This document shows, in pieces, positions 1 to 64,000 of a DNA stretch of 64,000 nt. The position numbers and the translations under genes are program-made. How positions within the stretch are numbered: position 1 is the first letter of the stretch; each line of letters opens with the position of its first letter. The notes under the pieces are model-generated. The model searched no databases. It saw nothing but the letters and a program-made list of their open reading frames with translations, and was not told the origin of the DNA. Source of the DNA: Bacteroidota bacterium (lineage in GTDB: Bacteria > Bacteroidota > Ignavibacteria > Ignavibacteriales > Ignavibacteriaceae); NCBI GenBank assembly GCA_020161395.1, contig JAIUOE010000007.1, positions 124,001 to 188,000 of the forward strand, read 5' to 3'.

Positions 1-24
1 AAAAAAATGAACCTGATGAAATAA
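1..24 (+). CDS. 3' end of a T9SS cargo gene (partial)
   Basis: The first 24 bases read KKMNLMK followed by a TAA stop. This matches the last residues of other type IX sorting domains in this window, such as KKMILMK at 41150 and KMVLMK at 46121. The rest of the gene lies before the window. A hairpin terminator follows 20 bases later, as expected behind a real gene end. The call rests on seven codons only. Confidence 0.45.
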   Translation, partial: KKMNLMK

Positions 25-44
25 CTGCTTTTTTTAGAAATTTA

Positions 45-86
45 AACAGGATGAGCAAAATTTGTTTTACTCATCCTGTTTTTTTT
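45..86. terminator. bidirectional hairpin terminator
   Basis: An 11-bp perfect stem, AACAGGATGAG (45-55) with CTCATCCTGTT (70-80), is followed by a run of T on the + strand. It sits between the end of the leftward DinB-like gene (88) and the end of the partial rightward gene (24), so it can serve both. Confidence 0.8.
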
Positions 87-87
87 G

Positions 88-567
88 TTATTTCCTGTCG
101 AGAAAAAGCCAGTAGATGTAGTCGGTCATTTCAGGTGTTCCACCAAGCTGGCGAAAACGGGATGCGTTCTGTCCTCTGTGGTAGTGGGAGTGCATGGCAA
201 CCTGATTAATTGCCTCAAAAAATGAAAAGCCGTCACCTGCATCCTTGAACCATGGAATACGAACGACATTATTCATTTGTTCATCAGTCAGATTTGAGAC
301 AAAAGAAAGAAGCTCCTTCCCGGTATTTTCACCGAGTTTTTTAAGGTCCTCCAATGTAAAGTCAGTTGATCTTTTCCTTTCAAGCGGTTTGCCCGTGAGA
401 ATTTTAAGAAAAGCAAACTGAACAAAATGTATATGGAAAAGTCTTTCAGAAATTTCCTTGTCTTCGAATGACTCTGGTTTTCCTTCCATCATTTTCCAGT
501 GTATAGCGTCAGCCCAGGCCATGTGTTTCATTAAATTTATGAGGTGTTGTTTCATCTTGTTTTTCAT
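88..567 (-). CDS. DinB-family four-helix protein
   Basis: This 159-residue protein has the DinB/YfiT look: an all-helical body with spaced histidines that bind a metal in the family. His45 and His47 lie in an ERLFHIHFVQ helix, and the HSHYHRGQ motif at 126-133 is the classic third helix of DinB proteins, followed by LGGTPEMTDY. Members are putative metal-dependent hydrolases or bacillithiol/mycothiol-type transferases; the substrate here cannot be told. There is no signal peptide, so it is cytoplasmic. It is a single gene transcribed leftward, ending two bases from a strong hairpin. The family call is firm and the function open. Confidence 0.8.
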   Translation of the reverse strand: MKNKMKQHLINLMKHMAWADAIHWKMMEGKPESFEDKEISERLFHIHFVQFAFLKILTGKPLERKRSTDFTLEDLKKLGENTGKELLSFVSNLTDEQMNNVVRIPWFKDAGDGFSFFEAINQVAMHSHYHRGQNASRFRQLGGTPEMTDYIYWLFLDRK

Positions 568-697
568 TAATGTGATAAAATGCCGGGACTAATTTAAGAA
601 GAAATCAGGAATCTGTAAAGTAATACCGGAAAAGTATTAATTGTGTGTTGATTTTCCTGTAAGTAATTTGTACATCATTAATTAAAAGATTTCTTCG

Positions 698-1780
698 ATG
701 AAAAATCTGTACAAATTTTTACTTCTCTTCTCGTTCTCCTCTCTCTTTTTCTCATTTGAGTCTGAAGCTCAGGCAGTTCGCAATCCCGTTCTTGAATACT
801 GCACGGGGACATGGTGTCAGTATTGTCCCTGCGGTCATACAGTGATACATGATGTGATAATGCTGTACAATCCGAATACTGTGGTTTTGGCATATCACGG
901 ACCAACAAATTCCAGTGATCCTTTCAGGGTGTTTGCGGGAAACACGATCATTTCAGCCATGGGTTTTTCGAGCTATCCGACAGGAATTGTGGACAGGCTA
1001 ACGGCTCCACAGAGTAGAGGTGCCTGGGCAGGACAGGTATCGAACCGCTCTTATGCCCCTCCAAAGGTAAGCATAGATGGATTCATCGGCTTCGAAAAGG
1101 ACAGCAATAAAATCCATGTGAGAATAGTGGTTAAGGCACTCGCAGCTATTGCTGAAATCCCTGTAATCAACTTTATTCTGACCGAGGACAAACTTGTTGC
1201 CACACAAACAGGAAGTGTGAGCGCCGGTTGTATAGGCGGGGCAGACTATATCCACGATAATGTTGTCCGCTCAATGTTGAATGGAGCACTCGGAAATGAA
1301 CTTGCGAAAAGCGGCTGGCAGATTGGCGATTCATCTGTAGTCGACACTTTTTATTATGTTCCTTCCAATGTCGCATCTGTGAACAATCTTTCGCTTAATG
1401 CTTTTGTTTATTCCAAGAAATCACCGTTGAATCAAAGTGAAATTCACCAGGCAAGGAAGTGGAAACTCTCCGACTACCCCGTGGATGTGAAGGATATTTC
1501 AAATCTGCCGGTTCCCAGTGAATACACCCTTGGACAGAACTATCCCAACCCGTTTAACCCCGGTACAAAGATATCGTTTTCCATTCCGAAGTCAGGATTT
1601 GTTTCGCTGAAGGTTTACGATCTGACGGGGAAAGAAGTGGCAAACATTCTATCAGGTGAACTAAACAGCGGGAATTATTCCGTTTCTTATGATGCTTCAG
1701 CTCTTCCTTCCGGTGTATATTTTTATCAGTTGCAGGCAGAAGGAGTGAAGATTAGTCGGAAAATGAGTCTTGTGAAGTAG
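698..1780 (+). CDS. secreted thioredoxin-like protein with T9SS sorting domain
   Basis: A 360-residue exported protein. Residues 1-25 form a signal peptide ending in SEAQA. Directly after it comes LEYCTGTWCQYCPCG (Cys35, Cys40, Cys43, Cys45), which resembles the Omp28-type thioredoxin-fold start EYTGTWCxxCP. Residues of about 275-360 are a type IX sorting domain with NYPNPFNPGTKISF and the final SRKMSLVK. The protein is therefore probably carried across the outer membrane and anchored or released. The redox role is inferred from the CxxC-like cluster only; four cysteines within eleven residues is more than the usual pair and might bind metal. It is a lone gene with its own terminator (1806-1839). 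Confidence 0.8.
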   Translation: MKNLYKFLLLFSFSSLFFSFESEAQAVRNPVLEYCTGTWCQYCPCGHTVIHDVIMLYNPNTVVLAYHGPTNSSDPFRVFAGNTIISAMGFSSYPTGIVDRLTAPQSRGAWAGQVSNRSYAPPKVSIDGFIGFEKDSNKIHVRIVVKALAAIAEIPVINFILTEDKLVATQTGSVSAGCIGGADYIHDNVVRSMLNGALGNELAKSGWQIGDSSVVDTFYYVPSNVASVNNLSLNAFVYSKKSPLNQSEIHQARKWKLSDYPVDVKDISNLPVPSEYTLGQNYPNPFNPGTKISFSIPKSGFVSLKVYDLTGKEVANILSGELNSGNYSVSYDASALPSGVYFYQLQAEGVKISRKMSLVK

Positions 1781-1805
1781 TAGAATTTTCAGAAAAGATA
1801 ATTCA

Positions 1806-1839
1806 AGCAGCAGCGGGATGAAACCGTTGCTGCTTTTTT
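1806..1839 (+). terminator. rho-independent terminator
   Basis: AGCAGCAGCGG (1806-1816) pairs with CCGTTGCTGCT (1824-1834) with one mismatch around a 7-base loop, followed by a T run. It lies 26 bases after the T9SS cargo gene stop. Confidence 0.85.
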
Positions 1840-1899
1840 GCTTACTTACCCCAAAATCAACAGACCGGTAAAGGTTACGGCGAATCCACTTTAATAACT

Positions 1900-1939
1900 A
1901 TCCTTAAATCCGTAGATTGCGGAGTTAAATTTTAAGGAT
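1900..1939 (+). promoter_or_regulatory. hairpin that buries the ribosome site of the next gene
   Basis: ATCCTTAAA (1900-1908) is perfectly complementary to TTTAAGGAT (1931-1939), and an inner TCCG/CGGA pair (1909-1912 with 1920-1923) extends the stem. The 3' arm contains the AAGGA ribosome-binding site, six bases before the ATG at 1945. In the folded form the site would be closed. No known riboswitch class is recognised. Confidence 0.5.
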
Positions 1940-1944
1940 TTCTA

Positions 1945-2505
1945 ATGACTAAACTTAATCTCGGTTGCGGGAAGGATATTCGTCCGGGTTATGTCAATCT
2001 CGATGTGGTTGACTACGGCGGTAACGATATTCATGACATAAACACTTTTCCCTATCCCTTTCCCGAAAATTATTTCGACGAGATATATTGCTCACATATT
2101 CTGGAGCATATCGACAATTTTTACAAGGTAATAAATGAATTGTATCGTATCGCAAAACCGGATGCGACAATGATAGTTTATGCCCCCTTCTTTCTGAATA
2201 CCAAATATTTCGGAGATCCCGACCATAAAATTCCGTTTTCAATCAGGACATTCGATAACTATGAGTACATCGGAAACAGAAAACTGAAGTTCTATGAGAA
2301 GTGGAAGTTGAATCACCGCACGAACTATGAGGGGCAGGCACAGTTTGAGGTGATAGAGAAGAAATTCATAACATCCCATTTTGCAGCATTAAAATGGATG
2401 GATTTCTTTGTCAATATTGAACCCGTGATGTATGAAAGATTTTTCGGAGGGATTTTCTCTCCCGAGGAAGTATATTTCAAGCTCAGGGTTGTAAAAGGAA
2501 AATAA
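1945..2505 (+). CDS. class I SAM-dependent methyltransferase
   Basis: A 186-residue cytoplasmic protein that begins with the SAM-binding loop LNLGCGKDIRPG (residues 4-15), followed by an acidic strand end (NLDVVD) and the YCSHILEHID motif typical of Methyltransf_11 enzymes. Small stand-alone members with the LNLGCG.. GYVNLD start are common in surface-polysaccharide clusters, but no such cluster is beside it here. The substrate is unknown. The start follows a clear AAGGA site that sits inside a predicted hairpin. The next gene is uvrB, 80 bases downstream on the same strand. Confidence 0.8.
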   Translation: MTKLNLGCGKDIRPGYVNLDVVDYGGNDIHDINTFPYPFPENYFDEIYCSHILEHIDNFYKVINELYRIAKPDATMIVYAPFFLNTKYFGDPDHKIPFSIRTFDNYEYIGNRKLKFYEKWKLNHRTNYEGQAQFEVIEKKFITSHFAALKWMDFFVNIEPVMYERFFGGIFSPEEVYFKLRVVKGK

Positions 2506-2584
2506 TCGCAATTCAGTCTCAGGGTTGCAGGTTCAAAGCAATCCTTTATACAAAATCCATCAATCAAAAACCAAGCACCAATAA

Positions 2585-4636
2585 ATGCGACAAGCACCAT
2601 TCAGACCATTTGATCTTCAGGCTCATTATGAACCTGCAGGAGATCAGCCAAACGCCATAAAGGAACTCACTGAGGGAATCGGGAGGGGTGAGCAATACCA
2701 GACACTTCTCGGAGTGACGGGGAGTGGCAAGACCTTTACAATGGCAAATGTGATTGCCAAACACAATAAACCAACTTTGGTGATATCCCATAACAAAACC
2801 CTGGCAGCACAGCTTTATGGTGAATTGAAATCGTTTTTCCCGAATAATCCGGTGGAATTTTTCATCAGTTACTACGATTACTACCAGCCCGAAGCTTATG
2901 TTGTCAGCAGCGATACATTCATCGAAAAGGACTTCTCCATCAACGAAGAGATCGACCGGCTCAGACTGAAAGCCACCACTTCACTTATCGAGGGGAGGAA
3001 CGATGTAATTATTGTGGCATCTGTTAGTTGCATCTATGGAATTGGTGCTCCTCACGAGTATGCAGAGCAGACCATTTTCCTGCACAAAGGGGATGTTGTA
3101 ACGAAAAAAGCTCTGATGCGGAATCTTGTGAACATCTACTACTCGAGAAACGACATGGAGTTTATGCGGGGCACTTTCAGGATGCGGGGTGATGTTCTCG
3201 AGATTATACCCGCTTACGAGATTGAAGAAGCTCTTCGCATTGAATTTTGGGATGACGAGATCGAGAGAATCTCCGTTATCGAACCGATTACAGGGGATGT
3301 ACTAAGGGAGATAAAAGAGACTGCCATCTATCCGGCAAAATATTTTGTTACTAATCCCGAAAAACAAAAACTCTCCCTCGTACTAATCGAAGCGGAACTT
3401 GAGGAGAGGCTCGCCGATTTCAGGGAGCAGGAGCGATATCTCGAAGCACAGAGGCTTGAACAGCGGACACGATTCGATCTTGAAATGATAAAAGAGGTTG
3501 GCTACTGTGCCGGAATTGAAAACTATTCAAGGCATATGGACCTCAGGGAAAAGGGAACCAGACCCTACTGTCTGCTCGACTATTTCCCCGATGACTTCCT
3601 CATGATAATTGATGAGTCCCATGTTACGGTTTCACAGATAAGAGGGATGTACAACGGCGACAGATCACGAAAGGAAACTCTCGTACATCACGGTTTTCGT
3701 CTCCCGTCAGCGCTTGACAACAGGCCCATGCGATTCGAGGAATTTGAAACCAAGATGAGAAAGGTGATTTTTGTTTCTGCTACCCCGGGTGATTTTGAAC
3801 TGGAAAAGACGAACGGAAAGTATGTCGAACAGATCATTAGACCGACCGGGTTGCTTGATCCTGAAATACAAATCAGACCTGTAAAAACACAAATTGATGA
3901 CCTGATCTCAGAGATCAGGGTCAGAGTACAGAAAGGGGAGCGGACTCTCGTAACCACTCTGACGAAGAAAATGGCGGAAGACCTTTCCGATTATCTCTCA
4001 AAAATTGGAATTGCTGTGAGGTTTATTCACAGTGACATCGATGCACTTGAGAGGGTTGAGATACTTCGGGATCTTCGTCTAGGTGATTTTGATGTTCTCG
4101 TTGGTGTCAACCTTCTGAGGGAAGGACTCGACATGCCGGAAGTGTCTCTTGTTGCAATTATTGATGCCGACAAGGAAGGATTCCTGCGGAGTGCGAGATC
4201 CCTTATGCAGACTGCGGGCAGAACTGCAAGAAATGCAAACGGGCTCGTTATTATGTATGCAGACAAGATAACCGATTCGATGAGACTTGTAATTGAGGAG
4301 ACTGAACGGCGCCGCAAAATACAGACGGAATACAATAAAAAACACGGAATCACTCCAAAAACGATGTTTAAGAGCATCGAGGAGATTATGAGTTCCACTG
4401 CAATTGCTGACATGCGCAAAAAAGATTATGACCATTCGAGTTCACAATCACAGTTTTCCAAAGTTGCTGAGCCAGTCCTCAAGTTTATGAGCATTGATGA
4501 ACGAAAAGCGATGATAGAAGAACTGACGGTTGAGATGAGAAAAGCAGCAAAGGATCTCGAGTTTGAAAGAGCGGCTTTCCTGAGAGATGAGATCGAGAAA
4601 CTGAAAAAATCGATTCCGGAGAGAATAGATATTTAG
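2585..4636 (+). CDS. uvrB: excinuclease ABC subunit B
   Basis: UvrB is the damage-verifying helicase-like subunit of nucleotide excision repair; it is loaded by UvrA and recruits UvrC. The 683 residues are the usual length. Visible marks are Walker A GVTGSGKT at 43-50, the DNA-clamping beta-hairpin region with [10 protein letters not shown], the Walker B IIDESH near 342-347, the helicase motifs [13 protein letters not shown] and QTAGRTARN, and a C-terminal UVR domain ([16 protein letters not shown]) that binds UvrC. No frameshift or missing motif is seen. The neighbours are unrelated in function. Confidence 0.97.
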
Positions 4637-4664
4637 TTATGAGTTATGAGTTTTTAGTTATGAG
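4635..4664. repeat. short AGTTATGAG repeats
   Basis: Three copies of AGTTATGAG (4635, 4642 and 4656) start in the uvrB stop codon and fill the gap to thrA. It is one of several simple intergenic repeats in this window. Confidence 0.6.
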
Positions 4665-4715
4665 TGTTTGCGGGTTGACTGATAATAGTTTTTAATCAAT
4701 TAGAAAAATGAGTTT

Positions 4716-7118
4716 ATGAAGATAATGAAATTTGGAGGCTCTTCGGTAGGGAGCCCTGAAAGAATAAAAAATGTAATTGAAATTGTGAGAGCCAGAAGGG
4801 AAGAGAATATCGCAGGAGTGGTCTTTTCGGCTTATTCGGGCGTTACAGACAGTCTTATAAAAATTGCGAATCTGGCACTTTCGCGCGATAAAAGCTATGT
4901 TTCGCTTTTTGAGGAACTGCAACAGAAACATATTGATTTTGCGAAAGAGCTCGTTTCTGTAGGGAAGGAACAGGACCTGTTGATTGCGGGGCTGTCATTG
5001 AGGCTTACCGAGCTGAAGGAGATTCTCGATGGAATTTTTCTGATCAAGGAACTGACACCGAAAACACTCGATTATGTCCAAAGTTTTGGTGAACTTCTCT
5101 CCTCCTACACGATTACGATAGCCTTCAAAACTTCAGGTATTGATGCTGAATTCCTTGATGCGAGAAAGGTGATCAAGACCGACAATAATTTTACAGGTGC
5201 ACAGGTTTTGAAGACCGAAACATATTACTACATCAAAGAGGAGTTTTCGAGGAACAACAAACTCAGGGTGATTACCGGTTTCATAGCTTCGACACATGAA
5301 AATGAAACCACGACCCTCGGAAGGGGTGGTTCCGACTACACAGTCGCAATATTCGGAGCAGCTTTGGAGGTGGATGAGATCGAGATTTGGACTGATGTTG
5401 ACGGAGTTCTTACTGCAGATCCGAGAAAAGTTACTGATTCGTTTATCGTAAATGAATTATCGTACGAAGAAGCAATGGAGCTTTCTTATTTTGGTGCAAA
5501 AGTGATATATGCACCCACAATTCAGCCTGCGATGGATCTGGAGATTCCGGTTAGAATTAAAAACTCATTCAATCCTGACCACCCCGGCTCGATAATAAAG
5601 AAGACCCCCGGTAAAAACACAAATGAGATTACCGGACTTGCAAGCATCGATAATATCGCCCTGCTTCGAGTTGAAGGAGGTGGCATGGTGGGTGTTACAG
5701 GAATTGCCGGCAGACTTTTCAGAACACTCGCCCTCAACAGAATTAATGTGGTACTGATTACCCAGGCATCTTCAGAGCATTCCATTTGTGTGGCTGTTGA
5801 GCCTAAATCAGCATCGATTGCAGTAAAACATCTCGCAAAAGAGTTCGAGGAGGAGATCAGATCAAGGAAAATCTCCACGGTTGAGAAAGAGGAAGGTTTA
5901 TCGGTAATTGCAGTCGTTGGTGGTAACATGCGTCACCGTCACGGGGTCAGCGGAAGAGTTTTCAAAACCCTTGGCAACCATAAAATAAATGTTCACGCCA
6001 TTGCACAGGGGTCTTCGGAACTGAATATATCGTTTGTAATTTCAACGACCGAGCTGAAGGAGGCAATGAACGCCCTTCACAACGAGTTCTTCTTCAAGGG
6101 GAGAAAGGTTTGGAGCATATATGTAGCCGGTCCGGGAAATGTCGGATCAAAATTTATCAGTTTCCTCGGGCAAAAGAAGGACCTGAATGACCATATCGAG
6201 TTGAAAGGGATTATAAACTCAAAAAAGATGATCTTTGCGGATAACCTGTTGGCTTCTGACGATATTCCCGGTTCATTGAACAACTCATCCGCACAGGCGA
6301 ACCGAAAGGAATTTTTAAATGCTGTCATCGGTGACAGAAATCCATTCAAGATATTTGTGGACTGCTCAGCGAGTGAGAAGGTTATCGATTTTTACGCACC
6401 GTTTCTGAAAGAAGGTGTGAATATTGTGGCAGCCAACAAGATTGCAAATTCGTCATCCCTTGAAGACTGGTTTGAACTCAAAAATCTTGCAAAGGAGAGC
6501 AAGGCGAGGTTTTTATACGAAACGAATGTGGGAGCGGCACTTCCCGTAATTCGCACGATGAAAGACCTGCTTGGTACGGGTGATGAGTTGATAAAAATCG
6601 AGGGCATCATGTCCGGATCTGTCAACTACATTTTGACAGCCGTGTGGAACGGGAAGGATTTTTCCACCGCACTTGGTGAAGCAAAGGAGATGGGATTGAC
6701 CGAACCTGATCCTGTGATAGATCTTTCAGGTATGGATATTGCCAGAAAACTTTTGATACTTGTCAGGGATGCCGGATTCAGATATGAGTTGTCTGATATC
6801 GAAATCACCCCTCTCGCAAAACGGAATGTGGAGAATGAAGTTGAGTATCTTGATATCGATAAAATGGTCGGTGAAGCCCGTGCTGACGGGAACAAAATAA
6901 AATTTATAGCATCATTTTCAGAAGGAGAACTCAAGGTTTATCCGAAAGTCTGTACGCCCGATGACCCGCTTTTCGCAGTAGACGATGTGAAAAATGTTTT
7001 CATATTTTATACAAAGAGATACAACAAATATCCATTGGTAATCATGGGACCCGGTGCAGGGGTTGACATTACCGCTTCGGGTGTTCTGGATGATGTACTG
7101 AAAGTGATAGGACTTTAA
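4716..7118 (+). CDS. thrA: bifunctional aspartokinase / homoserine dehydrogenase
   Basis: This enzyme does the first and third steps from aspartate to threonine and methionine: aspartate phosphorylation, and NAD(P)H-dependent reduction of aspartate semialdehyde. The 800 residues match ThrA/MetL fusions. The kinase starts with MKFGGSSVG (residues 4-12) and runs to about 300. Two ACT regulatory units follow (about 315-460), with GVTGIAGRLFRTL and GVSGRVFKTL. The dehydrogenase begins near 465 with the nucleotide loop VAGPGNVGS and contains the family stretch GIMSGSVNYI. The ACT units suggest feedback control by threonine. It leads a thrABC operon: thrB starts two bases after its stop. Confidence 0.96.
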   Translation: MKIMKFGGSSVGSPERIKNVIEIVRARREENIAGVVFSAYSGVTDSLIKIANLALSRDKSYVSLFEELQQKHIDFAKELVSVGKEQDLLIAGLSLRLTELKEILDGIFLIKELTPKTLDYVQSFGELLSSYTITIAFKTSGIDAEFLDARKVIKTDNNFTGAQVLKTETYYYIKEEFSRNNKLRVITGFIASTHENETTTLGRGGSDYTVAIFGAALEVDEIEIWTDVDGVLTADPRKVTDSFIVNELSYEEAMELSYFGAKVIYAPTIQPAMDLEIPVRIKNSFNPDHPGSIIKKTPGKNTNEITGLASIDNIALLRVEGGGMVGVTGIAGRLFRTLALNRINVVLITQASSEHSICVAVEPKSASIAVKHLAKEFEEEIRSRKISTVEKEEGLSVIAVVGGNMRHRHGVSGRVFKTLGNHKINVHAIAQGSSELNISFVISTTELKEAMNALHNEFFFKGRKVWSIYVAGPGNVGSKFISFLGQKKDLNDHIELKGIINSKKMIFADNLLASDDIPGSLNNSSAQANRKEFLNAVIGDRNPFKIFVDCSASEKVIDFYAPFLKEGVNIVAANKIANSSSLEDWFELKNLAKESKARFLYETNVGAALPVIRTMKDLLGTGDELIKIEGIMSGSVNYILTAVWNGKDFSTALGEAKEMGLTEPDPVIDLSGMDIARKLLILVRDAGFRYELSDIEITPLAKRNVENEVEYLDIDKMVGEARADGNKIKFIASFSEGELKVYPKVCTPDDPLFAVDDVKNVFIFYTKRYNKYPLVIMGPGAGVDITASGVLDDVLKVIGL

Positions 7119-7119
7119 G

Positions 7120-8082
7120 ATGACTAATTCGACTCCCCACAGGCTGGTAAGGAAATTTGCAAGGGCATTCGCACCTGCTACCGTGTCAAATGTGGGTCCC
7201 GGTTTCGACCTGACGGGATTCCCTGTTTTTGGAATTGGAGACGAAGTTGAAGTGAAACCGAACGGGACCGCGGTCTCCCGGATAGTTTCAATTATTGGAA
7301 ACGACAGCCTGAGCTTGGTTCTTGAAGAAAATACTGCGGGTATGGCGATTAAAAGTTTTCTGGCTGAAAATGCCCCCGGGGAGGGGGTGGATATCACGCT
7401 GCACAAGAACATGCCAATCGGGAGTGGCATGGGGTCGAGTGCTGCGAGTGCTGCCGCGGGAGTTGCTGCTGTAAATGCGTTGCTTGAGGCACCACTTCCT
7501 GCTGAAAAACTGATAAAGTATGCTCTTGATGGTGAGATGGTTGCATCGGGGACGCGGCATGGTGACAATATCATTCCGTGCATTACAGGTGGATTCATTT
7601 TAATTACCGGTCTGGAGAATTTTGAATTTATTAAAATTGACCCCCCTCCCGGGCTTGTGGTAATGCTGATTCATCCGCAGGTCGAGATTAAAACCAGTCA
7701 TGCAAGATCGATTCTTCCTGAAATGATACCGGCAACGGATGCGATCAGGCAGACATCTGCGGCTATGATGCTTGTTACGGGGCTCTTAAAAGGTGATTAT
7801 GCGCTTATAGCCGCGGCTTCACAGGATTTCATTGCGGAACCATACAGATCAGATTTGATACCCGGTTATCACGGGTTGAAGCGGGAAATTTTATCGCACG
7901 GAGCCTGTGCCTTCAACATATCAGGATCAGGTCCCACCTCGTTTGCTTTTTTTGATAATGAGAATAAAGCCGGGAAATTAATACCGTGGATCAAAGATTA
8001 TTATGAAAAACTTAAAATTGAGGTGGATATTTTCATCTCAAAAGTAAATAACAATGGCGTCAAAGTTTTGGAGGTTCGATGA
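7120..8082 (+). CDS. thrB: homoserine kinase
   Basis: A GHMP-family kinase that phosphorylates homoserine to O-phosphohomoserine. The 320 residues are normal length. The N-terminus has FAPATVSNVGPGFD, the ATP loop PIGSGMGSSAASAAAG lies at about 99-114, and a third GHMP motif (NISGSGPTSFAFF) lies near 265. It sits between thrA (2-base gap) and thrC (4-base ATGA overlap), so the three are translationally coupled. Confidence 0.95.
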   Translation: MTNSTPHRLVRKFARAFAPATVSNVGPGFDLTGFPVFGIGDEVEVKPNGTAVSRIVSIIGNDSLSLVLEENTAGMAIKSFLAENAPGEGVDITLHKNMPIGSGMGSSAASAAAGVAAVNALLEAPLPAEKLIKYALDGEMVASGTRHGDNIIPCITGGFILITGLENFEFIKIDPPPGLVVMLIHPQVEIKTSHARSILPEMIPATDAIRQTSAAMMLVTGLLKGDYALIAAASQDFIAEPYRSDLIPGYHGLKREILSHGACAFNISGSGPTSFAFFDNENKAGKLIPWIKDYYEKLKIEVDIFISKVNNNGVKVLEVR

Positions 8083-9377
8083 GATATATCAGTACCCGAA
8101 ATCCGCAAACTCAATACAAATTCAAGGATGCACTCTATCTTGGGATGGCTCCCGATGGCGGACTTTTCCTTCCTGAGAGTATTCCGCACCTTCTTGAAGA
8201 ACCGGACGAATTAAAAGAACTTTCGCTGACGGAACTTGCTAACCATTTCCTGAATCCATTTGTTACTGGAATAAGCGAGAGGGAGTTTACGCGTATTGTT
8301 GAGCGTACATTCAATTTTGATATTGAAATTAAACATGTCTCCGGGAAGATTTGGGTTGCGGAGCTTTTCCATGGTCCCACCCTCGCTTTCAAAGATTTTG
8401 GTGCAAGATTCCTTGCAAATGTGATGTCATATTTCCTTCACGAAGAGGGGAAAAGATGCAAGATTCTGGTAGCCACTTCGGGTGATACCGGAAGTGCTGT
8501 CGCCAACGGTTTTCTTGGTATGGACTGTGTTGATGTGGTGCTTTTATATCCTTCGGGTAAAGTCAGTTGGACTCAGGAACAACAACTGACCACTCTCGGG
8601 AAGAATGTTACAGCGCTGGAAGTGAAGGGAAATTTTGATGACTGTCAGAGACTGGTAAAAATGGCATTTGCGGATGAGGAGTTGAGGAGCAGGGTCAATC
8701 TGTCGTCTGCAAACTCGATCAGTATTGCGAGACTATTGCCTCAGGCAGTTTACTATATTTACACATACCTCAATCTTTATGAAAAACTTGACAATATAAA
8801 CTTCGTTGTACCGAGCGGGAATCTTGGTAACATTACTGCCGGATTGATGACGAAATTCGCGGGCTTGCCCGTGAAGAAATTTTACGCTGCTCTGAATAAC
8901 AATGATGTTTTTGCAAAGTATCTCGAAACTGGAGAATTCGTTCCTCAGCCGACAATTCAGACCCTTTCGAATGCCATGGATGTGGGAAACCCAAGCAATC
9001 TTGAAAGAATAACTTCGCTATACCATGGTGATCTTAACGCTATGCGAAGAGATATTTCCGCACGGAGTTATTCAAATGATGAAACATACTTCATGATTGG
9101 GGCAACATGGAATGAGTGCGGATATCTGGCAGATCCCCATACCAGTGTAGGTTTGTTGTATGCGCGAGACATGGGGGTTAAATTACCCAAGGAAAATTTT
9201 GTTGTTATGTCCACTGCTCATCCTGCAAAGTTTTACGATCATGTCAGTTCTGCTACCGGTATCAATTTTGCTGTTCCCGAAAGACTCGAAGCCTCTCTAA
9301 AAAAGAAGAAAGAAAGTGTATTAATGGGAACTGAATATGATGAGTTTAAGGAGATACTCTTGGGAGGTGCGGGGTGA
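8079..9377 (+). CDS. thrC: threonine synthase
   Basis: A PLP enzyme converting O-phosphohomoserine to threonine, the last step of the pathway. At 432 residues it is full length, starting with the typical MRYISTRN. The PLP lysine is Lys105 in LAFKDFGARF; the phosphate-binding ATSGDTGSA and the NSISIARLLPQ stretch are present. It overlaps thrB by four bases. Its last roughly 510 bases (from about 8846) have a second, slightly different copy at 12334-12850. The 3' end here may therefore have been brought in by the segment that follows, or copied. Confidence 0.95.
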   Translation: MRYISTRNPQTQYKFKDALYLGMAPDGGLFLPESIPHLLEEPDELKELSLTELANHFLNPFVTGISEREFTRIVERTFNFDIEIKHVSGKIWVAELFHGPTLAFKDFGARFLANVMSYFLHEEGKRCKILVATSGDTGSAVANGFLGMDCVDVVLLYPSGKVSWTQEQQLTTLGKNVTALEVKGNFDDCQRLVKMAFADEELRSRVNLSSANSISIARLLPQAVYYIYTYLNLYEKLDNINFVVPSGNLGNITAGLMTKFAGLPVKKFYAALNNNDVFAKYLETGEFVPQPTIQTLSNAMDVGNPSNLERITSLYHGDLNAMRRDISARSYSNDETYFMIGATWNECGYLADPHTSVGLLYARDMGVKLPKENFVVMSTAHPAKFYDHVSSATGINFAVPERLEASLKKKKESVLMGTEYDEFKEILLGGAG

Positions 9378-9467
9378 TATCTACATTCTCTACAAAGTCA
9401 AAAATTTAAGTTGTCGCAATCTCCAATCAGGAAGCTTTAATCTATTAAATCCGTGGTCAAATATCGG

Positions 9468-9950
9468 TTAATCCACGGACTTATTTCGTAATTCAAGATA
9501 ATATAAACTGGTGTAGTCATTCTCGATAATCTGAAATAACATTATTTCGTACTTCTGATTTTGAAACTTCTCAATAACATTTCCCGTACGCTGTTCGGCA
9601 ACACCCGTTAACTCATAGCCATTGTTTATAAGTTCTGCTTTATAATGCTCCAGAAACTTTTTATCCTTTGAGGTTAATGAAAGATAGGAGTAACCATCCG
9701 GAGAGACAAATATCGAGATGTCTTGGGATTTAATCTGTTTACTTTTTGCTTTCTTGTATTTATACTCGACACTGTTTTCGTTTTTTGTTGAATTTTGGTA
9801 TTTGAATCCCTCCTTAATCAATAAGGAGTCCATATTTTTTTTGTTCGCACAATTATCAAAAACAATCTCCATTTTTACACATGGAATATACTGAGCGTAA
9901 GTTGGACTGATGCCCAGAAGTAACAATATGATAAATAAAAAGTTCTTCAT
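9468..9950 (-). CDS. small secreted protein of unknown function
   Basis: A 160-residue protein with a clean signal peptide (MKNFLFIILLLLGISPTYAQ). The mature part is rich in Lys, Asn and Tyr, has an early Cys pair (Cys24 in YIPCVK and Cys35 in NCANKK), and shows no domain I recognise. It is the first of two leftward genes in a stretch flanked by duplicated thrC sequence, and is probably accessory. It is likely periplasmic or surface-attached; there is no lipobox or sorting domain. Confidence 0.6.
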   Translation of the reverse strand: MKNFLFIILLLLGISPTYAQYIPCVKMEIVFDNCANKKNMDSLLIKEGFKYQNSTKNENSVEYKYKKAKSKQIKSQDISIFVSPDGYSYLSLTSKDKKFLEHYKAELINNGYELTGVAEQRTGNVIEKFQNQKYEIMLFQIIENDYTSLYYLELRNKSVD

Positions 9951-10133
9951 ATCATCCTGCTGAATTGTTTGGTTAAGAAAATAGTTAAAATCTTTGCGTT
10001 CACGAAAGAAATCAAAAAAGAGAGACTTTTCATCTATTATTTGAAATACTTCACCTTTGTCGTGGTATAAAATCCATGCCGCTCACAAAATTACACATAT
10101 TAACTGTGTCTAACAAATTGTTCTGGTAAATAA

Positions 10134-10312
10134 AACCAAGTTTTCTTTTTTATCTATGTACTTCTTCTGAACCAAGGAGCCTTAAAGGTTCACAAGAGAG
10201 CTGATTTATCAAAAATTAAAAAAACCGAGGAGCATTTTGATTCAATCGTTCTCCCCAAAGAGATGATTTCAACGAAGATGTAGTTACCAAGTTAATTGAA
10301 TGTTTTAAATGA
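10134..10312 (+). pseudogene. 3' remnant of an unidentified gene
   Basis: An open reading with protein-like composition runs through LLNQGALKVHKRADLSK and KKTEEHFDSIVLPKE. A one-base backward shift near 10262 then lets it continue as DDFNEDVVTKLIECFK with a stop at 10310-10312, directly before a terminator. The two halves join smoothly, which suggests a real gene end that lost its start and gained a frameshift. The family is not recognised. Confidence 0.3.
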
Positions 10313-10344
10313 AGGCTGTCTTAAAATTGGGGCAGCCTTTTTTT
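10313..10344 (+). terminator. rho-independent terminator
   Basis: AGGCTGTC (10313-10320) pairs with GGCAGCCT (10331-10338, one G-T pair) before a T run. It points rightward with only a gene remnant upstream, so it is probably a leftover of that lost gene. Confidence 0.65.
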
Positions 10345-10410
10345 GATCAAAGTGAAAAGATAGATATTGGAAAAAATATTAATAGATCAGGTACCGCTTT
10401 CGGTTTAATC

Positions 10411-11790
10411 TTACTTTATCCGAATAAACTTATATTTTGCCACAAATGTATCTGGGATGGCTAATTTATAATTATCTCTTTTAAAGTTGTATGTCAATTT
10501 AAATGAGTCAACCCTCCAAGTATCCGGAAATTTTGGATAAACATCACCTGAAATAGTGTTACCATCAAGGTCATGAGTGTAAGAGTTCATAACAGTAGTT
10601 ACCCATTCATTTTCCTGCCACTCTTGTAAAGTTAAAGTCAACATATTCCCGTTTTTGTCATAAGTATTTGAGGTTCTGTTAACCTTGAACCACCCGTTAT
10701 TTCCCCAAAATTCCTCTAAAGAGATTAATAAGTTTCCCTTTTTATCAAAAGTGTTGGATCGTCTGCTTTTATTTACCCACCTGTTATTTTCCCAAAATTC
10801 CTCCAAACAAATTAATAAATTTCCCTTTGTATCAAAAGTGTTGGATCGTCTGCTCGAATTGACCCACCTGTTATTTTCCCAAAATTCCTCTAAAAAGATT
10901 AATAAATTTCCCTTTGTATCAAAAGTGTTAAATGATCTGCTGGAATTGACCCATTTGTTTCCTTTCCAGTTTTCTATTAAACTGATTAGCAAGTTTCCTT
11001 TTGTATCATAAGTGTTAGATGATCTGCTGGAATTGACCCATGTATTGTTTTCCCAGATTTCTTCCAAATAGATTAATTGATTACCATTTTTATCATAAGT
11101 GGATGAGGCTTTTTCCAAATTTGTCCAACTATTTTCATCTAAATATTTATTCGAATTCGTTAATCGATTTCCATCTTTGCCATAGGTATAATATTGATCA
11201 TCAGTATTAAAATGACTGTTATCACCCCACTGTTTCCACAATTGTGTCAACATTTTCCCGTGACTGTCATATGTATAATAAACTTTTGTTGCTTCATACA
11301 CCCTGATAGAATCTTCGGGGATACCCGGGAGAATACCTGTGGTGTCATAAAATCCTTCTGCCGGAAATCTAACAAAATATGTTCTGGTTTGTTTACTAGA
11401 TTCTTGCAACTCTGTTAACTTTTTCCCATTCTCATTATAAGTGAATGACTCCCTCCATGAAAAAATCCATTTATTGTTAGCCTCTCCTCCCCACTCTTCC
11501 CAAAGTTCAGACAAAATGTTTCCCGATGTGTCATAGGTATAGGATACTCGACTGGGGAATGCTTGTCCGATCACCTGTTTTGTCATCCTTCCTTCATCAT
11601 CGTAGGTGAAGTTGTAAATCTCTACCGGAGTGGTGACAGATAAAAGAATATATCTTCCTGAATCAGGTGGTATGTTTGATGATTGGTGTAGCAAATTCTT
11701 TGATCTTTCAAGTGTTTCACCATTACAACGGTTTTGAAATAAAAACAAGAAAGAGAAACATAGAAAAACGAATAAATATATTGAACGCAT
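10411..11790 (-). CDS. secreted YD-repeat (RHS-like) protein
   Basis: A 459-residue protein with an N-terminal signal sequence (about 1-24) and then some twelve copies of a 25-30-residue motif of the form xxTYDxxGNxLxxLxExWxxNxW. This resembles the YD/RHS repeats of surface and toxin-delivery proteins, which fold into beta-wrapped shells. There is no RHS core, toxin tip, lipobox or T9SS sorting domain; it ends in AKYKFIRIK. The middle repeats are 29 residues (87 bp) long and nearly identical in DNA, so the array has grown recently. It was probably transferred with the surrounding segment. A binding or shielding role is a guess. Confidence 0.7.
   Translation of the reverse strand: MRSIYLFVFLCFSFLFLFQNRCNGETLERSKNLLHQSSNIPPDSGRYILLSVTTPVEIYNFTYDDEGRMTKQVIGQAFPSRVSYTYDTSGNILSELWEEWGGEANNKWIFSWRESFTYNENGKKLTELQESSKQTRTYFVRFPAEGFYDTTGILPGIPEDSIRVYEATKVYYTYDSHGKMLTQLWKQWGDNSHFNTDDQYYTYGKDGNRLTNSNKYLDENSWTNLEKASSTYDKNGNQLIYLEEIWENNTWVNSSRSSNTYDTKGNLLISLIENWKGNKWVNSSRSFNTFDTKGNLLIFLEEFWENNRWVNSSRRSNTFDTKGNLLICLEEFWENNRWVNKSRRSNTFDKKGNLLISLEEFWGNNGWFKVNRTSNTYDKNGNMLTLTLQEWQENEWVTTVMNSYTHDLDGNTISGDVYPKFPDTWRVDSFKLTYNFKRDNYKLAIPDTFVAKYKFIRIK
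10656..11177 (-). repeat. 87-bp tandem repeats inside the YD-repeat gene
   Basis: The word TATCAAAAGTG or its close variants recurs at 10656, 10743, 10830, 10917, 11004 and 11091, exactly 87 bases apart. The units beginning at 10743, 10830 and 10917 are the most alike. Each encodes one 29-residue repeat. Confidence 0.85.
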
Positions 11791-12323
11791 ATTTGTCTCC
11801 TGTGAAATAATTCGTCCAAATAAAGTAGATTGTTGACTTTAACTTATGAATAAAGAATGGATTTGCAAAAAGTTAATAAAAAATTTTCAATACCAGCAGT
11901 AATGATTTATTTGCTAGTGCGATGATTTTAAAATTGGCATACTCAGCCTTTAAAGCCTTCCCGGCATAGGTCCACCGGAATGGTTTCGCCTGAGTTAGGT
12001 TATATGTTTCTAATATATTCAACAATCTGATTCATAAGTTCTTGCTTCGATTACCATAACCCTCCCTTCAATACATCCTTAGTTAACATGTTAAACCATA
12101 ATTCTATTTTGTTCAGCATGGATGAATTTGTCAGTGTCTCACGGGTATATACATTTTTGGAGTTGCTCAACCAGGACTTAATGACTTTGTGCTTGTGAAC
12201 CTTTTTAACACATTAATCATACCATTTGCCATTTAAGTATTGTACATTTTGACAAGAAATGATTACTTTCGACTGAAAGAATATCGATTGCTCTCAAATT
12301 TAAATATTTTTTGAGGCGACTTT
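11791..12323. other. 533-base gap holding a transposase relic
   Basis: There is no intact gene. It contains the upstream region of the leftward YD-repeat gene, a decayed IS630-type transposase fragment on the minus strand (about 11930-12200), and AT-rich sequence running up to the duplicated thrC end. Confidence 0.6.
11930..12200 (-). pseudogene. IS630-family transposase C-terminal relic
   Basis: Read leftward from 12200, the translation gives VHKHKVIKSWLSNS, then SSMLNKIELWFNMLTK, a stop codon, SKQELMNQIVEYI, and after a frameshift ETYNLTQAKPFRWTYAGKAL. These fall in the order and spacing of the IS630 DDE transposase end (HKHKxVxxWL, SWLNxxExWF, LTR/K, a KSxxEL helix, AKPFxWTYxGK). The front of the gene is gone, and an in-frame stop plus a frameshift make it dead. 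No terminal inverted repeats were recognised. Confidence 0.75.
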
Positions 12324-12857
12324 ATGAGAAGTCTGATGACGAAATTCGCCGGTCTTCCCGTGAAGAAATTTTACGCAGCGCTGAACAATAATGATGTTTT
12401 TGCAAAGTATCTCGAAACCGGAGAGTTTGTTCCACAGCCGACAATTCAGACCCTGTCGAATGCCATGGATGTGGGAAACCCCAGCAATCTTGAAAGAATA
12501 ACTTCGCTTTACCATGGTGATCTGAACGCGATGCGAAGAGACATTTCCGCAAGGAGCTACTCAAACGATGAGACATTTTTCATGATTGGAGCAACCTGGA
12601 ATGAGTGCGGATATCTGGCAGATCCCCATACCAGTGTGGGACTGCTTTATGCAAGTGACATGGAGGTTAAATTGCCCAAAGACAATTTTGTGGTTATGTC
12701 CACAGCTCATCCTGCAAAATTTTATGGCGATGTCAGTAGTGCAACCGGTATCAATTTTGATATTCCCGAAAGACTCGAAACATGTCTAAAAAAGAAGAAA
12801 GAAAGTGTTGTAATGGGAACTGAATATGACGAGTTTAAGGGGCTATTACTGAAGTAG
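12324..12857 (+). pseudogene. thrC: duplicate 3' third of threonine synthase
   Basis: This 177-codon open frame matches residues of about 257-428 of the full thrC at 8079-9377, with 13 amino-acid changes in about 170 by my count. The first 80 or so residues are identical although the DNA differs at many third positions. It lacks the PLP lysine and the whole front domain, so it cannot be an active enzyme. A GAGG precedes an ATG at 12324, so it might still be translated. The pattern suits a displaced native thrC end left by an insertion. Alternatives are a partial duplication or gene conversion. Confidence 0.85.
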
Positions 12858-12998
12858 CTTCGCAGTCCGGTGGCAATTTGATCTCGTTTACGCATATTCT
12901 GAAGAAAAAATTTGTGATTTTTCGGAATTGAGTATTTTTTTTCTATTTTAAACAATTGACTTTTTATTTAACGGGAAGAAAAATAATTTTGAGGAGTT

Positions 12999-13565
12999 AT
13001 GTCACAGTCAGGCCAAACACCGGTTCGAAAGAAAAAAAACAACCAGATGCAGATGATGGGAATCCTCATCGCAATCATAGTTGTGTTGACAGCAACAGTG
13101 CTCATCATCGTGTTGAGCAACTCACCCAATCAAAACAAACCGGGCACGGAAAATCAGTCAGCCAGGGACACTGCCGGCAACAAACCAGGTACTCAGGCAC
13201 CCGAAACAGTCTATGTTGAAAAAACGGAGAAGAAGAATGGAGACGGGGATACTTATGCCGGTACTCTGCCCGGTAAATACCCTGAAGTAAGTTTAAGAGA
13301 ATTGACATTTGATGATATCAGAGGGAAGCATGTTTGGGAAGTGATATTAATGAGAAATGAAGTGTATGCACGATACGGTTACAAATTTAAATTGAGCTGG
13401 GAATTGAAAGATCATTTCAACTCGCAGCCATGGTACACACCAAGATATGATAATGTGGATCAGATGCTTACCCCCCTTGAAAAGAAGAATGTCAATTTTC
13501 TCGTTCTTCATACACCGAAATATGACATCAACAATATAAAGGGCAGCAACACTTATGTTCGTTAG
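12999..13565 (+). CDS. membrane-anchored YARHG-domain protein
   Basis: A 188-residue protein with a charged N-tail, one membrane helix (about 24-44, GILIAIIVVLTATVLIIVL), a low-complexity linker, and a C-terminal YARHG domain (about 100-170). The domain contains LRNEVYARYGYKF-like sequence (here MRNEVYARYGYKF) followed by FNSQPWYTPRYDN and LTPLEKKNVNFL. YARHG domains are extracellular and often travel with peptidases or cell-wall enzymes; their role is unknown. A strong TGAGGAG site precedes the ATG. The next gene, a serine hydrolase, starts inside its last codons (13555). Confidence 0.8.
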   Translation: MSQSGQTPVRKKKNNQMQMMGILIAIIVVLTATVLIIVLSNSPNQNKPGTENQSARDTAGNKPGTQAPETVYVEKTEKKNGDGDTYAGTLPGKYPEVSLRELTFDDIRGKHVWEVILMRNEVYARYGYKFKLSWELKDHFNSQPWYTPRYDNVDQMLTPLEKKNVNFLVLHTPKYDINNIKGSNTYVR

Positions 13566-14748
13566 AGGACATAAGAAGTTACCGAAGTGGAGTCCGTTAA
13601 GGATTCTGATATTTTCACTGGTGATCATTTTTTCGATTTGCGGTTGTTCGGAAAGCAAGAATCAGCAACAGATTTCCGATGTCAAATCAACGCCTGACAG
13701 CGTACACCCGGAAACCGTTGAACCTGAAAAAGCAGAGCAATTTGATTCAGCGCTTGTAGCATCTCTCACTAAACTGGTGGATTCAGCCTCATTTTCAGGT
13801 GTTGTAAATATCACTTCGAAAGACGGGAAAGTGTTTGAAAGAACATACGGTTACTCAAACTTTGAAGAGGGAATAAAAAACAGTGATTCCACATTTTTTC
13901 AAATTGCTTCCCTCACAAAAATATTCACAGCAATTGGTGTGTACGACCTTGTGAACAAAGGGAAAATGAAATTCACCGACCCCTTCACAAAACATTTGAA
14001 GACAAAACTGCCTTACAACAATGTTCAAATAAAGCACCTTCTTAATCACACCAGCGGAATCCCTGATTATTTTAGTCTCGCAGAAAAGTACTTTAAAGGT
14101 CCGGCGGGACCTGACAACCGTGAGATTTTTGGTTTGTACTCAGCCAACTCTGTGAAACTGAAATTCACTCCCGGAAGCAATTTTGAATACTCAAACATCA
14201 ATTATATTATTCTTTCTTCAATAATCGAAGATGTCTCGGGAATGCCGTTTGAGCGGTATCTGAGGGAATCGGTTTCTGTCGTTCCTGATCACCCGTCTGT
14301 CTATTCCAAAAATGAATTGAAGGATTCTTTCAAACAGGTGGCAATTGCTTATGCTTCAACCGGGAAGAAATATCAAAAAGTTTCTGCCGGTGCGACAAGG
14401 ATCCTTGACAACAGGAAAGGGTCAGGAGGATTATATATCAGAGCCGGACAACTTCATGACTGGCTATGCCGCCTTTTCTTCAAAAATGACTATTATTCCG
14501 GGGCATTGCACAATGCCGGACTGAATAAATCGCTGGATTCGAGAAACTACATTTTTGGATTTTACAAAGGGAAGATTGCAGGGAATGAATATCTCTACTG
14601 TTACGGAAAAAATCCGGGGATGAACTCTTTTTGTGCGTATCTGCCAAAACAGGAAATTATAATAACAATATCAGGCAATCATGAATTTAACAGCCAGAAT
14701 ACAGGTGAAAAGTTTGTTTCAACGATTATTTCAGCAAAGAAGAAGTAA
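13555..14748 (+). CDS. beta-lactamase-fold serine hydrolase, probable lipoprotein
   Basis: A 397-residue protein of the class C beta-lactamase / penicillin-binding fold (often labelled serine hydrolase). The catalytic S-x-x-K is Ser119-Leu-Thr-Lys122, LLNHTSGIPDY follows, and the tyrosine motif is YSN near 211-213. The usual third motif (H/K-T/S-G) appears replaced by CYGKNPGMN, so the activity may be altered. The N-terminus has a hydrophobic segment ending in SICGC, a plausible lipobox with Cys31. It overlaps the YARHG gene by 11 bases and is itself overlapped by the M15 peptidase gene, suggesting one envelope-related operon. Confidence 0.82.
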   Translation: MFVRGHKKLPKWSPLRILIFSLVIIFSICGCSESKNQQQISDVKSTPDSVHPETVEPEKAEQFDSALVASLTKLVDSASFSGVVNITSKDGKVFERTYGYSNFEEGIKNSDSTFFQIASLTKIFTAIGVYDLVNKGKMKFTDPFTKHLKTKLPYNNVQIKHLLNHTSGIPDYFSLAEKYFKGPAGPDNREIFGLYSANSVKLKFTPGSNFEYSNINYIILSSIIEDVSGMPFERYLRESVSVVPDHPSVYSKNELKDSFKQVAIAYASTGKKYQKVSAGATRILDNRKGSGGLYIRAGQLHDWLCRLFFKNDYYSGALHNAGLNKSLDSRNYIFGFYKGKIAGNEYLYCYGKNPGMNSFCAYLPKQEIIITISGNHEFNSQNTGEKFVSTIISAKKK

Positions 14749-15595
14749 AAATTTGTTTAAGTGGTTGGTCGTATTCGGGTTATTATCGCTGTGTTGTCAG
14801 TCGGAAGTCAAGACCGAAACAAAACATGCCTCACCCAAACCGGAAGTTGAGACCGGACAGAAGAAGCCACACCCTTTCGTGATCGCGTATCCTGATTTTA
14901 TCGATTCAGTCTCCTCAAATATTATCTATTGGAAAGACGGTACGAAAATGCCATTGAAAACCACATCAAAAAAAGAGATCGATCTTAAGAAAATAAGTGA
15001 CAAGGAATTTGAAAGGCTGCTCTCCACTTCCGATCCTTTCATGATGCTGTCACCCGAATATCCATACTTGAAAGAAATTAAGGCACCCGGTAAAAATGAA
15101 GATCCTGGTCGATTCAGGAACATTGAATTTTTAAAGAAAATTTATGGCGCCAATCAAGGCAAAGTCGGGAAAAATCTTGTTACAGTGAAGTGGCTCAGGA
15201 AGAATGTGAACAAGTCGTTTCAGGTCAACAAGATGAACGGTGCTGCTGCATCGCTTCAAAAAATTTCGGATGAGCTTGATAAACTCCCGAAAAAATTCAT
15301 GAAGTATCTTGACAATCCTGCCGGCACATTCATGTGGAGAAACATTGCAGGCACCGACAACCTGAGTGTGCACAGTTTTGCCATCGCAATTGACATCAAT
15401 GTGAATCAGAGTCACTATTGGCGGGGATACAAAAAGGAGAAAGACGGGTTACTGAAGTTCAGGAATAATATCCCGATGGAGATAGTGGAAATTTTCGAAA
15501 AGCACGGATGGATATGGGGCGGCAGGTGGTACCATTTTGATACGATGCACTTTGAATACCGCCCCGAAATAATAGAGTCCGCTAAGAGAAGGTGA
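14681..15595 (+). CDS. M15-type D,D-carboxypeptidase-like lipoprotein
   Basis: A zinc peptidase of the M15 (VanY-like) group, expected to trim peptidoglycan peptides in the periplasm. The motif SVHSFAIAIDI (about 231-241) supplies the S-x-H-x6-D zinc pattern, and WYHFDTMHFEYRPE near the end supplies the second histidine motif. The ATG used here overlaps the previous gene by 68 bases. A TTG at 14753 would give MFKWLVVFGLLSLCC, a neater lipoprotein signal with a lipobox at the Cys pair, and may be the true start. It ends 14 bases inside the convergent gene 15582-16697. Confidence 0.82.
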   Translation: MNLTARIQVKSLFQRLFQQRRSKNLFKWLVVFGLLSLCCQSEVKTETKHASPKPEVETGQKKPHPFVIAYPDFIDSVSSNIIYWKDGTKMPLKTTSKKEIDLKKISDKEFERLLSTSDPFMMLSPEYPYLKEIKAPGKNEDPGRFRNIEFLKKIYGANQGKVGKNLVTVKWLRKNVNKSFQVNKMNGAAASLQKISDELDKLPKKFMKYLDNPAGTFMWRNIAGTDNLSVHSFAIAIDINVNQSHYWRGYKKEKDGLLKFRNNIPMEIVEIFEKHGWIWGGRWYHFDTMHFEYRPEIIESAKRR

Positions 15596-16697
15596 TGTTC
15601 CTTTCCTTCAGGTGGTTCAGAACATAGTCGAAGCAGGTATCTGACATACCGATGATTTCGGGCGGAAAACAACCTTTTTCGGTGAAGAGTCCATTGAGAA
15701 GCAAACCCGCACCAGCTGTACATGTGTAACCTGTGGTTCGGGACATTGATGAAACTCCCGATTCGGGGTCATACCTGTCGAGAAGTGTCTGTATAACCTC
15801 AATTTCCTCACCCGCAACGGTTCTTTGGGACCTGAGCCGCATCACCGTGAACTCATGTTCTGCTGCACCAAGTTTCCAGTCCTTGAAAAGTAACTTCGAA
15901 GTAAAATCTCTTGGTTTTACCATTTTTCCTTGAAATTCAATTTCATCTTCGGAGAGGAATCCGACATGTCTGAGGGCTTTTATCAAGTCGATATGTCCCG
16001 GATAACGGAGTGTCATTTCCCGCATGTCATCAACGGGGATGGTCTCGAGGATTGATCTAAGTCCATCGGTGTAGAAAGCCTCCAGAGTGCCGATTCCGTC
16101 AAAATCCACCATTTCACTTCCGGAAAGAGCTTCACGGGTTACAATTCTGCCACCTTCCTTCACACGGGCGGGACGGGTATATTCTTCAAGCACATCCACG
16201 GGTGAAAATGGTGCCTTATACTGGAAGGGATATCTTCTTTCCGCCGGCAAACCGCCAACCATGCACTCGAGGAATTTCACCCCTCCTTTCGCATACTGGT
16301 TTCCGAACCAAAGATTGCTCAGTCCCGGCGCCACTCCAAAATCAACTATCGCGGTTACTCCTTTTTCTTTTGCGAGTTTATTCAATGGGGAATAATCCTC
16401 AGGAAAGAAGGAGATGTCGACGATATTTTTCCCGGCGTTTATAACCGTTTCCACGGTTTTATAACCCATAAAGCCGGGAACGGCACCGACAACAATATCT
16501 GCATCTTTTATCAGTACACCTGTGTTTTTCGCATCCGACAGGTCGGCAGAAACAGTGTTTATACCATATTGTGCGAGAAGAGAGAGATTGCCTTCATCGA
16601 GATCGACAGAGGTGACCGCATATGATTTTGCGAGGTCACGGGCAATTGCGCGACCGACCATACCGGCTCCCAGAACTGTTACTTGCTTCATAATCAT
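15582..16697 (-). CDS. saccharopine dehydrogenase-like oxidoreductase
   Basis: A 371-residue enzyme with an N-terminal Rossmann loop VLGAGMVGR (about residues 8-16), followed by DADIVVGAVPGFMG and VDFGVAPGLSNL, which mark the LYS9-type saccharopine dehydrogenase family. Family members act on saccharopine, carboxynorspermidine or related amino-acid conjugates with NAD(P). The exact substrate is unclear and no lysine genes are nearby. A second start, MKQ at 16691, is equally possible. It is convergent with the M15 gene, overlapping it by 14 bases. Confidence 0.8.
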   Translation of the reverse strand: MIMKQVTVLGAGMVGRAIARDLAKSYAVTSVDLDEGNLSLLAQYGINTVSADLSDAKNTGVLIKDADIVVGAVPGFMGYKTVETVINAGKNIVDISFFPEDYSPLNKLAKEKGVTAIVDFGVAPGLSNLWFGNQYAKGGVKFLECMVGGLPAERRYPFQYKAPFSPVDVLEEYTRPARVKEGGRIVTREALSGSEMVDFDGIGTLEAFYTDGLRSILETIPVDDMREMTLRYPGHIDLIKALRHVGFLSEDEIEFQGKMVKPRDFTSKLLFKDWKLGAAEHEFTVMRLRSQRTVAGEEIEVIQTLLDRYDPESGVSSMSRTTGYTCTAGAGLLLNGLFTEKGCFPPEIIGMSDTCFDYVLNHLKERNITFS

Positions 16698-16785
16698 CCG
16701 GAGTTTATGAGTAAAAAATAATCAATATTACAAAAATATAAGAAAGACGGGTAGCTTTTTTTTAATAAATGCTTATATTTGAATA

Positions 16786-16877
16786 ATATTTTTACCAAAG
16801 TTTGTTGACTTGTTCTTCCCCTGACAAGTCAACCTTAATGACGATCCCCGGCTACCCCCCATTGCCGGGGTTTTTTT
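16786..16877 (+). ncRNA. candidate small RNA with two hairpins
   Basis: Between two divergent genes, a 10-bp perfect inverted repeat GTTGACTTGT / ACAAGTCAAC (16804-16813, 16824-16833) is followed by a GC-rich hairpin with a T run. A TATATTTG at 16774-16781 fits the Bacteroidetes -7 box TAnnTTTG. No reading frame of note lies between box and terminator, so a free-standing RNA of about 90 bases is possible. A leader of the 16970 gene is the alternative. Confidence 0.4.
16846..16877 (+). terminator. rho-independent terminator with no gene upstream
   Basis: CCCCGGC (16846-16852) pairs with GCCGGGG (16864-16870), followed by seven T. There is no T run on the other side, so it works rightward, yet the gene to its left runs leftward from 16697. 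Confidence 0.85.
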
Positions 16878-16969
16878 ATGCCCTGTCATAATTTCCTGAC
16901 CTGACTGTTCCGCCTGTTTTGTCTATTTTACTTATGTAAAAAAAATCTTTTATTTAAAGGAAACATATA

Positions 16970-17893
16970 GTGAGATCAATTACAGTTATGCTTCTTTTGT
17001 TTTTTGCGGTTTCAGTGACAGAAGCCCAGAGAACAGAGAAAGTAGTGTCAATGACGAACAAAATTCTTGTTGCTCCGCAGGAATCACCCGATGGTAAAAC
17101 CATTGCATTTACGCAGGAAGGTTACAACGGGATATTTCTGATGAACAGCAACAGGGAAATCAAAGAATTAACAGCAGACAATGCTTCCGGTTTTGGATTC
17201 CGGTGGCTCAACGATAATTCAGGAATTGTAGCGCGCAGTGCCAGATTTATCGACATACGCCGCGAAAACAGCGTGGTAATCTACAGTCTGAATGGCGAAA
17301 ACACACTTCAATTGAGCGAGTTTTCGGGAAGGATGACCATAATGCCTTCTGTTTCCACCAGCGGAGATATCTGTTTTGTGGAAAACGGCACTCTGAAAAG
17401 CTACGATCCGCTCACGAAAAACTCTTCTCTTTCATCACCGAAAGGCATTGCCGCATTTATTGAGAATGATAAAATATCGGTCGTTTCAGCGGGTTCTGCA
17501 AAAAGAGTGATTGAACCGGTAAAAGGTCAAAGGTGTATTAATGCAACACTGTCACCCGACGGGAGCAGGATTGCATTTGAAATTCTCGGCGGGAATCTTT
17601 ATCTGATAAATTCTGATGGTTCAGGACTTGTCGATCTTGGTAGGGGCTACCGTGCTGCATGGTCTCCCGACTCAAAATATATTTCGTATATGCTCACCGA
17701 AGATGACGGACACTTCATAACAGGATCGGAATTGTATATCGTAAAAACTGACGGTTCCGGTAAGAAGATGATCACAAATTCCACCGATAAAATAGAGATG
17801 AACCCTTCATTCAGTGCCGATGGTAAATCAATTTATTTTGACAATGCCACTGACGGAGCGATCTATAAAATGGAAGTGGAGGCATTCAAATGA
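16970..17893 (+). CDS. secreted TolB-like beta-propeller protein
   Basis: A 307-residue protein with a signal peptide (about 1-19, ending in TEAQ) and repeated PD40/TolB-type blades: SPDGKTIAFTQEG, SPDGSRIAFEILGG, AWSPDSKYISYML, FSADGKSIYFDN. Such propellers are protein-interaction platforms in the periplasm or at the surface. It starts with GTG after an AAAGGA site. Its end overlaps the next gene, the T9SS amidase, by four bases, so the two are probably co-produced and may work together. No catalytic residues are evident. Confidence 0.78.
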   Translation: MRSITVMLLLFFAVSVTEAQRTEKVVSMTNKILVAPQESPDGKTIAFTQEGYNGIFLMNSNREIKELTADNASGFGFRWLNDNSGIVARSARFIDIRRENSVVIYSLNGENTLQLSEFSGRMTIMPSVSTSGDICFVENGTLKSYDPLTKNSSLSSPKGIAAFIENDKISVVSAGSAKRVIEPVKGQRCINATLSPDGSRIAFEILGGNLYLINSDGSGLVDLGRGYRAAWSPDSKYISYMLTEDDGHFITGSELYIVKTDGSGKKMITNSTDKIEMNPSFSADGKSIYFDNATDGAIYKMEVEAFK

Positions 17894-20355
17894 AAAAGAC
17901 GATTTTAATTTTTACAATTCTCCTTTCATCGATGGCATGGTCACAGATTACAGGACTTTCCGGTTGGAACATTGTGCTCGATCCCGGACACAGTCAGCAG
18001 GAAAACATGGGGATTTATAATTATCCTGAAGCGATGAAAAATCTCTATGTTGCAAAACATCTTAGGGCTTTTCTATTGGATTCAACCGATATTGATACCG
18101 TTTACATGACCAGAACAGACAGCCTGCAAATCGTTGGTTTGTCACAAAGATCCGATTATGCAAATTCAATCGGGGCTGCCTGGTTTCATTCAATCCATAG
18201 TGACGCGGGTGCTGCAAGCAGTAACACCACTTTGTTACTGTGGGGACAGTATGCCAACGGTTTGGAGAAAGTTCCTAACGGTGGCAAGGCGATGAGTGAC
18301 ATAATGATAGGCAATCTGACCAAAGGAATGAGGACGGGCACAAGCAGAGGGTCAATCGGTGACTGCTCATTCTATGGCTGCACCAGTGGAGGACCGTATC
18401 TTTCCGTCAACAGACTGACCAACATGCCATCAGAATTGAGTGAGGCGGGATTCCATACGAATCCGATGCAAAACACACTCAATATGAATTATGAATGGAA
18501 AAGGCTTGAGGCAAAAACATTCTGGTGGTCGATTATTAAATTCAAAGGTGCAAACCGTCCCTATCCGGGCATCATGGCAGGTAAAATCCTGGATCAGGAA
18601 AGCGGACTGCCGATTAACGGTGCGACAGTAACCGTCGATGGAAGAACCTACAAAACCGACAGTTATCAGTCACTTTTCTACAAGTATACAACCGATTCCA
18701 CACTTCTTCGGAACGGGTTTTACTATTTCGAAAGGGTTCCCGGTGGAAATCAGCAGATTACTGTGAGTGCTCCAGGATACGAAACATATGTCGGAACCGT
18801 AGCCATGTCTGATACTTTCTTTACTTTCAAGGATGTGCAGCTTGGCAACACGACCCCTCCATATATTGCAGAAAACATCCCTGCACAGGGGGATTCCATC
18901 TACCCAGGTCTGAAGAACATTCAGATTACCTTTAGCAGACCGATGGATGTTGCTTCCGTGAATGCAGCCATATCATTCAATCCGCCGGTTGCCGGAACTA
19001 CAAACACTTGGAGTAACTCCGACAGAACGATAAGCATTACGACTACCGGAATGGCTTACAACACACAGTATACCATGACGATTCAGCCAACTGCGATGGA
19101 CAAGTTTAACCATCCTCTCGATGGTGATGGAAACGGCACAGGCGGCGATCCGTATGTATTGACATTCAAGACCAGAGTGCTTGATCAGATTCCGCCGGTT
19201 ATTCTTAACCATTATCCCGCCGCAAGTACCGAAGTGAAAGAGTTGCGACCTGTAATAAATATTTCCTTTAATGAGCCGTTAAAAACTTCGTCACTCGGCG
19301 GTAAAATATCGTTTGTAAATACCGCAACGAATGCAAATGTCCAAACATACACCAGGTATTATCCCGGAAGTGATGTCTCGGCAATTAATATCTTCACAAG
19401 AGAGGACCTGGTCGCGAATCAACAGTACAAGCTGAGAATTGAAGCCGGTGTGGAAGACATGAGTGGAAACCCTACAACTCAGGCTTATGAGTTCCTTTTT
19501 ACGCGCGGTAATTATGCCACTCCGACTTATACCACCATTGATGCTTTCGAATCGGGAATTGCCAACTGGTGGGTACCACAGCAGTCTGGAACCACGACGG
19601 GAATACTTACAGATACCACCAACATATATTCTGATGGTGTGATAATCAATCACGGTTCATCCAGCGCAAAATCGATGAAGCTTACTTATGGCTGGGATGT
19701 AACTGCAAATGAGTGGCTGATCAGAGAATATTTTGGAGCCACTTCGCCAACTTTTGGTGTCAATGATTACTATCTCGAAACTTATATTTTCGGAGACGGA
19801 AGTGGAAACAAATTCCGATTCTGTGTGAATGATGCCGGAACGGGCGGCCACGAAGTCGGGAAATGGATTACGGTTGACTGGTTCGGCTGGAAACTCGTAC
19901 AGTGGGATCTTCAAAGAGACACAATCGGAAGCTGGATTGGTAACGGTCAGCTTGAAGCACCTCTTGGTTTCGACAGTTATCAGATTACAAGAACACCGGG
20001 TGGCAAGATACTTGGAACTTTATATTTCGATGACCTGCAGTATGCCAGATATATCCCGGTAGGAATTGAGCCCGAATCAAGCGGACTGCCTGCAGAATAC
20101 GGACTTGCACAAAATTATCCGAATCCCTTCAATCCCGGAACTGTCATAAAGTTTAGCCTCCCCTCAAAAAGTACTGTTACACTTGATGTATATTCCGTAC
20201 TCGGTGAAAAGGTCGCTTCGTTGATTAATAGTGAAATGGATGGTGGAACCTACAACTACAGATTTGATGCAACAGATTTACCCGGCGGGGTCTACATCTA
20301 CAGGCTTTCCACCGGTTTCGGTGTGATCAGCAGGAAAATGCTTCTACTTAAATAG
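17890..20355 (+). CDS. T9SS-exported N-acetylmuramoyl-L-alanine amidase-like protein
   Basis: An 821-residue modular protein. After a signal peptide (1-18) comes an Amidase_3 domain (about 22-220) with the zinc-ligand start IVLDPGHS (His34), a glutamate in YNYPEAMKN and the catalytic-type glutamate stretch PSELSEAGFHTNP. It cleaves the sugar-peptide bond of peptidoglycan in the family. Next are a carboxypeptidase-regulatory-like beta domain (about 232-315) and two SbsA-type Ig-like domains (about 318-540; FSRPMD and FNEPL mark them). A region that looks carbohydrate-binding comes next, then a T9SS sorting domain from about 735 (NYPNPFNPGTVIKF). Sending an amidase outward suggests a role on other cells' walls or on surface debris, but this is inference. 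Confidence 0.85.
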   Translation: MKKTILIFTILLSSMAWSQITGLSGWNIVLDPGHSQQENMGIYNYPEAMKNLYVAKHLRAFLLDSTDIDTVYMTRTDSLQIVGLSQRSDYANSIGAAWFHSIHSDAGAASSNTTLLLWGQYANGLEKVPNGGKAMSDIMIGNLTKGMRTGTSRGSIGDCSFYGCTSGGPYLSVNRLTNMPSELSEAGFHTNPMQNTLNMNYEWKRLEAKTFWWSIIKFKGANRPYPGIMAGKILDQESGLPINGATVTVDGRTYKTDSYQSLFYKYTTDSTLLRNGFYYFERVPGGNQQITVSAPGYETYVGTVAMSDTFFTFKDVQLGNTTPPYIAENIPAQGDSIYPGLKNIQITFSRPMDVASVNAAISFNPPVAGTTNTWSNSDRTISITTTGMAYNTQYTMTIQPTAMDKFNHPLDGDGNGTGGDPYVLTFKTRVLDQIPPVILNHYPAASTEVKELRPVINISFNEPLKTSSLGGKISFVNTATNANVQTYTRYYPGSDVSAINIFTREDLVANQQYKLRIEAGVEDMSGNPTTQAYEFLFTRGNYATPTYTTIDAFESGIANWWVPQQSGTTTGILTDTTNIYSDGVIINHGSSSAKSMKLTYGWDVTANEWLIREYFGATSPTFGVNDYYLETYIFGDGSGNKFRFCVNDAGTGGHEVGKWITVDWFGWKLVQWDLQRDTIGSWIGNGQLEAPLGFDSYQITRTPGGKILGTLYFDDLQYARYIPVGIEPESSGLPAEYGLAQNYPNPFNPGTVIKFSLPSKSTVTLDVYSVLGEKVASLINSEMDGGTYNYRFDATDLPGGVYIYRLSTGFGVISRKMLLLK

Positions 20356-20377
20356 AACTCCGGAACTTCAGAGAACG

Positions 20378-20410
20378 AGAACCTCAGTAAAGATAGCTTA
20401 CTGAGGTTCT
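20378..20410. terminator. 13-bp perfect inverted repeat between convergent genes
   Basis: AGAACCTCAGTAA (20378-20390) and TTACTGAGGTTCT (20398-20410) form a perfect stem with a 7-base loop, extended by weaker outer pairing. It lies between the amidase gene end (20355) and the leftward Hsp20 end (20434). There is no strong T run; a two-way terminator is the likely role. Confidence 0.55.
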
Positions 20411-20433
20411 GTTGTTCTGAATCTCTGAGGTTC

Positions 20434-20844
20434 TTATTTTATTTCGATGGTCTTTGGTTTTATTCTCTCGTGTTTTGCGAGGCGGAGAACCAGTTGCCCG
20501 TCCTGGAATGAGGCATCAACACTTTCGGTATCGATTGAGTCAGCTACCTTGAACTTGCGGTAGAAGTTGCCGGTGTTGATCTCCTTCAGCAATATTTTCT
20601 TGCCCTCCTGTTTACTTCTGTCGATTCTTCCCATCAGAACGAGATTTCCGTTTTCAAGTTTGATGCGGACATCATCTTTTTTCACGCCGGGCATTGAAGC
20701 ATATACGAAGAAAGCTTCATCATCTTCGAGGAGATTGACCTCGGGGAGTACCCAGTTTTCCTTATCGAAGGCTTCTTTCCAGGTATCCTCGGTCAGGCTT
20801 ACCATTGCCTCGTTGTTATCTGTCTTTTTAATTTCGTTTGACAT
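20434..20844 (-). CDS. small heat-shock protein (Hsp20), second of pair
   Basis: A 136-residue ATP-independent chaperone with an alpha-crystallin domain (about 38-130): FVYASMPGVKKDDVRIKLENGNL, then GNFYRKF and a closing LRLAKHERIKPKTIEIK. It holds unfolding proteins in assemblies. The N-terminal arm is acidic and polar, unlike that of its partner, so the two may form mixed oligomers. It lies 18 bases behind the first hsp20 gene and is probably transcribed with it from the sigma-54-like promoter at 21351-21369. Confidence 0.92.
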   Translation of the reverse strand: MSNEIKKTDNNEAMVSLTEDTWKEAFDKENWVLPEVNLLEDDEAFFVYASMPGVKKDDVRIKLENGNLVLMGRIDRSKQEGKKILLKEINTGNFYRKFKVADSIDTESVDASFQDGQLVLRLAKHERIKPKTIEIK

Positions 20845-20862
20845 GACAATTCTCCTTTCTCT

Positions 20863-21294
20863 TTATTTTATTTCAATGCTTTTGTTTGTATCGGGTTCTT
20901 TATCTGCTTTTTTAAGGGAGATAGAAAGAATACCATCTTTGAAGGAAGCTTCGATGCTGTTTCTGTCGACTTCGAACGGCATCTTGAAACTGCGTTTGAA
21001 CGATCCTGCAATTCTTTCGCTGATATAGTAGCGTGTATTCTCATCCGCAGTCAAGTTTTTCTCACCCTCGACAGTAATTGTATTCTCTACAACCGAAAGC
21101 TTAATATCCTCTTTTTTCAATCCCGGCAATTCAAGGTGAATGGTGACAACACCATCTTTTTCAATTATGTCTGCTCTGGGACTGAAAACAGCCGGCATCG
21201 AAAATGATGACTTGAATTCCCTCTCGAGTGAATCAGCAATCTCGTTGCTCATTCTTAACATTTCTTTTACCGGATTATAAACTAAAGTTCTCAT
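20863..21294 (-). CDS. small heat-shock protein (Hsp20), first of pair
   Basis: A 143-residue Hsp20 chaperone. The alpha-crystallin domain covers about 40-135, with VTIHLELPGLKKEDIKLSV, the ISERIAGSFKRSFKMP stretch and the A-x-x-x-n-G-v-L signature as ASFKDGILSISL. The C-terminal tail SIEIK lacks a clear I-x-I/V before the last residues other than IEI. A good AAGGAGC site precedes the ATG. The upstream 280 bases contain a sigma-54-type promoter and two phased 25-bp direct repeats, suggesting activator-driven expression rather than HrcA/CIRCE control. Confidence 0.92.
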   Translation of the reverse strand: MRTLVYNPVKEMLRMSNEIADSLEREFKSSFSMPAVFSPRADIIEKDGVVTIHLELPGLKKEDIKLSVVENTITVEGEKNLTADENTRYYISERIAGSFKRSFKMPFEVDRNSIEASFKDGILSISLKKADKEPDTNKSIEIK

Positions 21295-21350
21295 TGTTTT
21301 TGCTCCTTTGTTTAATTTCTGAATGATTGTTGAACTCTTTGGCTGTTATT

Positions 21351-21369
21351 ATACAAATAGCGTGCCAAA
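21351..21369 (-). promoter_or_regulatory. sigma-54-type (-24/-12) promoter for the hsp20 pair
   Basis: The minus strand reads TTTGGCACGCTATTTGTAT. Against the RpoN consensus YTGGCACG-N4-TTGC the -24 half is perfect, the spacing is exact, and only the last C of the -12 half is T. Transcription would start near 21342, giving a leader of about 48 bases to the hsp20 ATG at 21294. Confidence 0.7.
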
Positions 21370-21420
21370 CTGAAAATCAATCGAATTTCACTGTTTTGTA
21401 TTTGGAATATTAAATTGTCT

Positions 21421-21497
21421 TGACAAAATGACAGACAAAATGACATTAACTGTCTGAAAAAATGGCACACAATGACAAAATGACAGATAAAATGACA
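21421..21497. repeat. phased 25-bp direct repeats, probable activator sites
   Basis: A 25-bp element built of TGACAAAATGACA units occurs at 21421-21445 and 21473-21497 with one base changed. The copies are 52 bases apart, about five helical turns. They lie about 80-155 bases upstream of the predicted hsp20 start site, where enhancer-binding proteins for sigma-54 usually bind. A TTGTC-TT-GACAA palindrome overlaps the nearer copy. Confidence 0.7.
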
Positions 21498-21572
21498 AAA
21501 CAAAAAAATATTTTTGGAAAACTTGATAAATTCCCAATAATTGCGCATCTTTGAGAAGTTACTTCAGCACAT

Positions 21573-23765
21573 TTGAAAGGCGTCAAGTTGCGATTCAGAA
21601 GCAGATATTCGATAAAAACCATTTTAACTGCAGGATTGATTGTCATACTTCTTCAGGTTATCACTCAACTGTTGTTTAATGTAAGCGGGAATTCCTATGA
21701 CCACAAGGCAACCGATGTAATCTACTCGTTCGCATATAAAAATGGAGCAACGCCTGCTGCAAGCAACAGGGTGGTATTCCTGACTATAAATGATCAGACC
21801 TATGACTGGTTGAAATCCAATCAGCTTGACAGAAAATTTCTGGCAAAGGCAATCGATGATCTGTCGTCGTACTCACCTGAAGCTGTAATGTTTGATATAC
21901 TGTTTGCGAGACCATCCTCTCCGGTTGCCGATTCCATTTTTGCTGAATCATTAAGAAGTGCGGGTAATATCTGTCTTCCCGCAGGACTCTCTGTATCGTT
22001 CGAGAATAAGGGAGGGATGGACAAGGAAGGTGTTTACTATAACCGGCTTGTAAATGAGTTTTTGATCCATCCAAGGGAATCGGGGGAAGGACAGCCTTTC
22101 ATAGCAGGAAGAGGCCTTTATCAGGCGGATATTTTCGCAGGAGTTACCTCCACTTCCGGTCATATCACAGCAGTCTCGGAATCGGACGGGGTATACAGAT
22201 TTTATCCCATGCTCATAAAAGTTGACAGCGGTTATTTACCGACTTCAACCCTGGCGATGTTTCTTAAGATGTATGATATAACCCCTGACAGCATCTATGT
22301 GAAATGGGGGGAGAGCATCACCATTCCGGCGCTAAAGGAGAGCAAACTTGAAAAAGATGTGGTTATACCGATTGATAAGCATGGTCAGACTTTTATTCCC
22401 TACCCTTCGAAATGGCAGGATGATAAAAGGAAGATGGAGATAAAGAATTTCACCGGGAGAGCAGAGAACCCCGAATTGACGGATGAACTGACTGCCTTTT
22501 TTGAAGGAAATGTCGTCTTTGTGGGAGATGTATCGACGGGAATTTCAGATACGGGACCCACCACTCTCGATATTGCTGCACCACTGGTTGTGATCCATGC
22601 CGCGATCATGAACGCACTTATGACAGACAGTTTTTTCAGGTCGTTTGGAATTTTTACTTTTCTTCTCGTGATAACTGGTGTTACTGTTTTGATGACAGTT
22701 ATGAGTACTCTAAAAAACGGTATATTCCTCCACTTCTTTTTTATCGCTGCATTGCTTCTCTCCTTGCCTTTTGCCTATTTAATGATAGCCGAGCGGATCC
22801 TCTTCCCGGTTGTTACATTTCAGGCATTTACAGTGCTGGGGTATCTGTCGTTGCTGCTGACAATCCAATATACATCAGCAAAGGAGCAGTCGTTCATTAA
22901 ATCGGCGTTTTCCAGGTATCTTTCTCCCTCGGTCGTGGACAGGTTGATCGAAAACAGGGAGAGTCTTGCTCTTGGTGGTGAGGAAAGGGAATTGACGGTA
23001 CTTTTTTCCGACATCGCAGGTTTTACGACAATTTCCGAGACGATTAAACCTCAGGAGCTGGTAAAACTGCTGAACGAGTATTTTACAGAGATGACCTCTA
23101 TTGTGACGACCAACGGAGGGATAATAGACAAGTATATTGGTGATGCTATAATGGCTGAATTTGGAGCTCCACTTGCATTTGACGGGCATGCCCTGGCGGC
23201 TGTGAACTCGGCTCTTCAAATGCAAAGACGGTGTGATGATCTCAACAGAATCTGGAAAGAAAAAGGACATCCTGAGATACGAATGAGAGTCGGGATTAAC
23301 ACCGGTGGCGTGATTCTCGGGAACATGGGTTCGCAGCAGGTTTTTGATTATACTGTCGTTGGGGATACGGTGAACCTTGCTTCCAGACTGGAAGGTGCGG
23401 GAAAAGTTTACGGTTGCAACATTATGATCTCTGAGACGGTTTATGATCAGATTAAAACAGCGGGAATAAAAACCAGGGCTCTCGATTTCATAAAAGTGAA
23501 AGGGAAAAACAAAGCAGTGAAAGTTTTTGAAGTAATTTCCGATGAAGTTTACGAAAAAGAGAGTGTTTATTTTCTAAAATTTGAGGAAGCGCTGGGGAAC
23601 TACTTTGCACAACAGTTTGAAAGTGCTGCAGCTCTGTTTAGAGAGTGTCTTGATTTGAAACCCGGTGATGCTGCATCAAAAGAGTTTCTGAAAAGAATAA
23701 AGTATTTCACTGAAAATGAAGTTCCTTCTGACTGGGACGGCTCTTTCCAAATGAAGGAAAAATAA
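21573..23765 (+). CDS. CHASE2-domain adenylate/guanylate cyclase
   Basis: A 730-residue signalling protein. A first membrane helix (about 12-32) leads to an extracytoplasmic CHASE2 sensor (about 40-340; RVVFLTINDQTYDWL and FVGDVSTGISDTGPT), then three membrane helices (about 350-440), then a class III cyclase domain (about 465-645). The cyclase has the metal-binding LTVLFSDIAGFT, the second aspartate in IDKYIGDAIMAEFG, and VVGDTVNLASRLE. It should make cAMP or cGMP on an outside signal not known here. The start is a TTG; another TTG follows five codons later. A short tail (about 665-720) may be TPR-like. It is divergent from the hsp20 operon, sharing the repeat-bearing gap. Confidence 0.9.
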   Translation: MKGVKLRFRSRYSIKTILTAGLIVILLQVITQLLFNVSGNSYDHKATDVIYSFAYKNGATPAASNRVVFLTINDQTYDWLKSNQLDRKFLAKAIDDLSSYSPEAVMFDILFARPSSPVADSIFAESLRSAGNICLPAGLSVSFENKGGMDKEGVYYNRLVNEFLIHPRESGEGQPFIAGRGLYQADIFAGVTSTSGHITAVSESDGVYRFYPMLIKVDSGYLPTSTLAMFLKMYDITPDSIYVKWGESITIPALKESKLEKDVVIPIDKHGQTFIPYPSKWQDDKRKMEIKNFTGRAENPELTDELTAFFEGNVVFVGDVSTGISDTGPTTLDIAAPLVVIHAAIMNALMTDSFFRSFGIFTFLLVITGVTVLMTVMSTLKNGIFLHFFFIAALLLSLPFAYLMIAERILFPVVTFQAFTVLGYLSLLLTIQYTSAKEQSFIKSAFSRYLSPSVVDRLIENRESLALGGEERELTVLFSDIAGFTTISETIKPQELVKLLNEYFTEMTSIVTTNGGIIDKYIGDAIMAEFGAPLAFDGHALAAVNSALQMQRRCDDLNRIWKEKGHPEIRMRVGINTGGVILGNMGSQQVFDYTVVGDTVNLASRLEGAGKVYGCNIMISETVYDQIKTAGIKTRALDFIKVKGKNKAVKVFEVISDEVYEKESVYFLKFEEALGNYFAQQFESAAALFRECLDLKPGDAASKEFLKRIKYFTENEVPSDWDGSFQMKEK

Positions 23766-23829
23766 GAGGTGTAACGGTTGACGCATAAGTATTAAATTTA
23801 GGGTCAGTTTTTTTATTTTTTTGTAAACA

Positions 23830-25683
23830 ATGGTACCAATGAGACGATCAATTTTCCTGTTTTTTCTTCTTTTTTCATTCGCAGTTTATTCACAGACCTA
23901 CAAAGAACTCGCAATAAAAGTGCAAAATTTCTTCTCACAAGGAAATTATGGCATAGCCCTCGTGTTTGCCGAACAGGCAGCAGTGCAGGCTGAAAAGGAA
24001 TTCGGGAACAGCGACACCTCATATGCAAAGGCGTTAAACAATCTGGCGATGGTCTATCAAAAGAGACTGCGTTACCTTGATGCGGAGCGGACATTCCAAA
24101 AGACCCTGAAAATAAAAGAAAAAGCTGTGGGGACTTCCAACTTTTCATACTCAACAACCTTGATCAATCTGGCAGATCTCTATAAAACCAGAAAAGACTA
24201 TGTGAAGGCTTTTGAATACTATCAGCTTGCAGCAAATATTGACAAGGGGATTGTCGGGGAAAACAGTGAAATTTATGCCTCAAATCTAGCAAATCTTGGC
24301 AGAATCAGCTACTTCCTTCAGGATATCGGCAAGGCATTCAATTACCTTGGGAGTGCTTTGAAGATTAGAGAGAAAACCCTCGGAAAAGACAATGCACAAT
24401 ATGCAGTAAATCAGGTTTATCTTGCCGATGTTTATCAGCTTACGGGTGATTATCATACCGCTGACTCACTTTACAAGCTGGGACTTTCGATTCTCACATA
24501 CAAGATTGGTACAATTCATCCTCTCTTTCTCGGTGCTCTCCGACAACTTGCCAACCTTTATATACAAAAAGGGGAGCTCAGAATCGCAGACTCTCTTTTG
24601 TTTAATGCTTTAAGTATAATTGAACCAAGATATACGAAAAAGAGTCTGGTTTTTTTCGATTTCCTCGGAGATTATGCAACCCTCAAATTGAAACAGGGTG
24701 ATCTGATCAAGGCTGAGGAGCTCGGAATTGAAGTATATAACGGTCGCAAGGAGTTGCTCGACAGTCTACACCCTGACATCAACAAATCAGCTCTCCATCT
24801 CGCTAAAGTTTTTTTCAAACAGGATCGATTTGAAGAATCTTCGATAATGCTGGCTGAGATTTTCGGCAGATGTCTGGATATCCGGCAAGTACTTTACCCG
24901 GCACTTCCGATACCCGACATTCAGCTCGTTGAGAAAGATGCTGAGGAGGCGTTTGGTCTCTACAATTCAATTTTTATGAAAAAAATGGCTTCAAATGACG
25001 AAATCCGTCATCTGGCTTTTAATAATTATCTTATACTCTCAATGCTGAATCCGGGAAAGTACTGGTTCTCAAAAAAACAGCTTGATGGAAAGTATCTTAC
25101 AGAAGAGGAGAGCGATTATGTTTTTTGGCTTCGTCATGCCGAGTACTACTGCAATCTAAAACTCCTTCCGAAGAAGGATCTTGCAGCGTGGAACGAAAAT
25201 CTGGAAACGGTTTATAATGCAGTAACCTCGACTGCCTCGCGACTTGCTTCAGATTCAGTGTTCGCAAAGTCGTATCTCAAATTTTCATTTGAATGGAAAG
25301 AGTACCTGAAGACTCTTGCAAAGGATGAGGTCACGATAGTTATACTTAGAGGTGAGACAAACAGCGGCGAATATCCGGGTGAAAACAGCTACGGAGCACT
25401 CATTCTTGATGGTGAAAAAGATTCAGACCCCCGGTTTATGGAAATAAAGGAGGGTAACAAACTTGAAGAGGAAGTGCTCGCAGACTATAAAAAAGCTGAT
25501 TCCGACAAGAGGGGTACCAAATTTTATAAAGAGCTCTGGGGTGACATTTCAGCCGTCCTTACAAATAAAAAGAAGCTCCACATCAAACTGTCCGGTATTT
25601 ACAAACAGGTGGCTATAGAGCTTCTTTTTGACCAGGCACAAGGGAAAACCCTTGGCGAGTTGTATCAGATAGAATCGGAGTAG
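23830..25683 (+). CDS. secreted TPR protein with a truncated CHAT domain
   Basis: A 617-residue protein with a signal peptide (about 1-21) and six or more tetratricopeptide repeats of the kinesin-light-chain type (about 35-340; ALNNLAMVYQKRLRYLDAERTFQ is a clear unit). The C-terminal 120 residues match the opening of a CHAT peptidase domain: VTIVILRGETNS, then SYGALILDG, then KLHIKLSGIYKQVAIELLFD and GELYQIE. The protein stops exactly there, before the His and Cys of the caspase-like active site. It is therefore a broken or regulatory version. Its last 19 bases overlap the end of the convergent cas6 gene, which suggests a rearrangement cut off the rest. Confidence 0.8.
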   Translation: MVPMRRSIFLFFLLFSFAVYSQTYKELAIKVQNFFSQGNYGIALVFAEQAAVQAEKEFGNSDTSYAKALNNLAMVYQKRLRYLDAERTFQKTLKIKEKAVGTSNFSYSTTLINLADLYKTRKDYVKAFEYYQLAANIDKGIVGENSEIYASNLANLGRISYFLQDIGKAFNYLGSALKIREKTLGKDNAQYAVNQVYLADVYQLTGDYHTADSLYKLGLSILTYKIGTIHPLFLGALRQLANLYIQKGELRIADSLLFNALSIIEPRYTKKSLVFFDFLGDYATLKLKQGDLIKAEELGIEVYNGRKELLDSLHPDINKSALHLAKVFFKQDRFEESSIMLAEIFGRCLDIRQVLYPALPIPDIQLVEKDAEEAFGLYNSIFMKKMASNDEIRHLAFNNYLILSMLNPGKYWFSKKQLDGKYLTEEESDYVFWLRHAEYYCNLKLLPKKDLAAWNENLETVYNAVTSTASRLASDSVFAKSYLKFSFEWKEYLKTLAKDEVTIVILRGETNSGEYPGENSYGALILDGEKDSDPRFMEIKEGNKLEEEVLADYKKADSDKRGTKFYKELWGDISAVLTNKKKLHIKLSGIYKQVAIELLFDQAQGKTLGELYQIESE

Positions 25684-26477
25684 GAAGTCTCGTAGAGGTG
25701 TTCTGCCATACCCATTCCCAGGTATGTTTTTTCACCAAATCCTGCAATAAATCCGGTCTTAATAAGATTTGGATCACCTATGATGGTGCATGGTGAGAGG
25801 ATGCCGATCAAATCCATCGGTTTTGCTTTCGGATTCTCAACAGAAATCTTTTTGGTTATCCGCTCATGCTTGCTGGCGTATTCCTGATCCCAAAAAATGT
25901 GAAGAGGTCCTGCCTGGTAACCGTAGTTTTTCGAGATAGCCTTATATTTGTCGATAAGATTATCCCTGAGCAGGGCATCGAGTTCATGCTTGTCTTCAGG
26001 TCTCAGGAAATAAATTCTTTCTTTCTGGTTAATAAATCTGAATGTTGATTGAACCAGTGGAGAAAGAAAAATGAACCTCATCTCGGAAGAGAAGGAGGAT
26101 TCAGGAATAAAATCGAGTTTTGCTCCCCTCACTTCCACATCCTCACCTGCGATTTTGATTTTCAACTCGTGTTTAACCGACTGGTCGAGCTGGTCGAAAT
26201 CGAGGAATTCGTGAAGAATGGGGAAAGAGACATGAATGTAGGCTTTAGGAGAAAGCAACTGTATCATTGGACCCGACATCTTCATTTTCTCGAATCTTAG
26301 GGAGAAAGTGAAAAGGTCAAATTTCTTTGGATCGATTTTGTAATCGTTATCCTTCAAAAATTCGGCAAATTTGGGCGTACCTATCCTTAGCAACCGCCTT
26401 ATGGCAGTTGAAATTCCGTAGTTATAATTTACAGACAATTTTTTTGGTTCAAAATGAACCGATATTCTTATTCGCAT
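25665..26477 (-). CDS. cas6: orphan Cas6-family CRISPR RNA endoribonuclease
   Basis: A 270-residue RAMP protein of the Cas6 family, which cuts CRISPR precursor RNA at repeats. The start MRIRISVHFEP, the TPKFAEFLKDND segment, LFTFSLRFEK and the glycine-rich loop GFIAGFGEKTYLGMGM near the C-terminus follow the Cas6 pattern. Compared by memory with Pyrococcus furiosus Cas6, the catalytic His (YLHE there) falls on Lys (FLKD here) and the catalytic Tyr on Arg, so it may bind rather than cut, or use other residues. There is no array or other cas gene in the window. It faces the TPR/CHAT gene end to end. Confidence 0.82.
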   Translation of the reverse strand: MRIRISVHFEPKKLSVNYNYGISTAIRRLLRIGTPKFAEFLKDNDYKIDPKKFDLFTFSLRFEKMKMSGPMIQLLSPKAYIHVSFPILHEFLDFDQLDQSVKHELKIKIAGEDVEVRGAKLDFIPESSFSSEMRFIFLSPLVQSTFRFINQKERIYFLRPEDKHELDALLRDNLIDKYKAISKNYGYQAGPLHIFWDQEYASKHERITKKISVENPKAKPMDLIGILSPCTIIGDPNLIKTGFIAGFGEKTYLGMGMAEHLYETSYSDSI

Positions 26478-26593
26478 AGATCCCGTATTACGATTGAATA
26501 TAAAAATGATTAAAATGCGTCTTAACGCAAAATTACAAATGTAATGCTTAAAGATACTAAAAAATCGATTAAAAGCCGACCATTGATGCGGTT

Positions 26594-28258
26594 TTAATAC
26601 TCAATAGTGAATTTAAAGTTTATCCATGTGACTTCCGTTGTATTACCAGTGGAAACCTGTTTCGCTGAATTGTGTTTCAGTGAGAGATAAAAGGTAAGAT
26701 CACGAAAGGCTTCCCATGAAACACCCACCTCAAAATTGTTATAGTTGTACAAATCACCTGACAGGAATTTAACATGATCGGAGTCGAATTCCGGTCTGTG
26801 AGGTTCGAAAAGATTCCCCCCGGCATTATAAGCCAGATTGCCGTTTTCGTCATAAATGTTCCAGCCTTTGCGGGTGTAACTGTAGGAGGCATAGATGTTC
26901 GTAATGAAGTTGAGGGCATAATCTGCTTTGAAGAGAATTTGATCAGCATTGGGTCCGATAGGATGCCCGAGAGGGGAATCCCACGAAGTGTAGGTGTTTT
27001 TTGGATTTGCATGAGTGTAGACATAAGGTCTTATTCTGGTATATTCAGCAATCAGCACAAGGTCGGGGACAGGGGTATACCAATAGGCACCGAGTTGATA
27101 AGCAGTTTTGTTTGAAAACCTTTCGAGATCGGCAAGCTGCATGAGAATGTTTTCATCGAGGAAGAAGGATGCCTGCAGTTCAAGATTGGGGATAAAATCG
27201 GACTGAAAATCGAAGAAAAGTGTTCCGTTATCCCTGTCCTGCAACGACATCTCAGCAAATTTATAAAATATCAAAGGATTCAGGTAGGTAAGATCGACAC
27301 CCCTGCCCGAATAAACTATTGCCTCACCGATTGAAAGATCGAAGAGATTGGGGAGGTGGAGTTGAAATTTATTGGCTGCGATATACTTTGTATAGTTGTC
27401 GTCTCTGATAATCTGGAATCTGCCGACAGTGGAAGCCTGGTAGGAAGTGTATCTTACAGGTCCATACTTAAATTGAAATTTGAAGAAGTCCAGATTTGCA
27501 TGATCTCCGGAGAGAACAAGATTGCTGCCGTATCCAAAAGCGAATCTGGTTTTTTCCCTCCCGATCTGAGCCAGCATTTCCATCCCCTTTACCGGGTTGG
27601 TGCTCCATTTCAAGTAGCCGTCTGTATAATCATAACTGGGGGCAAACTCGATATTTTCGACGAACTTGAAATTATACGCGAGTCGTGGGTCCACTTCAAG
27701 GGCGAATTCCCTGTTGCCGGTTGCGAGTCCTTTCACCACATAAAGCATGTATCCGAAATTTTTTGCTACGGTTCCCTGAACACGAAAACCCATGTCGTAG
27801 ATGGCAGCGTTGTTCACATTCGGTTTTAGACGGTGCCCGTACTGCAACGATCCGATTCCCTCTGCGTAAGCCGTAACAAAACTGTCAGCATAGGCGTAAA
27901 GATATTTAACTTTTTGCGATACGATGTTTTCAATATTTTGACCGAAACTCTCACCCCCAAGCAGATTGGTAACATTTTCCCCTTTTGTAATGCCGGAGAC
28001 ATTCTCGAGGTAGCGTTCGAGTTTCTTTCTCTCAGTGCGGGTAAGTTTGTCTTCCTGCCTTTTTATTTCTTCAAGATAGCCTGTAACTTCTGCATACGAC
28101 ATATTTGGAACATCATCATGTATGCTTTCGATAATTCCTTTTACTTTCATTTTTTTCAAAAAGGCATATACGCCGTCATCAATATTGATGTTTTCAATTT
28201 GTGAAAAAACGGGTACGGTAAATAATAAAAAGATAAAAAGTAAAACTGTTTTTTTCAT
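26594..28258 (-). CDS. Wzi-like outer-membrane beta-barrel protein
   Basis: A protein of about 554 residues with a signal peptide (MKKTVLLFIFLLFTVPVFSQ) and a C-terminal barrel strand ending WINFKFTIEY. The middle and end carry many alternating strands, and the segment IGEAIVYSGRGVDLTYLNPLIFYKFAEM fits the capsule-assembly Wzi family. Wzi binds capsule polysaccharide at the surface in enteric bacteria; here no capsule genes adjoin, so the ligand is unknown. An ATG four codons upstream (28270) would overlap tauE by 11 bases. The chosen start begins a clean signal peptide two bases after the TauE stop. Confidence 0.7.
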   Translation of the reverse strand: MKKTVLLFIFLLFTVPVFSQIENINIDDGVYAFLKKMKVKGIIESIHDDVPNMSYAEVTGYLEEIKRQEDKLTRTERKKLERYLENVSGITKGENVTNLLGGESFGQNIENIVSQKVKYLYAYADSFVTAYAEGIGSLQYGHRLKPNVNNAAIYDMGFRVQGTVAKNFGYMLYVVKGLATGNREFALEVDPRLAYNFKFVENIEFAPSYDYTDGYLKWSTNPVKGMEMLAQIGREKTRFAFGYGSNLVLSGDHANLDFFKFQFKYGPVRYTSYQASTVGRFQIIRDDNYTKYIAANKFQLHLPNLFDLSIGEAIVYSGRGVDLTYLNPLIFYKFAEMSLQDRDNGTLFFDFQSDFIPNLELQASFFLDENILMQLADLERFSNKTAYQLGAYWYTPVPDLVLIAEYTRIRPYVYTHANPKNTYTSWDSPLGHPIGPNADQILFKADYALNFITNIYASYSYTRKGWNIYDENGNLAYNAGGNLFEPHRPEFDSDHVKFLSGDLYNYNNFEVGVSWEAFRDLTFYLSLKHNSAKQVSTGNTTEVTWINFKFTIEY

Positions 28259-28259
28259 A

Positions 28260-29003
28260 TTAAATAACATCCAACAGGTCTAAGGCAATGAGAAAACTGG
28301 AAATTAGAAGGACAATTTTGACGACTTTTTCACCAAGTTTGAGGACTGTTTTTGCTGAGAACCACGCTCCGAAAATGGAACCAATACCCAGAATGAAGCC
28401 CGCAATCCAGTCAATCTGTCCGTGATAAACAAAGATAAAAAAAGCGGGAATGGTAAAAATAAAAGCTATAAAAACCTTGTGAACATTTACCTTAACGAGG
28501 TCTATTTTTAGAAAACTCCTTAGAATAAACATTATAAATATTCCCGTTCCCGCCTGAATAAAACCTCCGTAAAAGCCAATCGCAAACAGGAGGGGGTAGA
28601 GCAAGGCTTTTGTTTTTACAGGGTTTGCATCCTCGCCGGTTTTTACCGGTATAAACATTAACAACGAAAGAACAATGGTGACAATACCGAGTATTTTTAC
28701 AAATACATCCCCCTCTATCCTTACTGCAGCCAAGGCACCTATTACTGCACCCGGTATGGTGAAAATCGCCAGTCTGAACGATTCCTTGAAGTAACTCATC
28801 TTCTCATTGGAGAAGGCAACCACTGCCGTCAGATTCTGCATAAGGATGAAGATGCGGTTTGTTCCATTTGCAAGATTCGGATCCAGTCCAATGTAAATCA
28901 ATGCGGGTAGAGTTAGAATCGATCCCCCTCCTGCCATAATGTTCAAAATCCCGGTAAAAAATCCGGTTACAAGAAGAAGAGAATATTTGAGAAGGTCGTC
29001 CAA
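28260..29003 (-). CDS. TauE/SafE-family anion exporter
   Basis: A 247-residue, eight-helix membrane protein. The start GFFTGILNIMAGGGSILTLPALI is the family hallmark, and a second half-repeat GFYGGFIQAGTGIFIMFIL follows near 135. Family members carry sulfite, sulfoacetate or other anions. It is followed directly by the Wzi-like gene and is divergent from the small CP-repeat protein gene (29125). Sulfur-compound export is the usual annotation but the substrate is not shown here. Confidence 0.88.
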   Translation of the reverse strand: MDDLLKYSLLLVTGFFTGILNIMAGGGSILTLPALIYIGLDPNLANGTNRIFILMQNLTAVVAFSNEKMSYFKESFRLAIFTIPGAVIGALAAVRIEGDVFVKILGIVTIVLSLLMFIPVKTGEDANPVKTKALLYPLLFAIGFYGGFIQAGTGIFIMFILRSFLKIDLVKVNVHKVFIAFIFTIPAFFIFVYHGQIDWIAGFILGIGSIFGAWFSAKTVLKLGEKVVKIVLLISSFLIALDLLDVI

Positions 29004-29124
29004 GTGCTGTTCGTAAAGATTGAGAAGTAAAGATCAAAATTAAATAAATATTTCTGAACTTTAAACATTTCCGGAACTTGTAATTAATAATAACAGTTTG
29101 TAATAATAAATCCCGGAGGTTAAA

Positions 29125-29478
29125 ATGAGATTGTTCGTATATGCATCGTTTGTTGCGGCTTTTATGTTTGGATTTTCCTGGAGTGGACACACGACACTTG
29201 CAGGCAATAATGGTGATCCAAAAAAAGAGCTGAAGAAGCAGGAGTGTCCTTACCTTAACGGTGAAAAAACTGCGGTTTGTCCATACACCGGAAAAAAGGG
29301 GGCACAAACAGGGGAGAAAAAGGATTCGGGAAAATCCGAATGCCCTTACACGGGTATGAAGGGTGAATGTCCCTATTCCGGAGAAAAATCCGAATGTCCT
29401 GTAACAGGTGAAAAAGGAAAAACCTCTTCGGAGAAAGAATCCCGTCCGGTAAAGAAGATAGAAGTGAAAAAAGTTTAG
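29125..29478 (+). CDS. exported peptide with five Cys-Pro repeats
   Basis: A 117-residue protein with a signal peptide (about 1-27) and a Lys/Glu-rich mature part. Every cysteine is followed by proline in a repeated motif: CPYLNGEK (41), CPYTGKKG (52), CPYTGMKG (73), CPYSGEKS (82) and CPVTGEKG (91). Such CPxxG/K repeats suggest metal or heme binding (Cys-Pro is the core of heme-regulatory motifs) or surface crosslinking. I do not recognise a family. A strong GGAGGT site precedes the ATG and a perfect terminator follows, so it is a real, independently expressed gene. The divergent neighbour is a TauE-type exporter. Confidence 0.75.
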   Translation: MRLFVYASFVAAFMFGFSWSGHTTLAGNNGDPKKELKKQECPYLNGEKTAVCPYTGKKGAQTGEKKDSGKSECPYTGMKGECPYSGEKSECPVTGEKGKTSSEKESRPVKKIEVKKV

Positions 29479-29504
29479 TTCCAAACTAATTAATTGGTCG
29501 CATT

Positions 29505-29533
29505 GAGGCTGCCCGGCAAAGGCAGCCTCTTTT
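29505..29533 (+). terminator. rho-independent terminator
   Basis: GAGGCTGCC (29505-29513) pairs perfectly with GGCAGCCTC (29521-29529) before TTTT. It ends the CP-repeat gene. Confidence 0.88.
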
Positions 29534-29542
29534 ATTTATGCC

Positions 29543-29770
29543 TCAATTTACAAACCTGTATTTCTCCTTTTTTCTGTAATAGATACCATGTATTGACTCG
29601 GGGGAAAGGGCAAATTCATCCGCCAGAATCTCTTTTATTATGCTGGTCTTCAGCCCCTGATTTTTGAGTTCATCGAACTTTCGTTTTATCAGGAAATTTC
29701 TGTACCCTGACTCGTCGATCAGTCCGTGATTTCTCAATTCCTCAAAATTCATTTCAGGCAAAGCTTCCAT
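29543..29770 (-). CDS. small helical protein of unknown function
   Basis: A 75-residue acidic-to-basic helical protein (FEELRNHGLIDESGYRNF, then KRKFDELKNQGLKTSIIKEILAD, ending YYRKKEKYRFVN). The middle resembles a helix-turn-helix (LKTSIIKEILADEFALSPESIHGIYY), so it may be a small DNA-binding protein, but no family is recognised. It is divergent from the S24-type regulator, with an inverted repeat between them. It has a plausible AGGAT site before its ATG. Confidence 0.6.
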   Translation of the reverse strand: MEALPEMNFEELRNHGLIDESGYRNFLIKRKFDELKNQGLKTSIIKEILADEFALSPESIHGIYYRKKEKYRFVN

Positions 29771-29826
29771 TTTATCCTCTCTTTCATCAATTTGTTTTTT
29801 GATATATTAAGAAAATGTTGTACATT

Positions 29827-29842
29827 TAAGATGTTAATCTTA
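29827..29842. promoter_or_regulatory. inverted repeat, candidate operator of the S24 regulator
   Basis: TAAGAT-GTTA-ATCTTA is a 16-bp inverted repeat between the divergent small gene (start 29770) and the regulator gene (start 29921). Its position fits autoregulation by the adjacent repressor. Confidence 0.4.
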
Positions 29843-29920
29843 CAAAAAATAAAATTATTAACTTATAGCAGCACCAAACTAAGATAAATAGCTTATACAA
29901 GTCAAGTTTAAATTGAAAAA

Positions 29921-30556
29921 ATGAGAGAAAAATCTTTAATAGCATCAAGATTAAGAGAATTCGCTTATTCGAAAACCGACAGGTTAACAGAGTTTGCAAA
30001 GTCGCTTGATATGTTGCCCCAAACGCTAAATTCATACCTCTCCGGGAAGATCACTCCCGGATCAGAGCTTTTGATAAAGCTTTCAGAGATGGGGTGCGAC
30101 ATCGAATGGCTCCTTACCGGCAGACCCGAAGGTGAAACAAGAGCCCGAAAGAATACGGGTGACAGAAAAGAGCGGGTGTATCCGGTGATGGGAACTGTAC
30201 CGGCAGGGAAAGCCGAAATTCAGGACTGGAGCGATCTGAATGAGTTCCGTGATCTTGAGTATGATCCCGACACACACTTCTACCTTAAAGTTGATGAAGA
30301 GTTTGGTTACAGTATGATGCCTCTGGTAAATCCGGGTGATTATGTTCTTGTGAGCATGTACGGAAAAGTGAAGCCGGGGGATCTGGTAGTTGCCCTGTAT
30401 GATAAAACAAAGGGGGCATTAAAGATATACAATGAAAATGAAAATCTGCCCGGGATTGCCATGTTGAGTTCTTATAATCAGTCAATTCAACCCATGGTTT
30501 TCAAGATAGATGAAATTAAAATTTATAAAGTAGTACTGATAGAAAAGAAGGGTTGA
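29921..30556 (+). CDS. XRE/S24-family (LexA-CI-like) regulator
   Basis: A 211-residue repressor with an N-terminal XRE helix-turn-helix (about 5-60; LTEFAKSLDMLPQTLNSYLSG) and a C-terminal S24 peptidase-like domain (about 88-205). The dyad is Ser131 in GYSMMPLVNPGD and Lys168 in GALKIY, and an Ala95-Gly96 bond sits where LexA/CI proteins self-cleave. It is probably a stress- or damage-released repressor. The target is unknown; the adjacent inverted repeat suggests self-control. It overlaps the next gene (a cation transporter) by four bases, so that gene may be in its regulon. Confidence 0.85.
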   Translation: MREKSLIASRLREFAYSKTDRLTEFAKSLDMLPQTLNSYLSGKITPGSELLIKLSEMGCDIEWLLTGRPEGETRARKNTGDRKERVYPVMGTVPAGKAEIQDWSDLNEFRDLEYDPDTHFYLKVDEEFGYSMMPLVNPGDYVLVSMYGKVKPGDLVVALYDKTKGALKIYNENENLPGIAMLSSYNQSIQPMVFKIDEIKIYKVVLIEKKG

Positions 30557-31494
30557 CCATCAAACCGAAAAGTTATGCAGAACGCTCTTCCGATAAAGGA
30601 ATGAAGACAACCTTCATCGGGATTTCCGTTTCCTTTGTGCTCGTAATTACCAAAGGAGCAGCCGGAATTCTGGGAAATTCCTACGCACTCGTTGCTGATG
30701 CAATAGAATCGTTATCGGATATTTTTACATCCACAATAGTGCTCGCCGGTCTGAAATACGCATCCCGTCCCAAAGATGAGGATCATCCCTACGGTCACGG
30801 GAAAGCCGAGCCGTTAGCTGGGATGTTTGTTTCACTGATGCTTGTTGCGGCTGCGGTTGTGATTATAGTGCAAAGTCTCCATGAAATAATTACCCCGCAT
30901 CACGCCCCTGAGTCATATACACTTTTGGTATTAATCGGGGTTATATTTGTGAAGGAGGTTCTGTTTCGAAAAATTATTGTAGTCGGTGAGGGACTTGGCA
31001 GCACCGCAGTGAAGAATGATGCATGGCATCACAGAAGTGACGCGATTACTTCGGCTGCGGCATTTATCGGAATAGCGATCGCCCTTATAGGTGGGGAGGG
31101 TTATGAGGAAGCTGATGACTATGCAGCCCTTTTTGCATCATTTATCATCATTTATAATGCCATCTCCCTTTTTATGCCGGCACTTCGCGAAATTCTTGAT
31201 ACTGCACCACCTGCAGAGTTCAAGGAAAAGATTAAAATTTGTGCTATGGAAGTGGAGGGGGTTGAAGATATCGAGAAATGCCATATTAGAAAGATGGGTT
31301 TCGAATATTACATTGACATGCATGTTATCGTGAACGGTAATCTGTCAGTACACGAGGGGCATAAGATTGCACATCAGGTAAAAGACCGGATAAAGGAAGT
31401 GTTTCCGAGCGTTTCAGATGTGCTCTGCCACATCGAACCTTTCGATCCGGACTCCTATGTTTCCAAGAACAAGGATGGGAACCTGTTTTTGTAA
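30553..31494 (+). CDS. cation diffusion facilitator (CDF) transporter
   Basis: A 313-residue proton-coupled metal exporter of the CDF family (zinc, iron, manganese or cobalt). Six helices with YALVADAIESLSDIFTS in helix 2 and NDAWHHRSDAITS in helix 5 give the metal site; HPYGHGKAEPLA lies in the loop between helices 2 and 3. A cytoplasmic dimer domain follows (about 210-300). The start is a TTG overlapping the TGA of the S24 regulator, which argues for translational coupling. It may be a stress-linked efflux gene. Confidence 0.9.
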   Translation: MTIKPKSYAERSSDKGMKTTFIGISVSFVLVITKGAAGILGNSYALVADAIESLSDIFTSTIVLAGLKYASRPKDEDHPYGHGKAEPLAGMFVSLMLVAAAVVIIVQSLHEIITPHHAPESYTLLVLIGVIFVKEVLFRKIIVVGEGLGSTAVKNDAWHHRSDAITSAAAFIGIAIALIGGEGYEEADDYAALFASFIIIYNAISLFMPALREILDTAPPAEFKEKIKICAMEVEGVEDIEKCHIRKMGFEYYIDMHVIVNGNLSVHEGHKIAHQVKDRIKEVFPSVSDVLCHIEPFDPDSYVSKNKDGNLFL

Positions 31495-31566
31495 TCCAAT
31501 AATCCAATAATGCAATAATCCAATAATCCAATAATCCAATAATGCAATAATCCAATAATGCAATAA
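31495..31566. repeat. nine 8-bp tandem repeats (TCCAATAA / TGCAATAA)
   Basis: Exactly nine 8-base units fill the space after the CDF stop codon: six TCCAATAA and three TGCAATAA. It is a simple-sequence array, too short-period for CRISPR. It lies between convergent genes and is a likely site of strand slippage. Confidence 0.9.
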
Positions 31567-31595
31567 TATTGAATAGCGGATGAATTAAAAACACT

Positions 31596-32894
31596 TTAAA
31601 TTAATCGTATGATCCCGGGGAAAGCCGCGACAAGAGCGAGGGCAACCAATTGAATAATGATATAGGGGATTACTCCCTTGTAAATATCCAGGGTTCTTAC
31701 CTCCTTTGGAGCCACACCTTTAAGATAGAAAAGTGAGAAGCCAAACGGAGGAGTCAGAAACGAAGTTTGGAGATTCAGAGCAATCAGAATTGAGATCCAC
31801 AGCATATCCATTCCAAAATGTCTGAAAATTGGATCGACTATCGGGACGACTATAAAAATAATTTCGATGAAATCGATCAGGAACCCCGCCAGAAAGATTA
31901 TCAGCATCACCAAAAGCAGGAAAATCTGAGGCGAAATTTCAGACGCCATTATCATCTCGGTAAGCACCACATCACCTTCCAGTTCCCTGAAAACAAGACT
32001 GAATGCAGTTGCACCCACGAGAATTATAAGTGCCATTGTAGTAATTGTCACAGTTTTTTTTGCAACATAAAGAACATTTTCTTTATTCAGTTTCTTTCGA
32101 AGTGCTGCCAGAACGGTGGCACCGATGGCACCCACACCCGCTGCTTCTGTAGGTGATGCAATTCCAAAAAATATTGAACCGAGAACGAGAAGAATCAGTA
32201 TCCCCGGAAGAAAGATGGCAGAGAGGAATTTTTTAATCCTGCCCTGTCTGAAATCGGCAAGTTCCTCATCGGACATTGGGGGAAAAGCAGACGGTTTGAA
32301 AAAATTGAGTGAGAGAATCCAGATAAAATACAACCCTGTGAGCAAAAGTCCCGGAATTACCGCAGCCATAAAGAGATTCCCGACAGGTACATTGGTTACA
32401 CTCCCCAAAAGAATAAGGATGATACTCGGTGGAATGATCTGCCCGAGAGTGCCTGAAGCTGCTATAATTCCGGCAGAGTCGGAAACAGAACAGTTCCTTT
32501 TTATCATTACGGGGAGGGAGAGTATTCCCATGGTTACTACCGTTGCACCGACAATTCCCGTTGAAGCTCCGAGGAGGGCGCCAACCAGGAGGACACCGAT
32601 TGCAAGTCCGCCTCTCAATTTCCCGAATACCAGAGCCATCGTTTCGAGCAACTCCTCGGCAATTCCCGATCTCTCAAACATTACCCCCATGAAAATAAAT
32701 AGAGGGACTGCCAAAAGGACAAAGTTTGACATTATTCCATAAACTCTGAGAGGGAGAATCGAAAGAAATTCAGGTCCGAGCATTAATGTACCGAACAAAA
32801 CCGAGACGCCTCCGAGTGTGAACGCTACCGGAAACCCCATCAACAGGGAAACAATGATTACAGCAAAAAATATAAACGGTACGAGCTCTTCCAT
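31596..32894 (-). CDS. dctM: TRAP transporter large permease (DctM)
   Basis: A 432-residue, roughly 12-helix permease of TRAP-type sodium-driven uptake, which imports organic acids handed over by a periplasmic binding protein. The family marks GALLGASTGIVGATVVTMG (about 106-124) and GIIAASGTLGQIIPPS (about 143-158) are present. It overlaps dctQ by one base and lies downstream of it. No DctP binding protein is encoded beside it, which is unusual. Confidence 0.93.
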   Translation of the reverse strand: MEELVPFIFFAVIIVSLLMGFPVAFTLGGVSVLFGTLMLGPEFLSILPLRVYGIMSNFVLLAVPLFIFMGVMFERSGIAEELLETMALVFGKLRGGLAIGVLLVGALLGASTGIVGATVVTMGILSLPVMIKRNCSVSDSAGIIAASGTLGQIIPPSIILILLGSVTNVPVGNLFMAAVIPGLLLTGLYFIWILSLNFFKPSAFPPMSDEELADFRQGRIKKFLSAIFLPGILILLVLGSIFFGIASPTEAAGVGAIGATVLAALRKKLNKENVLYVAKKTVTITTMALIILVGATAFSLVFRELEGDVVLTEMIMASEISPQIFLLLVMLIIFLAGFLIDFIEIIFIVVPIVDPIFRHFGMDMLWISILIALNLQTSFLTPPFGFSLFYLKGVAPKEVRTLDIYKGVIPYIIIQLVALALVAAFPGIIRLI

Positions 32895-33406
32895 TATTTA
32901 TCCCCGGAGTTTTGTTTGTATTCAATAACAGATGCATGCAAAAACGAGATACCCTGCATCAGGAGAAGGACAAATCCGATCGGGATAAAAAGTTTTAGAA
33001 TATAACGGGCGGGAAGTCCACCCGGATCAGAAGAAGCTTCATTGATTTCAACTGAGACGAGGAAAAAGTCGATTGAAAACCAGATGACAAAAAGACAGAA
33101 CGGAATCAGAAGGAATATGACACCGAGGATATTAACGAGAGCCTGCTTTTTTGGAGAAAATCGGGAGTATAGTACATCGATTTTAACATGCTCATCATGT
33201 TTCAGAGTGTAGCCGGCGGCGAGGATAAATATGAGCGCAAAAATATGCCACTCAAGTTCCTGTGCAGCAACACTTCCTGAATTAAACAGATATCTTGCAA
33301 TCACATCAATTGAGACGAGGAGGACAAGCAAAACGGAGAGAAATGCAGAGATTCCTCCTGCAGCCTCCTGAATTTTATCATTAAACCGTAAAAATTTTTC
33401 CATCAA
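32894..33406 (-). CDS. dctQ: TRAP transporter small permease (DctQ)
   Basis: A 170-residue, four-helix small subunit of a TRAP transporter. The helix 2-3 stretch YLFNSGSVAAQELEWHIFALIF has the DctQ form. It pairs with DctM downstream. The gene before it in the same direction (33458-34711) is a transglutaminase-like protein, not the expected DctP, so the binding protein must lie elsewhere or be of another type. Confidence 0.9.
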   Translation of the reverse strand: MMEKFLRFNDKIQEAAGGISAFLSVLLVLLVSIDVIARYLFNSGSVAAQELEWHIFALIFILAAGYTLKHDEHVKIDVLYSRFSPKKQALVNILGVIFLLIPFCLFVIWFSIDFFLVSVEINEASSDPGGLPARYILKLFIPIGFVLLLMQGISFLHASVIEYKQNSGDK

Positions 33407-33457
33407 GATTCCAGAATTGAAAGGGCGTAATTTAAGGAAAAATGAGCTTACAAAAAT

Positions 33458-34711
33458 CTATTTGGCTTCCCAACTGCACACATACTGGAGCATATTTCCA
33501 ACTTTCATCAAAATGCGAACGGGGAATCCTGCCACTTTTACTTTGCCGGCAAAGTTACCCGAAGAGTTTTTTGTGAGCATGGTCAGTTCCTCACCGCTTT
33601 CAACTCCGGCTTCATCACCCGGGACAAAAAACTCAAAATTAACCATTCCATCCGCTCCCGCCCCAAAAGGACTTGTCAGTGGTGTCACCAGACGACAACC
33701 GTTTTCCACAAATTTTTTAAATAGAATGGGGAACTCACCCGTTTTACCTGCTGATGCGTTGAAGGCGAATTCAGCGACGCCAAAATAGTTTCCTTTTTCC
33801 CCTTTATGTTTTGCAAAAAGTGTTAATTTGTATTTGCCGGGTTTTGGGAAAATCATTTGAATTGTCCCTTTTTCTCCTGTTCTTTGTGCGAGGGTGGAAC
33901 GATCGATACTGTTTCCCTCGGAGTCATACAACGATGCCATAAAAAGGGCGTCTTCGGCAGCAATGAAATCGAGTTTAAAACTTTCCCCGCAATCGTACCT
34001 TCTTGCCGGCTTGGTGACAAGATCGAATCCCAGTGCAAAAAATCTTTCTGTAAGATATGGCATGTCAATAAACTGTTCAAACGAAACCGGTTTTGAGATG
34101 AGTTGCCATTCGGGCGTTTCGGGAAAGTGAGTATGGATGAATTTTTCGGGAGATAAAAGGTAGTAACCGAGTGTGTAATGGGGAACAAAATTTATGCCGT
34201 CTATGAACCCGGAGTTCCAGGTCACATCGATAAGCTGCCATTTCCCGTTGAGTTTTACAGCCGTCCAGGAGTGATTGTTCTCAAATTTCTCACCTTCTGC
34301 GAAAAGATTGAAGCCGTAACCTCTGGCATAGCCGGGGATCTTTTTATTCTCAACTCCCGCAGTGGTAAGGAGCAACTCGAGGACATTGCAGTATCCCTCA
34401 CAGACAGATTGCCCCGTTTTAATCACATCGTATGTATCATAGACAATCTTGCCATTACCGAAATATCCTTCCACATCATATCTGATGTTCAAAGCTGTCC
34501 AGTCGTGGAGGACTCGTATTTTTTCTTCATCGGAGGTGATGCCCGAGGTGACATGTTTTACAAATTCAGGGATGATTTGTTTCGGGTCTGTTTTCATTTT
34601 TGCTGCAAGGTCTGACGGGATGTCTATCGCTTTTGGGTGGGGTGTTTGTGCCGACAGGGAACCGCACAGCAGAAATAAAATAACAATGGTAAAAAAGAGA
34701 TGCTGCAACAT
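33458..34711 (-). CDS. secreted transglutaminase-like protein
   Basis: A 417-residue protein with a signal peptide (1-21, ending LSAQ). The transglutaminase-like core (about 60-170) has the full triad: Cys104 in GQSVCEGYCNV, His147 in NHSWTAV and Asp162 in LIDVTWNSG. Bacterial members are mostly cysteine peptidases or cross-linkers acting in the envelope; this one resembles the KIM/kyphoscoliosis-type group. The C-terminal half holds beta-rich repeats (GKYKLTLFAKHKGEKGNYFGVAEF) that may bind partners. It is upstream of dctQM in the same direction, 51 bases apart, with no clear functional link. Confidence 0.8.
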   Translation of the reverse strand: MLQHLFFTIVILFLLCGSLSAQTPHPKAIDIPSDLAAKMKTDPKQIIPEFVKHVTSGITSDEEKIRVLHDWTALNIRYDVEGYFGNGKIVYDTYDVIKTGQSVCEGYCNVLELLLTTAGVENKKIPGYARGYGFNLFAEGEKFENNHSWTAVKLNGKWQLIDVTWNSGFIDGINFVPHYTLGYYLLSPEKFIHTHFPETPEWQLISKPVSFEQFIDMPYLTERFFALGFDLVTKPARRYDCGESFKLDFIAAEDALFMASLYDSEGNSIDRSTLAQRTGEKGTIQMIFPKPGKYKLTLFAKHKGEKGNYFGVAEFAFNASAGKTGEFPILFKKFVENGCRLVTPLTSPFGAGADGMVNFEFFVPGDEAGVESGEELTMLTKNSSGNFAGKVKVAGFPVRILMKVGNMLQYVCSWEAK

Positions 34712-34855
34712 TTCTGGAGCCTTAATTTTTCGTAAATGTTATTCGTAACATACGAATTTAGGGGTTCAATTGATTAAATTTGAAAAAGAATTTTTGAATT
34801 TTTACGGGTTAATCACTTTTGATCGACCTCTGCAACGGAAGGAATAAAATTTAAT

Positions 34856-35014
34856 ATGGATTTGATTTTAATAATTGCCGCCGTGTTCATTGGACTTTTT
34901 GTCTTGAAGAGTCTGGCGGGAATGGTAAAGCTGGTGGTAAAAATTGCAATATACGCACTAATTGGTCTGGCAGTGTACAGGGTACTGGTACACTTGGGAG
35001 TAAATTTTGGATAA
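34856..35014 (+). CDS. 52-residue membrane peptide
   Basis: A short open frame (MDLILIIAAVFIGLFVLKSL, then a second hydrophobic run IAIYALIGLAVYRVLVHLG) preceded by a GGAAGGAAT ribosome site. Two short membrane helices are joined by a lysine-rich turn (GMVKLVVK). It stands alone between divergent and convergent neighbours and might regulate a membrane partner. No family is recognised; the ribosome site and composition support translation. Confidence 0.5.
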   Translation: MDLILIIAAVFIGLFVLKSLAGMVKLVVKIAIYALIGLAVYRVLVHLGVNFG

Positions 35015-35022
35015 AGATTTAA

Positions 35023-35280
35023 TCACATAACTAAACTGACATTATCCATCGGGACGCTTTCCAAATAAAAAGTGTCAGGACAAAGGTCTTGTTCGTTATT
35101 CCACTGAACCGTACCGAGAACCACTTTTGCTGTTCGGAAGTTTGAAATTTCTTTTAGTTCTCTGAAAATTCCAATCTCCAGATAGGGAGTCATATCGAAT
35201 ATCCGTTGTTCACCATTTGTGAATGTCAGGAGGAGCTTGTAACCCTCCAAAGTCTTTACTGACGCAACTCTTGGATTCAT
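35023..35280 (-). CDS. DUF2442 protein
   Basis: An 85-residue protein of the DUF2442 family (NPRVASVKTLEGYKLLLTF, NGEQRIFDMTPYL, then VQWNNEQDLCPDTFY). Families of this kind sit next to DUF4160 proteins in many genomes in toxin-antitoxin-like two-gene cassettes; function is not established. It follows the DUF4160 gene by 12 bases. Confidence 0.85.
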   Translation of the reverse strand: MNPRVASVKTLEGYKLLLTFTNGEQRIFDMTPYLEIGIFRELKEISNFRTAKVVLGTVQWNNEQDLCPDTFYLESVPMDNVSLVM

Positions 35281-35292
35281 ATTGTATCAATT

Positions 35293-35547
35293 CTATTTAA
35301 GCGGTTCGATTTTAAATACAGACTCACCACAACTTGCTAATTGCCAATTTGCAAGCAGTTCATCTCTGTGTATTTCAATCCATGCAATAACCAATTTGAG
35401 TTTGTTAGGTGGAATCGATCCGCCAAGTATTTCTCCGTTGGGGATTCCTAACACAACTTCATCACCTTGAAAAGTGACATGAATGTGCGGCATGTGATGT
35501 TGTTTGTTGTCCATGTAATACATCGAAATGATGATTCCGTAAAACAT
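35293..35547 (-). CDS. DUF4160 protein
   Basis: A small protein of the DUF4160 family, recognised by FYGIIISMYYMDNKQHHMPHIH (family form FxGIxIxMYxxDHxPPHFH) and a closing WIEIHRDELLANWQLA. The frame is open up to 35637, but family members begin close to the FYGI motif, so the ATG at 35547 is chosen, giving 84 residues. It is the first gene of a two-gene DUF4160-DUF2442 cassette, usually mobile and suspected to be toxin-antitoxin-like. Confidence 0.82.
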   Translation of the reverse strand: MFYGIIISMYYMDNKQHHMPHIHVTFQGDEVVLGIPNGEILGGSIPPNKLKLVIAWIEIHRDELLANWQLASCGESVFKIEPLK

Positions 35548-35677
35548 TGAAATAATTGCCCAACTAAATTTCTTTCTAAAATTTGCAACATACTCATTCC
35601 GAAATTTAAAAAAGAAATCTATTATAAAAAAGAGCATGTTAAGTCGGGAGATTCCTTTAGCAAAACATGGCTGAATT

Positions 35678-38600
35678 TCACTTCCAATAGATCAATTCCA
35701 CTTTTGCGGGAAGGGACTTAATTACCACTTCACCATCGAGGCCGGGTTCGATGTGTTTATCGTTCAGTTCGATTCTTTCTTTCCGGAATTTCGGAGGAAT
35801 CACATATCTGATGCCCCCTTCGGGAATTTTGATGTCACCTGTAATATTTATTGTGGCTTCAAGTCCTTTTTTTACAATTTCAAAGTTTAATTCCCCGTAA
35901 TAGGTGGGGAGATTTTCAAATCTAAAACCCTCTTCAAATTCATACCAGGCGTTCGGGAAACCGGGAGCAACAAGAAGTGAGTTATCAGATTCTCTTTCGT
36001 GGACTACCATTGCCCTGATTGCATTGATAAAATCTGAACCGCACCAGGTGTGTGGCATATCTCCGACGAATCTGGCATATCTGTAATCATTCGTAACCAC
36101 TTCAGCCCAGTGATTCCAGCCCTGTGGTCTTTGATCTTTCATAAAGAATTGAATCAGTTCCCAAACGATGTCGGTTTGCCCCGAAAAATTAAAAGTGCCG
36201 ATTGTCCTCATCTCATACGGAGTATACTCATTCCACTTTAACTTTCCGTCGCGCCTGTCTGTGAAAAATTTGTAGTATTTCTTGAAGGTGTTATCGAGAT
36301 ACGGTTGTGGCAGGTTGTGGATTTCCCCTCCCGGATAGACGGCGATGGTAGTGGAAGTTGCATCGAAGTCACCTTTTTCGGCACATCCGGGGATGTAATC
36401 AATACCCGTTCTTTTGATGGCAAGCTTTATTGAATTGTAGAGATTTGTCTCGAAAGAGTCTCTTGTAGCTGACCAGGAAGCGGCGAGGTCGTTCCTTCCA
36501 ATCAGTATTGCCATCGTGACTGCGTCTTTAAGTCCAAGAAGTATGAAGAAGTTATCCCAGTATGAATGCATTGGTTTATCGGAGTAGCCTTCGTGACTGA
36601 TCGATTCAGGAACCAGTCCGTACAGCGACCTGATTGAGTCGTTCGGATTGTTTTTGAAGTGATCCGTACTTCTTTGGGCTATCATGTGACGGATGAAACC
36701 AACCGCATTTTCAACCTTAGGGAAGAGGTTTTTTATAAAATCCTTGTCGCCTGTGTACCTGTAATATTGATAGATCAGATAAATAAATTCGCCGTTACTG
36801 TCGTTCTCGGGTACAGGGTCAGGACCTCTTTTATCTACTACGCAGGGTACCATTCCGTTGGGATAGAGATATTTTGAATACCACTCGGCGAACTGTTTAA
36901 CTTCCATCTTTAATCCCATCCTCAGAAGTGCAGCCGAAGTCAGGGCTCCGTCCCTTATCCATGATCTTTCGTATGAGCGGGAACCGGGCTGGATACCGAC
37001 ATTATCCCGGTTAATAAGGATGTAGCCGATGTTGGTTTTAACTGTGTTGAAAACAGTTTCAAGCTCTTTCGGAACCTTCCATGAGATATGTCCGAGTTTC
37101 TTTTGCCAGAATTCCTTTGTATTCAAAAACTCGGTTTTGAAGATGTCATTTTTTGAAGAGAGTTTAACCAGAGTTTCAGGACTCGTTTTTTTATACTGAG
37201 GTATGGCGAATGTAAACCGCCGGGTCTCTCCGGGTTTCAGCTTCAGATTAAACGACCAGGCACCTGAACCAAGTCCCGTTTTATCGGTAACTCTTTTTGA
37301 ATCGGGGAGTTTGTTCTCCGAGATGAAGTCCGAAATGTCTCCTTCGTCAAAAGTGAGGGCTCCAAAATTCCCGGTTATGCCCAAAGGAATCACGGCTGTT
37401 TTACCATTCACAAGGGTATATCCCTTTTTCAGGTCAATGGACTCAATTTTGGCGGTACCGCCGTAGAAATTAAGGTCCTGCCATGGAGGATTAACCTGAA
37501 AAGGTCGAAGTGCGAGGAAGAATGAGCCGCTGATTTCCTTCCCGGTTTTGTTTGTTACTGAATATTCAGAGTAGAGTACAGAATTTTCAACCTCACCCGA
37601 GGCAAAGGAAGTTATTTTCAAATCAAAATTATCTCCCTCCCAGATCACCGAAGGAACCGGTATATAGTTATCCACGAGCGAATGGGAAATTTTGACATCA
37701 TACCATGAATAGAATTTGCCATCGAGGTAAAGGAACGGCTCCACTGAGAAAGCCTGTTTATCGGTCTCGAGCATTCCGTCTTCGCTGAGGAGTCCCTCCT
37801 TCACATCTCCCGAGACACCTGTAACGGTGAAGTAATTTTGTTGTTTCAGGGTATACCGCGGGAACCGGCCCTTTGGACTTGATGCAGCGATCGAGTAGTA
37901 AAGATTATTGTTGTTGTCAGCAAAGCTCAGGTCTTTAAATTCCACCTCTTTCAGATATGATTCATATTTCTTCTTGTTATCCACAACAATTTTGATGTAC
38001 CTGTATTGGGCTTCGGGAGTTACAATGTATGTTCTGCCCCCTTTCCCTTTGTTTTTGGAAAGTGTATTCCACTGTTTAAGGTCGTTTGATGCCAGAATCG
38101 AGAAACCGTGCGGATACATTTCCTTGTCCCACTCGAGCACGATACCGCCGAACTCCTTCTGTACAGTCAGGTCGATATCGATGGTGAACTCCTTAATTTT
38201 GGTACCCCCACTAAGTCCCGTCTCCTGTTTTCCGTCAAAAAGGGAATTGGGCACATCCTCTTCACCGTAGAAATTATTTGTAACCGCGGGGGGAAGTGTC
38301 GGCACGGTTGGCGGATCCAGTTTTTCAATTTTCAGTTCGTCGATATAAACAGACCCCTTTCCACCGTTTATTGATGCAACAATCAGCTCTATTCGTCCGA
38401 GTTTTTTAATGTCTCCTCCTCCCTGCGGACCCCATGCAAAACCGAGATTCCGTTTTCGCACGGTGATTTTAGTCCATTCAGAGGGGAAGTCGAACCCTTT
38501 TCTGTTCACCCACCATACATTATCGCCCGAAGGATCAACCAGTTTGAACTCAAAATTGTTTGGGGGAAGACCTTTTGCCTTCACAAAAAAGGTTATCTGG

Positions 38601-38857
38601 TAGTTATCTGGGAGGTCGAGGGATAAGAGGTCATAGATTCCACCGTATCCGCTTCCGAATTTAAAATCGATATCAAATCTGACACATTTACCTGTGAAGC
38701 CCTTGTCAGATTGTTTATTTACCGAAACACCCTCGGATGAGTTGATTTTCCATGCAGCCACGGATTCAAATTTTTCTTCAAAAAGTATCTGCCCATGAAC
38801 TTGCAGAGCCAGAAGGACAGTAAACAGAGCAGATGTCACCAAAATTTTAATTTTCAT
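35678..38857 (-). CDS. modular six-hairpin glycosidase with two binding modules
   Basis: A secreted protein of about 1059 residues (signal peptide MKIKILVTSALFTVLLALQVHGQ). In order: a jelly-roll module resembling CBM11/CIA30 (about 25-185), a discoidin F5/8-type module (about 210-315), a beta-sandwich (about 320-560) and an (alpha/alpha)6 catalytic domain (about 590-960) with SWIRDGALTSAALLRMGL, NDSNGEFIYLIYQYYRYTG, PHTWCGSDFINAI. The fold is that of GH15/GH63/GH65-type enzymes but I cannot assign a family. There is no T9SS domain, so it is probably periplasmic. The ATG at 38857 starts the signal peptide; one 13 codons earlier is possible. LacI-type operators lie just upstream, linking it to the glucan locus. 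Confidence 0.75.
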   Translation of the reverse strand: MKIKILVTSALFTVLLALQVHGQILFEEKFESVAAWKINSSEGVSVNKQSDKGFTGKCVRFDIDFKFGSGYGGIYDLLSLDLPDNYQITFFVKAKGLPPNNFEFKLVDPSGDNVWWVNRKGFDFPSEWTKITVRKRNLGFAWGPQGGGDIKKLGRIELIVASINGGKGSVYIDELKIEKLDPPTVPTLPPAVTNNFYGEEDVPNSLFDGKQETGLSGGTKIKEFTIDIDLTVQKEFGGIVLEWDKEMYPHGFSILASNDLKQWNTLSKNKGKGGRTYIVTPEAQYRYIKIVVDNKKKYESYLKEVEFKDLSFADNNNNLYYSIAASSPKGRFPRYTLKQQNYFTVTGVSGDVKEGLLSEDGMLETDKQAFSVEPFLYLDGKFYSWYDVKISHSLVDNYIPVPSVIWEGDNFDLKITSFASGEVENSVLYSEYSVTNKTGKEISGSFFLALRPFQVNPPWQDLNFYGGTAKIESIDLKKGYTLVNGKTAVIPLGITGNFGALTFDEGDISDFISENKLPDSKRVTDKTGLGSGAWSFNLKLKPGETRRFTFAIPQYKKTSPETLVKLSSKNDIFKTEFLNTKEFWQKKLGHISWKVPKELETVFNTVKTNIGYILINRDNVGIQPGSRSYERSWIRDGALTSAALLRMGLKMEVKQFAEWYSKYLYPNGMVPCVVDKRGPDPVPENDSNGEFIYLIYQYYRYTGDKDFIKNLFPKVENAVGFIRHMIAQRSTDHFKNNPNDSIRSLYGLVPESISHEGYSDKPMHSYWDNFFILLGLKDAVTMAILIGRNDLAASWSATRDSFETNLYNSIKLAIKRTGIDYIPGCAEKGDFDATSTTIAVYPGGEIHNLPQPYLDNTFKKYYKFFTDRRDGKLKWNEYTPYEMRTIGTFNFSGQTDIVWELIQFFMKDQRPQGWNHWAEVVTNDYRYARFVGDMPHTWCGSDFINAIRAMVVHERESDNSLLVAPGFPNAWYEFEEGFRFENLPTYYGELNFEIVKKGLEATINITGDIKIPEGGIRYVIPPKFRKERIELNDKHIEPGLDGEVVIKSLPAKVELIYWK

Positions 38858-38919
38858 CGGGAGACCTGATAATAAATTGGGGAAAAGAATATTCACTTAT
38901 GTAAATCCCGCCCGGGAAA

Positions 38920-38950
38920 TGTAAAATTTACAAAAATGTAAACATTTACA
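38920..38950. promoter_or_regulatory. double LacI-type operator upstream of the six-hairpin glycosidase
   Basis: TGTAAAATTTACA (38920-38932) and TGTAAACATTTACA (38937-38950) are two palindromes with the same half-sites, 63-94 bases before the leftward gene start. The half-sites match the site in front of the lacI gene (49290-49303). Confidence 0.7.
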
Positions 38951-39135
38951 TTTTTACAACGATCAGGCGTAAAAAACCTGACGGGTGGAAAAGTTGGAAA
39001 AATTATCACCAAAAATATAAAAAAAGGGTATTAAAGGAGAAAAATTATCTGAAAAGTTGAAAAAAAAGGAAAAAATATTTTTAAAATGAAAGATTTAACT
39101 TGACATTCTGAAAAATTTGCCGTAATTTAACGGTG

Positions 39136-39149
39136 TGTAACCGTTTACA
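39136..39149. promoter_or_regulatory. LacI-type operator upstream of the CBM9-like gene
   Basis: TGTAACCGTTTACA, a near-palindrome sharing the TGTAA..TTTACA half-sites, lies 34-47 bases before the GTG start at 39183, where it would overlap the promoter. Confidence 0.7.
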
Positions 39150-39182
39150 TTTTTTGATACAAACAAACAAACAGGAGATGCC

Positions 39183-41150
39183 GTGAAAAGCAATATCTAC
39201 AAGCTCTTCGCAGTGATATTTGTACTGGCAGCAGTTCAAACAATCGTTGCACAACCGTATAACGATCCAAGTACCCGCGAGGCATATCTCGCAGCAGGAC
39301 CAATCGTGGTCGATGGCAATATGAATGAAGCAGCATGGAACAGTGTCCAGGAATATCTGGTATTCGGACCAAAACCTGCTACGACAATTCAGATGCAAGG
39401 CGTTACAGCCGGTGTTTATGTAAAAACAGATGTTCCTTATCTTGACACCACATGGACAAAGATGAAATTCCTGAAGGTTGGCATGAAACTGTATATCGGT
39501 TTCTCCAGCGATGACAAATCGGTTTGTAAATTTGGTGACAGTTGGGAAGGTGACGGACTCTTTATGAAGATAAAGACATCCGGTGGTCAGGAAAAAGAGT
39601 ATAAACTCTATTTTAATGACGGAACTGCAAACTCAAACATGGTATTCGAGAATCAGGCTCCCGGTATGGGTGCAGGACTTAAGGGTTCCAACACCATAGT
39701 TAACGATACTACACAAGTTGACAATGGCTACAGTGCTGAACTGCTTATCTATCTTGATTCACTCGGATACAGTGAGAATGTTACTTCAGTTCCTGTAACC
39801 ATAAACATTTTTGATCCAGACGGTTATCATGTTGGAATGACGGCATGGGGACCAAAAGGAACCTTCTACAAGACCTGGTGGGGCAGTGAATGGGGCGGAG
39901 TCTGGAGAGACATCGCATTCTATAACGACCCTGCTTCAATCAATGTTTACCAGTCTGCAAATCCGATAGTTTTGGATGGCCTTTTAACAGAGCCTGACTG
40001 GGCATATCCATCCCAGTATCTCGTTTTTGGACCGAAACCACCGCTCACCGGAACCGGAAGTTCTGTTACCTCGACTGTACTGGTAAAAGGTGTGTATAAG
40101 GATACAACTTGGACACCCCTTAAGGTTCTCAGAATTCAGAACAAACTCTACATCGGCTTCACTTCCAAAGATAAGCAGGTTTGCCGTTTTGGTGACAGTT
40201 GGGAAGGCGACGGTCTTTTCATGAAGATTAAAGATGCCACGAATGCTGACAAGGAATTCAAACTTTATTTCAATGCCGGCGGTGTAAATCCTGACATGGT
40301 ATTTGAAGCACAGGTTGCAAACTCGGGTGCCGGTATCGGAAGAAAAGCAGTCGGAACCCTGGTAAATGACACCACGCAGACAGACAACGGATACTCGGCA
40401 GAAATGATGATCGATCTCGCAGCTCTTGGTTATACATCAGTTCCACAGTCAGTTCAGGTAATGATGAACATTTTCGATCCTGACTTCTACCATAACGGTA
40501 TGGGAGCCTGGGGAGAAAAAGGCACAATGCACAAAACATTCTGGGGCAGTGAATGGGGTCCGGGAATGAGAACCCTTAACCTGACCAACAACACAACACC
40601 CGTTGAGCTTACTTCGTTTACTGCACAGGCAGTAAATGGAAATGTTAACCTTGAGTGGTCAACGGCTTCAGAGAGAAACAATGCCGGATTCCAGATTGAA
40701 AGAAGTGTCGACGGACTCGTTTTCGCAGCAGTCGGATTTGTAAATGGCAAAGGAACTTCAACTGATGTAAACCGTTACTCTTTTGTTGACAGAGAAGTTT
40801 CAGGTAAACTCTTCTACAGACTGAAACAAATCGATTTCAACGGTGAATTTGGTTATTCTGATGTAATTGAACTCGGCTCGATAGTAGCTGATTTCGCTTT
40901 GGATCAGAATTATCCTAACCCGTTCAATCCTTCAACAACCATTTCTTTTGCAATTCCTGCCAAATCATTTGTAACCTTGAAAGTTTACAATGTGCTCGGA
41001 AAAGAAGTTGCAAATCTTGTAAATGGAGAATTTGAATCGGGCAGACATTCAGTGGATTTCAACGCAAGTGACCTCGCAAGCGGTGTATATTATTATACCG
41101 TGAGTGCAGGCAGCTACACTTCCACCAAAAAAATGATCCTGATGAAGTAA
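39183..41150 (+). CDS. tandem CBM9-like T9SS-exported binding protein
   Basis: A 655-residue exported protein made of two copies (about 28-245 and 258-475) of a CBM9/DOMON-like sugar-binding sandwich. Each has IVVDGNMNEAAWNS-like or IVLDGLLTEPDW starts, YLVFGPKP, FGDSWEGDGLFMKIK and WGSEWG. A linker domain (TSFTAQAVNGNVNLEWSTASE) and a T9SS sorting domain (NYPNPFNPSTTISF, ending KKMILMK) follow. There is no catalytic motif. It is likely a surface glycan-binding protein, filling the place SusD-type proteins have elsewhere. The start is GTG after AGGAG; a LacI-type operator precedes it. It heads the region with GH94, GH144 and ABC genes. Confidence 0.82.
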   Translation: MKSNIYKLFAVIFVLAAVQTIVAQPYNDPSTREAYLAAGPIVVDGNMNEAAWNSVQEYLVFGPKPATTIQMQGVTAGVYVKTDVPYLDTTWTKMKFLKVGMKLYIGFSSDDKSVCKFGDSWEGDGLFMKIKTSGGQEKEYKLYFNDGTANSNMVFENQAPGMGAGLKGSNTIVNDTTQVDNGYSAELLIYLDSLGYSENVTSVPVTINIFDPDGYHVGMTAWGPKGTFYKTWWGSEWGGVWRDIAFYNDPASINVYQSANPIVLDGLLTEPDWAYPSQYLVFGPKPPLTGTGSSVTSTVLVKGVYKDTTWTPLKVLRIQNKLYIGFTSKDKQVCRFGDSWEGDGLFMKIKDATNADKEFKLYFNAGGVNPDMVFEAQVANSGAGIGRKAVGTLVNDTTQTDNGYSAEMMIDLAALGYTSVPQSVQVMMNIFDPDFYHNGMGAWGEKGTMHKTFWGSEWGPGMRTLNLTNNTTPVELTSFTAQAVNGNVNLEWSTASERNNAGFQIERSVDGLVFAAVGFVNGKGTSTDVNRYSFVDREVSGKLFYRLKQIDFNGEFGYSDVIELGSIVADFALDQNYPNPFNPSTTISFAIPAKSFVTLKVYNVLGKEVANLVNGEFESGRHSVDFNASDLASGVYYYTVSAGSYTSTKKMILMK

Positions 41151-41158
41151 ATTATTCA

Positions 41159-41230
41159 AACCGCAAAGGACGCAGAGAACGCAGAGAATACAACTTTGCG
41201 TACTTTGCGTTCTTAGCGGTTTATTTTTTT
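41159..41230 (+). terminator. long hairpin terminator built of CGCAAAG-type repeats
   Basis: AACCGC (41159-41164) pairs with GCGGTT (41216-41221). The arms between (CGCAAAGGACGCAGAGAACGC and TTTGCGTACTTTGCGTTCTT) extend it as an imperfect stem of about 27 bp, followed by a T run. The ACGCAGAG words recall dispersed intergenic repeats of many bacteria. Confidence 0.65.
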
Positions 41231-41259
41231 CTTATACACAAAAAACATGGAAAGAGACC

Positions 41260-43698
41260 TTGGAAAGATTATTTGAAACCAAATACGGATATTTTACAGA
41301 AGACGGAAGCGAATATGTTATAAAAAGACATGACACCCCAAAGCCATGGGTTAATGTGATCTCGAATGGAGATTACGGTCTGGTTATTTCGCAGACGGGT
41401 GGTGGTTTCAGTTGGCTGACACATTCCGAGTTTAACCGGGTCAACAGATGGCACCAGGACCTGATTCAGGATAACTGGGGCAAATATCTTTATGTAAAAA
41501 ACAATGAGACAGGTGAAGTGTGGAGCCCCACATTTATGCCTGTAAAGACTCCACTCGACAGCTACGAGTGCAGATACGGATTTGGTTATACCGTCTTCAC
41601 TTCGGAGTACAAAGGAATTAAAATTGAGATGACTGTCTTTGTCCCGTTAAACGATACACTCGAGATTTGGAATGTCCGGTTTATAAACAATTCCGGTAAA
41701 AAAGTATCTCTTTCTCTGTTTACTTATTTTGAATGGTGTCTCGGTTCCTCTGCAGATTTCCACAGGGAATTTCACAAGACATTTATTGAAACATATTTTA
41801 ATGCCGCCGGCAACTATATGCACGGCACAAAAAGGCTTTGGGAGATTCCTCTCGGGGACAGGGGACACTGGAATATTGATTACCAGTATCACGGATTTTT
41901 TGGAGTTAATAAAAAAGTAGTCTCTTACGAATCCGAAAAAGAGAATTTTATCGGGCAGTATGGCGATTTGAAAAATCCTGCCGCACTTGATGGCGCACCT
42001 TTGAAATGCCAGACCGGTTCGTGGAATGACCCGATTGCCTGTCTGCAAAACGAAATTGAACTGGAAGCCGGAGCAGAAGATACAGTTATATATCATCTGG
42101 GTCTGGTCAGTGAACTTAATGAAATTGACGCTAAAAGAGGAAAATATGACACTCCCTCCAAAGTGGCTGAAAAGTTGGCTGAAGTAAAGAAGATGTGGGA
42201 GGAAATGCTTTCTCCTCTCGAGATAGATACTCCCGATGTTGCCATGAATTTAATGGTTAACAAATGGTTGAGGTATCAGGCAATTGCCGGAAGACTGTGG
42301 GGAAGAACAGCCTATTATCAGCAGAGTGGTGCATTTGGTTTTAGAGACCAGCTTCAGGATTCACTCGTCTGGTTGCCGATTGATCCTTCGAGGACAGAGG
42401 AACAACTGAAACTTCACGCTGCACATCAGTTTGTTGAGGGGACGGTACTGCACTGGTGGCATCCCATTACAGAAACGGGACTTCCGACCAAAATGGTGGA
42501 TGACCTGCTCTGGTTACCGTTTATTTTATCGATGTATGTGAAGGAGACGGGAAATCTTGATTTCGTAGAGACAAAAGCTGAATACTATGATAATAAAGAG
42601 TTAAAAGAAACGCTTTACGAACATTCCCTTCGAGCAATAGATGTGGTTTTCTCCCGACTGAGCGACAGGGGAATTCCCCTGATTGGTGCAGGTGACTGGA
42701 ATGACGGTCTTAGTGCGGTCGGTCTTGAAATGAAGGGGGAATCAATCTGGATGGCAGAATTCTTCTATTTTGTGCTTCAGGAATTTGGAAAGATTGCAGA
42801 ACAGAAGCAGGATTACAAGACTCTTGCAAAACTGATGCAGGGTGCTGAAAAAATTAAAACAGCATTCAACAAATATGCCTGGGATGGTGAGTACTATTAC
42901 CGGGGAACCAAGGACACAGGTGAAAAATTTGGTTCTGCGGAAAACTCCCAGGGCAAGATATTCCTGAATCCCCAGACATGGGCAGTAATGAGCGATATTG
43001 CTCCCTTCGAGAAGCAGGATGCGGCACTAAAGGCAGTAGAGAAATATTTGCTTAAGAATAACGGTACCTTGCTGCTTCAACCTGCATACAGTGTACCCGA
43101 CAAATATATCGGCTACCTTTCCCGCTATGCACCGGGAAGAAGAGAAAACGGTGGAGTTTACATGCATGCTGCCACTTGGGCTATCTGGGCGTTTGCAAAA
43201 TTTGGGAAACCTGAGGAGGCATACAGAGTCGTTGAGGGAATTTCACCCGTACTGAATGGAATGAATCCCGATCTTTGGAGTGCAGAGCCTTATGTAACCC
43301 CCGGAAACATTGACGGACCTGATTCACCCAACTACGGCAGAGCAGGCTGGACCTGGTATACAGGTTCCGCTTCCTGGTATCAAAAGGTGTTTGTCGACTG
43401 GATCCTCGGTGTTCGCGCTGAAGATGAGGGACTTATCATTGATCCCGTGATTCCCGCAATATGGGATGGTTTCAAGATAAAAAGGCTTTACAGAGGAACC
43501 ACATACAATATCGAAGTCTTCAACCCTGAGCATGTTTCTTTTGGAGTTGCGAAGGTTGAGGTCGATGGAATCGAAGCAGATGACAATATCCTGAAACCCC
43601 GAACTGAGAAGGAAGTATCGGTTAAGGTATATCTCGGGGATGTAGATGGATCGCTGTTGGATTTTGAGTCGAATGGAATCAGCGGATACAAATTCTGA
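41260..43698 (+). CDS. GH94 phosphorylase, probably acting on beta-1,2-oligoglucans
   Basis: An 812-residue cytoplasmic protein of glycoside hydrolase family 94, which splits beta-glucosides with phosphate to give sugar 1-phosphate and save ATP. The N-terminus has KYGYFTEDGSEYVI and TPKPWVNVISNGDYGL; the (alpha/alpha)6 core has GRTAYYQQSGAFGFRDQLQD, HWWHPITETGLPTKMVDDLLW and the likely acid Asp482 in GDWNDGL. These stretches follow the GH94 part of cyclic beta-1,2-glucan synthases and 1,2-beta-oligoglucan phosphorylases more than cellobiose phosphorylase (YESGIGRGMGFRDSNQD there). The start is TTG at 41260; the nearby ATG at 41247 is out of frame. The stop overlaps the next gene, a GH144 protein, by one base. 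Confidence 0.85.
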   Translation: MERLFETKYGYFTEDGSEYVIKRHDTPKPWVNVISNGDYGLVISQTGGGFSWLTHSEFNRVNRWHQDLIQDNWGKYLYVKNNETGEVWSPTFMPVKTPLDSYECRYGFGYTVFTSEYKGIKIEMTVFVPLNDTLEIWNVRFINNSGKKVSLSLFTYFEWCLGSSADFHREFHKTFIETYFNAAGNYMHGTKRLWEIPLGDRGHWNIDYQYHGFFGVNKKVVSYESEKENFIGQYGDLKNPAALDGAPLKCQTGSWNDPIACLQNEIELEAGAEDTVIYHLGLVSELNEIDAKRGKYDTPSKVAEKLAEVKKMWEEMLSPLEIDTPDVAMNLMVNKWLRYQAIAGRLWGRTAYYQQSGAFGFRDQLQDSLVWLPIDPSRTEEQLKLHAAHQFVEGTVLHWWHPITETGLPTKMVDDLLWLPFILSMYVKETGNLDFVETKAEYYDNKELKETLYEHSLRAIDVVFSRLSDRGIPLIGAGDWNDGLSAVGLEMKGESIWMAEFFYFVLQEFGKIAEQKQDYKTLAKLMQGAEKIKTAFNKYAWDGEYYYRGTKDTGEKFGSAENSQGKIFLNPQTWAVMSDIAPFEKQDAALKAVEKYLLKNNGTLLLQPAYSVPDKYIGYLSRYAPGRRENGGVYMHAATWAIWAFAKFGKPEEAYRVVEGISPVLNGMNPDLWSAEPYVTPGNIDGPDSPNYGRAGWTWYTGSASWYQKVFVDWILGVRAEDEGLIIDPVIPAIWDGFKIKRLYRGTTYNIEVFNPEHVSFGVAKVEVDGIEADDNILKPRTEKEVSVKVYLGDVDGSLLDFESNGISGYKF

Positions 43699-46121
43699 TG
43701 AAGAATTTACTATTCAAACTGATAACTTTTTTCGTTTTTACATGGTCGCTGACCTTCGGGCAGGATTTTGTCTTTTTCACAAACAGTGCGGTCAATACAT
43801 ACTGGGATCCCAGTCTTGGTTCATTTACTGCACCCTCTTTTGTGGAATTGATATTCGACAGTAAATTTCCTGTTTCCACACAATACGCATTCTCGGGGGC
43901 AAACAGCCTTAAATTGAGGTGGCGCTCGATGGATTCCGGTAACTGGCGTCTGGGTGTCGCAGGTTCAGGCAATCCTTTGTTTAATGTAAACAACAAAGAC
44001 ACCCTCAGTTTTTATATCTATTCCGCAACAGATATTCCCGGTTCAAATCTGCCTCTGCTTTATCTTCAGGATAATGCAGGAGCCAGGACGGGATCTGTAC
44101 AAACGGGTAATTATCTTTCACATCTTCCTGCTCACACCTGGAGGAGAGTTCTTGTGCCCCTCTCCCTGTTCAGAAATGCCGCTGACACCACAGATTTGAC
44201 AAAGATAAGGTATGTCTTTTTCTCCCGCGGGGTTGCAGATACAACAGAGCGAATCTGTTTTATTGATGAAGTCAGGATGGTAACCAAAGGAACGATTGAC
44301 CCGACACCCCCTTCGATTCCCGCCGAACCCGTTGCAAAAGGATATGAAAAGCATTTTGATCTGAGGTGGATGAAGAGTCCCGAACCTGATGTAATGGGGT
44401 ATAACATCTATAAAAAAGAAGGTGACAATTACATCCGCATTGGAACGACAAATGCCAATGACAACTACTATTTTGAGTGGACAGGAACAACAGGAGTATC
44501 GAAAACCTTTGCGATATCCGCATTTGATACATCATACAACGAATCGGAAAGGACACCCGATTTAGCCGTTACCACCTCACCAATGACCGATGAAGATTTC
44601 CTCGACATGGTGCAGGCAGCCACATTCAGATACTTCTGGCATTATGCTCATCCTGTTTCCGGACTTGCAAGAGAGCGCCTCGGAAGTGGTGAAACAGTGA
44701 CAACAGGCGGTTCCGGCTTTGGGATGATGGGGATACCTGTCGGAATTGAAAGAGGTTTTATCACCCGCACAGAAGGTGCCGAGAGGACATTGAAAATTGT
44801 AAATTTCCTTTTGACCAAAGCGGACAGATTTCACGGAGCCTGGTCTCACTGGCTAAACGGAACCACAGGAGCAGTGATTCCTTTCAGTACCTATGACAAT
44901 GGCGGTGACCTTGTGGAAACCGCATTTCTGGTACAGGGACTTTTGACATTAAGACAATATTTTGACGGTCAGAATCCCCTTGAGACTGAAATCCGGCAGA
45001 AGATAACACAGGCATGGGAAACAGTCGAATGGAACTGGTACAGGAGATACTCAAACACATATAAACTCTACTGGCACTGGTCGCCAAACTATGCATGGCA
45101 GATGAACATGCCCGTCACGGGTTACATGGAAGCCATGATTATGTATATGCTTGCCATTGCATCTCCTACCTATCCGATGCCGGCTCAGGCATACTGGCTC
45201 GGCTGGACGGTGGGAACGGGTTATCAGAATACAGGAACATATTACGGGTACCGGCTTTGGGTAGGCCAAAACACAGGCGGACCTCTTTTCTTCGCACACT
45301 ACTCGTATCTTGGTTTTGATCCCAGACACAAAAAAGATCAGTTTGCCAATTACTTTGAACACAATAAAAACCAGACCCTTGTAAACAGGGCATACTGCAT
45401 TGCAAATCCAAAAGGTTACGCAGGATACAATGCCAATACATGGGGTTTGACAGCATCAGACAACCCGTGGGGATATTCAGCTCATGAACCGACGAGCTGG
45501 GGAGACAACGGAACCATTGCTCCTACAGCCGCAATTTCATCCATGCCTTACACTCCAGTGGAATCGATTGCAGCACTTAAAAACATGTACAGAACCTATG
45601 GTGCTAACCTGTGGGGAGTTTATGGATTTAAGGATGCTTTCAATCCTCAGCAGAACTGGTTTGCCTCGAGTTATCTTGCAATAGATCAAGGTCCCATTCT
45701 TGCAATGATCGAGAATTACAGAACGGGTTTACTATGGAACAGGTTTATGAAAAATCCCGAGATTGCTCCCATGCTTACAGCGGTGGGATTCACGCCTGAT
45801 ACAACCACATCGGTTGAAGAAGAGGTCGCTCCGTCAGTTCCGGGTGAGTTTAGACTTGAAGGAAATTATCCCAATCCCTTTAATCCCACCACAAAAATAT
45901 CTTTTTCGATTCCTGAGAACGGATTTGTTGAGCTGAAAATATTTGACGCACTTGGAAATATTGTATCGGAGAAAAAGGGTGAGTGGTTTGAAGCAGGGAA
46001 AAATGAATTTTATTGGAATGGTCAGAATAAGAGCGGATCGTCAGTCAATTCGGGAATTTATTTGTATCAGGTTACCGCGGGGAGCAAAACTCTCACCGGT
46101 AAGATGGTGTTGATGAAATGA
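43698..46121 (+). CDS. T9SS-exported GH144-type endo-beta-1,2-glucanase
   Basis: An 807-residue exported protein: signal peptide (1-21), a jelly-roll binding module (about 25-195), a fibronectin-III domain (about 205-290), a glycoamylase-type (Pfam PF10091) catalytic domain (about 295-700), and a T9SS sorting domain (from about 720, NYPNPFNPTTKISF). The catalytic region has DLVETAFLVQGLLTLRQYF, YWHWSPNYAWQMNMPVTGY, WGLTASDNPWGYSAHEP and AIDQGPILAMIENY. PF10091 proteins of Bacteroidetes include GH144 endo-beta-1,2-glucanases; the old name glucoamylase is misleading. It should cut polymer outside the cell. It is coupled to GH94 before it (1-base overlap) and to the ABC binding protein after it (4-base overlap). 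Confidence 0.82.
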   Translation: MKNLLFKLITFFVFTWSLTFGQDFVFFTNSAVNTYWDPSLGSFTAPSFVELIFDSKFPVSTQYAFSGANSLKLRWRSMDSGNWRLGVAGSGNPLFNVNNKDTLSFYIYSATDIPGSNLPLLYLQDNAGARTGSVQTGNYLSHLPAHTWRRVLVPLSLFRNAADTTDLTKIRYVFFSRGVADTTERICFIDEVRMVTKGTIDPTPPSIPAEPVAKGYEKHFDLRWMKSPEPDVMGYNIYKKEGDNYIRIGTTNANDNYYFEWTGTTGVSKTFAISAFDTSYNESERTPDLAVTTSPMTDEDFLDMVQAATFRYFWHYAHPVSGLARERLGSGETVTTGGSGFGMMGIPVGIERGFITRTEGAERTLKIVNFLLTKADRFHGAWSHWLNGTTGAVIPFSTYDNGGDLVETAFLVQGLLTLRQYFDGQNPLETEIRQKITQAWETVEWNWYRRYSNTYKLYWHWSPNYAWQMNMPVTGYMEAMIMYMLAIASPTYPMPAQAYWLGWTVGTGYQNTGTYYGYRLWVGQNTGGPLFFAHYSYLGFDPRHKKDQFANYFEHNKNQTLVNRAYCIANPKGYAGYNANTWGLTASDNPWGYSAHEPTSWGDNGTIAPTAAISSMPYTPVESIAALKNMYRTYGANLWGVYGFKDAFNPQQNWFASSYLAIDQGPILAMIENYRTGLLWNRFMKNPEIAPMLTAVGFTPDTTTSVEEEVAPSVPGEFRLEGNYPNPFNPTTKISFSIPENGFVELKIFDALGNIVSEKKGEWFEAGKNEFYWNGQNKSGSSVNSGIYLYQVTAGSKTLTGKMVLMK

Positions 46122-47422
46122 ATGGTTGGTGGAAGCAAGAGTGCCTTAATTTTCGATTGGTTTTACCGGGAGGATTCTTCTTGCTTCCATTTTTATTTTT
46201 GCTTACCGGTTGTGGCAGCAAAGATGCAACCACAACAGAAATCACATTTTGGGGGATGGGCACCGAAGGGGAAAAGATACAAAAGGTTATTCCGGAGTTT
46301 GAAAAAAGAAATCCGGGCATAAAAGTAAAAGTACAGATGGTTCCCTGGACGGCAGCTCAGGAGAAATTGATTTCCTCTTTTGCCGCTGACAACACACCCG
46401 ACCTTTGTCAGCTTGGCAATACATGGGTGCCTCAGTTTGTAATGATAGAAGCACTTGAACCTCTGGATGGATACATTTCAAAAAGCAAAAGTTTAAAAGC
46501 AGCGAATTACTTCCCGGGTATTTGGAATACAAATGAAGTAACGGGAAAAATATTCGGCGTTCCATGGTACATCGATACACGAATAATCTACTATCGGAAA
46601 GACATTTTCAAAAAAGCAGGTTATGATCATCCTCCGCGAACATGGGAAGAGTTGCTCGATCTTTCACGCAAAATCGTCAAAATGCAGAATGATCCAAATA
46701 AATATGCGATCTATCTTCCGACAAACGAGTGGGCACCATTTGTAATATTTGGACTGCAGAACGGTTCCAATTTGATAAAAGATAACTGGACCTATGGGAA
46801 TTTCAGCGGCAGGGATTTTCTCGATGCCTTCAAATTCCTCATTCAGTTTCACAAGGAAAAACTAACCCCAATGGGGGTTTCCCAGGTAACAAATGTGTAT
46901 CAGGCATTTCAACAGGAATTTTTTGCGATGTACATTTCGGGTCCGTGGAACATTCCCGAATTCAAAAAATGGATGAAGGATTCAACAGGTGAGAAGTGGG
47001 GAACAACACCACTTCCCGGGAAAAACGGATTTCCAGGTGTAAGTCTTGCGGGCGGATCGAGTCTTGTCATGTTTAAGAATTCCAAAAACAAGGAAGCCGC
47101 GTGGAAGTTCATTGAGTTCCTGTCAGAAAAAGAGACACAGCTCGCTTTCTACAGGGAAACAAACAACCTTCCCGCTGTGATATCAGCCTGGGATGAACCA
47201 TACTTCAAAAACGATCCGTTTATTAAAGCATTTTATGATCAGTTTCAGCATGTGGTTCCAACTCCAAAAATACCCGAGTGGGAACAAATCGTATTCTCAA
47301 AGCTGCAACAATTCGCAGAATATGCCGCCCGCGGCACCATGACTGAAGCAGAAGCCATGAAGGCAATGGACAAGGAAGTTGATATAATTTTGGAAAAGAG
47401 GCGATGGATTGTCAGTTATTAG
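46118..47422 (+). CDS. ABC sugar-binding lipoprotein
   Basis: A 434-residue extracellular solute-binding protein of family 1, delivering oligosaccharide to the permeases that follow. The N-terminal segment ends in the lipobox LLTGC (Cys35). ITFWGMGTEGEKIQKVIPEFEKRNPGIKVKVQ and TPDLCQLGNTWVPQF are typical, and SGPWNIPEFKKW and GFPGVSLAGGSSLVMFKNSKNKEAAWKFIEFL mark the second lobe. The ATG overlaps the GH144 stop. The position between a beta-1,2-glucanase and sugar permeases suggests short beta-1,2-glucans as ligand. Confidence 0.9.
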   Translation: MNGWWKQECLNFRLVLPGGFFLLPFLFLLTGCGSKDATTTEITFWGMGTEGEKIQKVIPEFEKRNPGIKVKVQMVPWTAAQEKLISSFAADNTPDLCQLGNTWVPQFVMIEALEPLDGYISKSKSLKAANYFPGIWNTNEVTGKIFGVPWYIDTRIIYYRKDIFKKAGYDHPPRTWEELLDLSRKIVKMQNDPNKYAIYLPTNEWAPFVIFGLQNGSNLIKDNWTYGNFSGRDFLDAFKFLIQFHKEKLTPMGVSQVTNVYQAFQQEFFAMYISGPWNIPEFKKWMKDSTGEKWGTTPLPGKNGFPGVSLAGGSSLVMFKNSKNKEAAWKFIEFLSEKETQLAFYRETNNLPAVISAWDEPYFKNDPFIKAFYDQFQHVVPTPKIPEWEQIVFSKLQQFAEYAARGTMTEAEAMKAMDKEVDIILEKRRWIVSY

Positions 47423-47458
47423 TTTTGACTTATTAATTATAAATTATAATTAAATAAA

Positions 47459-47533
47459 CTCAAGTACTCAAGTCACTCGAGTTTCTCAAGTTTCTCAGGT
47501 CACTCGAGTTTCTCAAGTTTCTCAAGTTTCTCA
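47459..47533. repeat. 9-bp tandem repeats (CTCAAGTTT) inside the ABC operon
   Basis: Eight or so units of CTCAAGTTT and variants (CTCGAGTTT, CTCAAGTCA, CTCAGGTCA; the first unit has eight bases) fill most of the gap between the binding-protein gene and the first permease gene. Slippage here would alter spacing within the operon. Confidence 0.85.
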
Positions 47534-47545
47534 AAAAAACGACAA

Positions 47546-48415
47546 ATGAAAAAAGCTGCATATTTCTTTTTGGCACCAGCACTCACAGCGATATTTGTAT
47601 TCTTTTTTATCCCTGTGATAAGTGCATTCATAATCAGTTTTACTGATTTTGATATCTATGCCATTGGTAATTACAGCAAATTCAGATTCACGGCATTCGA
47701 TAACTATATCAAACTTTTTGATAATGCACTATTTTGGACTGCCCTGAAAAATACCCTCTTTTTTGTTGTTATTTCGGGACCCCTCTCGATTGCTGTTTCT
47801 CTCGGCGCAGCAATGATGCTGAACTCGAAGTTAGTCAAGTTCAAAGGGATATTCCGGCTTATATATTTTATGCCTGTCGTTACCACTCTTGTGGCTGTTT
47901 CCATTGTGTGGCGGTTTATTTATCATCCTGAATTTGGATTGCTGAATTACGGATTAAGTTTTCTGGGAATCGGTAAGATCGACTGGCTGGGCGATCCGGC
48001 ATGGTCGATGCCATCCATCATACTTCTCTCGATCTGGAAAAATTTCGGATACAACATGATAATATTCATCGCCGGTTTACAGAATATACCCGAGGAATTG
48101 TACGAAGCCGCTGAGATTGAAGGGGCAAACGGCTGGCAGAGGTTTATAAAAATTACTCTCCCGATGCTCGCACCAACCACTGTGTTTATTACCATTATCA
48201 CAATGATTGGCTATTTCCAGTTATTCGCAGAGCCCTACATTATGACACAGGGTGGACCTTTGGACAGCACACTGAGTATTGTACTTTACATGTATCAGGA
48301 GGGATTCCGCTGGTGGAATATGGGTTATTCGTCGGCAATTGCGTTTGTGCTGTTTGTGATCATTCTGATTGGTACGATGATTCAGATGTGGGTTCAGAAA
48401 AGAAGGGATGCCTGA
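47546..48415 (+). CDS. ABC sugar permease (MalF-type)
   Basis: A 289-residue inner-membrane permease with six helices and the EAA loop ELYEAAEIEGANGWQRFIKITLPML (about 190-214), which contacts the ATPase. The family pattern of carbohydrate uptake type 1 permeases (FFIPVISAFIISFTDFD at the start) is clear. It is overlapped by the second permease by eight bases. No ATPase gene is present; such importers often share one ATPase (MsmX/MalK type) encoded elsewhere. Confidence 0.93.
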   Translation: MKKAAYFFLAPALTAIFVFFFIPVISAFIISFTDFDIYAIGNYSKFRFTAFDNYIKLFDNALFWTALKNTLFFVVISGPLSIAVSLGAAMMLNSKLVKFKGIFRLIYFMPVVTTLVAVSIVWRFIYHPEFGLLNYGLSFLGIGKIDWLGDPAWSMPSIILLSIWKNFGYNMIIFIAGLQNIPEELYEAAEIEGANGWQRFIKITLPMLAPTTVFITIITMIGYFQLFAEPYIMTQGGPLDSTLSIVLYMYQEGFRWWNMGYSSAIAFVLFVIILIGTMIQMWVQKRRDA

Positions 48416-49226
48416 GGTGAAGAAATATCTGATTTATGCATTTTTGATTTTTACCGGATTGCTCACGCTCGCTCCCTTTATTTGGATGGTATCGGCGTCT
48501 TTTATGCTGGATGGACATGCATCCGTTTTTCCGCCGAGGTTTATTCCCGACATTTTTTCGCTGACACAGTATGAGACATTGTTCTCGAGGCTCGATGTTT
48601 CGAGGAATCTCCTGAACAGTCTGGTTATTTCGACGATGGTTACTGTTGTTTCACTGGTGTTTAATTCGATGGCGGGATTTGCTTTTGCAAAGTACAGATT
48701 TGCAGGTAGAGATACGATTTTCAAAATACTGCTCAGTTCCATGGTTATTCCTTCACAGGTTACGATGCTGCCGCTATTCCTGATGCTCAAGGAGCTCGGA
48801 TTTCTGAACACTTATATGGCGATTTTGATTCCTGGACTTGCTAATGTATTTGGGATATTTCTTATCAGACAGTATGTGATGGCGATTCCTGACAGTCTGC
48901 TTGAGTCAGCACGAATTGATGGAGCCACAGATTTTCAGATATACTATAAAATAATTGTTCCTCTTGCTGCGCCGGTAATGGTTACTCTTGCGATATTTAC
49001 ATTTATGGGAACCTGGAACGATTTCCTCTGGCCCCTCATCGTATTGAATGACAGTGACATGTACACCCTTCCGGTGGCTCTGGCAAATCTGATGGGGGAA
49101 CATACCAAGGATCCCGAACTGATGATGGCGGGAAGTGTGATCACAATTATGCCGGTAATGATAATGTTTCTTGCCTTGCAAAAGTATTACATTAAGGGGA
49201 TAATGATGGGTGGGGTAAAAGAATAA
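48408..49226 (+). CDS. ABC sugar permease (MalG-type)
   Basis: A 272-residue permease partner of the preceding gene. Six helices, WMVSASFMLDG near the start, the EAA loop SLLESARIDGATDFQIYYKIIVPLAAPV (about 163-190) and TWNDFLWPLIVL are hallmarks of MalG-type subunits. It closes the GH94-GH144-binding protein-permease operon; the lacI gene follows after about 100 bases with its own operator. Confidence 0.93.
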   Translation: MPEVKKYLIYAFLIFTGLLTLAPFIWMVSASFMLDGHASVFPPRFIPDIFSLTQYETLFSRLDVSRNLLNSLVISTMVTVVSLVFNSMAGFAFAKYRFAGRDTIFKILLSSMVIPSQVTMLPLFLMLKELGFLNTYMAILIPGLANVFGIFLIRQYVMAIPDSLLESARIDGATDFQIYYKIIVPLAAPVMVTLAIFTFMGTWNDFLWPLIVLNDSDMYTLPVALANLMGEHTKDPELMMAGSVITIMPVMIMFLALQKYYIKGIMMGGVKE

Positions 49227-49289
49227 AATTCTTTAAATATTTTTGATTTTCCGCTTGAATTAATCAAAAATGTTTGTTAAATTGATCTT

Positions 49290-49303
49290 TGTAAACGCTT
49301 ACA
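49290..49303. promoter_or_regulatory. LacI-type operator before the lacI gene
   Basis: TGTAAACGCTTACA, close to the general LacI/PurR-family palindrome, lies 26-39 bases before the lacI ATG at 49329. It implies autoregulation and defines the motif used for the other sites. Confidence 0.75.
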
Positions 49304-49328
49304 TTTTTTTACAATTGAAACCAAGATC

Positions 49329-50363
49329 ATGACCAGAAAAAACATCCATGAAGTCGCAAAATTGGCAGGGGTGTCGATAGCAACAGTATCGAGAGCTTTT
49401 AACAACAGCAAATTGATTAAGGATGCCACCAAGTCGAAGATCATGAAAATCGCTGAAGAGATAGACTACAAACCGAGTCCTCTTGCACGCGGACTTTCGA
49501 CACAGATGACAGATACGATAGGAGTAATCATTCCTGACATTGCCGGCGAATTTTTTACCGACATCATTCATGGAATCGATGAAGAGGCTCACAGGTGGAA
49601 CAAATTTATTATTGTTGCGAGTTCTCACAGCCAAAGAGACGCGGTGGAAACACTGATCGACTTTATGTCAAGTGGAAGAGTGGACGGAGTTATAATGATG
49701 GCTCCTCAGATTCACAGGGAAGTGCCCGAGATTATCGGCAAAAGCCGCAGACCTGTGGTGCTGATAAATTCACTGAACGATATCGACGAGGCAATCAGCA
49801 TAAGCATCGACAATTATCAGGGCACGGTTGCCAATATCGAGCATCTGCTTGAACACGGGTATGAAAGAATTGCCATGATCAAAGGACCGAAAGACAACTG
49901 CGACGCCGAAGAGAGGTTTTTGGGTTATTCAGAGACGCTGCAGAAGCACGGAATCAACATTAATCCCAACTGGATAGTTGACGGTGACTTCACTGTCCGC
50001 TCCGGTTACTACGGTTTCATGAGGTTGATGACCCTGGCTGAGAAGCCACAGGCGATTTTTGCAGCAAACGACATGATGGCTCTGGGGGTTTACGAGGGAG
50101 CAAAAATTCTTAAGGTTGCGATTCCCGATGATATTGCCGTAACAGGATTTGATGACATCTATCTGAGCAGACTGTTGAGCCCGAGACTGACAACGGTTCA
50201 CGCTCCGATTGAAGAGCTTGGTGGCAAGGCAGTGAGATACCTGTTAAAAGTTATAAACGGCGAGGTGAATCCGTTGGAAGCCTACCACGAAAAGCTTTCA
50301 ACAGGGTTGATAATTGGCAATTCATGTGGCTGTTCCGGTGCAAATCCGTCACCATTATTCTAA
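49329..50363 (+). CDS. LacI-family transcriptional regulator
   Basis: A 344-residue regulator. The helix-turn-helix MTRKNIHEVAKLAGVSIATVSRAFN with the hinge helix PSPLARGLS lies at 1-60, and the periplasmic-binding-like sugar sensor covers 60-335 (IGVIIPDIAGEFFTDIIHG, IFAANDMMALGVYEGAK, AVTGFDDI). It most likely senses a sugar from the glucan pathway and represses or activates the surrounding genes through TGTAAA..TTTACA sites found before itself, the CBM9-like gene and the six-hairpin glycosidase. It stands between the ABC operon and the second CBM9-like gene. Confidence 0.93.
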   Translation: MTRKNIHEVAKLAGVSIATVSRAFNNSKLIKDATKSKIMKIAEEIDYKPSPLARGLSTQMTDTIGVIIPDIAGEFFTDIIHGIDEEAHRWNKFIIVASSHSQRDAVETLIDFMSSGRVDGVIMMAPQIHREVPEIIGKSRRPVVLINSLNDIDEAISISIDNYQGTVANIEHLLEHGYERIAMIKGPKDNCDAEERFLGYSETLQKHGININPNWIVDGDFTVRSGYYGFMRLMTLAEKPQAIFAANDMMALGVYEGAKILKVAIPDDIAVTGFDDIYLSRLLSPRLTTVHAPIEELGGKAVRYLLKVINGEVNPLEAYHEKLSTGLIIGNSCGCSGANPSPLF

Positions 50364-50406
50364 ATTTTTTAATCAATCAATCAGTAACAATCATACAGGA
50401 GAAAAG

Positions 50407-52293
50407 ATGAAACAAGTAATAACAGCTTTGTTCATTCTTCTATTTGCAGTCAATTTATCAAACGCGCAAAGCGTAGTGCGCAGTGATGCCCTCTGGGGAA
50501 AGGTTGCTTTGGGTACCATTACCCTTGATGGTAACATGAATGAAGCCGACTGGGCAAAAGCCGACTCGGTGCAGGTTATCTATGGTCAGCCCGGTGCCCT
50601 GCCAACAAGTGGTTGGACATCGGAATTCAATGAGAATGCCATCACTGATCCGATTAGAGCGACGGTAAAATTCCTCGTTAAAGACCACTATCTCTATCTT
50701 GGATTCAAGATGCCCGACTCTTCTGTTGGTGGAATTGCTGACTGGGCAAGATGGGACGGAATCCTGATGAATATTCGTGACAAGGCAAGTCCGAACAGAC
50801 CACTTCCCGCAACTGAATTTTTCTACACATGGTGGTACCTGAATGTACCTCAATATCTGCAGCCCGGAACACCACCCCGTTTCATCGGCAGATTTGGCAA
50901 CTTCTCTGACACTACCAGAACTCCGGAACAGAGAGCTGCATGGGATGCCGGCTACAGAACCATCGGTGGTGTATCGTGCGATGATACCACTCCAGATCAG
51001 GGATGGGAAGTTGAGATGAAAATAGATGTCGCATTGCTTGGCTATGATATCACACGCTCTACAGGCGACATTATTCAGTTAAACTTTTCTATATGGGATT
51101 GTGACTGGGTTTACGGAAGTGTGCCTTCGAGAATAAGCACAGCAAGAGCATACTATCAGTATCCATGGGGAAATGCAAACGGTGCAAACGCTGCCAGAAT
51201 TTATGCAAAACCCGATGTTACTGTGAATACAACCAACCCTCCTCTCGCTCCGGTTGAATACACCTTCTATAACGGCTCCAACAAACCTGCTCCGGTAATC
51301 GATGGCAACCTTGACGAAGAAGTATGGAGAGGCGCTCAGGAACTGGTAATCGGATGGGATGATACTTTAACAAGAGCTGCATACCCCGGAATTGGACCTT
51401 ATCAGAGTGGACAGTATCAGCCCGAGCTTGTCGCCGGTAGCAGACCACCTGTTGTAGATCCCGGATATGTAAAAATAAAATATTTCCACAGAGACGGATT
51501 CCTTTATTTTGGTGCCGATTTCAACGATCAGCTTATTCAGGGAACCAGCATGTTTGATGCGGTCGACGGTTTTGCTACCATACTTATAGATCGTGATTCC
51601 CGTGCTTCAGACAATGCACTTGAGTCAAGAATGCTCCGGCTCTCTTTCGATTCAACAGGTGCGCTCAAGCCGGGTGACTATATGCAGACACTTCTCGATT
51701 CCACACAATCTGCTTATGCCTTCCAGTTGAAAGGTGCGTCAACCATAAACAACAACAACGATGTTGACGACGGTTATGTGATTGAAGGAAAAATTCAGTT
51801 GACGGGACTTCTGGGCTATCCTCAGGATCTTGGTGACAGGAGTCTGTTCTTTGGAACAGTACTTTATGATGGTGATTCATTCACAGATCCTGCGTTAAAC
51901 TATGGAACAAGAACCTGGTTTATGCGTGAGCATGCCGGCGGACCCGCCCTTGCATGGGTTTACCTAAGCAATGATGGTGTGGTCGGTGTGGAAGATGAAT
52001 TTACAGGAATACCTTCATCGCTTGAACTTTATGGGAACTACCCCAATCCGTTTAATCCTTCAACCAGAATCAAGTTTTCCGCTCCTCAGTCAGGTCAGGC
52101 TGAAGTGCTGGTTTACAATTCTCTGGGACAGCTTGTAAGCAGGCAAATGATTAATGCGATTGCCGGCGCGCAGGAAATCAATTTTGATGCAAGAGGACTT
52201 ACTTCAGGTGTATATCTCTATAAAGTCAACTTTAAAAATGCATCAAATGGCGGCATTTCGTCAGCATCAGGCAAAATGATTTTGATGAAGTAG
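50407..52293 (+). CDS. second CBM9-like T9SS-exported binding protein
   Basis: A 628-residue exported protein. The ATG at 50407 is chosen because AGGAGAAAAG precedes it and it starts a clean signal peptide (MKQVITALFILLFAVNLSNA); the frame is open further upstream into lacI. Two CBM9-like sandwiches follow (about 35-270, ITLDGNMNEADWAKADS; and about 275-535, PVIDGNLDEEVWRGAQE). A T9SS sorting domain (NYPNPFNPSTRIKF, ending KMILMK) completes it. No catalytic motif is seen. It is a diverged partner of 39183-41150, probably displaying a different glycan specificity on the surface. Confidence 0.8.
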   Translation: MKQVITALFILLFAVNLSNAQSVVRSDALWGKVALGTITLDGNMNEADWAKADSVQVIYGQPGALPTSGWTSEFNENAITDPIRATVKFLVKDHYLYLGFKMPDSSVGGIADWARWDGILMNIRDKASPNRPLPATEFFYTWWYLNVPQYLQPGTPPRFIGRFGNFSDTTRTPEQRAAWDAGYRTIGGVSCDDTTPDQGWEVEMKIDVALLGYDITRSTGDIIQLNFSIWDCDWVYGSVPSRISTARAYYQYPWGNANGANAARIYAKPDVTVNTTNPPLAPVEYTFYNGSNKPAPVIDGNLDEEVWRGAQELVIGWDDTLTRAAYPGIGPYQSGQYQPELVAGSRPPVVDPGYVKIKYFHRDGFLYFGADFNDQLIQGTSMFDAVDGFATILIDRDSRASDNALESRMLRLSFDSTGALKPGDYMQTLLDSTQSAYAFQLKGASTINNNNDVDDGYVIEGKIQLTGLLGYPQDLGDRSLFFGTVLYDGDSFTDPALNYGTRTWFMREHAGGPALAWVYLSNDGVVGVEDEFTGIPSSLELYGNYPNPFNPSTRIKFSAPQSGQAEVLVYNSLGQLVSRQMINAIAGAQEINFDARGLTSGVYLYKVNFKNASNGGISSASGKMILMK

Positions 52294-52322
52294 TTTTTTC
52301 GGTCCAAAGTGCAGATAAATGA

Positions 52323-52352
52323 GTGCAGAGAAAGAGAAATATTTCTCTGCAC
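52323..52352. terminator. 11-bp perfect hairpin after the CBM9-like gene
   Basis: GTGCAGAGAAA (52323-52333) and TTTCTCTGCAC (52342-52352) pair perfectly around an 8-base loop, 30 bases past the stop. There is no T run, so it may act as an RNA-stabilising or processing hairpin instead. Confidence 0.45.
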
Positions 52353-52408
52353 ACTGCACAATCGGCTTATATATGACAGTTTCAAACCACTTATGAACTG
52401 GTGAAAAA

Positions 52409-55057
52409 ATGAAAAAAACCGGCTACAAATTTTTTCCGGTAATTCTGCTGATTTTTATGGTTCTGATTTCCGGGCTGGTAAATGCTCAAACAGCGGGAAA
52501 ACTTGCCGGCAGGGTGACCGATGAAAACGGTCAGCCACTCATCGGCGCCACTGTTATCGTTGAAGGCACCAATAAGGGAGCAGTGACGGATTATGACGGG
52601 TACTATACGATTCTAAATCTTCGAGCCGGAACCTACTCCGTTGAGTTCAGATATACCGGCTTTCAGTCGAAAAAAGTTGAAGCTATCGCAGTTTCAACAG
52701 ATCAAACCACAAAAATTGATGTAAAACTTCAGAGTACATCGTTCACCACCGAAACAATTGTTGTTACTGCAGAAAAACCCCTTGTGGAGTTTAATCAGAC
52801 CTCCTCCGTGGTAAATGTTTCGAAGGATGAAATAGAACTTTTGCCTGTTCAGGATCTCGGACAAATAGTAAACCTTCAGGCGGGTGTTGTGGATGGTCAC
52901 TTCAGGGGCGGAAGACTCGGCGAGGTTCAGTATCAGGTGGATGGTGTTTCGATTAACAACCCGTTCAACAACTCTGCCACACTTCTTCTTGATAAATCGG
53001 TGTTGCAGGAGGTCCAGATTATCTCCGGAACATTCGATGCTAAATACGGGCAGGCAATGTCTGGAGTTGTGAATGCTGTTCTTAGGTCGGGAGATGACAA
53101 TTTTGAATGGTCGGGAGAATTTTACGGCGGAAGTTTTTATACAACAGACAATCAGAGATATCCTGATGCTGACAAGCTCCGTCCCCTTGGCATTCAGAAT
53201 TATCAACTGACACTTTCCGGTCCGACAGGTTTACCACAGACAACTTTCCTTGTTTCAGGAAGAAGATATGCCGGTGACGGATATCTCTACGGAACGAGAA
53301 GATTCATGCCGACAGATAAAAACGATCTCGAAGCTAAAATCTTCAGACCATCCGGAGACAACGAACTTGTACCGATGAATACCACCCGGGAGTGGAGCGG
53401 GCAGTTCAAACTTACCAACACTTCGATAAAGAACATGATTTTGAGCTATCAGGCGATCATGAACTCAATCGAAGCATACTACTACAATTTTGGTCTCCGT
53501 CTGAATCCCGACGGGAATAAACCAAACAACACCGTATCTGTCTCTCATGGCGTCGATTTTACTCACACACTGTCGCCAGAAATGTTTTATAAAGTGAGTG
53601 TAAGGCAGAACTACTTCGACTACAAGTCATATAAATATGAATCGGTTTTTGATCCCGGTTACCTGGCTGCAGGCGAGTTCAAGAGTGACAACAATTATGA
53701 ACTCGGCGCAATAGTCCAGGGTGTTGATCTTGGAAGGTATATCCAAAAAACGAACACCATAATAGCAAAGGCTGATTTTACCTGGCAGATCAACAGGCAC
53801 AACCTGCTCGAGGCAGGGGTTGAGGGACAGATTTCAGACATCCAGTTTGGTTCGCCCGGTTTCCTGCAGATGACTATTGTAAACGGAGTATCGACTCTTG
53901 TTGCGAAAGACCAGCCTGTGCTTATTACCGATCCGAGAATAAACCAGTATTTCCCGAAACAATATGCACTCTATCTTCAGGACAGGATTGAGTTGGGAGA
54001 TCTGGTTGTCAGAGCCGGACTGAGAGCTGAGTATTATGATGCAAACGCTGAAGTACCAAGTGATCTTTCGAACCCCGCCAACTCCATTTCGGGTGCACCG
54101 AAGTCGGTATTGAAACCGACAACTGTAAAATTTGCGTTGGCACCGAGACTTGGGTTCAGTTTCCCGCTTACTGCCATGTCTTCAGTCTACTTTGCTTACG
54201 GGCACTTTTATCAGATGCCCGGACTTGCCGATCTCTACTCAAATTCGAACTACACCATCCTGAGAGACCTTCAGGACGGCGGCATTTCGTATGGAACAAT
54301 GGGAAATCCGGACCTCAGACCGCAACTTACTGTGCAGTATGAAGGTGGTTTGAAACAGGCTTTCAGTCAGGTTTTTGGTGGTGAACTTACAGTGTTTTAC
54401 AAGGATATAAGAGACCTTCTGGGTGCAGAATTCATTTCCACCTATGCCGCTGCAGACTACCCAAGGCTGACAAACATCGACTTCGGCTCGGTATATGGTT
54501 TCACACTTGCGTTTGAGATGAGGAAACTTGGTCCCGTTACGGCATCTGTTGACTACACCATGCAATATGCACGGGGAAATGCAAGCGACCCTTATGAGAC
54601 CGCCAACAGAGCGGCTGCCGGGAAAGACCCGAGACCAAGAGATATTCCATTTGGATGGGATCAGAGACATACTCTTAATTTCACCGCTGTTTATCTGCAG
54701 CCGAACGATTACACAATATCGGCAATTCTTCGTATTGGAAGTGGTATGCCATACACCCCCGCAATCGGGACGGGCTTCAATGCCGACCTCGAAACAAACT
54801 CCGGAAGAAAAGACGGGTATGCGATTCTCGATATCAGAGCTGAAAAATACTTTGAACTTTCCTTCATAAATCTTAGTGTTTTCGCAAGAATGACCAATGT
54901 GCTGGGTACAAATTTCGTGAACGGATTTGTATTCGCAAACACGGGAAGTCCTGATTACTCTGTAAATTCATTTGCCGACAGGGCAGCACTTCTTAACCCG
55001 GGCAGATTTTACGAGCCGAGAAAAATTGAGATTGGCATCTCTTTCAGGAGTAAATAA
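52409..55057 (+). CDS. TonB-dependent outer-membrane receptor
   Basis: An 882-residue receptor: signal peptide (1-26), a carboxypeptidase-regulatory-like domain (about 30-115, GKLAGRVTDENGQPLIGATV), a plug (about 120-235, VQYQVDGVSINNPFNNSA and YGQAMSGVVNAVLRSGDDN) and a 22-strand-type barrel to the C-terminus. The front domain is that of SusC/CirA-type glycan importers. It likely brings beta-1,2-oligoglucans through the outer membrane using TonB energy. No SusD gene adjoins; instead the next genes are a large FN3-containing secreted protein and a PorV-like protein, a set often seen together in Ignavibacteria. Confidence 0.9.
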   Translation: MKKTGYKFFPVILLIFMVLISGLVNAQTAGKLAGRVTDENGQPLIGATVIVEGTNKGAVTDYDGYYTILNLRAGTYSVEFRYTGFQSKKVEAIAVSTDQTTKIDVKLQSTSFTTETIVVTAEKPLVEFNQTSSVVNVSKDEIELLPVQDLGQIVNLQAGVVDGHFRGGRLGEVQYQVDGVSINNPFNNSATLLLDKSVLQEVQIISGTFDAKYGQAMSGVVNAVLRSGDDNFEWSGEFYGGSFYTTDNQRYPDADKLRPLGIQNYQLTLSGPTGLPQTTFLVSGRRYAGDGYLYGTRRFMPTDKNDLEAKIFRPSGDNELVPMNTTREWSGQFKLTNTSIKNMILSYQAIMNSIEAYYYNFGLRLNPDGNKPNNTVSVSHGVDFTHTLSPEMFYKVSVRQNYFDYKSYKYESVFDPGYLAAGEFKSDNNYELGAIVQGVDLGRYIQKTNTIIAKADFTWQINRHNLLEAGVEGQISDIQFGSPGFLQMTIVNGVSTLVAKDQPVLITDPRINQYFPKQYALYLQDRIELGDLVVRAGLRAEYYDANAEVPSDLSNPANSISGAPKSVLKPTTVKFALAPRLGFSFPLTAMSSVYFAYGHFYQMPGLADLYSNSNYTILRDLQDGGISYGTMGNPDLRPQLTVQYEGGLKQAFSQVFGGELTVFYKDIRDLLGAEFISTYAAADYPRLTNIDFGSVYGFTLAFEMRKLGPVTASVDYTMQYARGNASDPYETANRAAAGKDPRPRDIPFGWDQRHTLNFTAVYLQPNDYTISAILRIGSGMPYTPAIGTGFNADLETNSGRKDGYAILDIRAEKYFELSFINLSVFARMTNVLGTNFVNGFVFANTGSPDYSVNSFADRAALLNPGRFYEPRKIEIGISFRSK

Positions 55058-55083
55058 TTATGCGGAAAAGTGGAGATCTTAAT

Positions 55084-58000
55084 ATGAATTCAAAAAATAA
55101 AATCTTTCGACCGGGAAGGTTCCAATTCTTTCTCCTGATGATTATGGCACCCGTCGTTCTTTTTGCACAGGTTCCCCCGGAACTCAGGGGCAGAATAGAT
55201 GCGGAAAGAATGGGGCAGCACGACTTCAACAACATCAGAACCCGGTTCTTTAACTATGGAATGGTTGGCGATTATCCTCCCGATCCTCTGAAAGTTGACC
55301 TGACGGTATTCCATTCAGTCGAAATTCCAAAAGGTTCGGGTGAAAACTATACTGATGGTATTACACCTTTTGTTTTGGCAAAGGTTATGCAGGAAAATGG
55401 AAAAGTTGCCTACATGATGCAATCGGGATACCGTGAGAGACAGACTCAGAGTCCGCTCACAGGAAAGACAATGCGATATGAACCAAGACCCGGATATCAC
55501 CAGGATGATCCGACGATAAATGTGGGGCGGTCGGTTGCGATGTCCAATGATCCCAGAACCTGGCCCGACAAGTGGATCGACAAGATGAATGATGCCACAG
55601 ACCCCGGTTGGGGAGGTTCGTGGAACGGCTATTTCGGAAAGGTTCCTAAACTTGAGATGCAGGAAAGTTTCACCGTGATGGATGATAACTTTTACGATGC
55701 CTGGGATTATTACCCCGACAGCCGCGACCGTACCAGAAGAGGGCTTGGTTTAAGAATAGAACAAAGAGGCTTCCAGTGGAACAACCCGCAGGCGTCCGAT
55801 GTTATTTTCTTCCATTATGATATCACCAATGAAAGTACGACCGACTATAATGACAACATTATTTTCGGGCTCTACATGGACTCGGGTGTTGGCGGTTCCG
55901 GAAAAGGGAAGGATCCATATCCTGAATCTGACGATGACAACGCCTACTTCACGAAGGAAGAGGGAATAAACCTCGTTTACACATGGGACTACTACGGTAA
56001 CGGGGTTAAGGGTCCGACAGGTTATCTCGGATATTCATATCTTGAAACACCCGGAAATCAGTATGACGGCAAGGATAACGATAAAGACGGTATTAAGGAT
56101 GAGAAAAGAGACAGCGGACCAGGCACACTGATTACCGGGCAGGACAATATTCGTGCGTATGCTTCTGCAAATTATACCCTTGCAGATTTCCAAGCAACAT
56201 ACGGTCCACTCGAGAGCAGACCTGCTTTTAAAAGAGGTCTTTGGTGGACAGGTGATGAGGATATGGACTGGGTTGGCGAGTACAACGACACGGGTGCTGA
56301 CGGTCTTTTTGGAACCAGCGATGCGGGCGAAAATGACGGTATACCGACAAACGGTGAACCGGGCTTCGATAAAGTTGATATCGATGAATCGGATCAGGTT
56401 GGTCTGACCGGATTCAAGTTTAACAGAATAAATGATCCGGCTGGTGGTGGACAGACAGACAACATCGTCTTTTTTGATGACGGAAGAGGCTGGCCCGAGA
56501 GACTTTACAAGAATTTCTCCGATCCTGATTCCTCTTTTGATGCAGCGATTACCAGAACCAACCTGAACATCGGATTTTTGTTTGCCTCAGGTCCATTCAA
56601 ACTCCCTGCCGGAAAGACAGAGAGATTCAGTCTTGCCCTTGCATTTGGACGCGATCTTAGGGAACTCAAGAACAATGTGAAGATAGTCGGCAAAATCTAT
56701 AAAGCCAACTATCAGTTTGCAGTTCCGCCTCCAACTCCGACTCTTACAGGATTTGCCGGAGATGGTTATGTTGAACTCTCCTGGGACGAAGCTGCCGAAA
56801 GAGCTTTCGATCCTGTAACAAGTGAAAATGATTTCGAAGGTTACAAGATTTACAGAAGCACTGATCCAAACTTTAATGACATCAAAACGATTTACAGTGG
56901 TACGGGAACAGAACCGATGCCATTCGGAAGAGCTCTTGCGCAATTTGATTTAAAGGACAAGGTTCTTGGCTACTCGAAAACCACAGTTAAGGGTGTTGCC
57001 TACTATCTGGGTGATGACACAGGAATCAGGCATACATACCGCGACACAACTGCCGTTAACGGTCAGAAGTATTACTATGCTGTTGTTGCATATGACAAGG
57101 GATCCGATTCGTTGGAATTGTATCCGTCTGAGAATGCTTATTCGGTCACGCAGACACTTCGCGGCGGTACCGTTCTCCCGAAAAATGTTATTGAAATGGT
57201 GCCGAATCCAAACAGCATGGGATATGTTCCTGCAAAAACCGAGAACATAGTTCACAGCCAGGGAAATGGTTTCGGAAGTGTGACGGTGAAAGTTGTAAAC
57301 CCGGCAGAAGTGCCTGATAATCATCTATTCAAACTGACATTCTTCGGTCAGGATGACAGCGTGAAAGCCGAAATGTACAGGTTTATTGATGAGACCGCCG
57401 GAGATACTCTCTTCAGACTGGGTTACGACTTTAAGGGCGAGGGCTCGGGACCCACAGCGCTTGGTTTGCTCCCCGTGGTTACCTCGATTGACACATTTAA
57501 AGTTGATTCTTCAAAGACCGGATTTGTTGCCGGAAGTCCAACAAATGCTTCACTTGCAATCAGGTACAGCGCTGTCAGACCAATCAACCTCAAACGCCCG
57601 GGTTATCCGGAGAACTTGAGAATCGAATTCAGCGACCAGGTGCTCGACACTTCCAAGGCATTCCCGGGATTCCAGGCCAAACCTGCGATGTTCAGAATTA
57701 CCGCAATGAAAGCAGATGGCAGTGAATCGAAGCTGAACTTCAAGTTCTTCGACAAAAACAATTCGAAGACGCTTGATCAACCCGATGATTATATCGAGAT
57801 TCAGACTTATCAGACAAAAGCTCCGACTGTTGCAATACCGACCTGGAATATCAGGCTTGATACAGTAGGACAGTGGCAGAGAGGACCTCTTGTCCCACCG
57901 ACAAAAGGTGACGAGTACCGTTTTGTGATCAATAAACCGCTTGGCAGTCAGGATGAATTTACTTTCAGATCGATTGGTCAAAAGTTTGATCAAAACCTGG

Positions 58001-58329
58001 CTAACAGTCAGTTCAACAACAAACCGTATGTTGTTCCCAATCCTTATGTGGCTGCAGCATCTTTCGAACCCCAAAGATTTGGTGTTCAGGGAAGAGGCGA
58101 GAGAAAACTTGAATTCAGGAATCTCCCTCCAAACTGCACCATAAGAATTTATACAGTGACAGGTGAACTTGTTCAGACACTTCAACACGATGGAAATATC
58201 TTAAACGGCTATATTCCCTGGGATCTTCGAACAAAAGATAACCTTGAAGCAGCACCGGGTCTTTATATCTTCCATGTGGATGCGGGTCAGTCGGGTGTAC
58301 ACACCGGTAAATTCGCAATAGTGAAGTAG
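55084..58329 (+). CDS. large secreted FN3-containing protein beside the TonB receptor
   Basis: About 1081 residues with a signal peptide (FQFFLLMIMAPVVLFAQ). An N-terminal unknown domain (about 30-540) contains a calcium-loop-like run (NQYDGKDNDKDGIKDE); a fibronectin-III domain lies at about 550-660 (GDGYVELSWDEAAERAF); the tail is a FlgD/T9SS-like Ig domain (KPYVVPNPY, PPNCTIRIYTVTGELV, ending FAIVK). The tail resembles T9SS sorting domains but lacks NPFNP. An upstream ATG (55060) with its own AGGAG site would add eight residues. No enzyme motif is seen. It may be a receptor-associated binding protein taking the place of SusD. Confidence 0.72.
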   Translation: MNSKNKIFRPGRFQFFLLMIMAPVVLFAQVPPELRGRIDAERMGQHDFNNIRTRFFNYGMVGDYPPDPLKVDLTVFHSVEIPKGSGENYTDGITPFVLAKVMQENGKVAYMMQSGYRERQTQSPLTGKTMRYEPRPGYHQDDPTINVGRSVAMSNDPRTWPDKWIDKMNDATDPGWGGSWNGYFGKVPKLEMQESFTVMDDNFYDAWDYYPDSRDRTRRGLGLRIEQRGFQWNNPQASDVIFFHYDITNESTTDYNDNIIFGLYMDSGVGGSGKGKDPYPESDDDNAYFTKEEGINLVYTWDYYGNGVKGPTGYLGYSYLETPGNQYDGKDNDKDGIKDEKRDSGPGTLITGQDNIRAYASANYTLADFQATYGPLESRPAFKRGLWWTGDEDMDWVGEYNDTGADGLFGTSDAGENDGIPTNGEPGFDKVDIDESDQVGLTGFKFNRINDPAGGGQTDNIVFFDDGRGWPERLYKNFSDPDSSFDAAITRTNLNIGFLFASGPFKLPAGKTERFSLALAFGRDLRELKNNVKIVGKIYKANYQFAVPPPTPTLTGFAGDGYVELSWDEAAERAFDPVTSENDFEGYKIYRSTDPNFNDIKTIYSGTGTEPMPFGRALAQFDLKDKVLGYSKTTVKGVAYYLGDDTGIRHTYRDTTAVNGQKYYYAVVAYDKGSDSLELYPSENAYSVTQTLRGGTVLPKNVIEMVPNPNSMGYVPAKTENIVHSQGNGFGSVTVKVVNPAEVPDNHLFKLTFFGQDDSVKAEMYRFIDETAGDTLFRLGYDFKGEGSGPTALGLLPVVTSIDTFKVDSSKTGFVAGSPTNASLAIRYSAVRPINLKRPGYPENLRIEFSDQVLDTSKAFPGFQAKPAMFRITAMKADGSESKLNFKFFDKNNSKTLDQPDDYIEIQTYQTKAPTVAIPTWNIRLDTVGQWQRGPLVPPTKGDEYRFVINKPLGSQDEFTFRSIGQKFDQNLANSQFNNKPYVVPNPYVAAASFEPQRFGVQGRGERKLEFRNLPPNCTIRIYTVTGELVQTLQHDGNILNGYIPWDLRTKDNLEAAPGLYIFHVDAGQSGVHTGKFAIVK

Positions 58330-58340
58330 GAGAGACAAAA

Positions 58341-59354
58341 ATGAAAAAGATAACAATTATCACAGCGTTCTTTTTGGTTCTTTCCTCCGTCCTGCTTTAT
58401 TCGCAGAGCAAGGCGGGAACCACAATAGCTCAATTTCTGAAGATTGAACCGAGCGCAAGGGCAGCAGCTTTGGGAAATGCAGGTACCGCACTTTTTGGTG
58501 AGGCAACTTCGCTCTATTACAATCCCGCAAGTCTTGGGCGACTTGACAAACTTGATGTTCAGTTTACCTACAACAAATGGATTGCAGACATCAACTACAA
58601 CTATGCAGTTGCTGCCGTTCCGATTCAGGGACTGGGAACACTGGCACTTCAGATGACCTCCCTTAACTCGGGTGAGATGGATGTGAGAACAGTGGAGCAA
58701 CCGCTCGGAACGGGTGAGAGGTTCAGCGTCACCAATTTCGCACTCGGTCTCGGGTATGGTATCATGCTCACAGACCGCGTTTCTGTCGGGCTTCAGATGA
58801 CATATTATCAGGAATCGATCTGGCATTCCAACCTTTCCGGATTCGCCCTCAACATCGGGGTGCAGTACCAGGTTGAGGTAGACGGTCTGACGATTGGAGC
58901 CGCTCTTATGAATTTTGGTCCGAGAGCCAAATATGAGGGGAGGGATGCCTATGTCAATTTCGATTTCGACCCGAAGAAATATGGAGACAACGATCAGTTG
59001 CCTGCCGAGCTCAGGATGGATGAGTGGGGTCTTCCTACTGCCTTCAGAGTTGGTATGTCATATCCCGTGAAATTCACCAAAGACTATAAACTTATTCTTT
59101 CTGTCGATGGATTTCATCCCAATGACAATAACGAAAGCATAAGTCTTGGCGGTGAGTTTCAGATACTCGATCTGGTTTACCTGAGAGGCGGATACAGAAA
59201 CCTTTTTCTTCCTTCTCTCGAAGGTGGTGCCGTTCTCGGGGGTGGTGTAAAAGCATCAATCTCCGGAGGGTACACAGTCAGGTTCGATTATGCATGGGCT
59301 GACTACGGAAGGCTCGATCAGGCTCACCGTTTCACTTTCAGTGTCGGTTTCTGA
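58341..59354 (+). CDS. PorV/PorQ-family outer-membrane protein
   Basis: A 337-residue FadL-like barrel. After the signal peptide (1-20) comes the family start FLKIEPSARAAALGNAGTALFGEATSLYYNPASLGRL, and it ends in the barrel strand HRFTFSVGF. PorV shuttles T9SS cargo to the attachment complex; many extra paralogs in this phylum act with single operons. It follows the receptor and FN3 protein genes with short gaps, so the three are probably one operon and one outer-membrane unit. A strong terminator follows. Confidence 0.85.
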   Translation: MKKITIITAFFLVLSSVLLYSQSKAGTTIAQFLKIEPSARAAALGNAGTALFGEATSLYYNPASLGRLDKLDVQFTYNKWIADINYNYAVAAVPIQGLGTLALQMTSLNSGEMDVRTVEQPLGTGERFSVTNFALGLGYGIMLTDRVSVGLQMTYYQESIWHSNLSGFALNIGVQYQVEVDGLTIGAALMNFGPRAKYEGRDAYVNFDFDPKKYGDNDQLPAELRMDEWGLPTAFRVGMSYPVKFTKDYKLILSVDGFHPNDNNESISLGGEFQILDLVYLRGGYRNLFLPSLEGGAVLGGGVKASISGGYTVRFDYAWADYGRLDQAHRFTFSVGF

Positions 59355-59379
59355 TCTCTATAATTATTGATTTATTCCA

Positions 59380-59407
59380 CCGCCGGGCAGTCCCCGGCGG
59401 TTTTGTT
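59380..59407 (+). terminator. rho-independent terminator
   Basis: CCGCCGGG (59380-59387) pairs perfectly with CCCGGCGG (59393-59400), followed by TTTTGTT. It ends the receptor-FN3-PorV operon. Confidence 0.9.
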
Positions 59408-59430
59408 ATAATTACAACCCGGACGATGAA

Positions 59431-60813
59431 ATGAGATTATTACTTTTATTACCACTTGTTTTCCTTATTAGCGGCTGCTCCGTGGCTCAAAATACTTATA
59501 TGCCCGAGAAGTATGTAAAATATCAGAACATTCCTCAAGTGCAAAAGGATTTCCTCGATTCACTTCAGAGGGAGACATTTCAATATTTTCTTCACGAGAT
59601 GAATCCTGAAAACGGCCTGGTTAAAGACCGTTCTGCTGACTGGTCACCGGCAAGTATGGCTTCCACAGGTTTTGCTGTGCCTGTTTGGGCTATCGGTGCA
59701 GAAAAGGGATGGATAACAAAGGAGTACGCAGCTAAGGTCACTCTCAATCTGATCAATTTTCTTCTTGGGAGTGTACAAAGTGCGGAAGTTGACGCTACCG
59801 GTTACAAAGGTTTTTATTATCACTTTGTCGATATGAAAAAGGGGAAAAGGGAGTGGAAATGTGAGTTGTCGACTATTGATTCAGGGCTCCTTTTTGCCGG
59901 ACTCATCTTCGCAAGAAACTACTACAGTGGTGACAACGAAACGCATCGTGCAATCCGGGAAGGTGTCACAAAAATTCTGGAGCGGGCTGAATGGGATTTC
60001 TTCACTATCAACAATTCCAAGAGTGATTACCACAACGGTTTGAGTATGGGCTGGCATCCTGAAAAGAGTGAACTGATAGATCATTGCTGGTGGGGTTACA
60101 ACGAAGCGATTGTAATTTTTGTAATAGCTGCCGGCTCCAATTCAAAAGATTACGGAAAAACATATGACCGCTGGTTGAGAGACTACAAATGGGAGACTCC
60201 ATATCCGGGACTTGGTCATTTTATATTTCCGCCACTCTTCGGGCACCAGTATTCTCACCTCTTCCTCGATTTCCGAGGAATTTATGACAGTAAAACGGGA
60301 GAAAAGGGGATAGACTACTGGGAGAATACCCGCAGGGCCACTTATGTTCAGCAGATATTTGGCAAAGAAAACCCCAGGAAATGGGCCGGTTTCGATGAGT
60401 TTACATGGGGTCTTACTGCATGTGACGGGCCCGGTGAAAAGTACAATAAAAACGGATACAAGTTCATCGATTATTCAGCCCGGGGGTTCAGTATGCCCGG
60501 CATGGACTGGAACGACGACGGAACCATAGCTCCCACAGCGGCAGGGGGTTCGATTCCATTTGCTCCCGAGATTACTATTCCCACCCTCATGAACATGAAG
60601 TATAAATACGGCAGTTCGGGGCTTTGGGGAAAGTATGGCTTTCAGGATGCATTCAATCCCACGGCAGGTTGGGTGGCACAGGATTGTATCGGTATTGATC
60701 AGGGACCCATAATCCTGATGATCGAAAACTACAAAAATGACTTTGTATGGGAGTATTTTATGAAAGACCCCGTAATTAAAAAAGGACTTGAAAATCTTGG
60801 TTTTACGAGATAA
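59431..60813 (+). CDS. GH144-type lipoprotein, second endo-beta-1,2-glucanase
   Basis: A 460-residue protein with a lipoprotein signal (lipobox ISGC, Cys16) and a single PF10091/GH144-type domain (about 35-455): FLDSLQRETFQYFLHEMNPENGLVKDRS, STGFAVPVWAIGAEKGWI, HCWWGYNEAIVIFVIAAGS, TWGLTACDGPGEKYN and GIDQGPIILMIENY. Shorter than 43698-46121 and without binding or sorting modules, it likely works in the periplasm or on the membrane on shorter chains. It follows the terminator at 59380 and is nine bases before the GH2-type gene, forming a two-gene unit. Confidence 0.85.
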   Translation: MRLLLLLPLVFLISGCSVAQNTYMPEKYVKYQNIPQVQKDFLDSLQRETFQYFLHEMNPENGLVKDRSADWSPASMASTGFAVPVWAIGAEKGWITKEYAAKVTLNLINFLLGSVQSAEVDATGYKGFYYHFVDMKKGKREWKCELSTIDSGLLFAGLIFARNYYSGDNETHRAIREGVTKILERAEWDFFTINNSKSDYHNGLSMGWHPEKSELIDHCWWGYNEAIVIFVIAAGSNSKDYGKTYDRWLRDYKWETPYPGLGHFIFPPLFGHQYSHLFLDFRGIYDSKTGEKGIDYWENTRRATYVQQIFGKENPRKWAGFDEFTWGLTACDGPGEKYNKNGYKFIDYSARGFSMPGMDWNDDGTIAPTAAGGSIPFAPEITIPTLMNMKYKYGSSGLWGKYGFQDAFNPTAGWVAQDCIGIDQGPIILMIENYKNDFVWEYFMKDPVIKKGLENLGFTR

Positions 60814-60822
60814 GGAATTACA

Positions 60823-62895
60823 ATGAAAAAGATTGATCTAAGCGGACAGTGGCAGTATATAACTGATGAACACTCTCAGAAGACTTTGGAAGAAGTATCT
60901 GCCGGTTTTTTTTCGGGAGTTAACATAGCACAGGCTGACCTCCCTTCAAACTGGGAGCTTCATGGTTTAAGGAACTTCAACGGCACAGTCTGGTACAGCC
61001 GGGAAGTGGAGATAGACAAATTACCCGCCGGCACTTCTGTATTTTTAAGATTTGAGGGAGTCGATTATTTCTGTGAAGTCTACTTCAACGGTGTATTTTG
61101 TGGAAGGCATGAGGGTTACTTTGCAGGCTTTTATGTGGAATTGCCTAAAAATGTTCCACACTCAGGTAAGAATCTGCTCATCGTAAAGGTTACCTCCCCT
61201 CACGAAGAGCCGGGTGAAGTATGGCCCCTCAAAAAAAGATTGATAAAGGGGGTGCTCAATCACCATGACTGCAGGCCCGGTGGATGGGATATGGAGAAGG
61301 GACAAAACGCAAACACCGGCGGTATATGGAATTCGGTATCGTTGATAATTTCTTCGGGGATTGTTCCCGCGAGAGTGAAAGTAAGTTATGAATTTTATAA
61401 TGAAACAGAATGCGGACTGAATATCAAATTAAAACTTCTTGCCGGAGACGGGGAAGTAAAAAAAGATGAACTGAAGGCAGTGATAATAACACCCCAATGG
61501 GAGGTGATTGAGATAAAGCGAAATCCCGTCTTTTCTCACGGAGTTAACAAGATTTCACTGATAACGAAGATATCAAATCCTCAACTTTGGTACCCCTGGG
61601 ACACAGGAGAACAGAATCTGCACGAACTGGTGCTCTACTACGGAAATGAAGAAATATTCAGGGAGCATTTCGGTATCAGGAGGGTTGAGCTTGATAAAGA
61701 CAAACGGTTCTATATTAACGGGAAGGAATTGTTTCTAAGAGGTACTAATGTAATTCCTGAGCAACTTCTCTCCTCTCTTTCGGTTGAAAGAATAGACGGG
61801 ATGGTGGACCTGATAAAAAATGCCAACATCAATATCGTCAGGGTTCACGCCCACATTACTAGAAAAGAATTTTACACAGCCTGTGACAAAGCAGGAATCA
61901 TGATATGGCAGGATTTTCCATTGCAGTGGACATATGATGAATCATCGGAATTTGCTTCAACGGCAATAAAACAGATAAAGGAGATGGTAAACTCATTCTA
62001 CAATCATCCTTCAATCGCTTTTTGGTGCTGTCAAAATGAACCGGGGGAGCAAGTGGAAACCCTCGATATGCACCTCGAGAAAGCAGTCAGGGAGGAGGAC
62101 TCATTAAGAATCATTAGAAGAGCCTCCAATTACGAGGAGCATCCATATGACGGCTGGTACTGGGGTACATGGGAGCATTATGCCGGAGCACCAATGGGAC
62201 CTCTCGTTACAGAGTTCGGAGCACAAGCCCTGCCTGCTCCCGAGTCACTTGGAAAGTTTCTGAAATCGGTGCAACCACCGTACGACTGGAGAGAATGGCA
62301 ATATCACAATTTTCAACCCGATCAGACATTTAATATTGCAGGTATTGAACAGGGGAGCACGCTAAGTGCATTTGTGGATAATTCACAGGATTACCAGGCA
62401 CACCTGCTCTCATTTGCGATTCACCAGTACCGCAGAAGAAAAGGGAAAGGAATAACGGGAGCATTTCAGTTTTTCTTCATGGATTGCTGGGAATCGATAA
62501 GCTGGTCGATTATCGATTATTATGGTGTTCCTAAAAAAGGATATGAGGCGGTAAGGAAAGCTTTTGATCCTCTGCTCCTCTCTGTGTTTTTGAGGCAGGA
62601 AAAATTCTTTCCCGGGAGCATGCTCAATTTTGAGATTTGGGTAATCAATGACAAGTATGAGGAGTACGACTATTGCAGAATTGAGTTGTTACTCAACGGT
62701 TCCCTGGTTGCTGAGATCGATAATTTTGTTATTGGATGTAACTCCAGTCTGCATTTTGGACAGGATTACTTCAACAAAATCCCGGTTCCCGGGAACACGG
62801 CAAAAGGTGATGCAGTCTTCGATGTGATTCTTTATTCAGGTGATCAGGTTCTCAGAAAAGAGAGCTTTAATGTTACTATCCGAGAGCTTTCATGA
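60823..62895 (+). CDS. GH2-family glycosidase
   Basis: A 690-residue protein with the GH2 order: sugar-binding jelly roll (about 5-180, LPSNWELHGLRNFNGTVWYSREV), Ig-like sandwich (about 185-285), TIM barrel (about 290-600). The acid/base is probably Glu406 in CCQNEPG and the nucleophile Glu464 in VTEFGAQ. There is no signal peptide, so it acts in the cytoplasm on imported sugars. GH2 covers beta-galactosidases, mannosidases and glucuronidases; in this context hydrolysis of sophorose or sophoro-oligosaccharides is a guess. Nine bases after the second GH144 gene. It ends 20 bases inside the convergent aldo/keto reductase gene. Confidence 0.85.
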   Translation: MKKIDLSGQWQYITDEHSQKTLEEVSAGFFSGVNIAQADLPSNWELHGLRNFNGTVWYSREVEIDKLPAGTSVFLRFEGVDYFCEVYFNGVFCGRHEGYFAGFYVELPKNVPHSGKNLLIVKVTSPHEEPGEVWPLKKRLIKGVLNHHDCRPGGWDMEKGQNANTGGIWNSVSLIISSGIVPARVKVSYEFYNETECGLNIKLKLLAGDGEVKKDELKAVIITPQWEVIEIKRNPVFSHGVNKISLITKISNPQLWYPWDTGEQNLHELVLYYGNEEIFREHFGIRRVELDKDKRFYINGKELFLRGTNVIPEQLLSSLSVERIDGMVDLIKNANINIVRVHAHITRKEFYTACDKAGIMIWQDFPLQWTYDESSEFASTAIKQIKEMVNSFYNHPSIAFWCCQNEPGEQVETLDMHLEKAVREEDSLRIIRRASNYEEHPYDGWYWGTWEHYAGAPMGPLVTEFGAQALPAPESLGKFLKSVQPPYDWREWQYHNFQPDQTFNIAGIEQGSTLSAFVDNSQDYQAHLLSFAIHQYRRRKGKGITGAFQFFFMDCWESISWSIIDYYGVPKKGYEAVRKAFDPLLLSVFLRQEKFFPGSMLNFEIWVINDKYEEYDYCRIELLLNGSLVAEIDNFVIGCNSSLHFGQDYFNKIPVPGNTAKGDAVFDVILYSGDQVLRKESFNVTIRELS

Positions 62896-63868
62896 GTTCG
62901 GTAATGGTGTAAAGTTCATCCCGGTAGAGTTGTTTTATCAGGCTGTCCAGTTTTTCATTAAAAGGTCGAATCGCATTTATGTTTTCGACTGTCTGACTCT
63001 CTGTTTTTATTCCGGGGATAATTGTGGAGATACCTTTTTGCCATAATGGGAAACTCATTGCAAGTTCCAGTGGACGCATTCCTTCATTTGCAGCCGAAGA
63101 ATGCAACGGTTTTAATTTTTCGTTTACGAGGGAAATAAAATCACCTGTCAATCTGAATGACCGGTGGTCGGTCGATTCGAATTCCCGGTTGGGGTTCATT
63201 TTCCCGGTGAGCAGTCCGAACTGAATGACCATTCTGGCTATAACCGCTGAGCCATTCTGTTCTGCATCATTAATCAAGTCGAGAGCCTTTTGATTGATTA
63301 TGTTAAAAACCACCTGATAACTGCTGCACAAGCCTGTGGATTTTAGGAAATCGTACTCGGGGTAAGGATCGAAAGTATTCAGCGAAATTCCCCAGTATCT
63401 GATCTTTCCCTGTTCCTTCAGTCGCTCCATGGCTTCAATGCACTCTCCCTGCTGAAGGTGTATTACTTTTGCAGAGTGGAGCTGATAAAGGTCGATTTCG
63501 TTTCGTTGAAGTCTTTTTAGACTTTTTTCACATGCGGATATGATATGAGATTTACTGTAATCAAGCAGAATTGTATCGTCGTCACCCACGCGGTGCCCGA
63601 CTTTAGTGGCGATGATTACATCCCTTACATTCCGGAATGATTTACCGATTATCTCTTCCGACCTTCCCAAACCATAAAAATCGGCAGTATCATAAAAATT
63701 TACACCCATATCATAAGCCTTCAGCAATGCCTTTTGTGATGTTTCATCATCAGTTTCACCCCATCCGATTGGAATGTTCCCGATTTTTATCGCACCACCA
63801 ATTCCCCAGGCTCCAAATCCTGTTTCGCTGACGAGTAAATCTGTGTTCCCGAATTTCCTGTAGTTCAT
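62876..63868 (-). CDS. aldo/keto reductase
   Basis: A 330-residue NADPH-dependent oxidoreductase. The start MNYRKFGNTDLLVSETGFGAWGIG is typical, so the ATG at 63868 is chosen over one 24 codons upstream. The catalytic tetrad is visible: Asp and Tyr in YDTADFYGLGRSEE, Lys in VIIATKVG and His in LYQLHSAK. The C-terminal stretch IPGIKTESQTVENI binds the cofactor phosphate. Members reduce sugar aldehydes and similar carbonyls. It overlaps the GH2 gene tail to tail by 20 bases. A role in sugar metabolism is possible but not shown. Confidence 0.92.
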   Translation of the reverse strand: MNYRKFGNTDLLVSETGFGAWGIGGAIKIGNIPIGWGETDDETSQKALLKAYDMGVNFYDTADFYGLGRSEEIIGKSFRNVRDVIIATKVGHRVGDDDTILLDYSKSHIISACEKSLKRLQRNEIDLYQLHSAKVIHLQQGECIEAMERLKEQGKIRYWGISLNTFDPYPEYDFLKSTGLCSSYQVVFNIINQKALDLINDAEQNGSAVIARMVIQFGLLTGKMNPNREFESTDHRSFRLTGDFISLVNEKLKPLHSSAANEGMRPLELAMSFPLWQKGISTIIPGIKTESQTVENINAIRPFNEKLDSLIKQLYRDELYTITELMKALG

Positions 63869-64000
63869 TTGAGTTTTGTTTCTTTTATGGTAAATAAGTG
63901 AAATGAAGAAGCAGGGATTACTGTTTCTCAGAGTCCGCACAATGGAAAAATACCCGTTTCCAAAATAAAGTTAAGGAAAAATTGATTATATAAAAAGTAT

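What the first reader, a model, noticed from the sequence alone, without database searches (positions are those of the whole stretch)
8846..12857. Segment that inserted in thrC and rebuilt or duplicated its 3' end
The last ~510 bases of thrC occur twice, flanking 3 kb of accessory genes. In the first 80 codons the copies differ only at silent positions, so both evolved under selection as working thrC ends; a decaying local duplicate would not look like this. A foreign segment carrying its own thrC end, leaving the native end at 12324-12857, explains it. No intact integrase is present.
Basis: partly seen in the sequence, partly recalled or inferred. Interest (0 to 1): 0.7.

Follow-up and report, generated by a model that had tools for sequence, protein, structure and literature searches.

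The report
Foreign segment replaced thrC's tail
A three-kilobase piece of foreign DNA seems to have recombined into the threonine synthase gene, giving it a new working tail and leaving the old tail stranded downstream; it looks like a clean example of a known way bacteria pick up DNA rather than a new kind of mobile element.

Summary
A 507-bp stretch of thrC's 3' end (8845-9351) recurs at 12334-12840, 88.8% identical, around 2953 bp of 33% G+C DNA (flanks 43%). The 23 codon differences in codons 256-336 are all silent. A congener (G003, about 89-90% identical here) has the empty site: one thrC followed by the gene at 12999; codons 1-255 joined to the displaced copy align with G003 as one 2995-column block. 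The copies are as far apart (dS 0.57) as either is from G003 (0.59 and 0.39), yet both look selected, which argues strongly against a recent duplication within this lineage. Distances and rates favour the displaced copy as native, but topology tests cannot decide. No integrase was found. The insert holds an orphan secreted-type protein, a YD-repeat-like protein, a probable IS630-type scrap and, unexpectedly, the decayed 3' end plus terminator of fumC. Best reading: donor DNA from a related species, anchored by homology in thrC and joined illegitimately at codon 256 (homology-facilitated illegitimate recombination). The place behind thrC differs stepwise across the genus. Closest parallels: e14 in icd, and Vibrio/Rhs orphaned 3' ends. 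Interest is moderate to low.

The parts
8079..9377 (+). full-length thrC (threonine synthase, 432 aa); 5' part native, 3' part (copy A) probably donor-derived
   Evidence: 94.6% aa identity to G003 thrC
8844..9362 (+). copy A: codons 256-428 of thrC, the in-use 3' end; ends ...LLGGAG* where G003 and copy B end ...LLK*
9378..12330 (.). inserted accessory DNA, 33.4% G+C, absent from the G003 site
9468..9950 (-). 160-aa orphan protein with signal-like N terminus (by eye); distant tandem relatives (24-29% identity) in G001 and a weak match in G094
10224..10356 (+). decayed 3' end of fumC (last 19 codons, stop at 10281-10283) plus 3' UTR and terminator-like stem 10311-10340
   Evidence: 71.9% and 73.0% nt identity to the fumC ends of G000 and G003, coding and non-coding
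10411..11790 (-). 459-aa YD-repeat-like protein with a 4.8-copy 87-bp tandem repeat; family common in the order
   Evidence: TIGR01643 E 3.5e-5; Pfam RHS_repeat only below cut-off
11888..12212 (-). probable broken IS630-type transposase C-terminal remnant
   Evidence: weak: NF033545 E 0.013, DDE_3 E 0.029 for 12054-12212; 11876-12025 has no Pfam or NCBIfam match but matches an annotated transposase over 26 of 50 aa and a G003 scrap
12324..12857 (+). 177-aa ORF whose residues 4-177 are copy B, the displaced thrC end (homology from 12333); probably the native end
12999..13565 (+). YARHG-domain gene, the downstream neighbour of thrC in G003

Best explanation
A linear fragment of chromosomal DNA from a related species, carrying the 3' part of its thrC plus about 3 kb of downstream accessory DNA, entered the cell. 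Homologous recombination within thrC anchored one end (crossover upstream of codon 256, possibly near codon 160). The other end, without homology, was joined illegitimately into the resident thrC at codon 256. Result: a hybrid, presumably working thrC with a donor tail, the donor's accessory DNA, then the old resident tail stranded downstream. Shown: repeat, empty site, divergence and selection on both copies, composition, no integrase found. Inferred: direction (A donor, B native), linear DNA uptake, illegitimate right joint.
For: Empty site in G003; codons 1-255 joined to B align with G003 as one 2995-column block at 90.05% and read as an intact gene. A-B dS 0.57 is no smaller than the species distance (median of 190 80-codon windows 0.56, sd 0.29). 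Private changes syn:nonsyn are A 26:11, B 14:6, G003 15:6, so B lost function recently: with a fraction f of its branch neutral, P=0.02-0.04 at f=0.3 and 0.08-0.11 at f=0.2. A recent event with no integrase found favours an enzyme-free route. In codons 256-300, 15 codons differ among the three: B and G003 agree against A in 8, A and G003 against B in 2, A and B against G003 in 2, three-way in 3, so B is G003-like from its first codon. Silent divergence of thrC from G003 rises at codon 159 (CUSUM permutation p=0.029). The insert carries pieces already decayed (fumC end, transposase scrap), as expected of passive chromosomal DNA. ComEC and DprA families occur in 4 of 4 genomes of the genus, but also in 10 and 11 of 14 control genomes.
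Against: No donor was found, so the donor gene order and the right joint cannot be read. Topology tests accept A+B, B+G003 and A+G003 alike (p-AU 0.61, 0.54, 0.25). The silent difference A-G003 vs B-G003 alone is not significant (Fisher p=0.09), and silent divergence varies widely elsewhere. Competence genes do not prove competence.
Confidence: 0.55

Rival explanations
1. Single crossover of a circular DNA that carried a thrC 3' fragment (Campbell-type integration), with the crossover anywhere along the repeat, so that A may be wholly or partly native and B wholly or partly foreign.
For: Gives the same order of parts; topology of A, B and G003 is unresolved; a nearby tract, 13231-13530, is about 99% identical to G003, as if exchange occurs on the B side too.
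Against: B is closer to G003 and A has the excess of private changes, already in codons 256-300; Pfam gave no plasmid or phage domain for the insert ORFs tested, and PHROGs only weak short matches of unknown function, best E 0.0033.
Confidence: 0.15
2. An e14-like integrative element that uses thrC as attachment gene and carries a replacement 3' end; its integrase has been deleted.
For: Same anatomy as e14 in icd: rebuilt functional end with mostly silent changes, old end displaced to the far side (PMC11148124, passages read).
Against: Displacement looks recent, leaving little time to lose the integrase; no integrase found; no viral contig matched the thrC patterns; repeat is 507 bp against 165 bp for e14.
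Confidence: 0.12
3. An old full duplication of thrC before the G000/G003 split, both copies kept under selection, later collapsed by deletion in G000 and lost in G003.
For: A-B divergence equals the species divergence.
Against: Needs two copies kept for long and a loss in G003 (one thrC match each in G003 and G002, and three pieces of one 502-aa ORF in G001); does not explain the low-G+C foreign DNA between the copies.
Confidence: 0.1
4. Assembly chimera between two coexisting species.
For: Reads are not available; the source type of the assembly is unknown.
Against: A DNA search of the whole genome with 8846-12900 finds only this place and two short partial matches, neither at the right joint; the copies differ by about 12%, enough for assemblers to separate; genome listed as 100% complete, 0.53% contaminated, 21 contigs.
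Confidence: 0.04

Closest known systems
Homology-facilitated illegitimate recombination (HFIR): competent S. pneumoniae, Acinetobacter and P. stutzeri (PMC2884548, passages), rarely E. coli conjugation (PMC3240628, outline and abstract)
   Same: One end joined by homology, the other without; foreign DNA between; hybrid gene at the anchored end
   Different: Here inferred from a genome, between species about 10% apart; the non-homologous joint cannot be read without the donor
Orphaned immunity genes and 3' ends at Vibrio T6SS and Rhs loci (PMC5361080, passages read)
   Same: Incoming module anchored in the upstream gene pushes the old 3' part downstream, where it persists; those authors also propose an HFIR-like route
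   Different: Their target is an effector locus with selection on immunity genes; here a biosynthetic gene, with no sign that the stranded end is useful
Prophage e14 in E. coli icd (PMC11148124, passages read)
   Same: Gene end rebuilt by incoming DNA (12 changes in 165 bp, two conservative replacements), old end displaced to the far side
   Different: e14 is a prophage with an integrase gene; here none found, a 507-bp repeat and a 3-kb insert

Membership tests
Homology-facilitated illegitimate recombination product | homology to the recipient at one junction | tested here: met
   thrC is continuous with G003 up to 9356 (2829-9356 at 89.1%)
Homology-facilitated illegitimate recombination product | no long homology at the other junction | tested here: inconclusive
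   B starts abruptly at codon 256 after unrelated DNA; about 2 bp shared with the G003 sequence left of it; donor sequence unknown
Homology-facilitated illegitimate recombination product | foreign DNA between the junctions, absent from the unoccupied site | tested here: met
   empty site in G003, insert 33% G+C; foreign origin inferred
Integrase-borne element in a gene 3' end (e14 type) | integrase gene next to an attachment site | tested here: not met
   no integrase among the ORFs, nor by Pfam on the three insert ORFs tested
Integrase-borne element in a gene 3' end (e14 type) | incoming DNA rebuilds a functional gene end and the old end lies on the far side | tested here: inconclusive
   order of parts fits; function and which end is old are inferred
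Recent local gene duplication | copies closer to each other than to the congener | tested here: not met
   dS A-B 0.57, A-G003 0.59, B-G003 0.39; topology itself unresolved

The most novel reading that the evidence does not exclude
In this genus, accessory genes travel as passive modules made of a housekeeping gene's 3' end plus a convergent accessory gene. The insert region shows two such modules in a row (thrC end + 160-aa gene; fumC end with terminator + YD-repeat gene). Each would use the conserved gene end as a homology anchor and so land behind housekeeping genes without any recombinase of its own.
Probability: 0.07. Interest if true: 0.65.

Novelty: new member of a known kind. Interest (0 to 1): 0.32.

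Why it matters
It shows, with an empty site and a measurable clock, what looks like a gene end swapped between species about 10% apart together with new cargo, in a lineage that I take from recalled sequence signs to be Bacteroidota-like. If anchoring in housekeeping gene ends is common there, it would explain how orphan accessory genes spread without mobile-element genes.

Tried and rejected
Recent duplication within the lineage: rejected, because A-B is not closer than either is to G003. B as a neutral fragment over its whole branch: rejected, P<=0.0001. Virus-borne origin: no thrC pattern match in viral contigs; 9 pattern matches to the 160-aa protein there, none a relative. tRNA or Rfam family: none (whole window; for 8000-14000). 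Duplicated core-gene ends as a habit: about 479 kb of G000 gave 17 rows of local direct repeats (2 on C7, 14 on C8, 1 on C10; thrC is one of them), and 80 kb of G003 gave none, counting repeats of 80 bp or more 1-30 kb apart. The others fall in neighbouring secreted-type paralogues or their C-terminal ends, or are a 95-bp pair; this is judged from the translations by eye, and not every C8 row was placed singly. Three other differences from G003 (near 1780, 20340, 35008) show no overlapping matches of 150 bp or more, hence no such duplication. A fumC-YD pair: no YD match in the 30 fumC loci fetched (of 164 genomes with fumC; flanks about 1.5 kb). The 160-aa protein: nothing convincing in Pfam, NCBIfam or PHROGs. 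Papers holding thrC, genomic island and insertion site together: none.

Full report
What is there. The window is part of a 4.07-Mb genome in 21 contigs (G000:C7:124001-188000). The genes at 4716-9377 are in thrA-thrB-thrC order; thrC was confirmed by Pfam, the other two are named by recall. The 3' part of thrC recurs 3489 bp downstream: 8845-9351 vs 12334-12840, 507 bp at 88.8% identity. The first 23 differing codons (256-335) are all silent; replacements begin at codon 337. Between the copies lie 2953 bp of 33.4% G+C DNA, against 43.2-43.3% on both sides.

The insert. It holds a 160-aa orphan gene (9468-9950, minus); besides G000, 2 of 164 genomes searched in the order match, three tandem relatives in G001 and a weak one in G094. 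It holds a 459-aa YD-repeat-like gene (10411-11790, minus), a family with matches in 78 of 164 genomes of the order, G000 included (NCBIfam YD repeat E 3.5e-5). A probable IS630-type transposase end, broken, lies near 11888-12212 (minus). Its support is weak: profile E-values 0.013 and 0.029 for one piece and none for the other, a 26-residue match to an annotated transposase on two Oscillatoria plasmids, and a similar scrap in G003. Among the 30 fumC loci compared, only those two share the non-coding part; G001 matches the coding end alone. The intact fumC of G000 is on another contig, so this is a second stray housekeeping 3' end. No integrase was seen among the ORFs or by Pfam on the three insert ORFs tested; PHROGs gives only weak, short matches of unknown function.

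Empty site and history of the place. The congener G003 has one thrC (L104:5450-6739, minus) followed directly by the YARHG gene that in the window stands at 12999. Window 2829-9356 matches G003 at 89.1% and 12331-18302 at 89.9%. Codons 1-255 joined to copy B align with G003 as one block of 2995 columns at 90.05% and read as an intact threonine synthase. In the more distant congeners G001 and G002, thrC is followed directly by a convergent gene that resembles the saccharopine-dehydrogenase-like gene at 15582-16697 (judged by eye from the translations). So three genes stand behind thrC in G000 and G003 but not in G001 and G002, most simply by gain (loss is possible), and the present insert is found only in G000 of the four genomes held.

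Which copy is foreign. NG86 dS is 0.57 for A-B, 0.59 for A-G003 and 0.39 for B-G003. The median for G000-G003 is 0.56 over 190 windows of 80 codons, sd 0.29. A duplication within the lineage after the species split should make A-B clearly the smallest; it is not. Private changes (syn:nonsyn) are A 26:11, B 14:6, G003 15:6. These come from a simple one-step rule: of those called nonsynonymous, five (four in A, one in B) lie in codons where no amino acid differs, so selection is if anything understated. A neutral fragment would show about 2.6-3.6 nonsynonymous per synonymous change, so B was part of a working gene for most of its history and was stranded recently. A has more private changes than B (37 vs 20, p=0.03), which with the distances favours A as incoming and B as native. 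Against this, the tree is an unresolved trichotomy: A+B has 61% ultrafast-bootstrap support with an internal branch of 0.007 and 58% in a five-sequence tree, and an AU test accepts all three arrangements (p 0.61, 0.54, 0.25). The difference in silent divergence from G003 alone gives p=0.09. A tract downstream of B (13231-13530) is about 99% identical to G003, a sign that exchange may also touch that side. I therefore state the direction as likely, not shown.

Mechanism. B is preceded by unrelated DNA and resembles G003 from its start: in codons 256-300, B and G003 agree against A in 8 of 15 differing codons, A and G003 against B in 2. So the right joint is abrupt, with no long homology visible. 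On the left, homology runs on through thrC; silent divergence from G003 rises at codon 159 (p=0.029), which may mark the crossover but is weak given the scatter elsewhere. One homologous joint, one apparently non-homologous joint, foreign DNA between them and no recombinase gene found fit homology-facilitated illegitimate recombination. That process is described for competent Streptococcus pneumoniae, Acinetobacter and Pseudomonas stutzeri (PMC2884548 passages) and, at low frequency, for E. coli conjugation (PMC3240628 outline and abstract). Vibrio T6SS and Rhs loci show displaced, orphaned 3' parts, for which an HFIR-like route is proposed (PMC5361080 passages). The e14 prophage in icd shows the same kind of end product with an integrase: 165 bp, 12 changes, two replacements (PMC11148124 passages). 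ComEC and DprA families occur in 4 of 4 genomes of the genus, and in 10 and 11 of 14 control genomes, so DNA uptake is possible but not specially supported.

Verdict. It is a tidy instance of a known process. What could become more interesting is the second stray 3' end (fumC), which hints that gene ends may serve as anchors more than once in this lineage; in about 479 kb of G000 scanned, no further local core-gene case was recognised.

Noticed in passing
   Followed up: partly
window 13231-13530: 300-bp tract about 99% identical to G003 amid about 89-90% identity; the YARHG gene has dS 0.12 against a window median of 0.56, suggesting recent exchange or strong constraint.
   Followed up: no
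L106:5531-7039 (G001): thrC of G001 carries two in-frame repetitive insertions (EIEKE-like and GSKGSFSV-like units), giving a 502-aa threonine synthase.
   Followed up: no
L203:8504-8598 and 10191-10283 (G000:C7): 95-bp, 96% identical direct repeats on either side of a 489-aa gene (8752-10221, minus; ATPase-like by eye), the second overlapping its start; looks like a small inserted or duplicated unit.
   Followed up: no
L211, L212 (G000:C8) and L221 (G000:C10): Neighbouring secreted-type genes share about 240-290 bp of 88-94% identical 3' ends (T9SS-type sorting domains, named by recall), as if gene conversion keeps these tails alike.
   Followed up: no
window 1780, 20340, 35008: G003 carries 3.2, 8.5 and 4.1 kb at these points where the window has 92, 49 and 665 bp; the first two lie at or within 15 bp of a gene's 3' end.
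   Followed up: no
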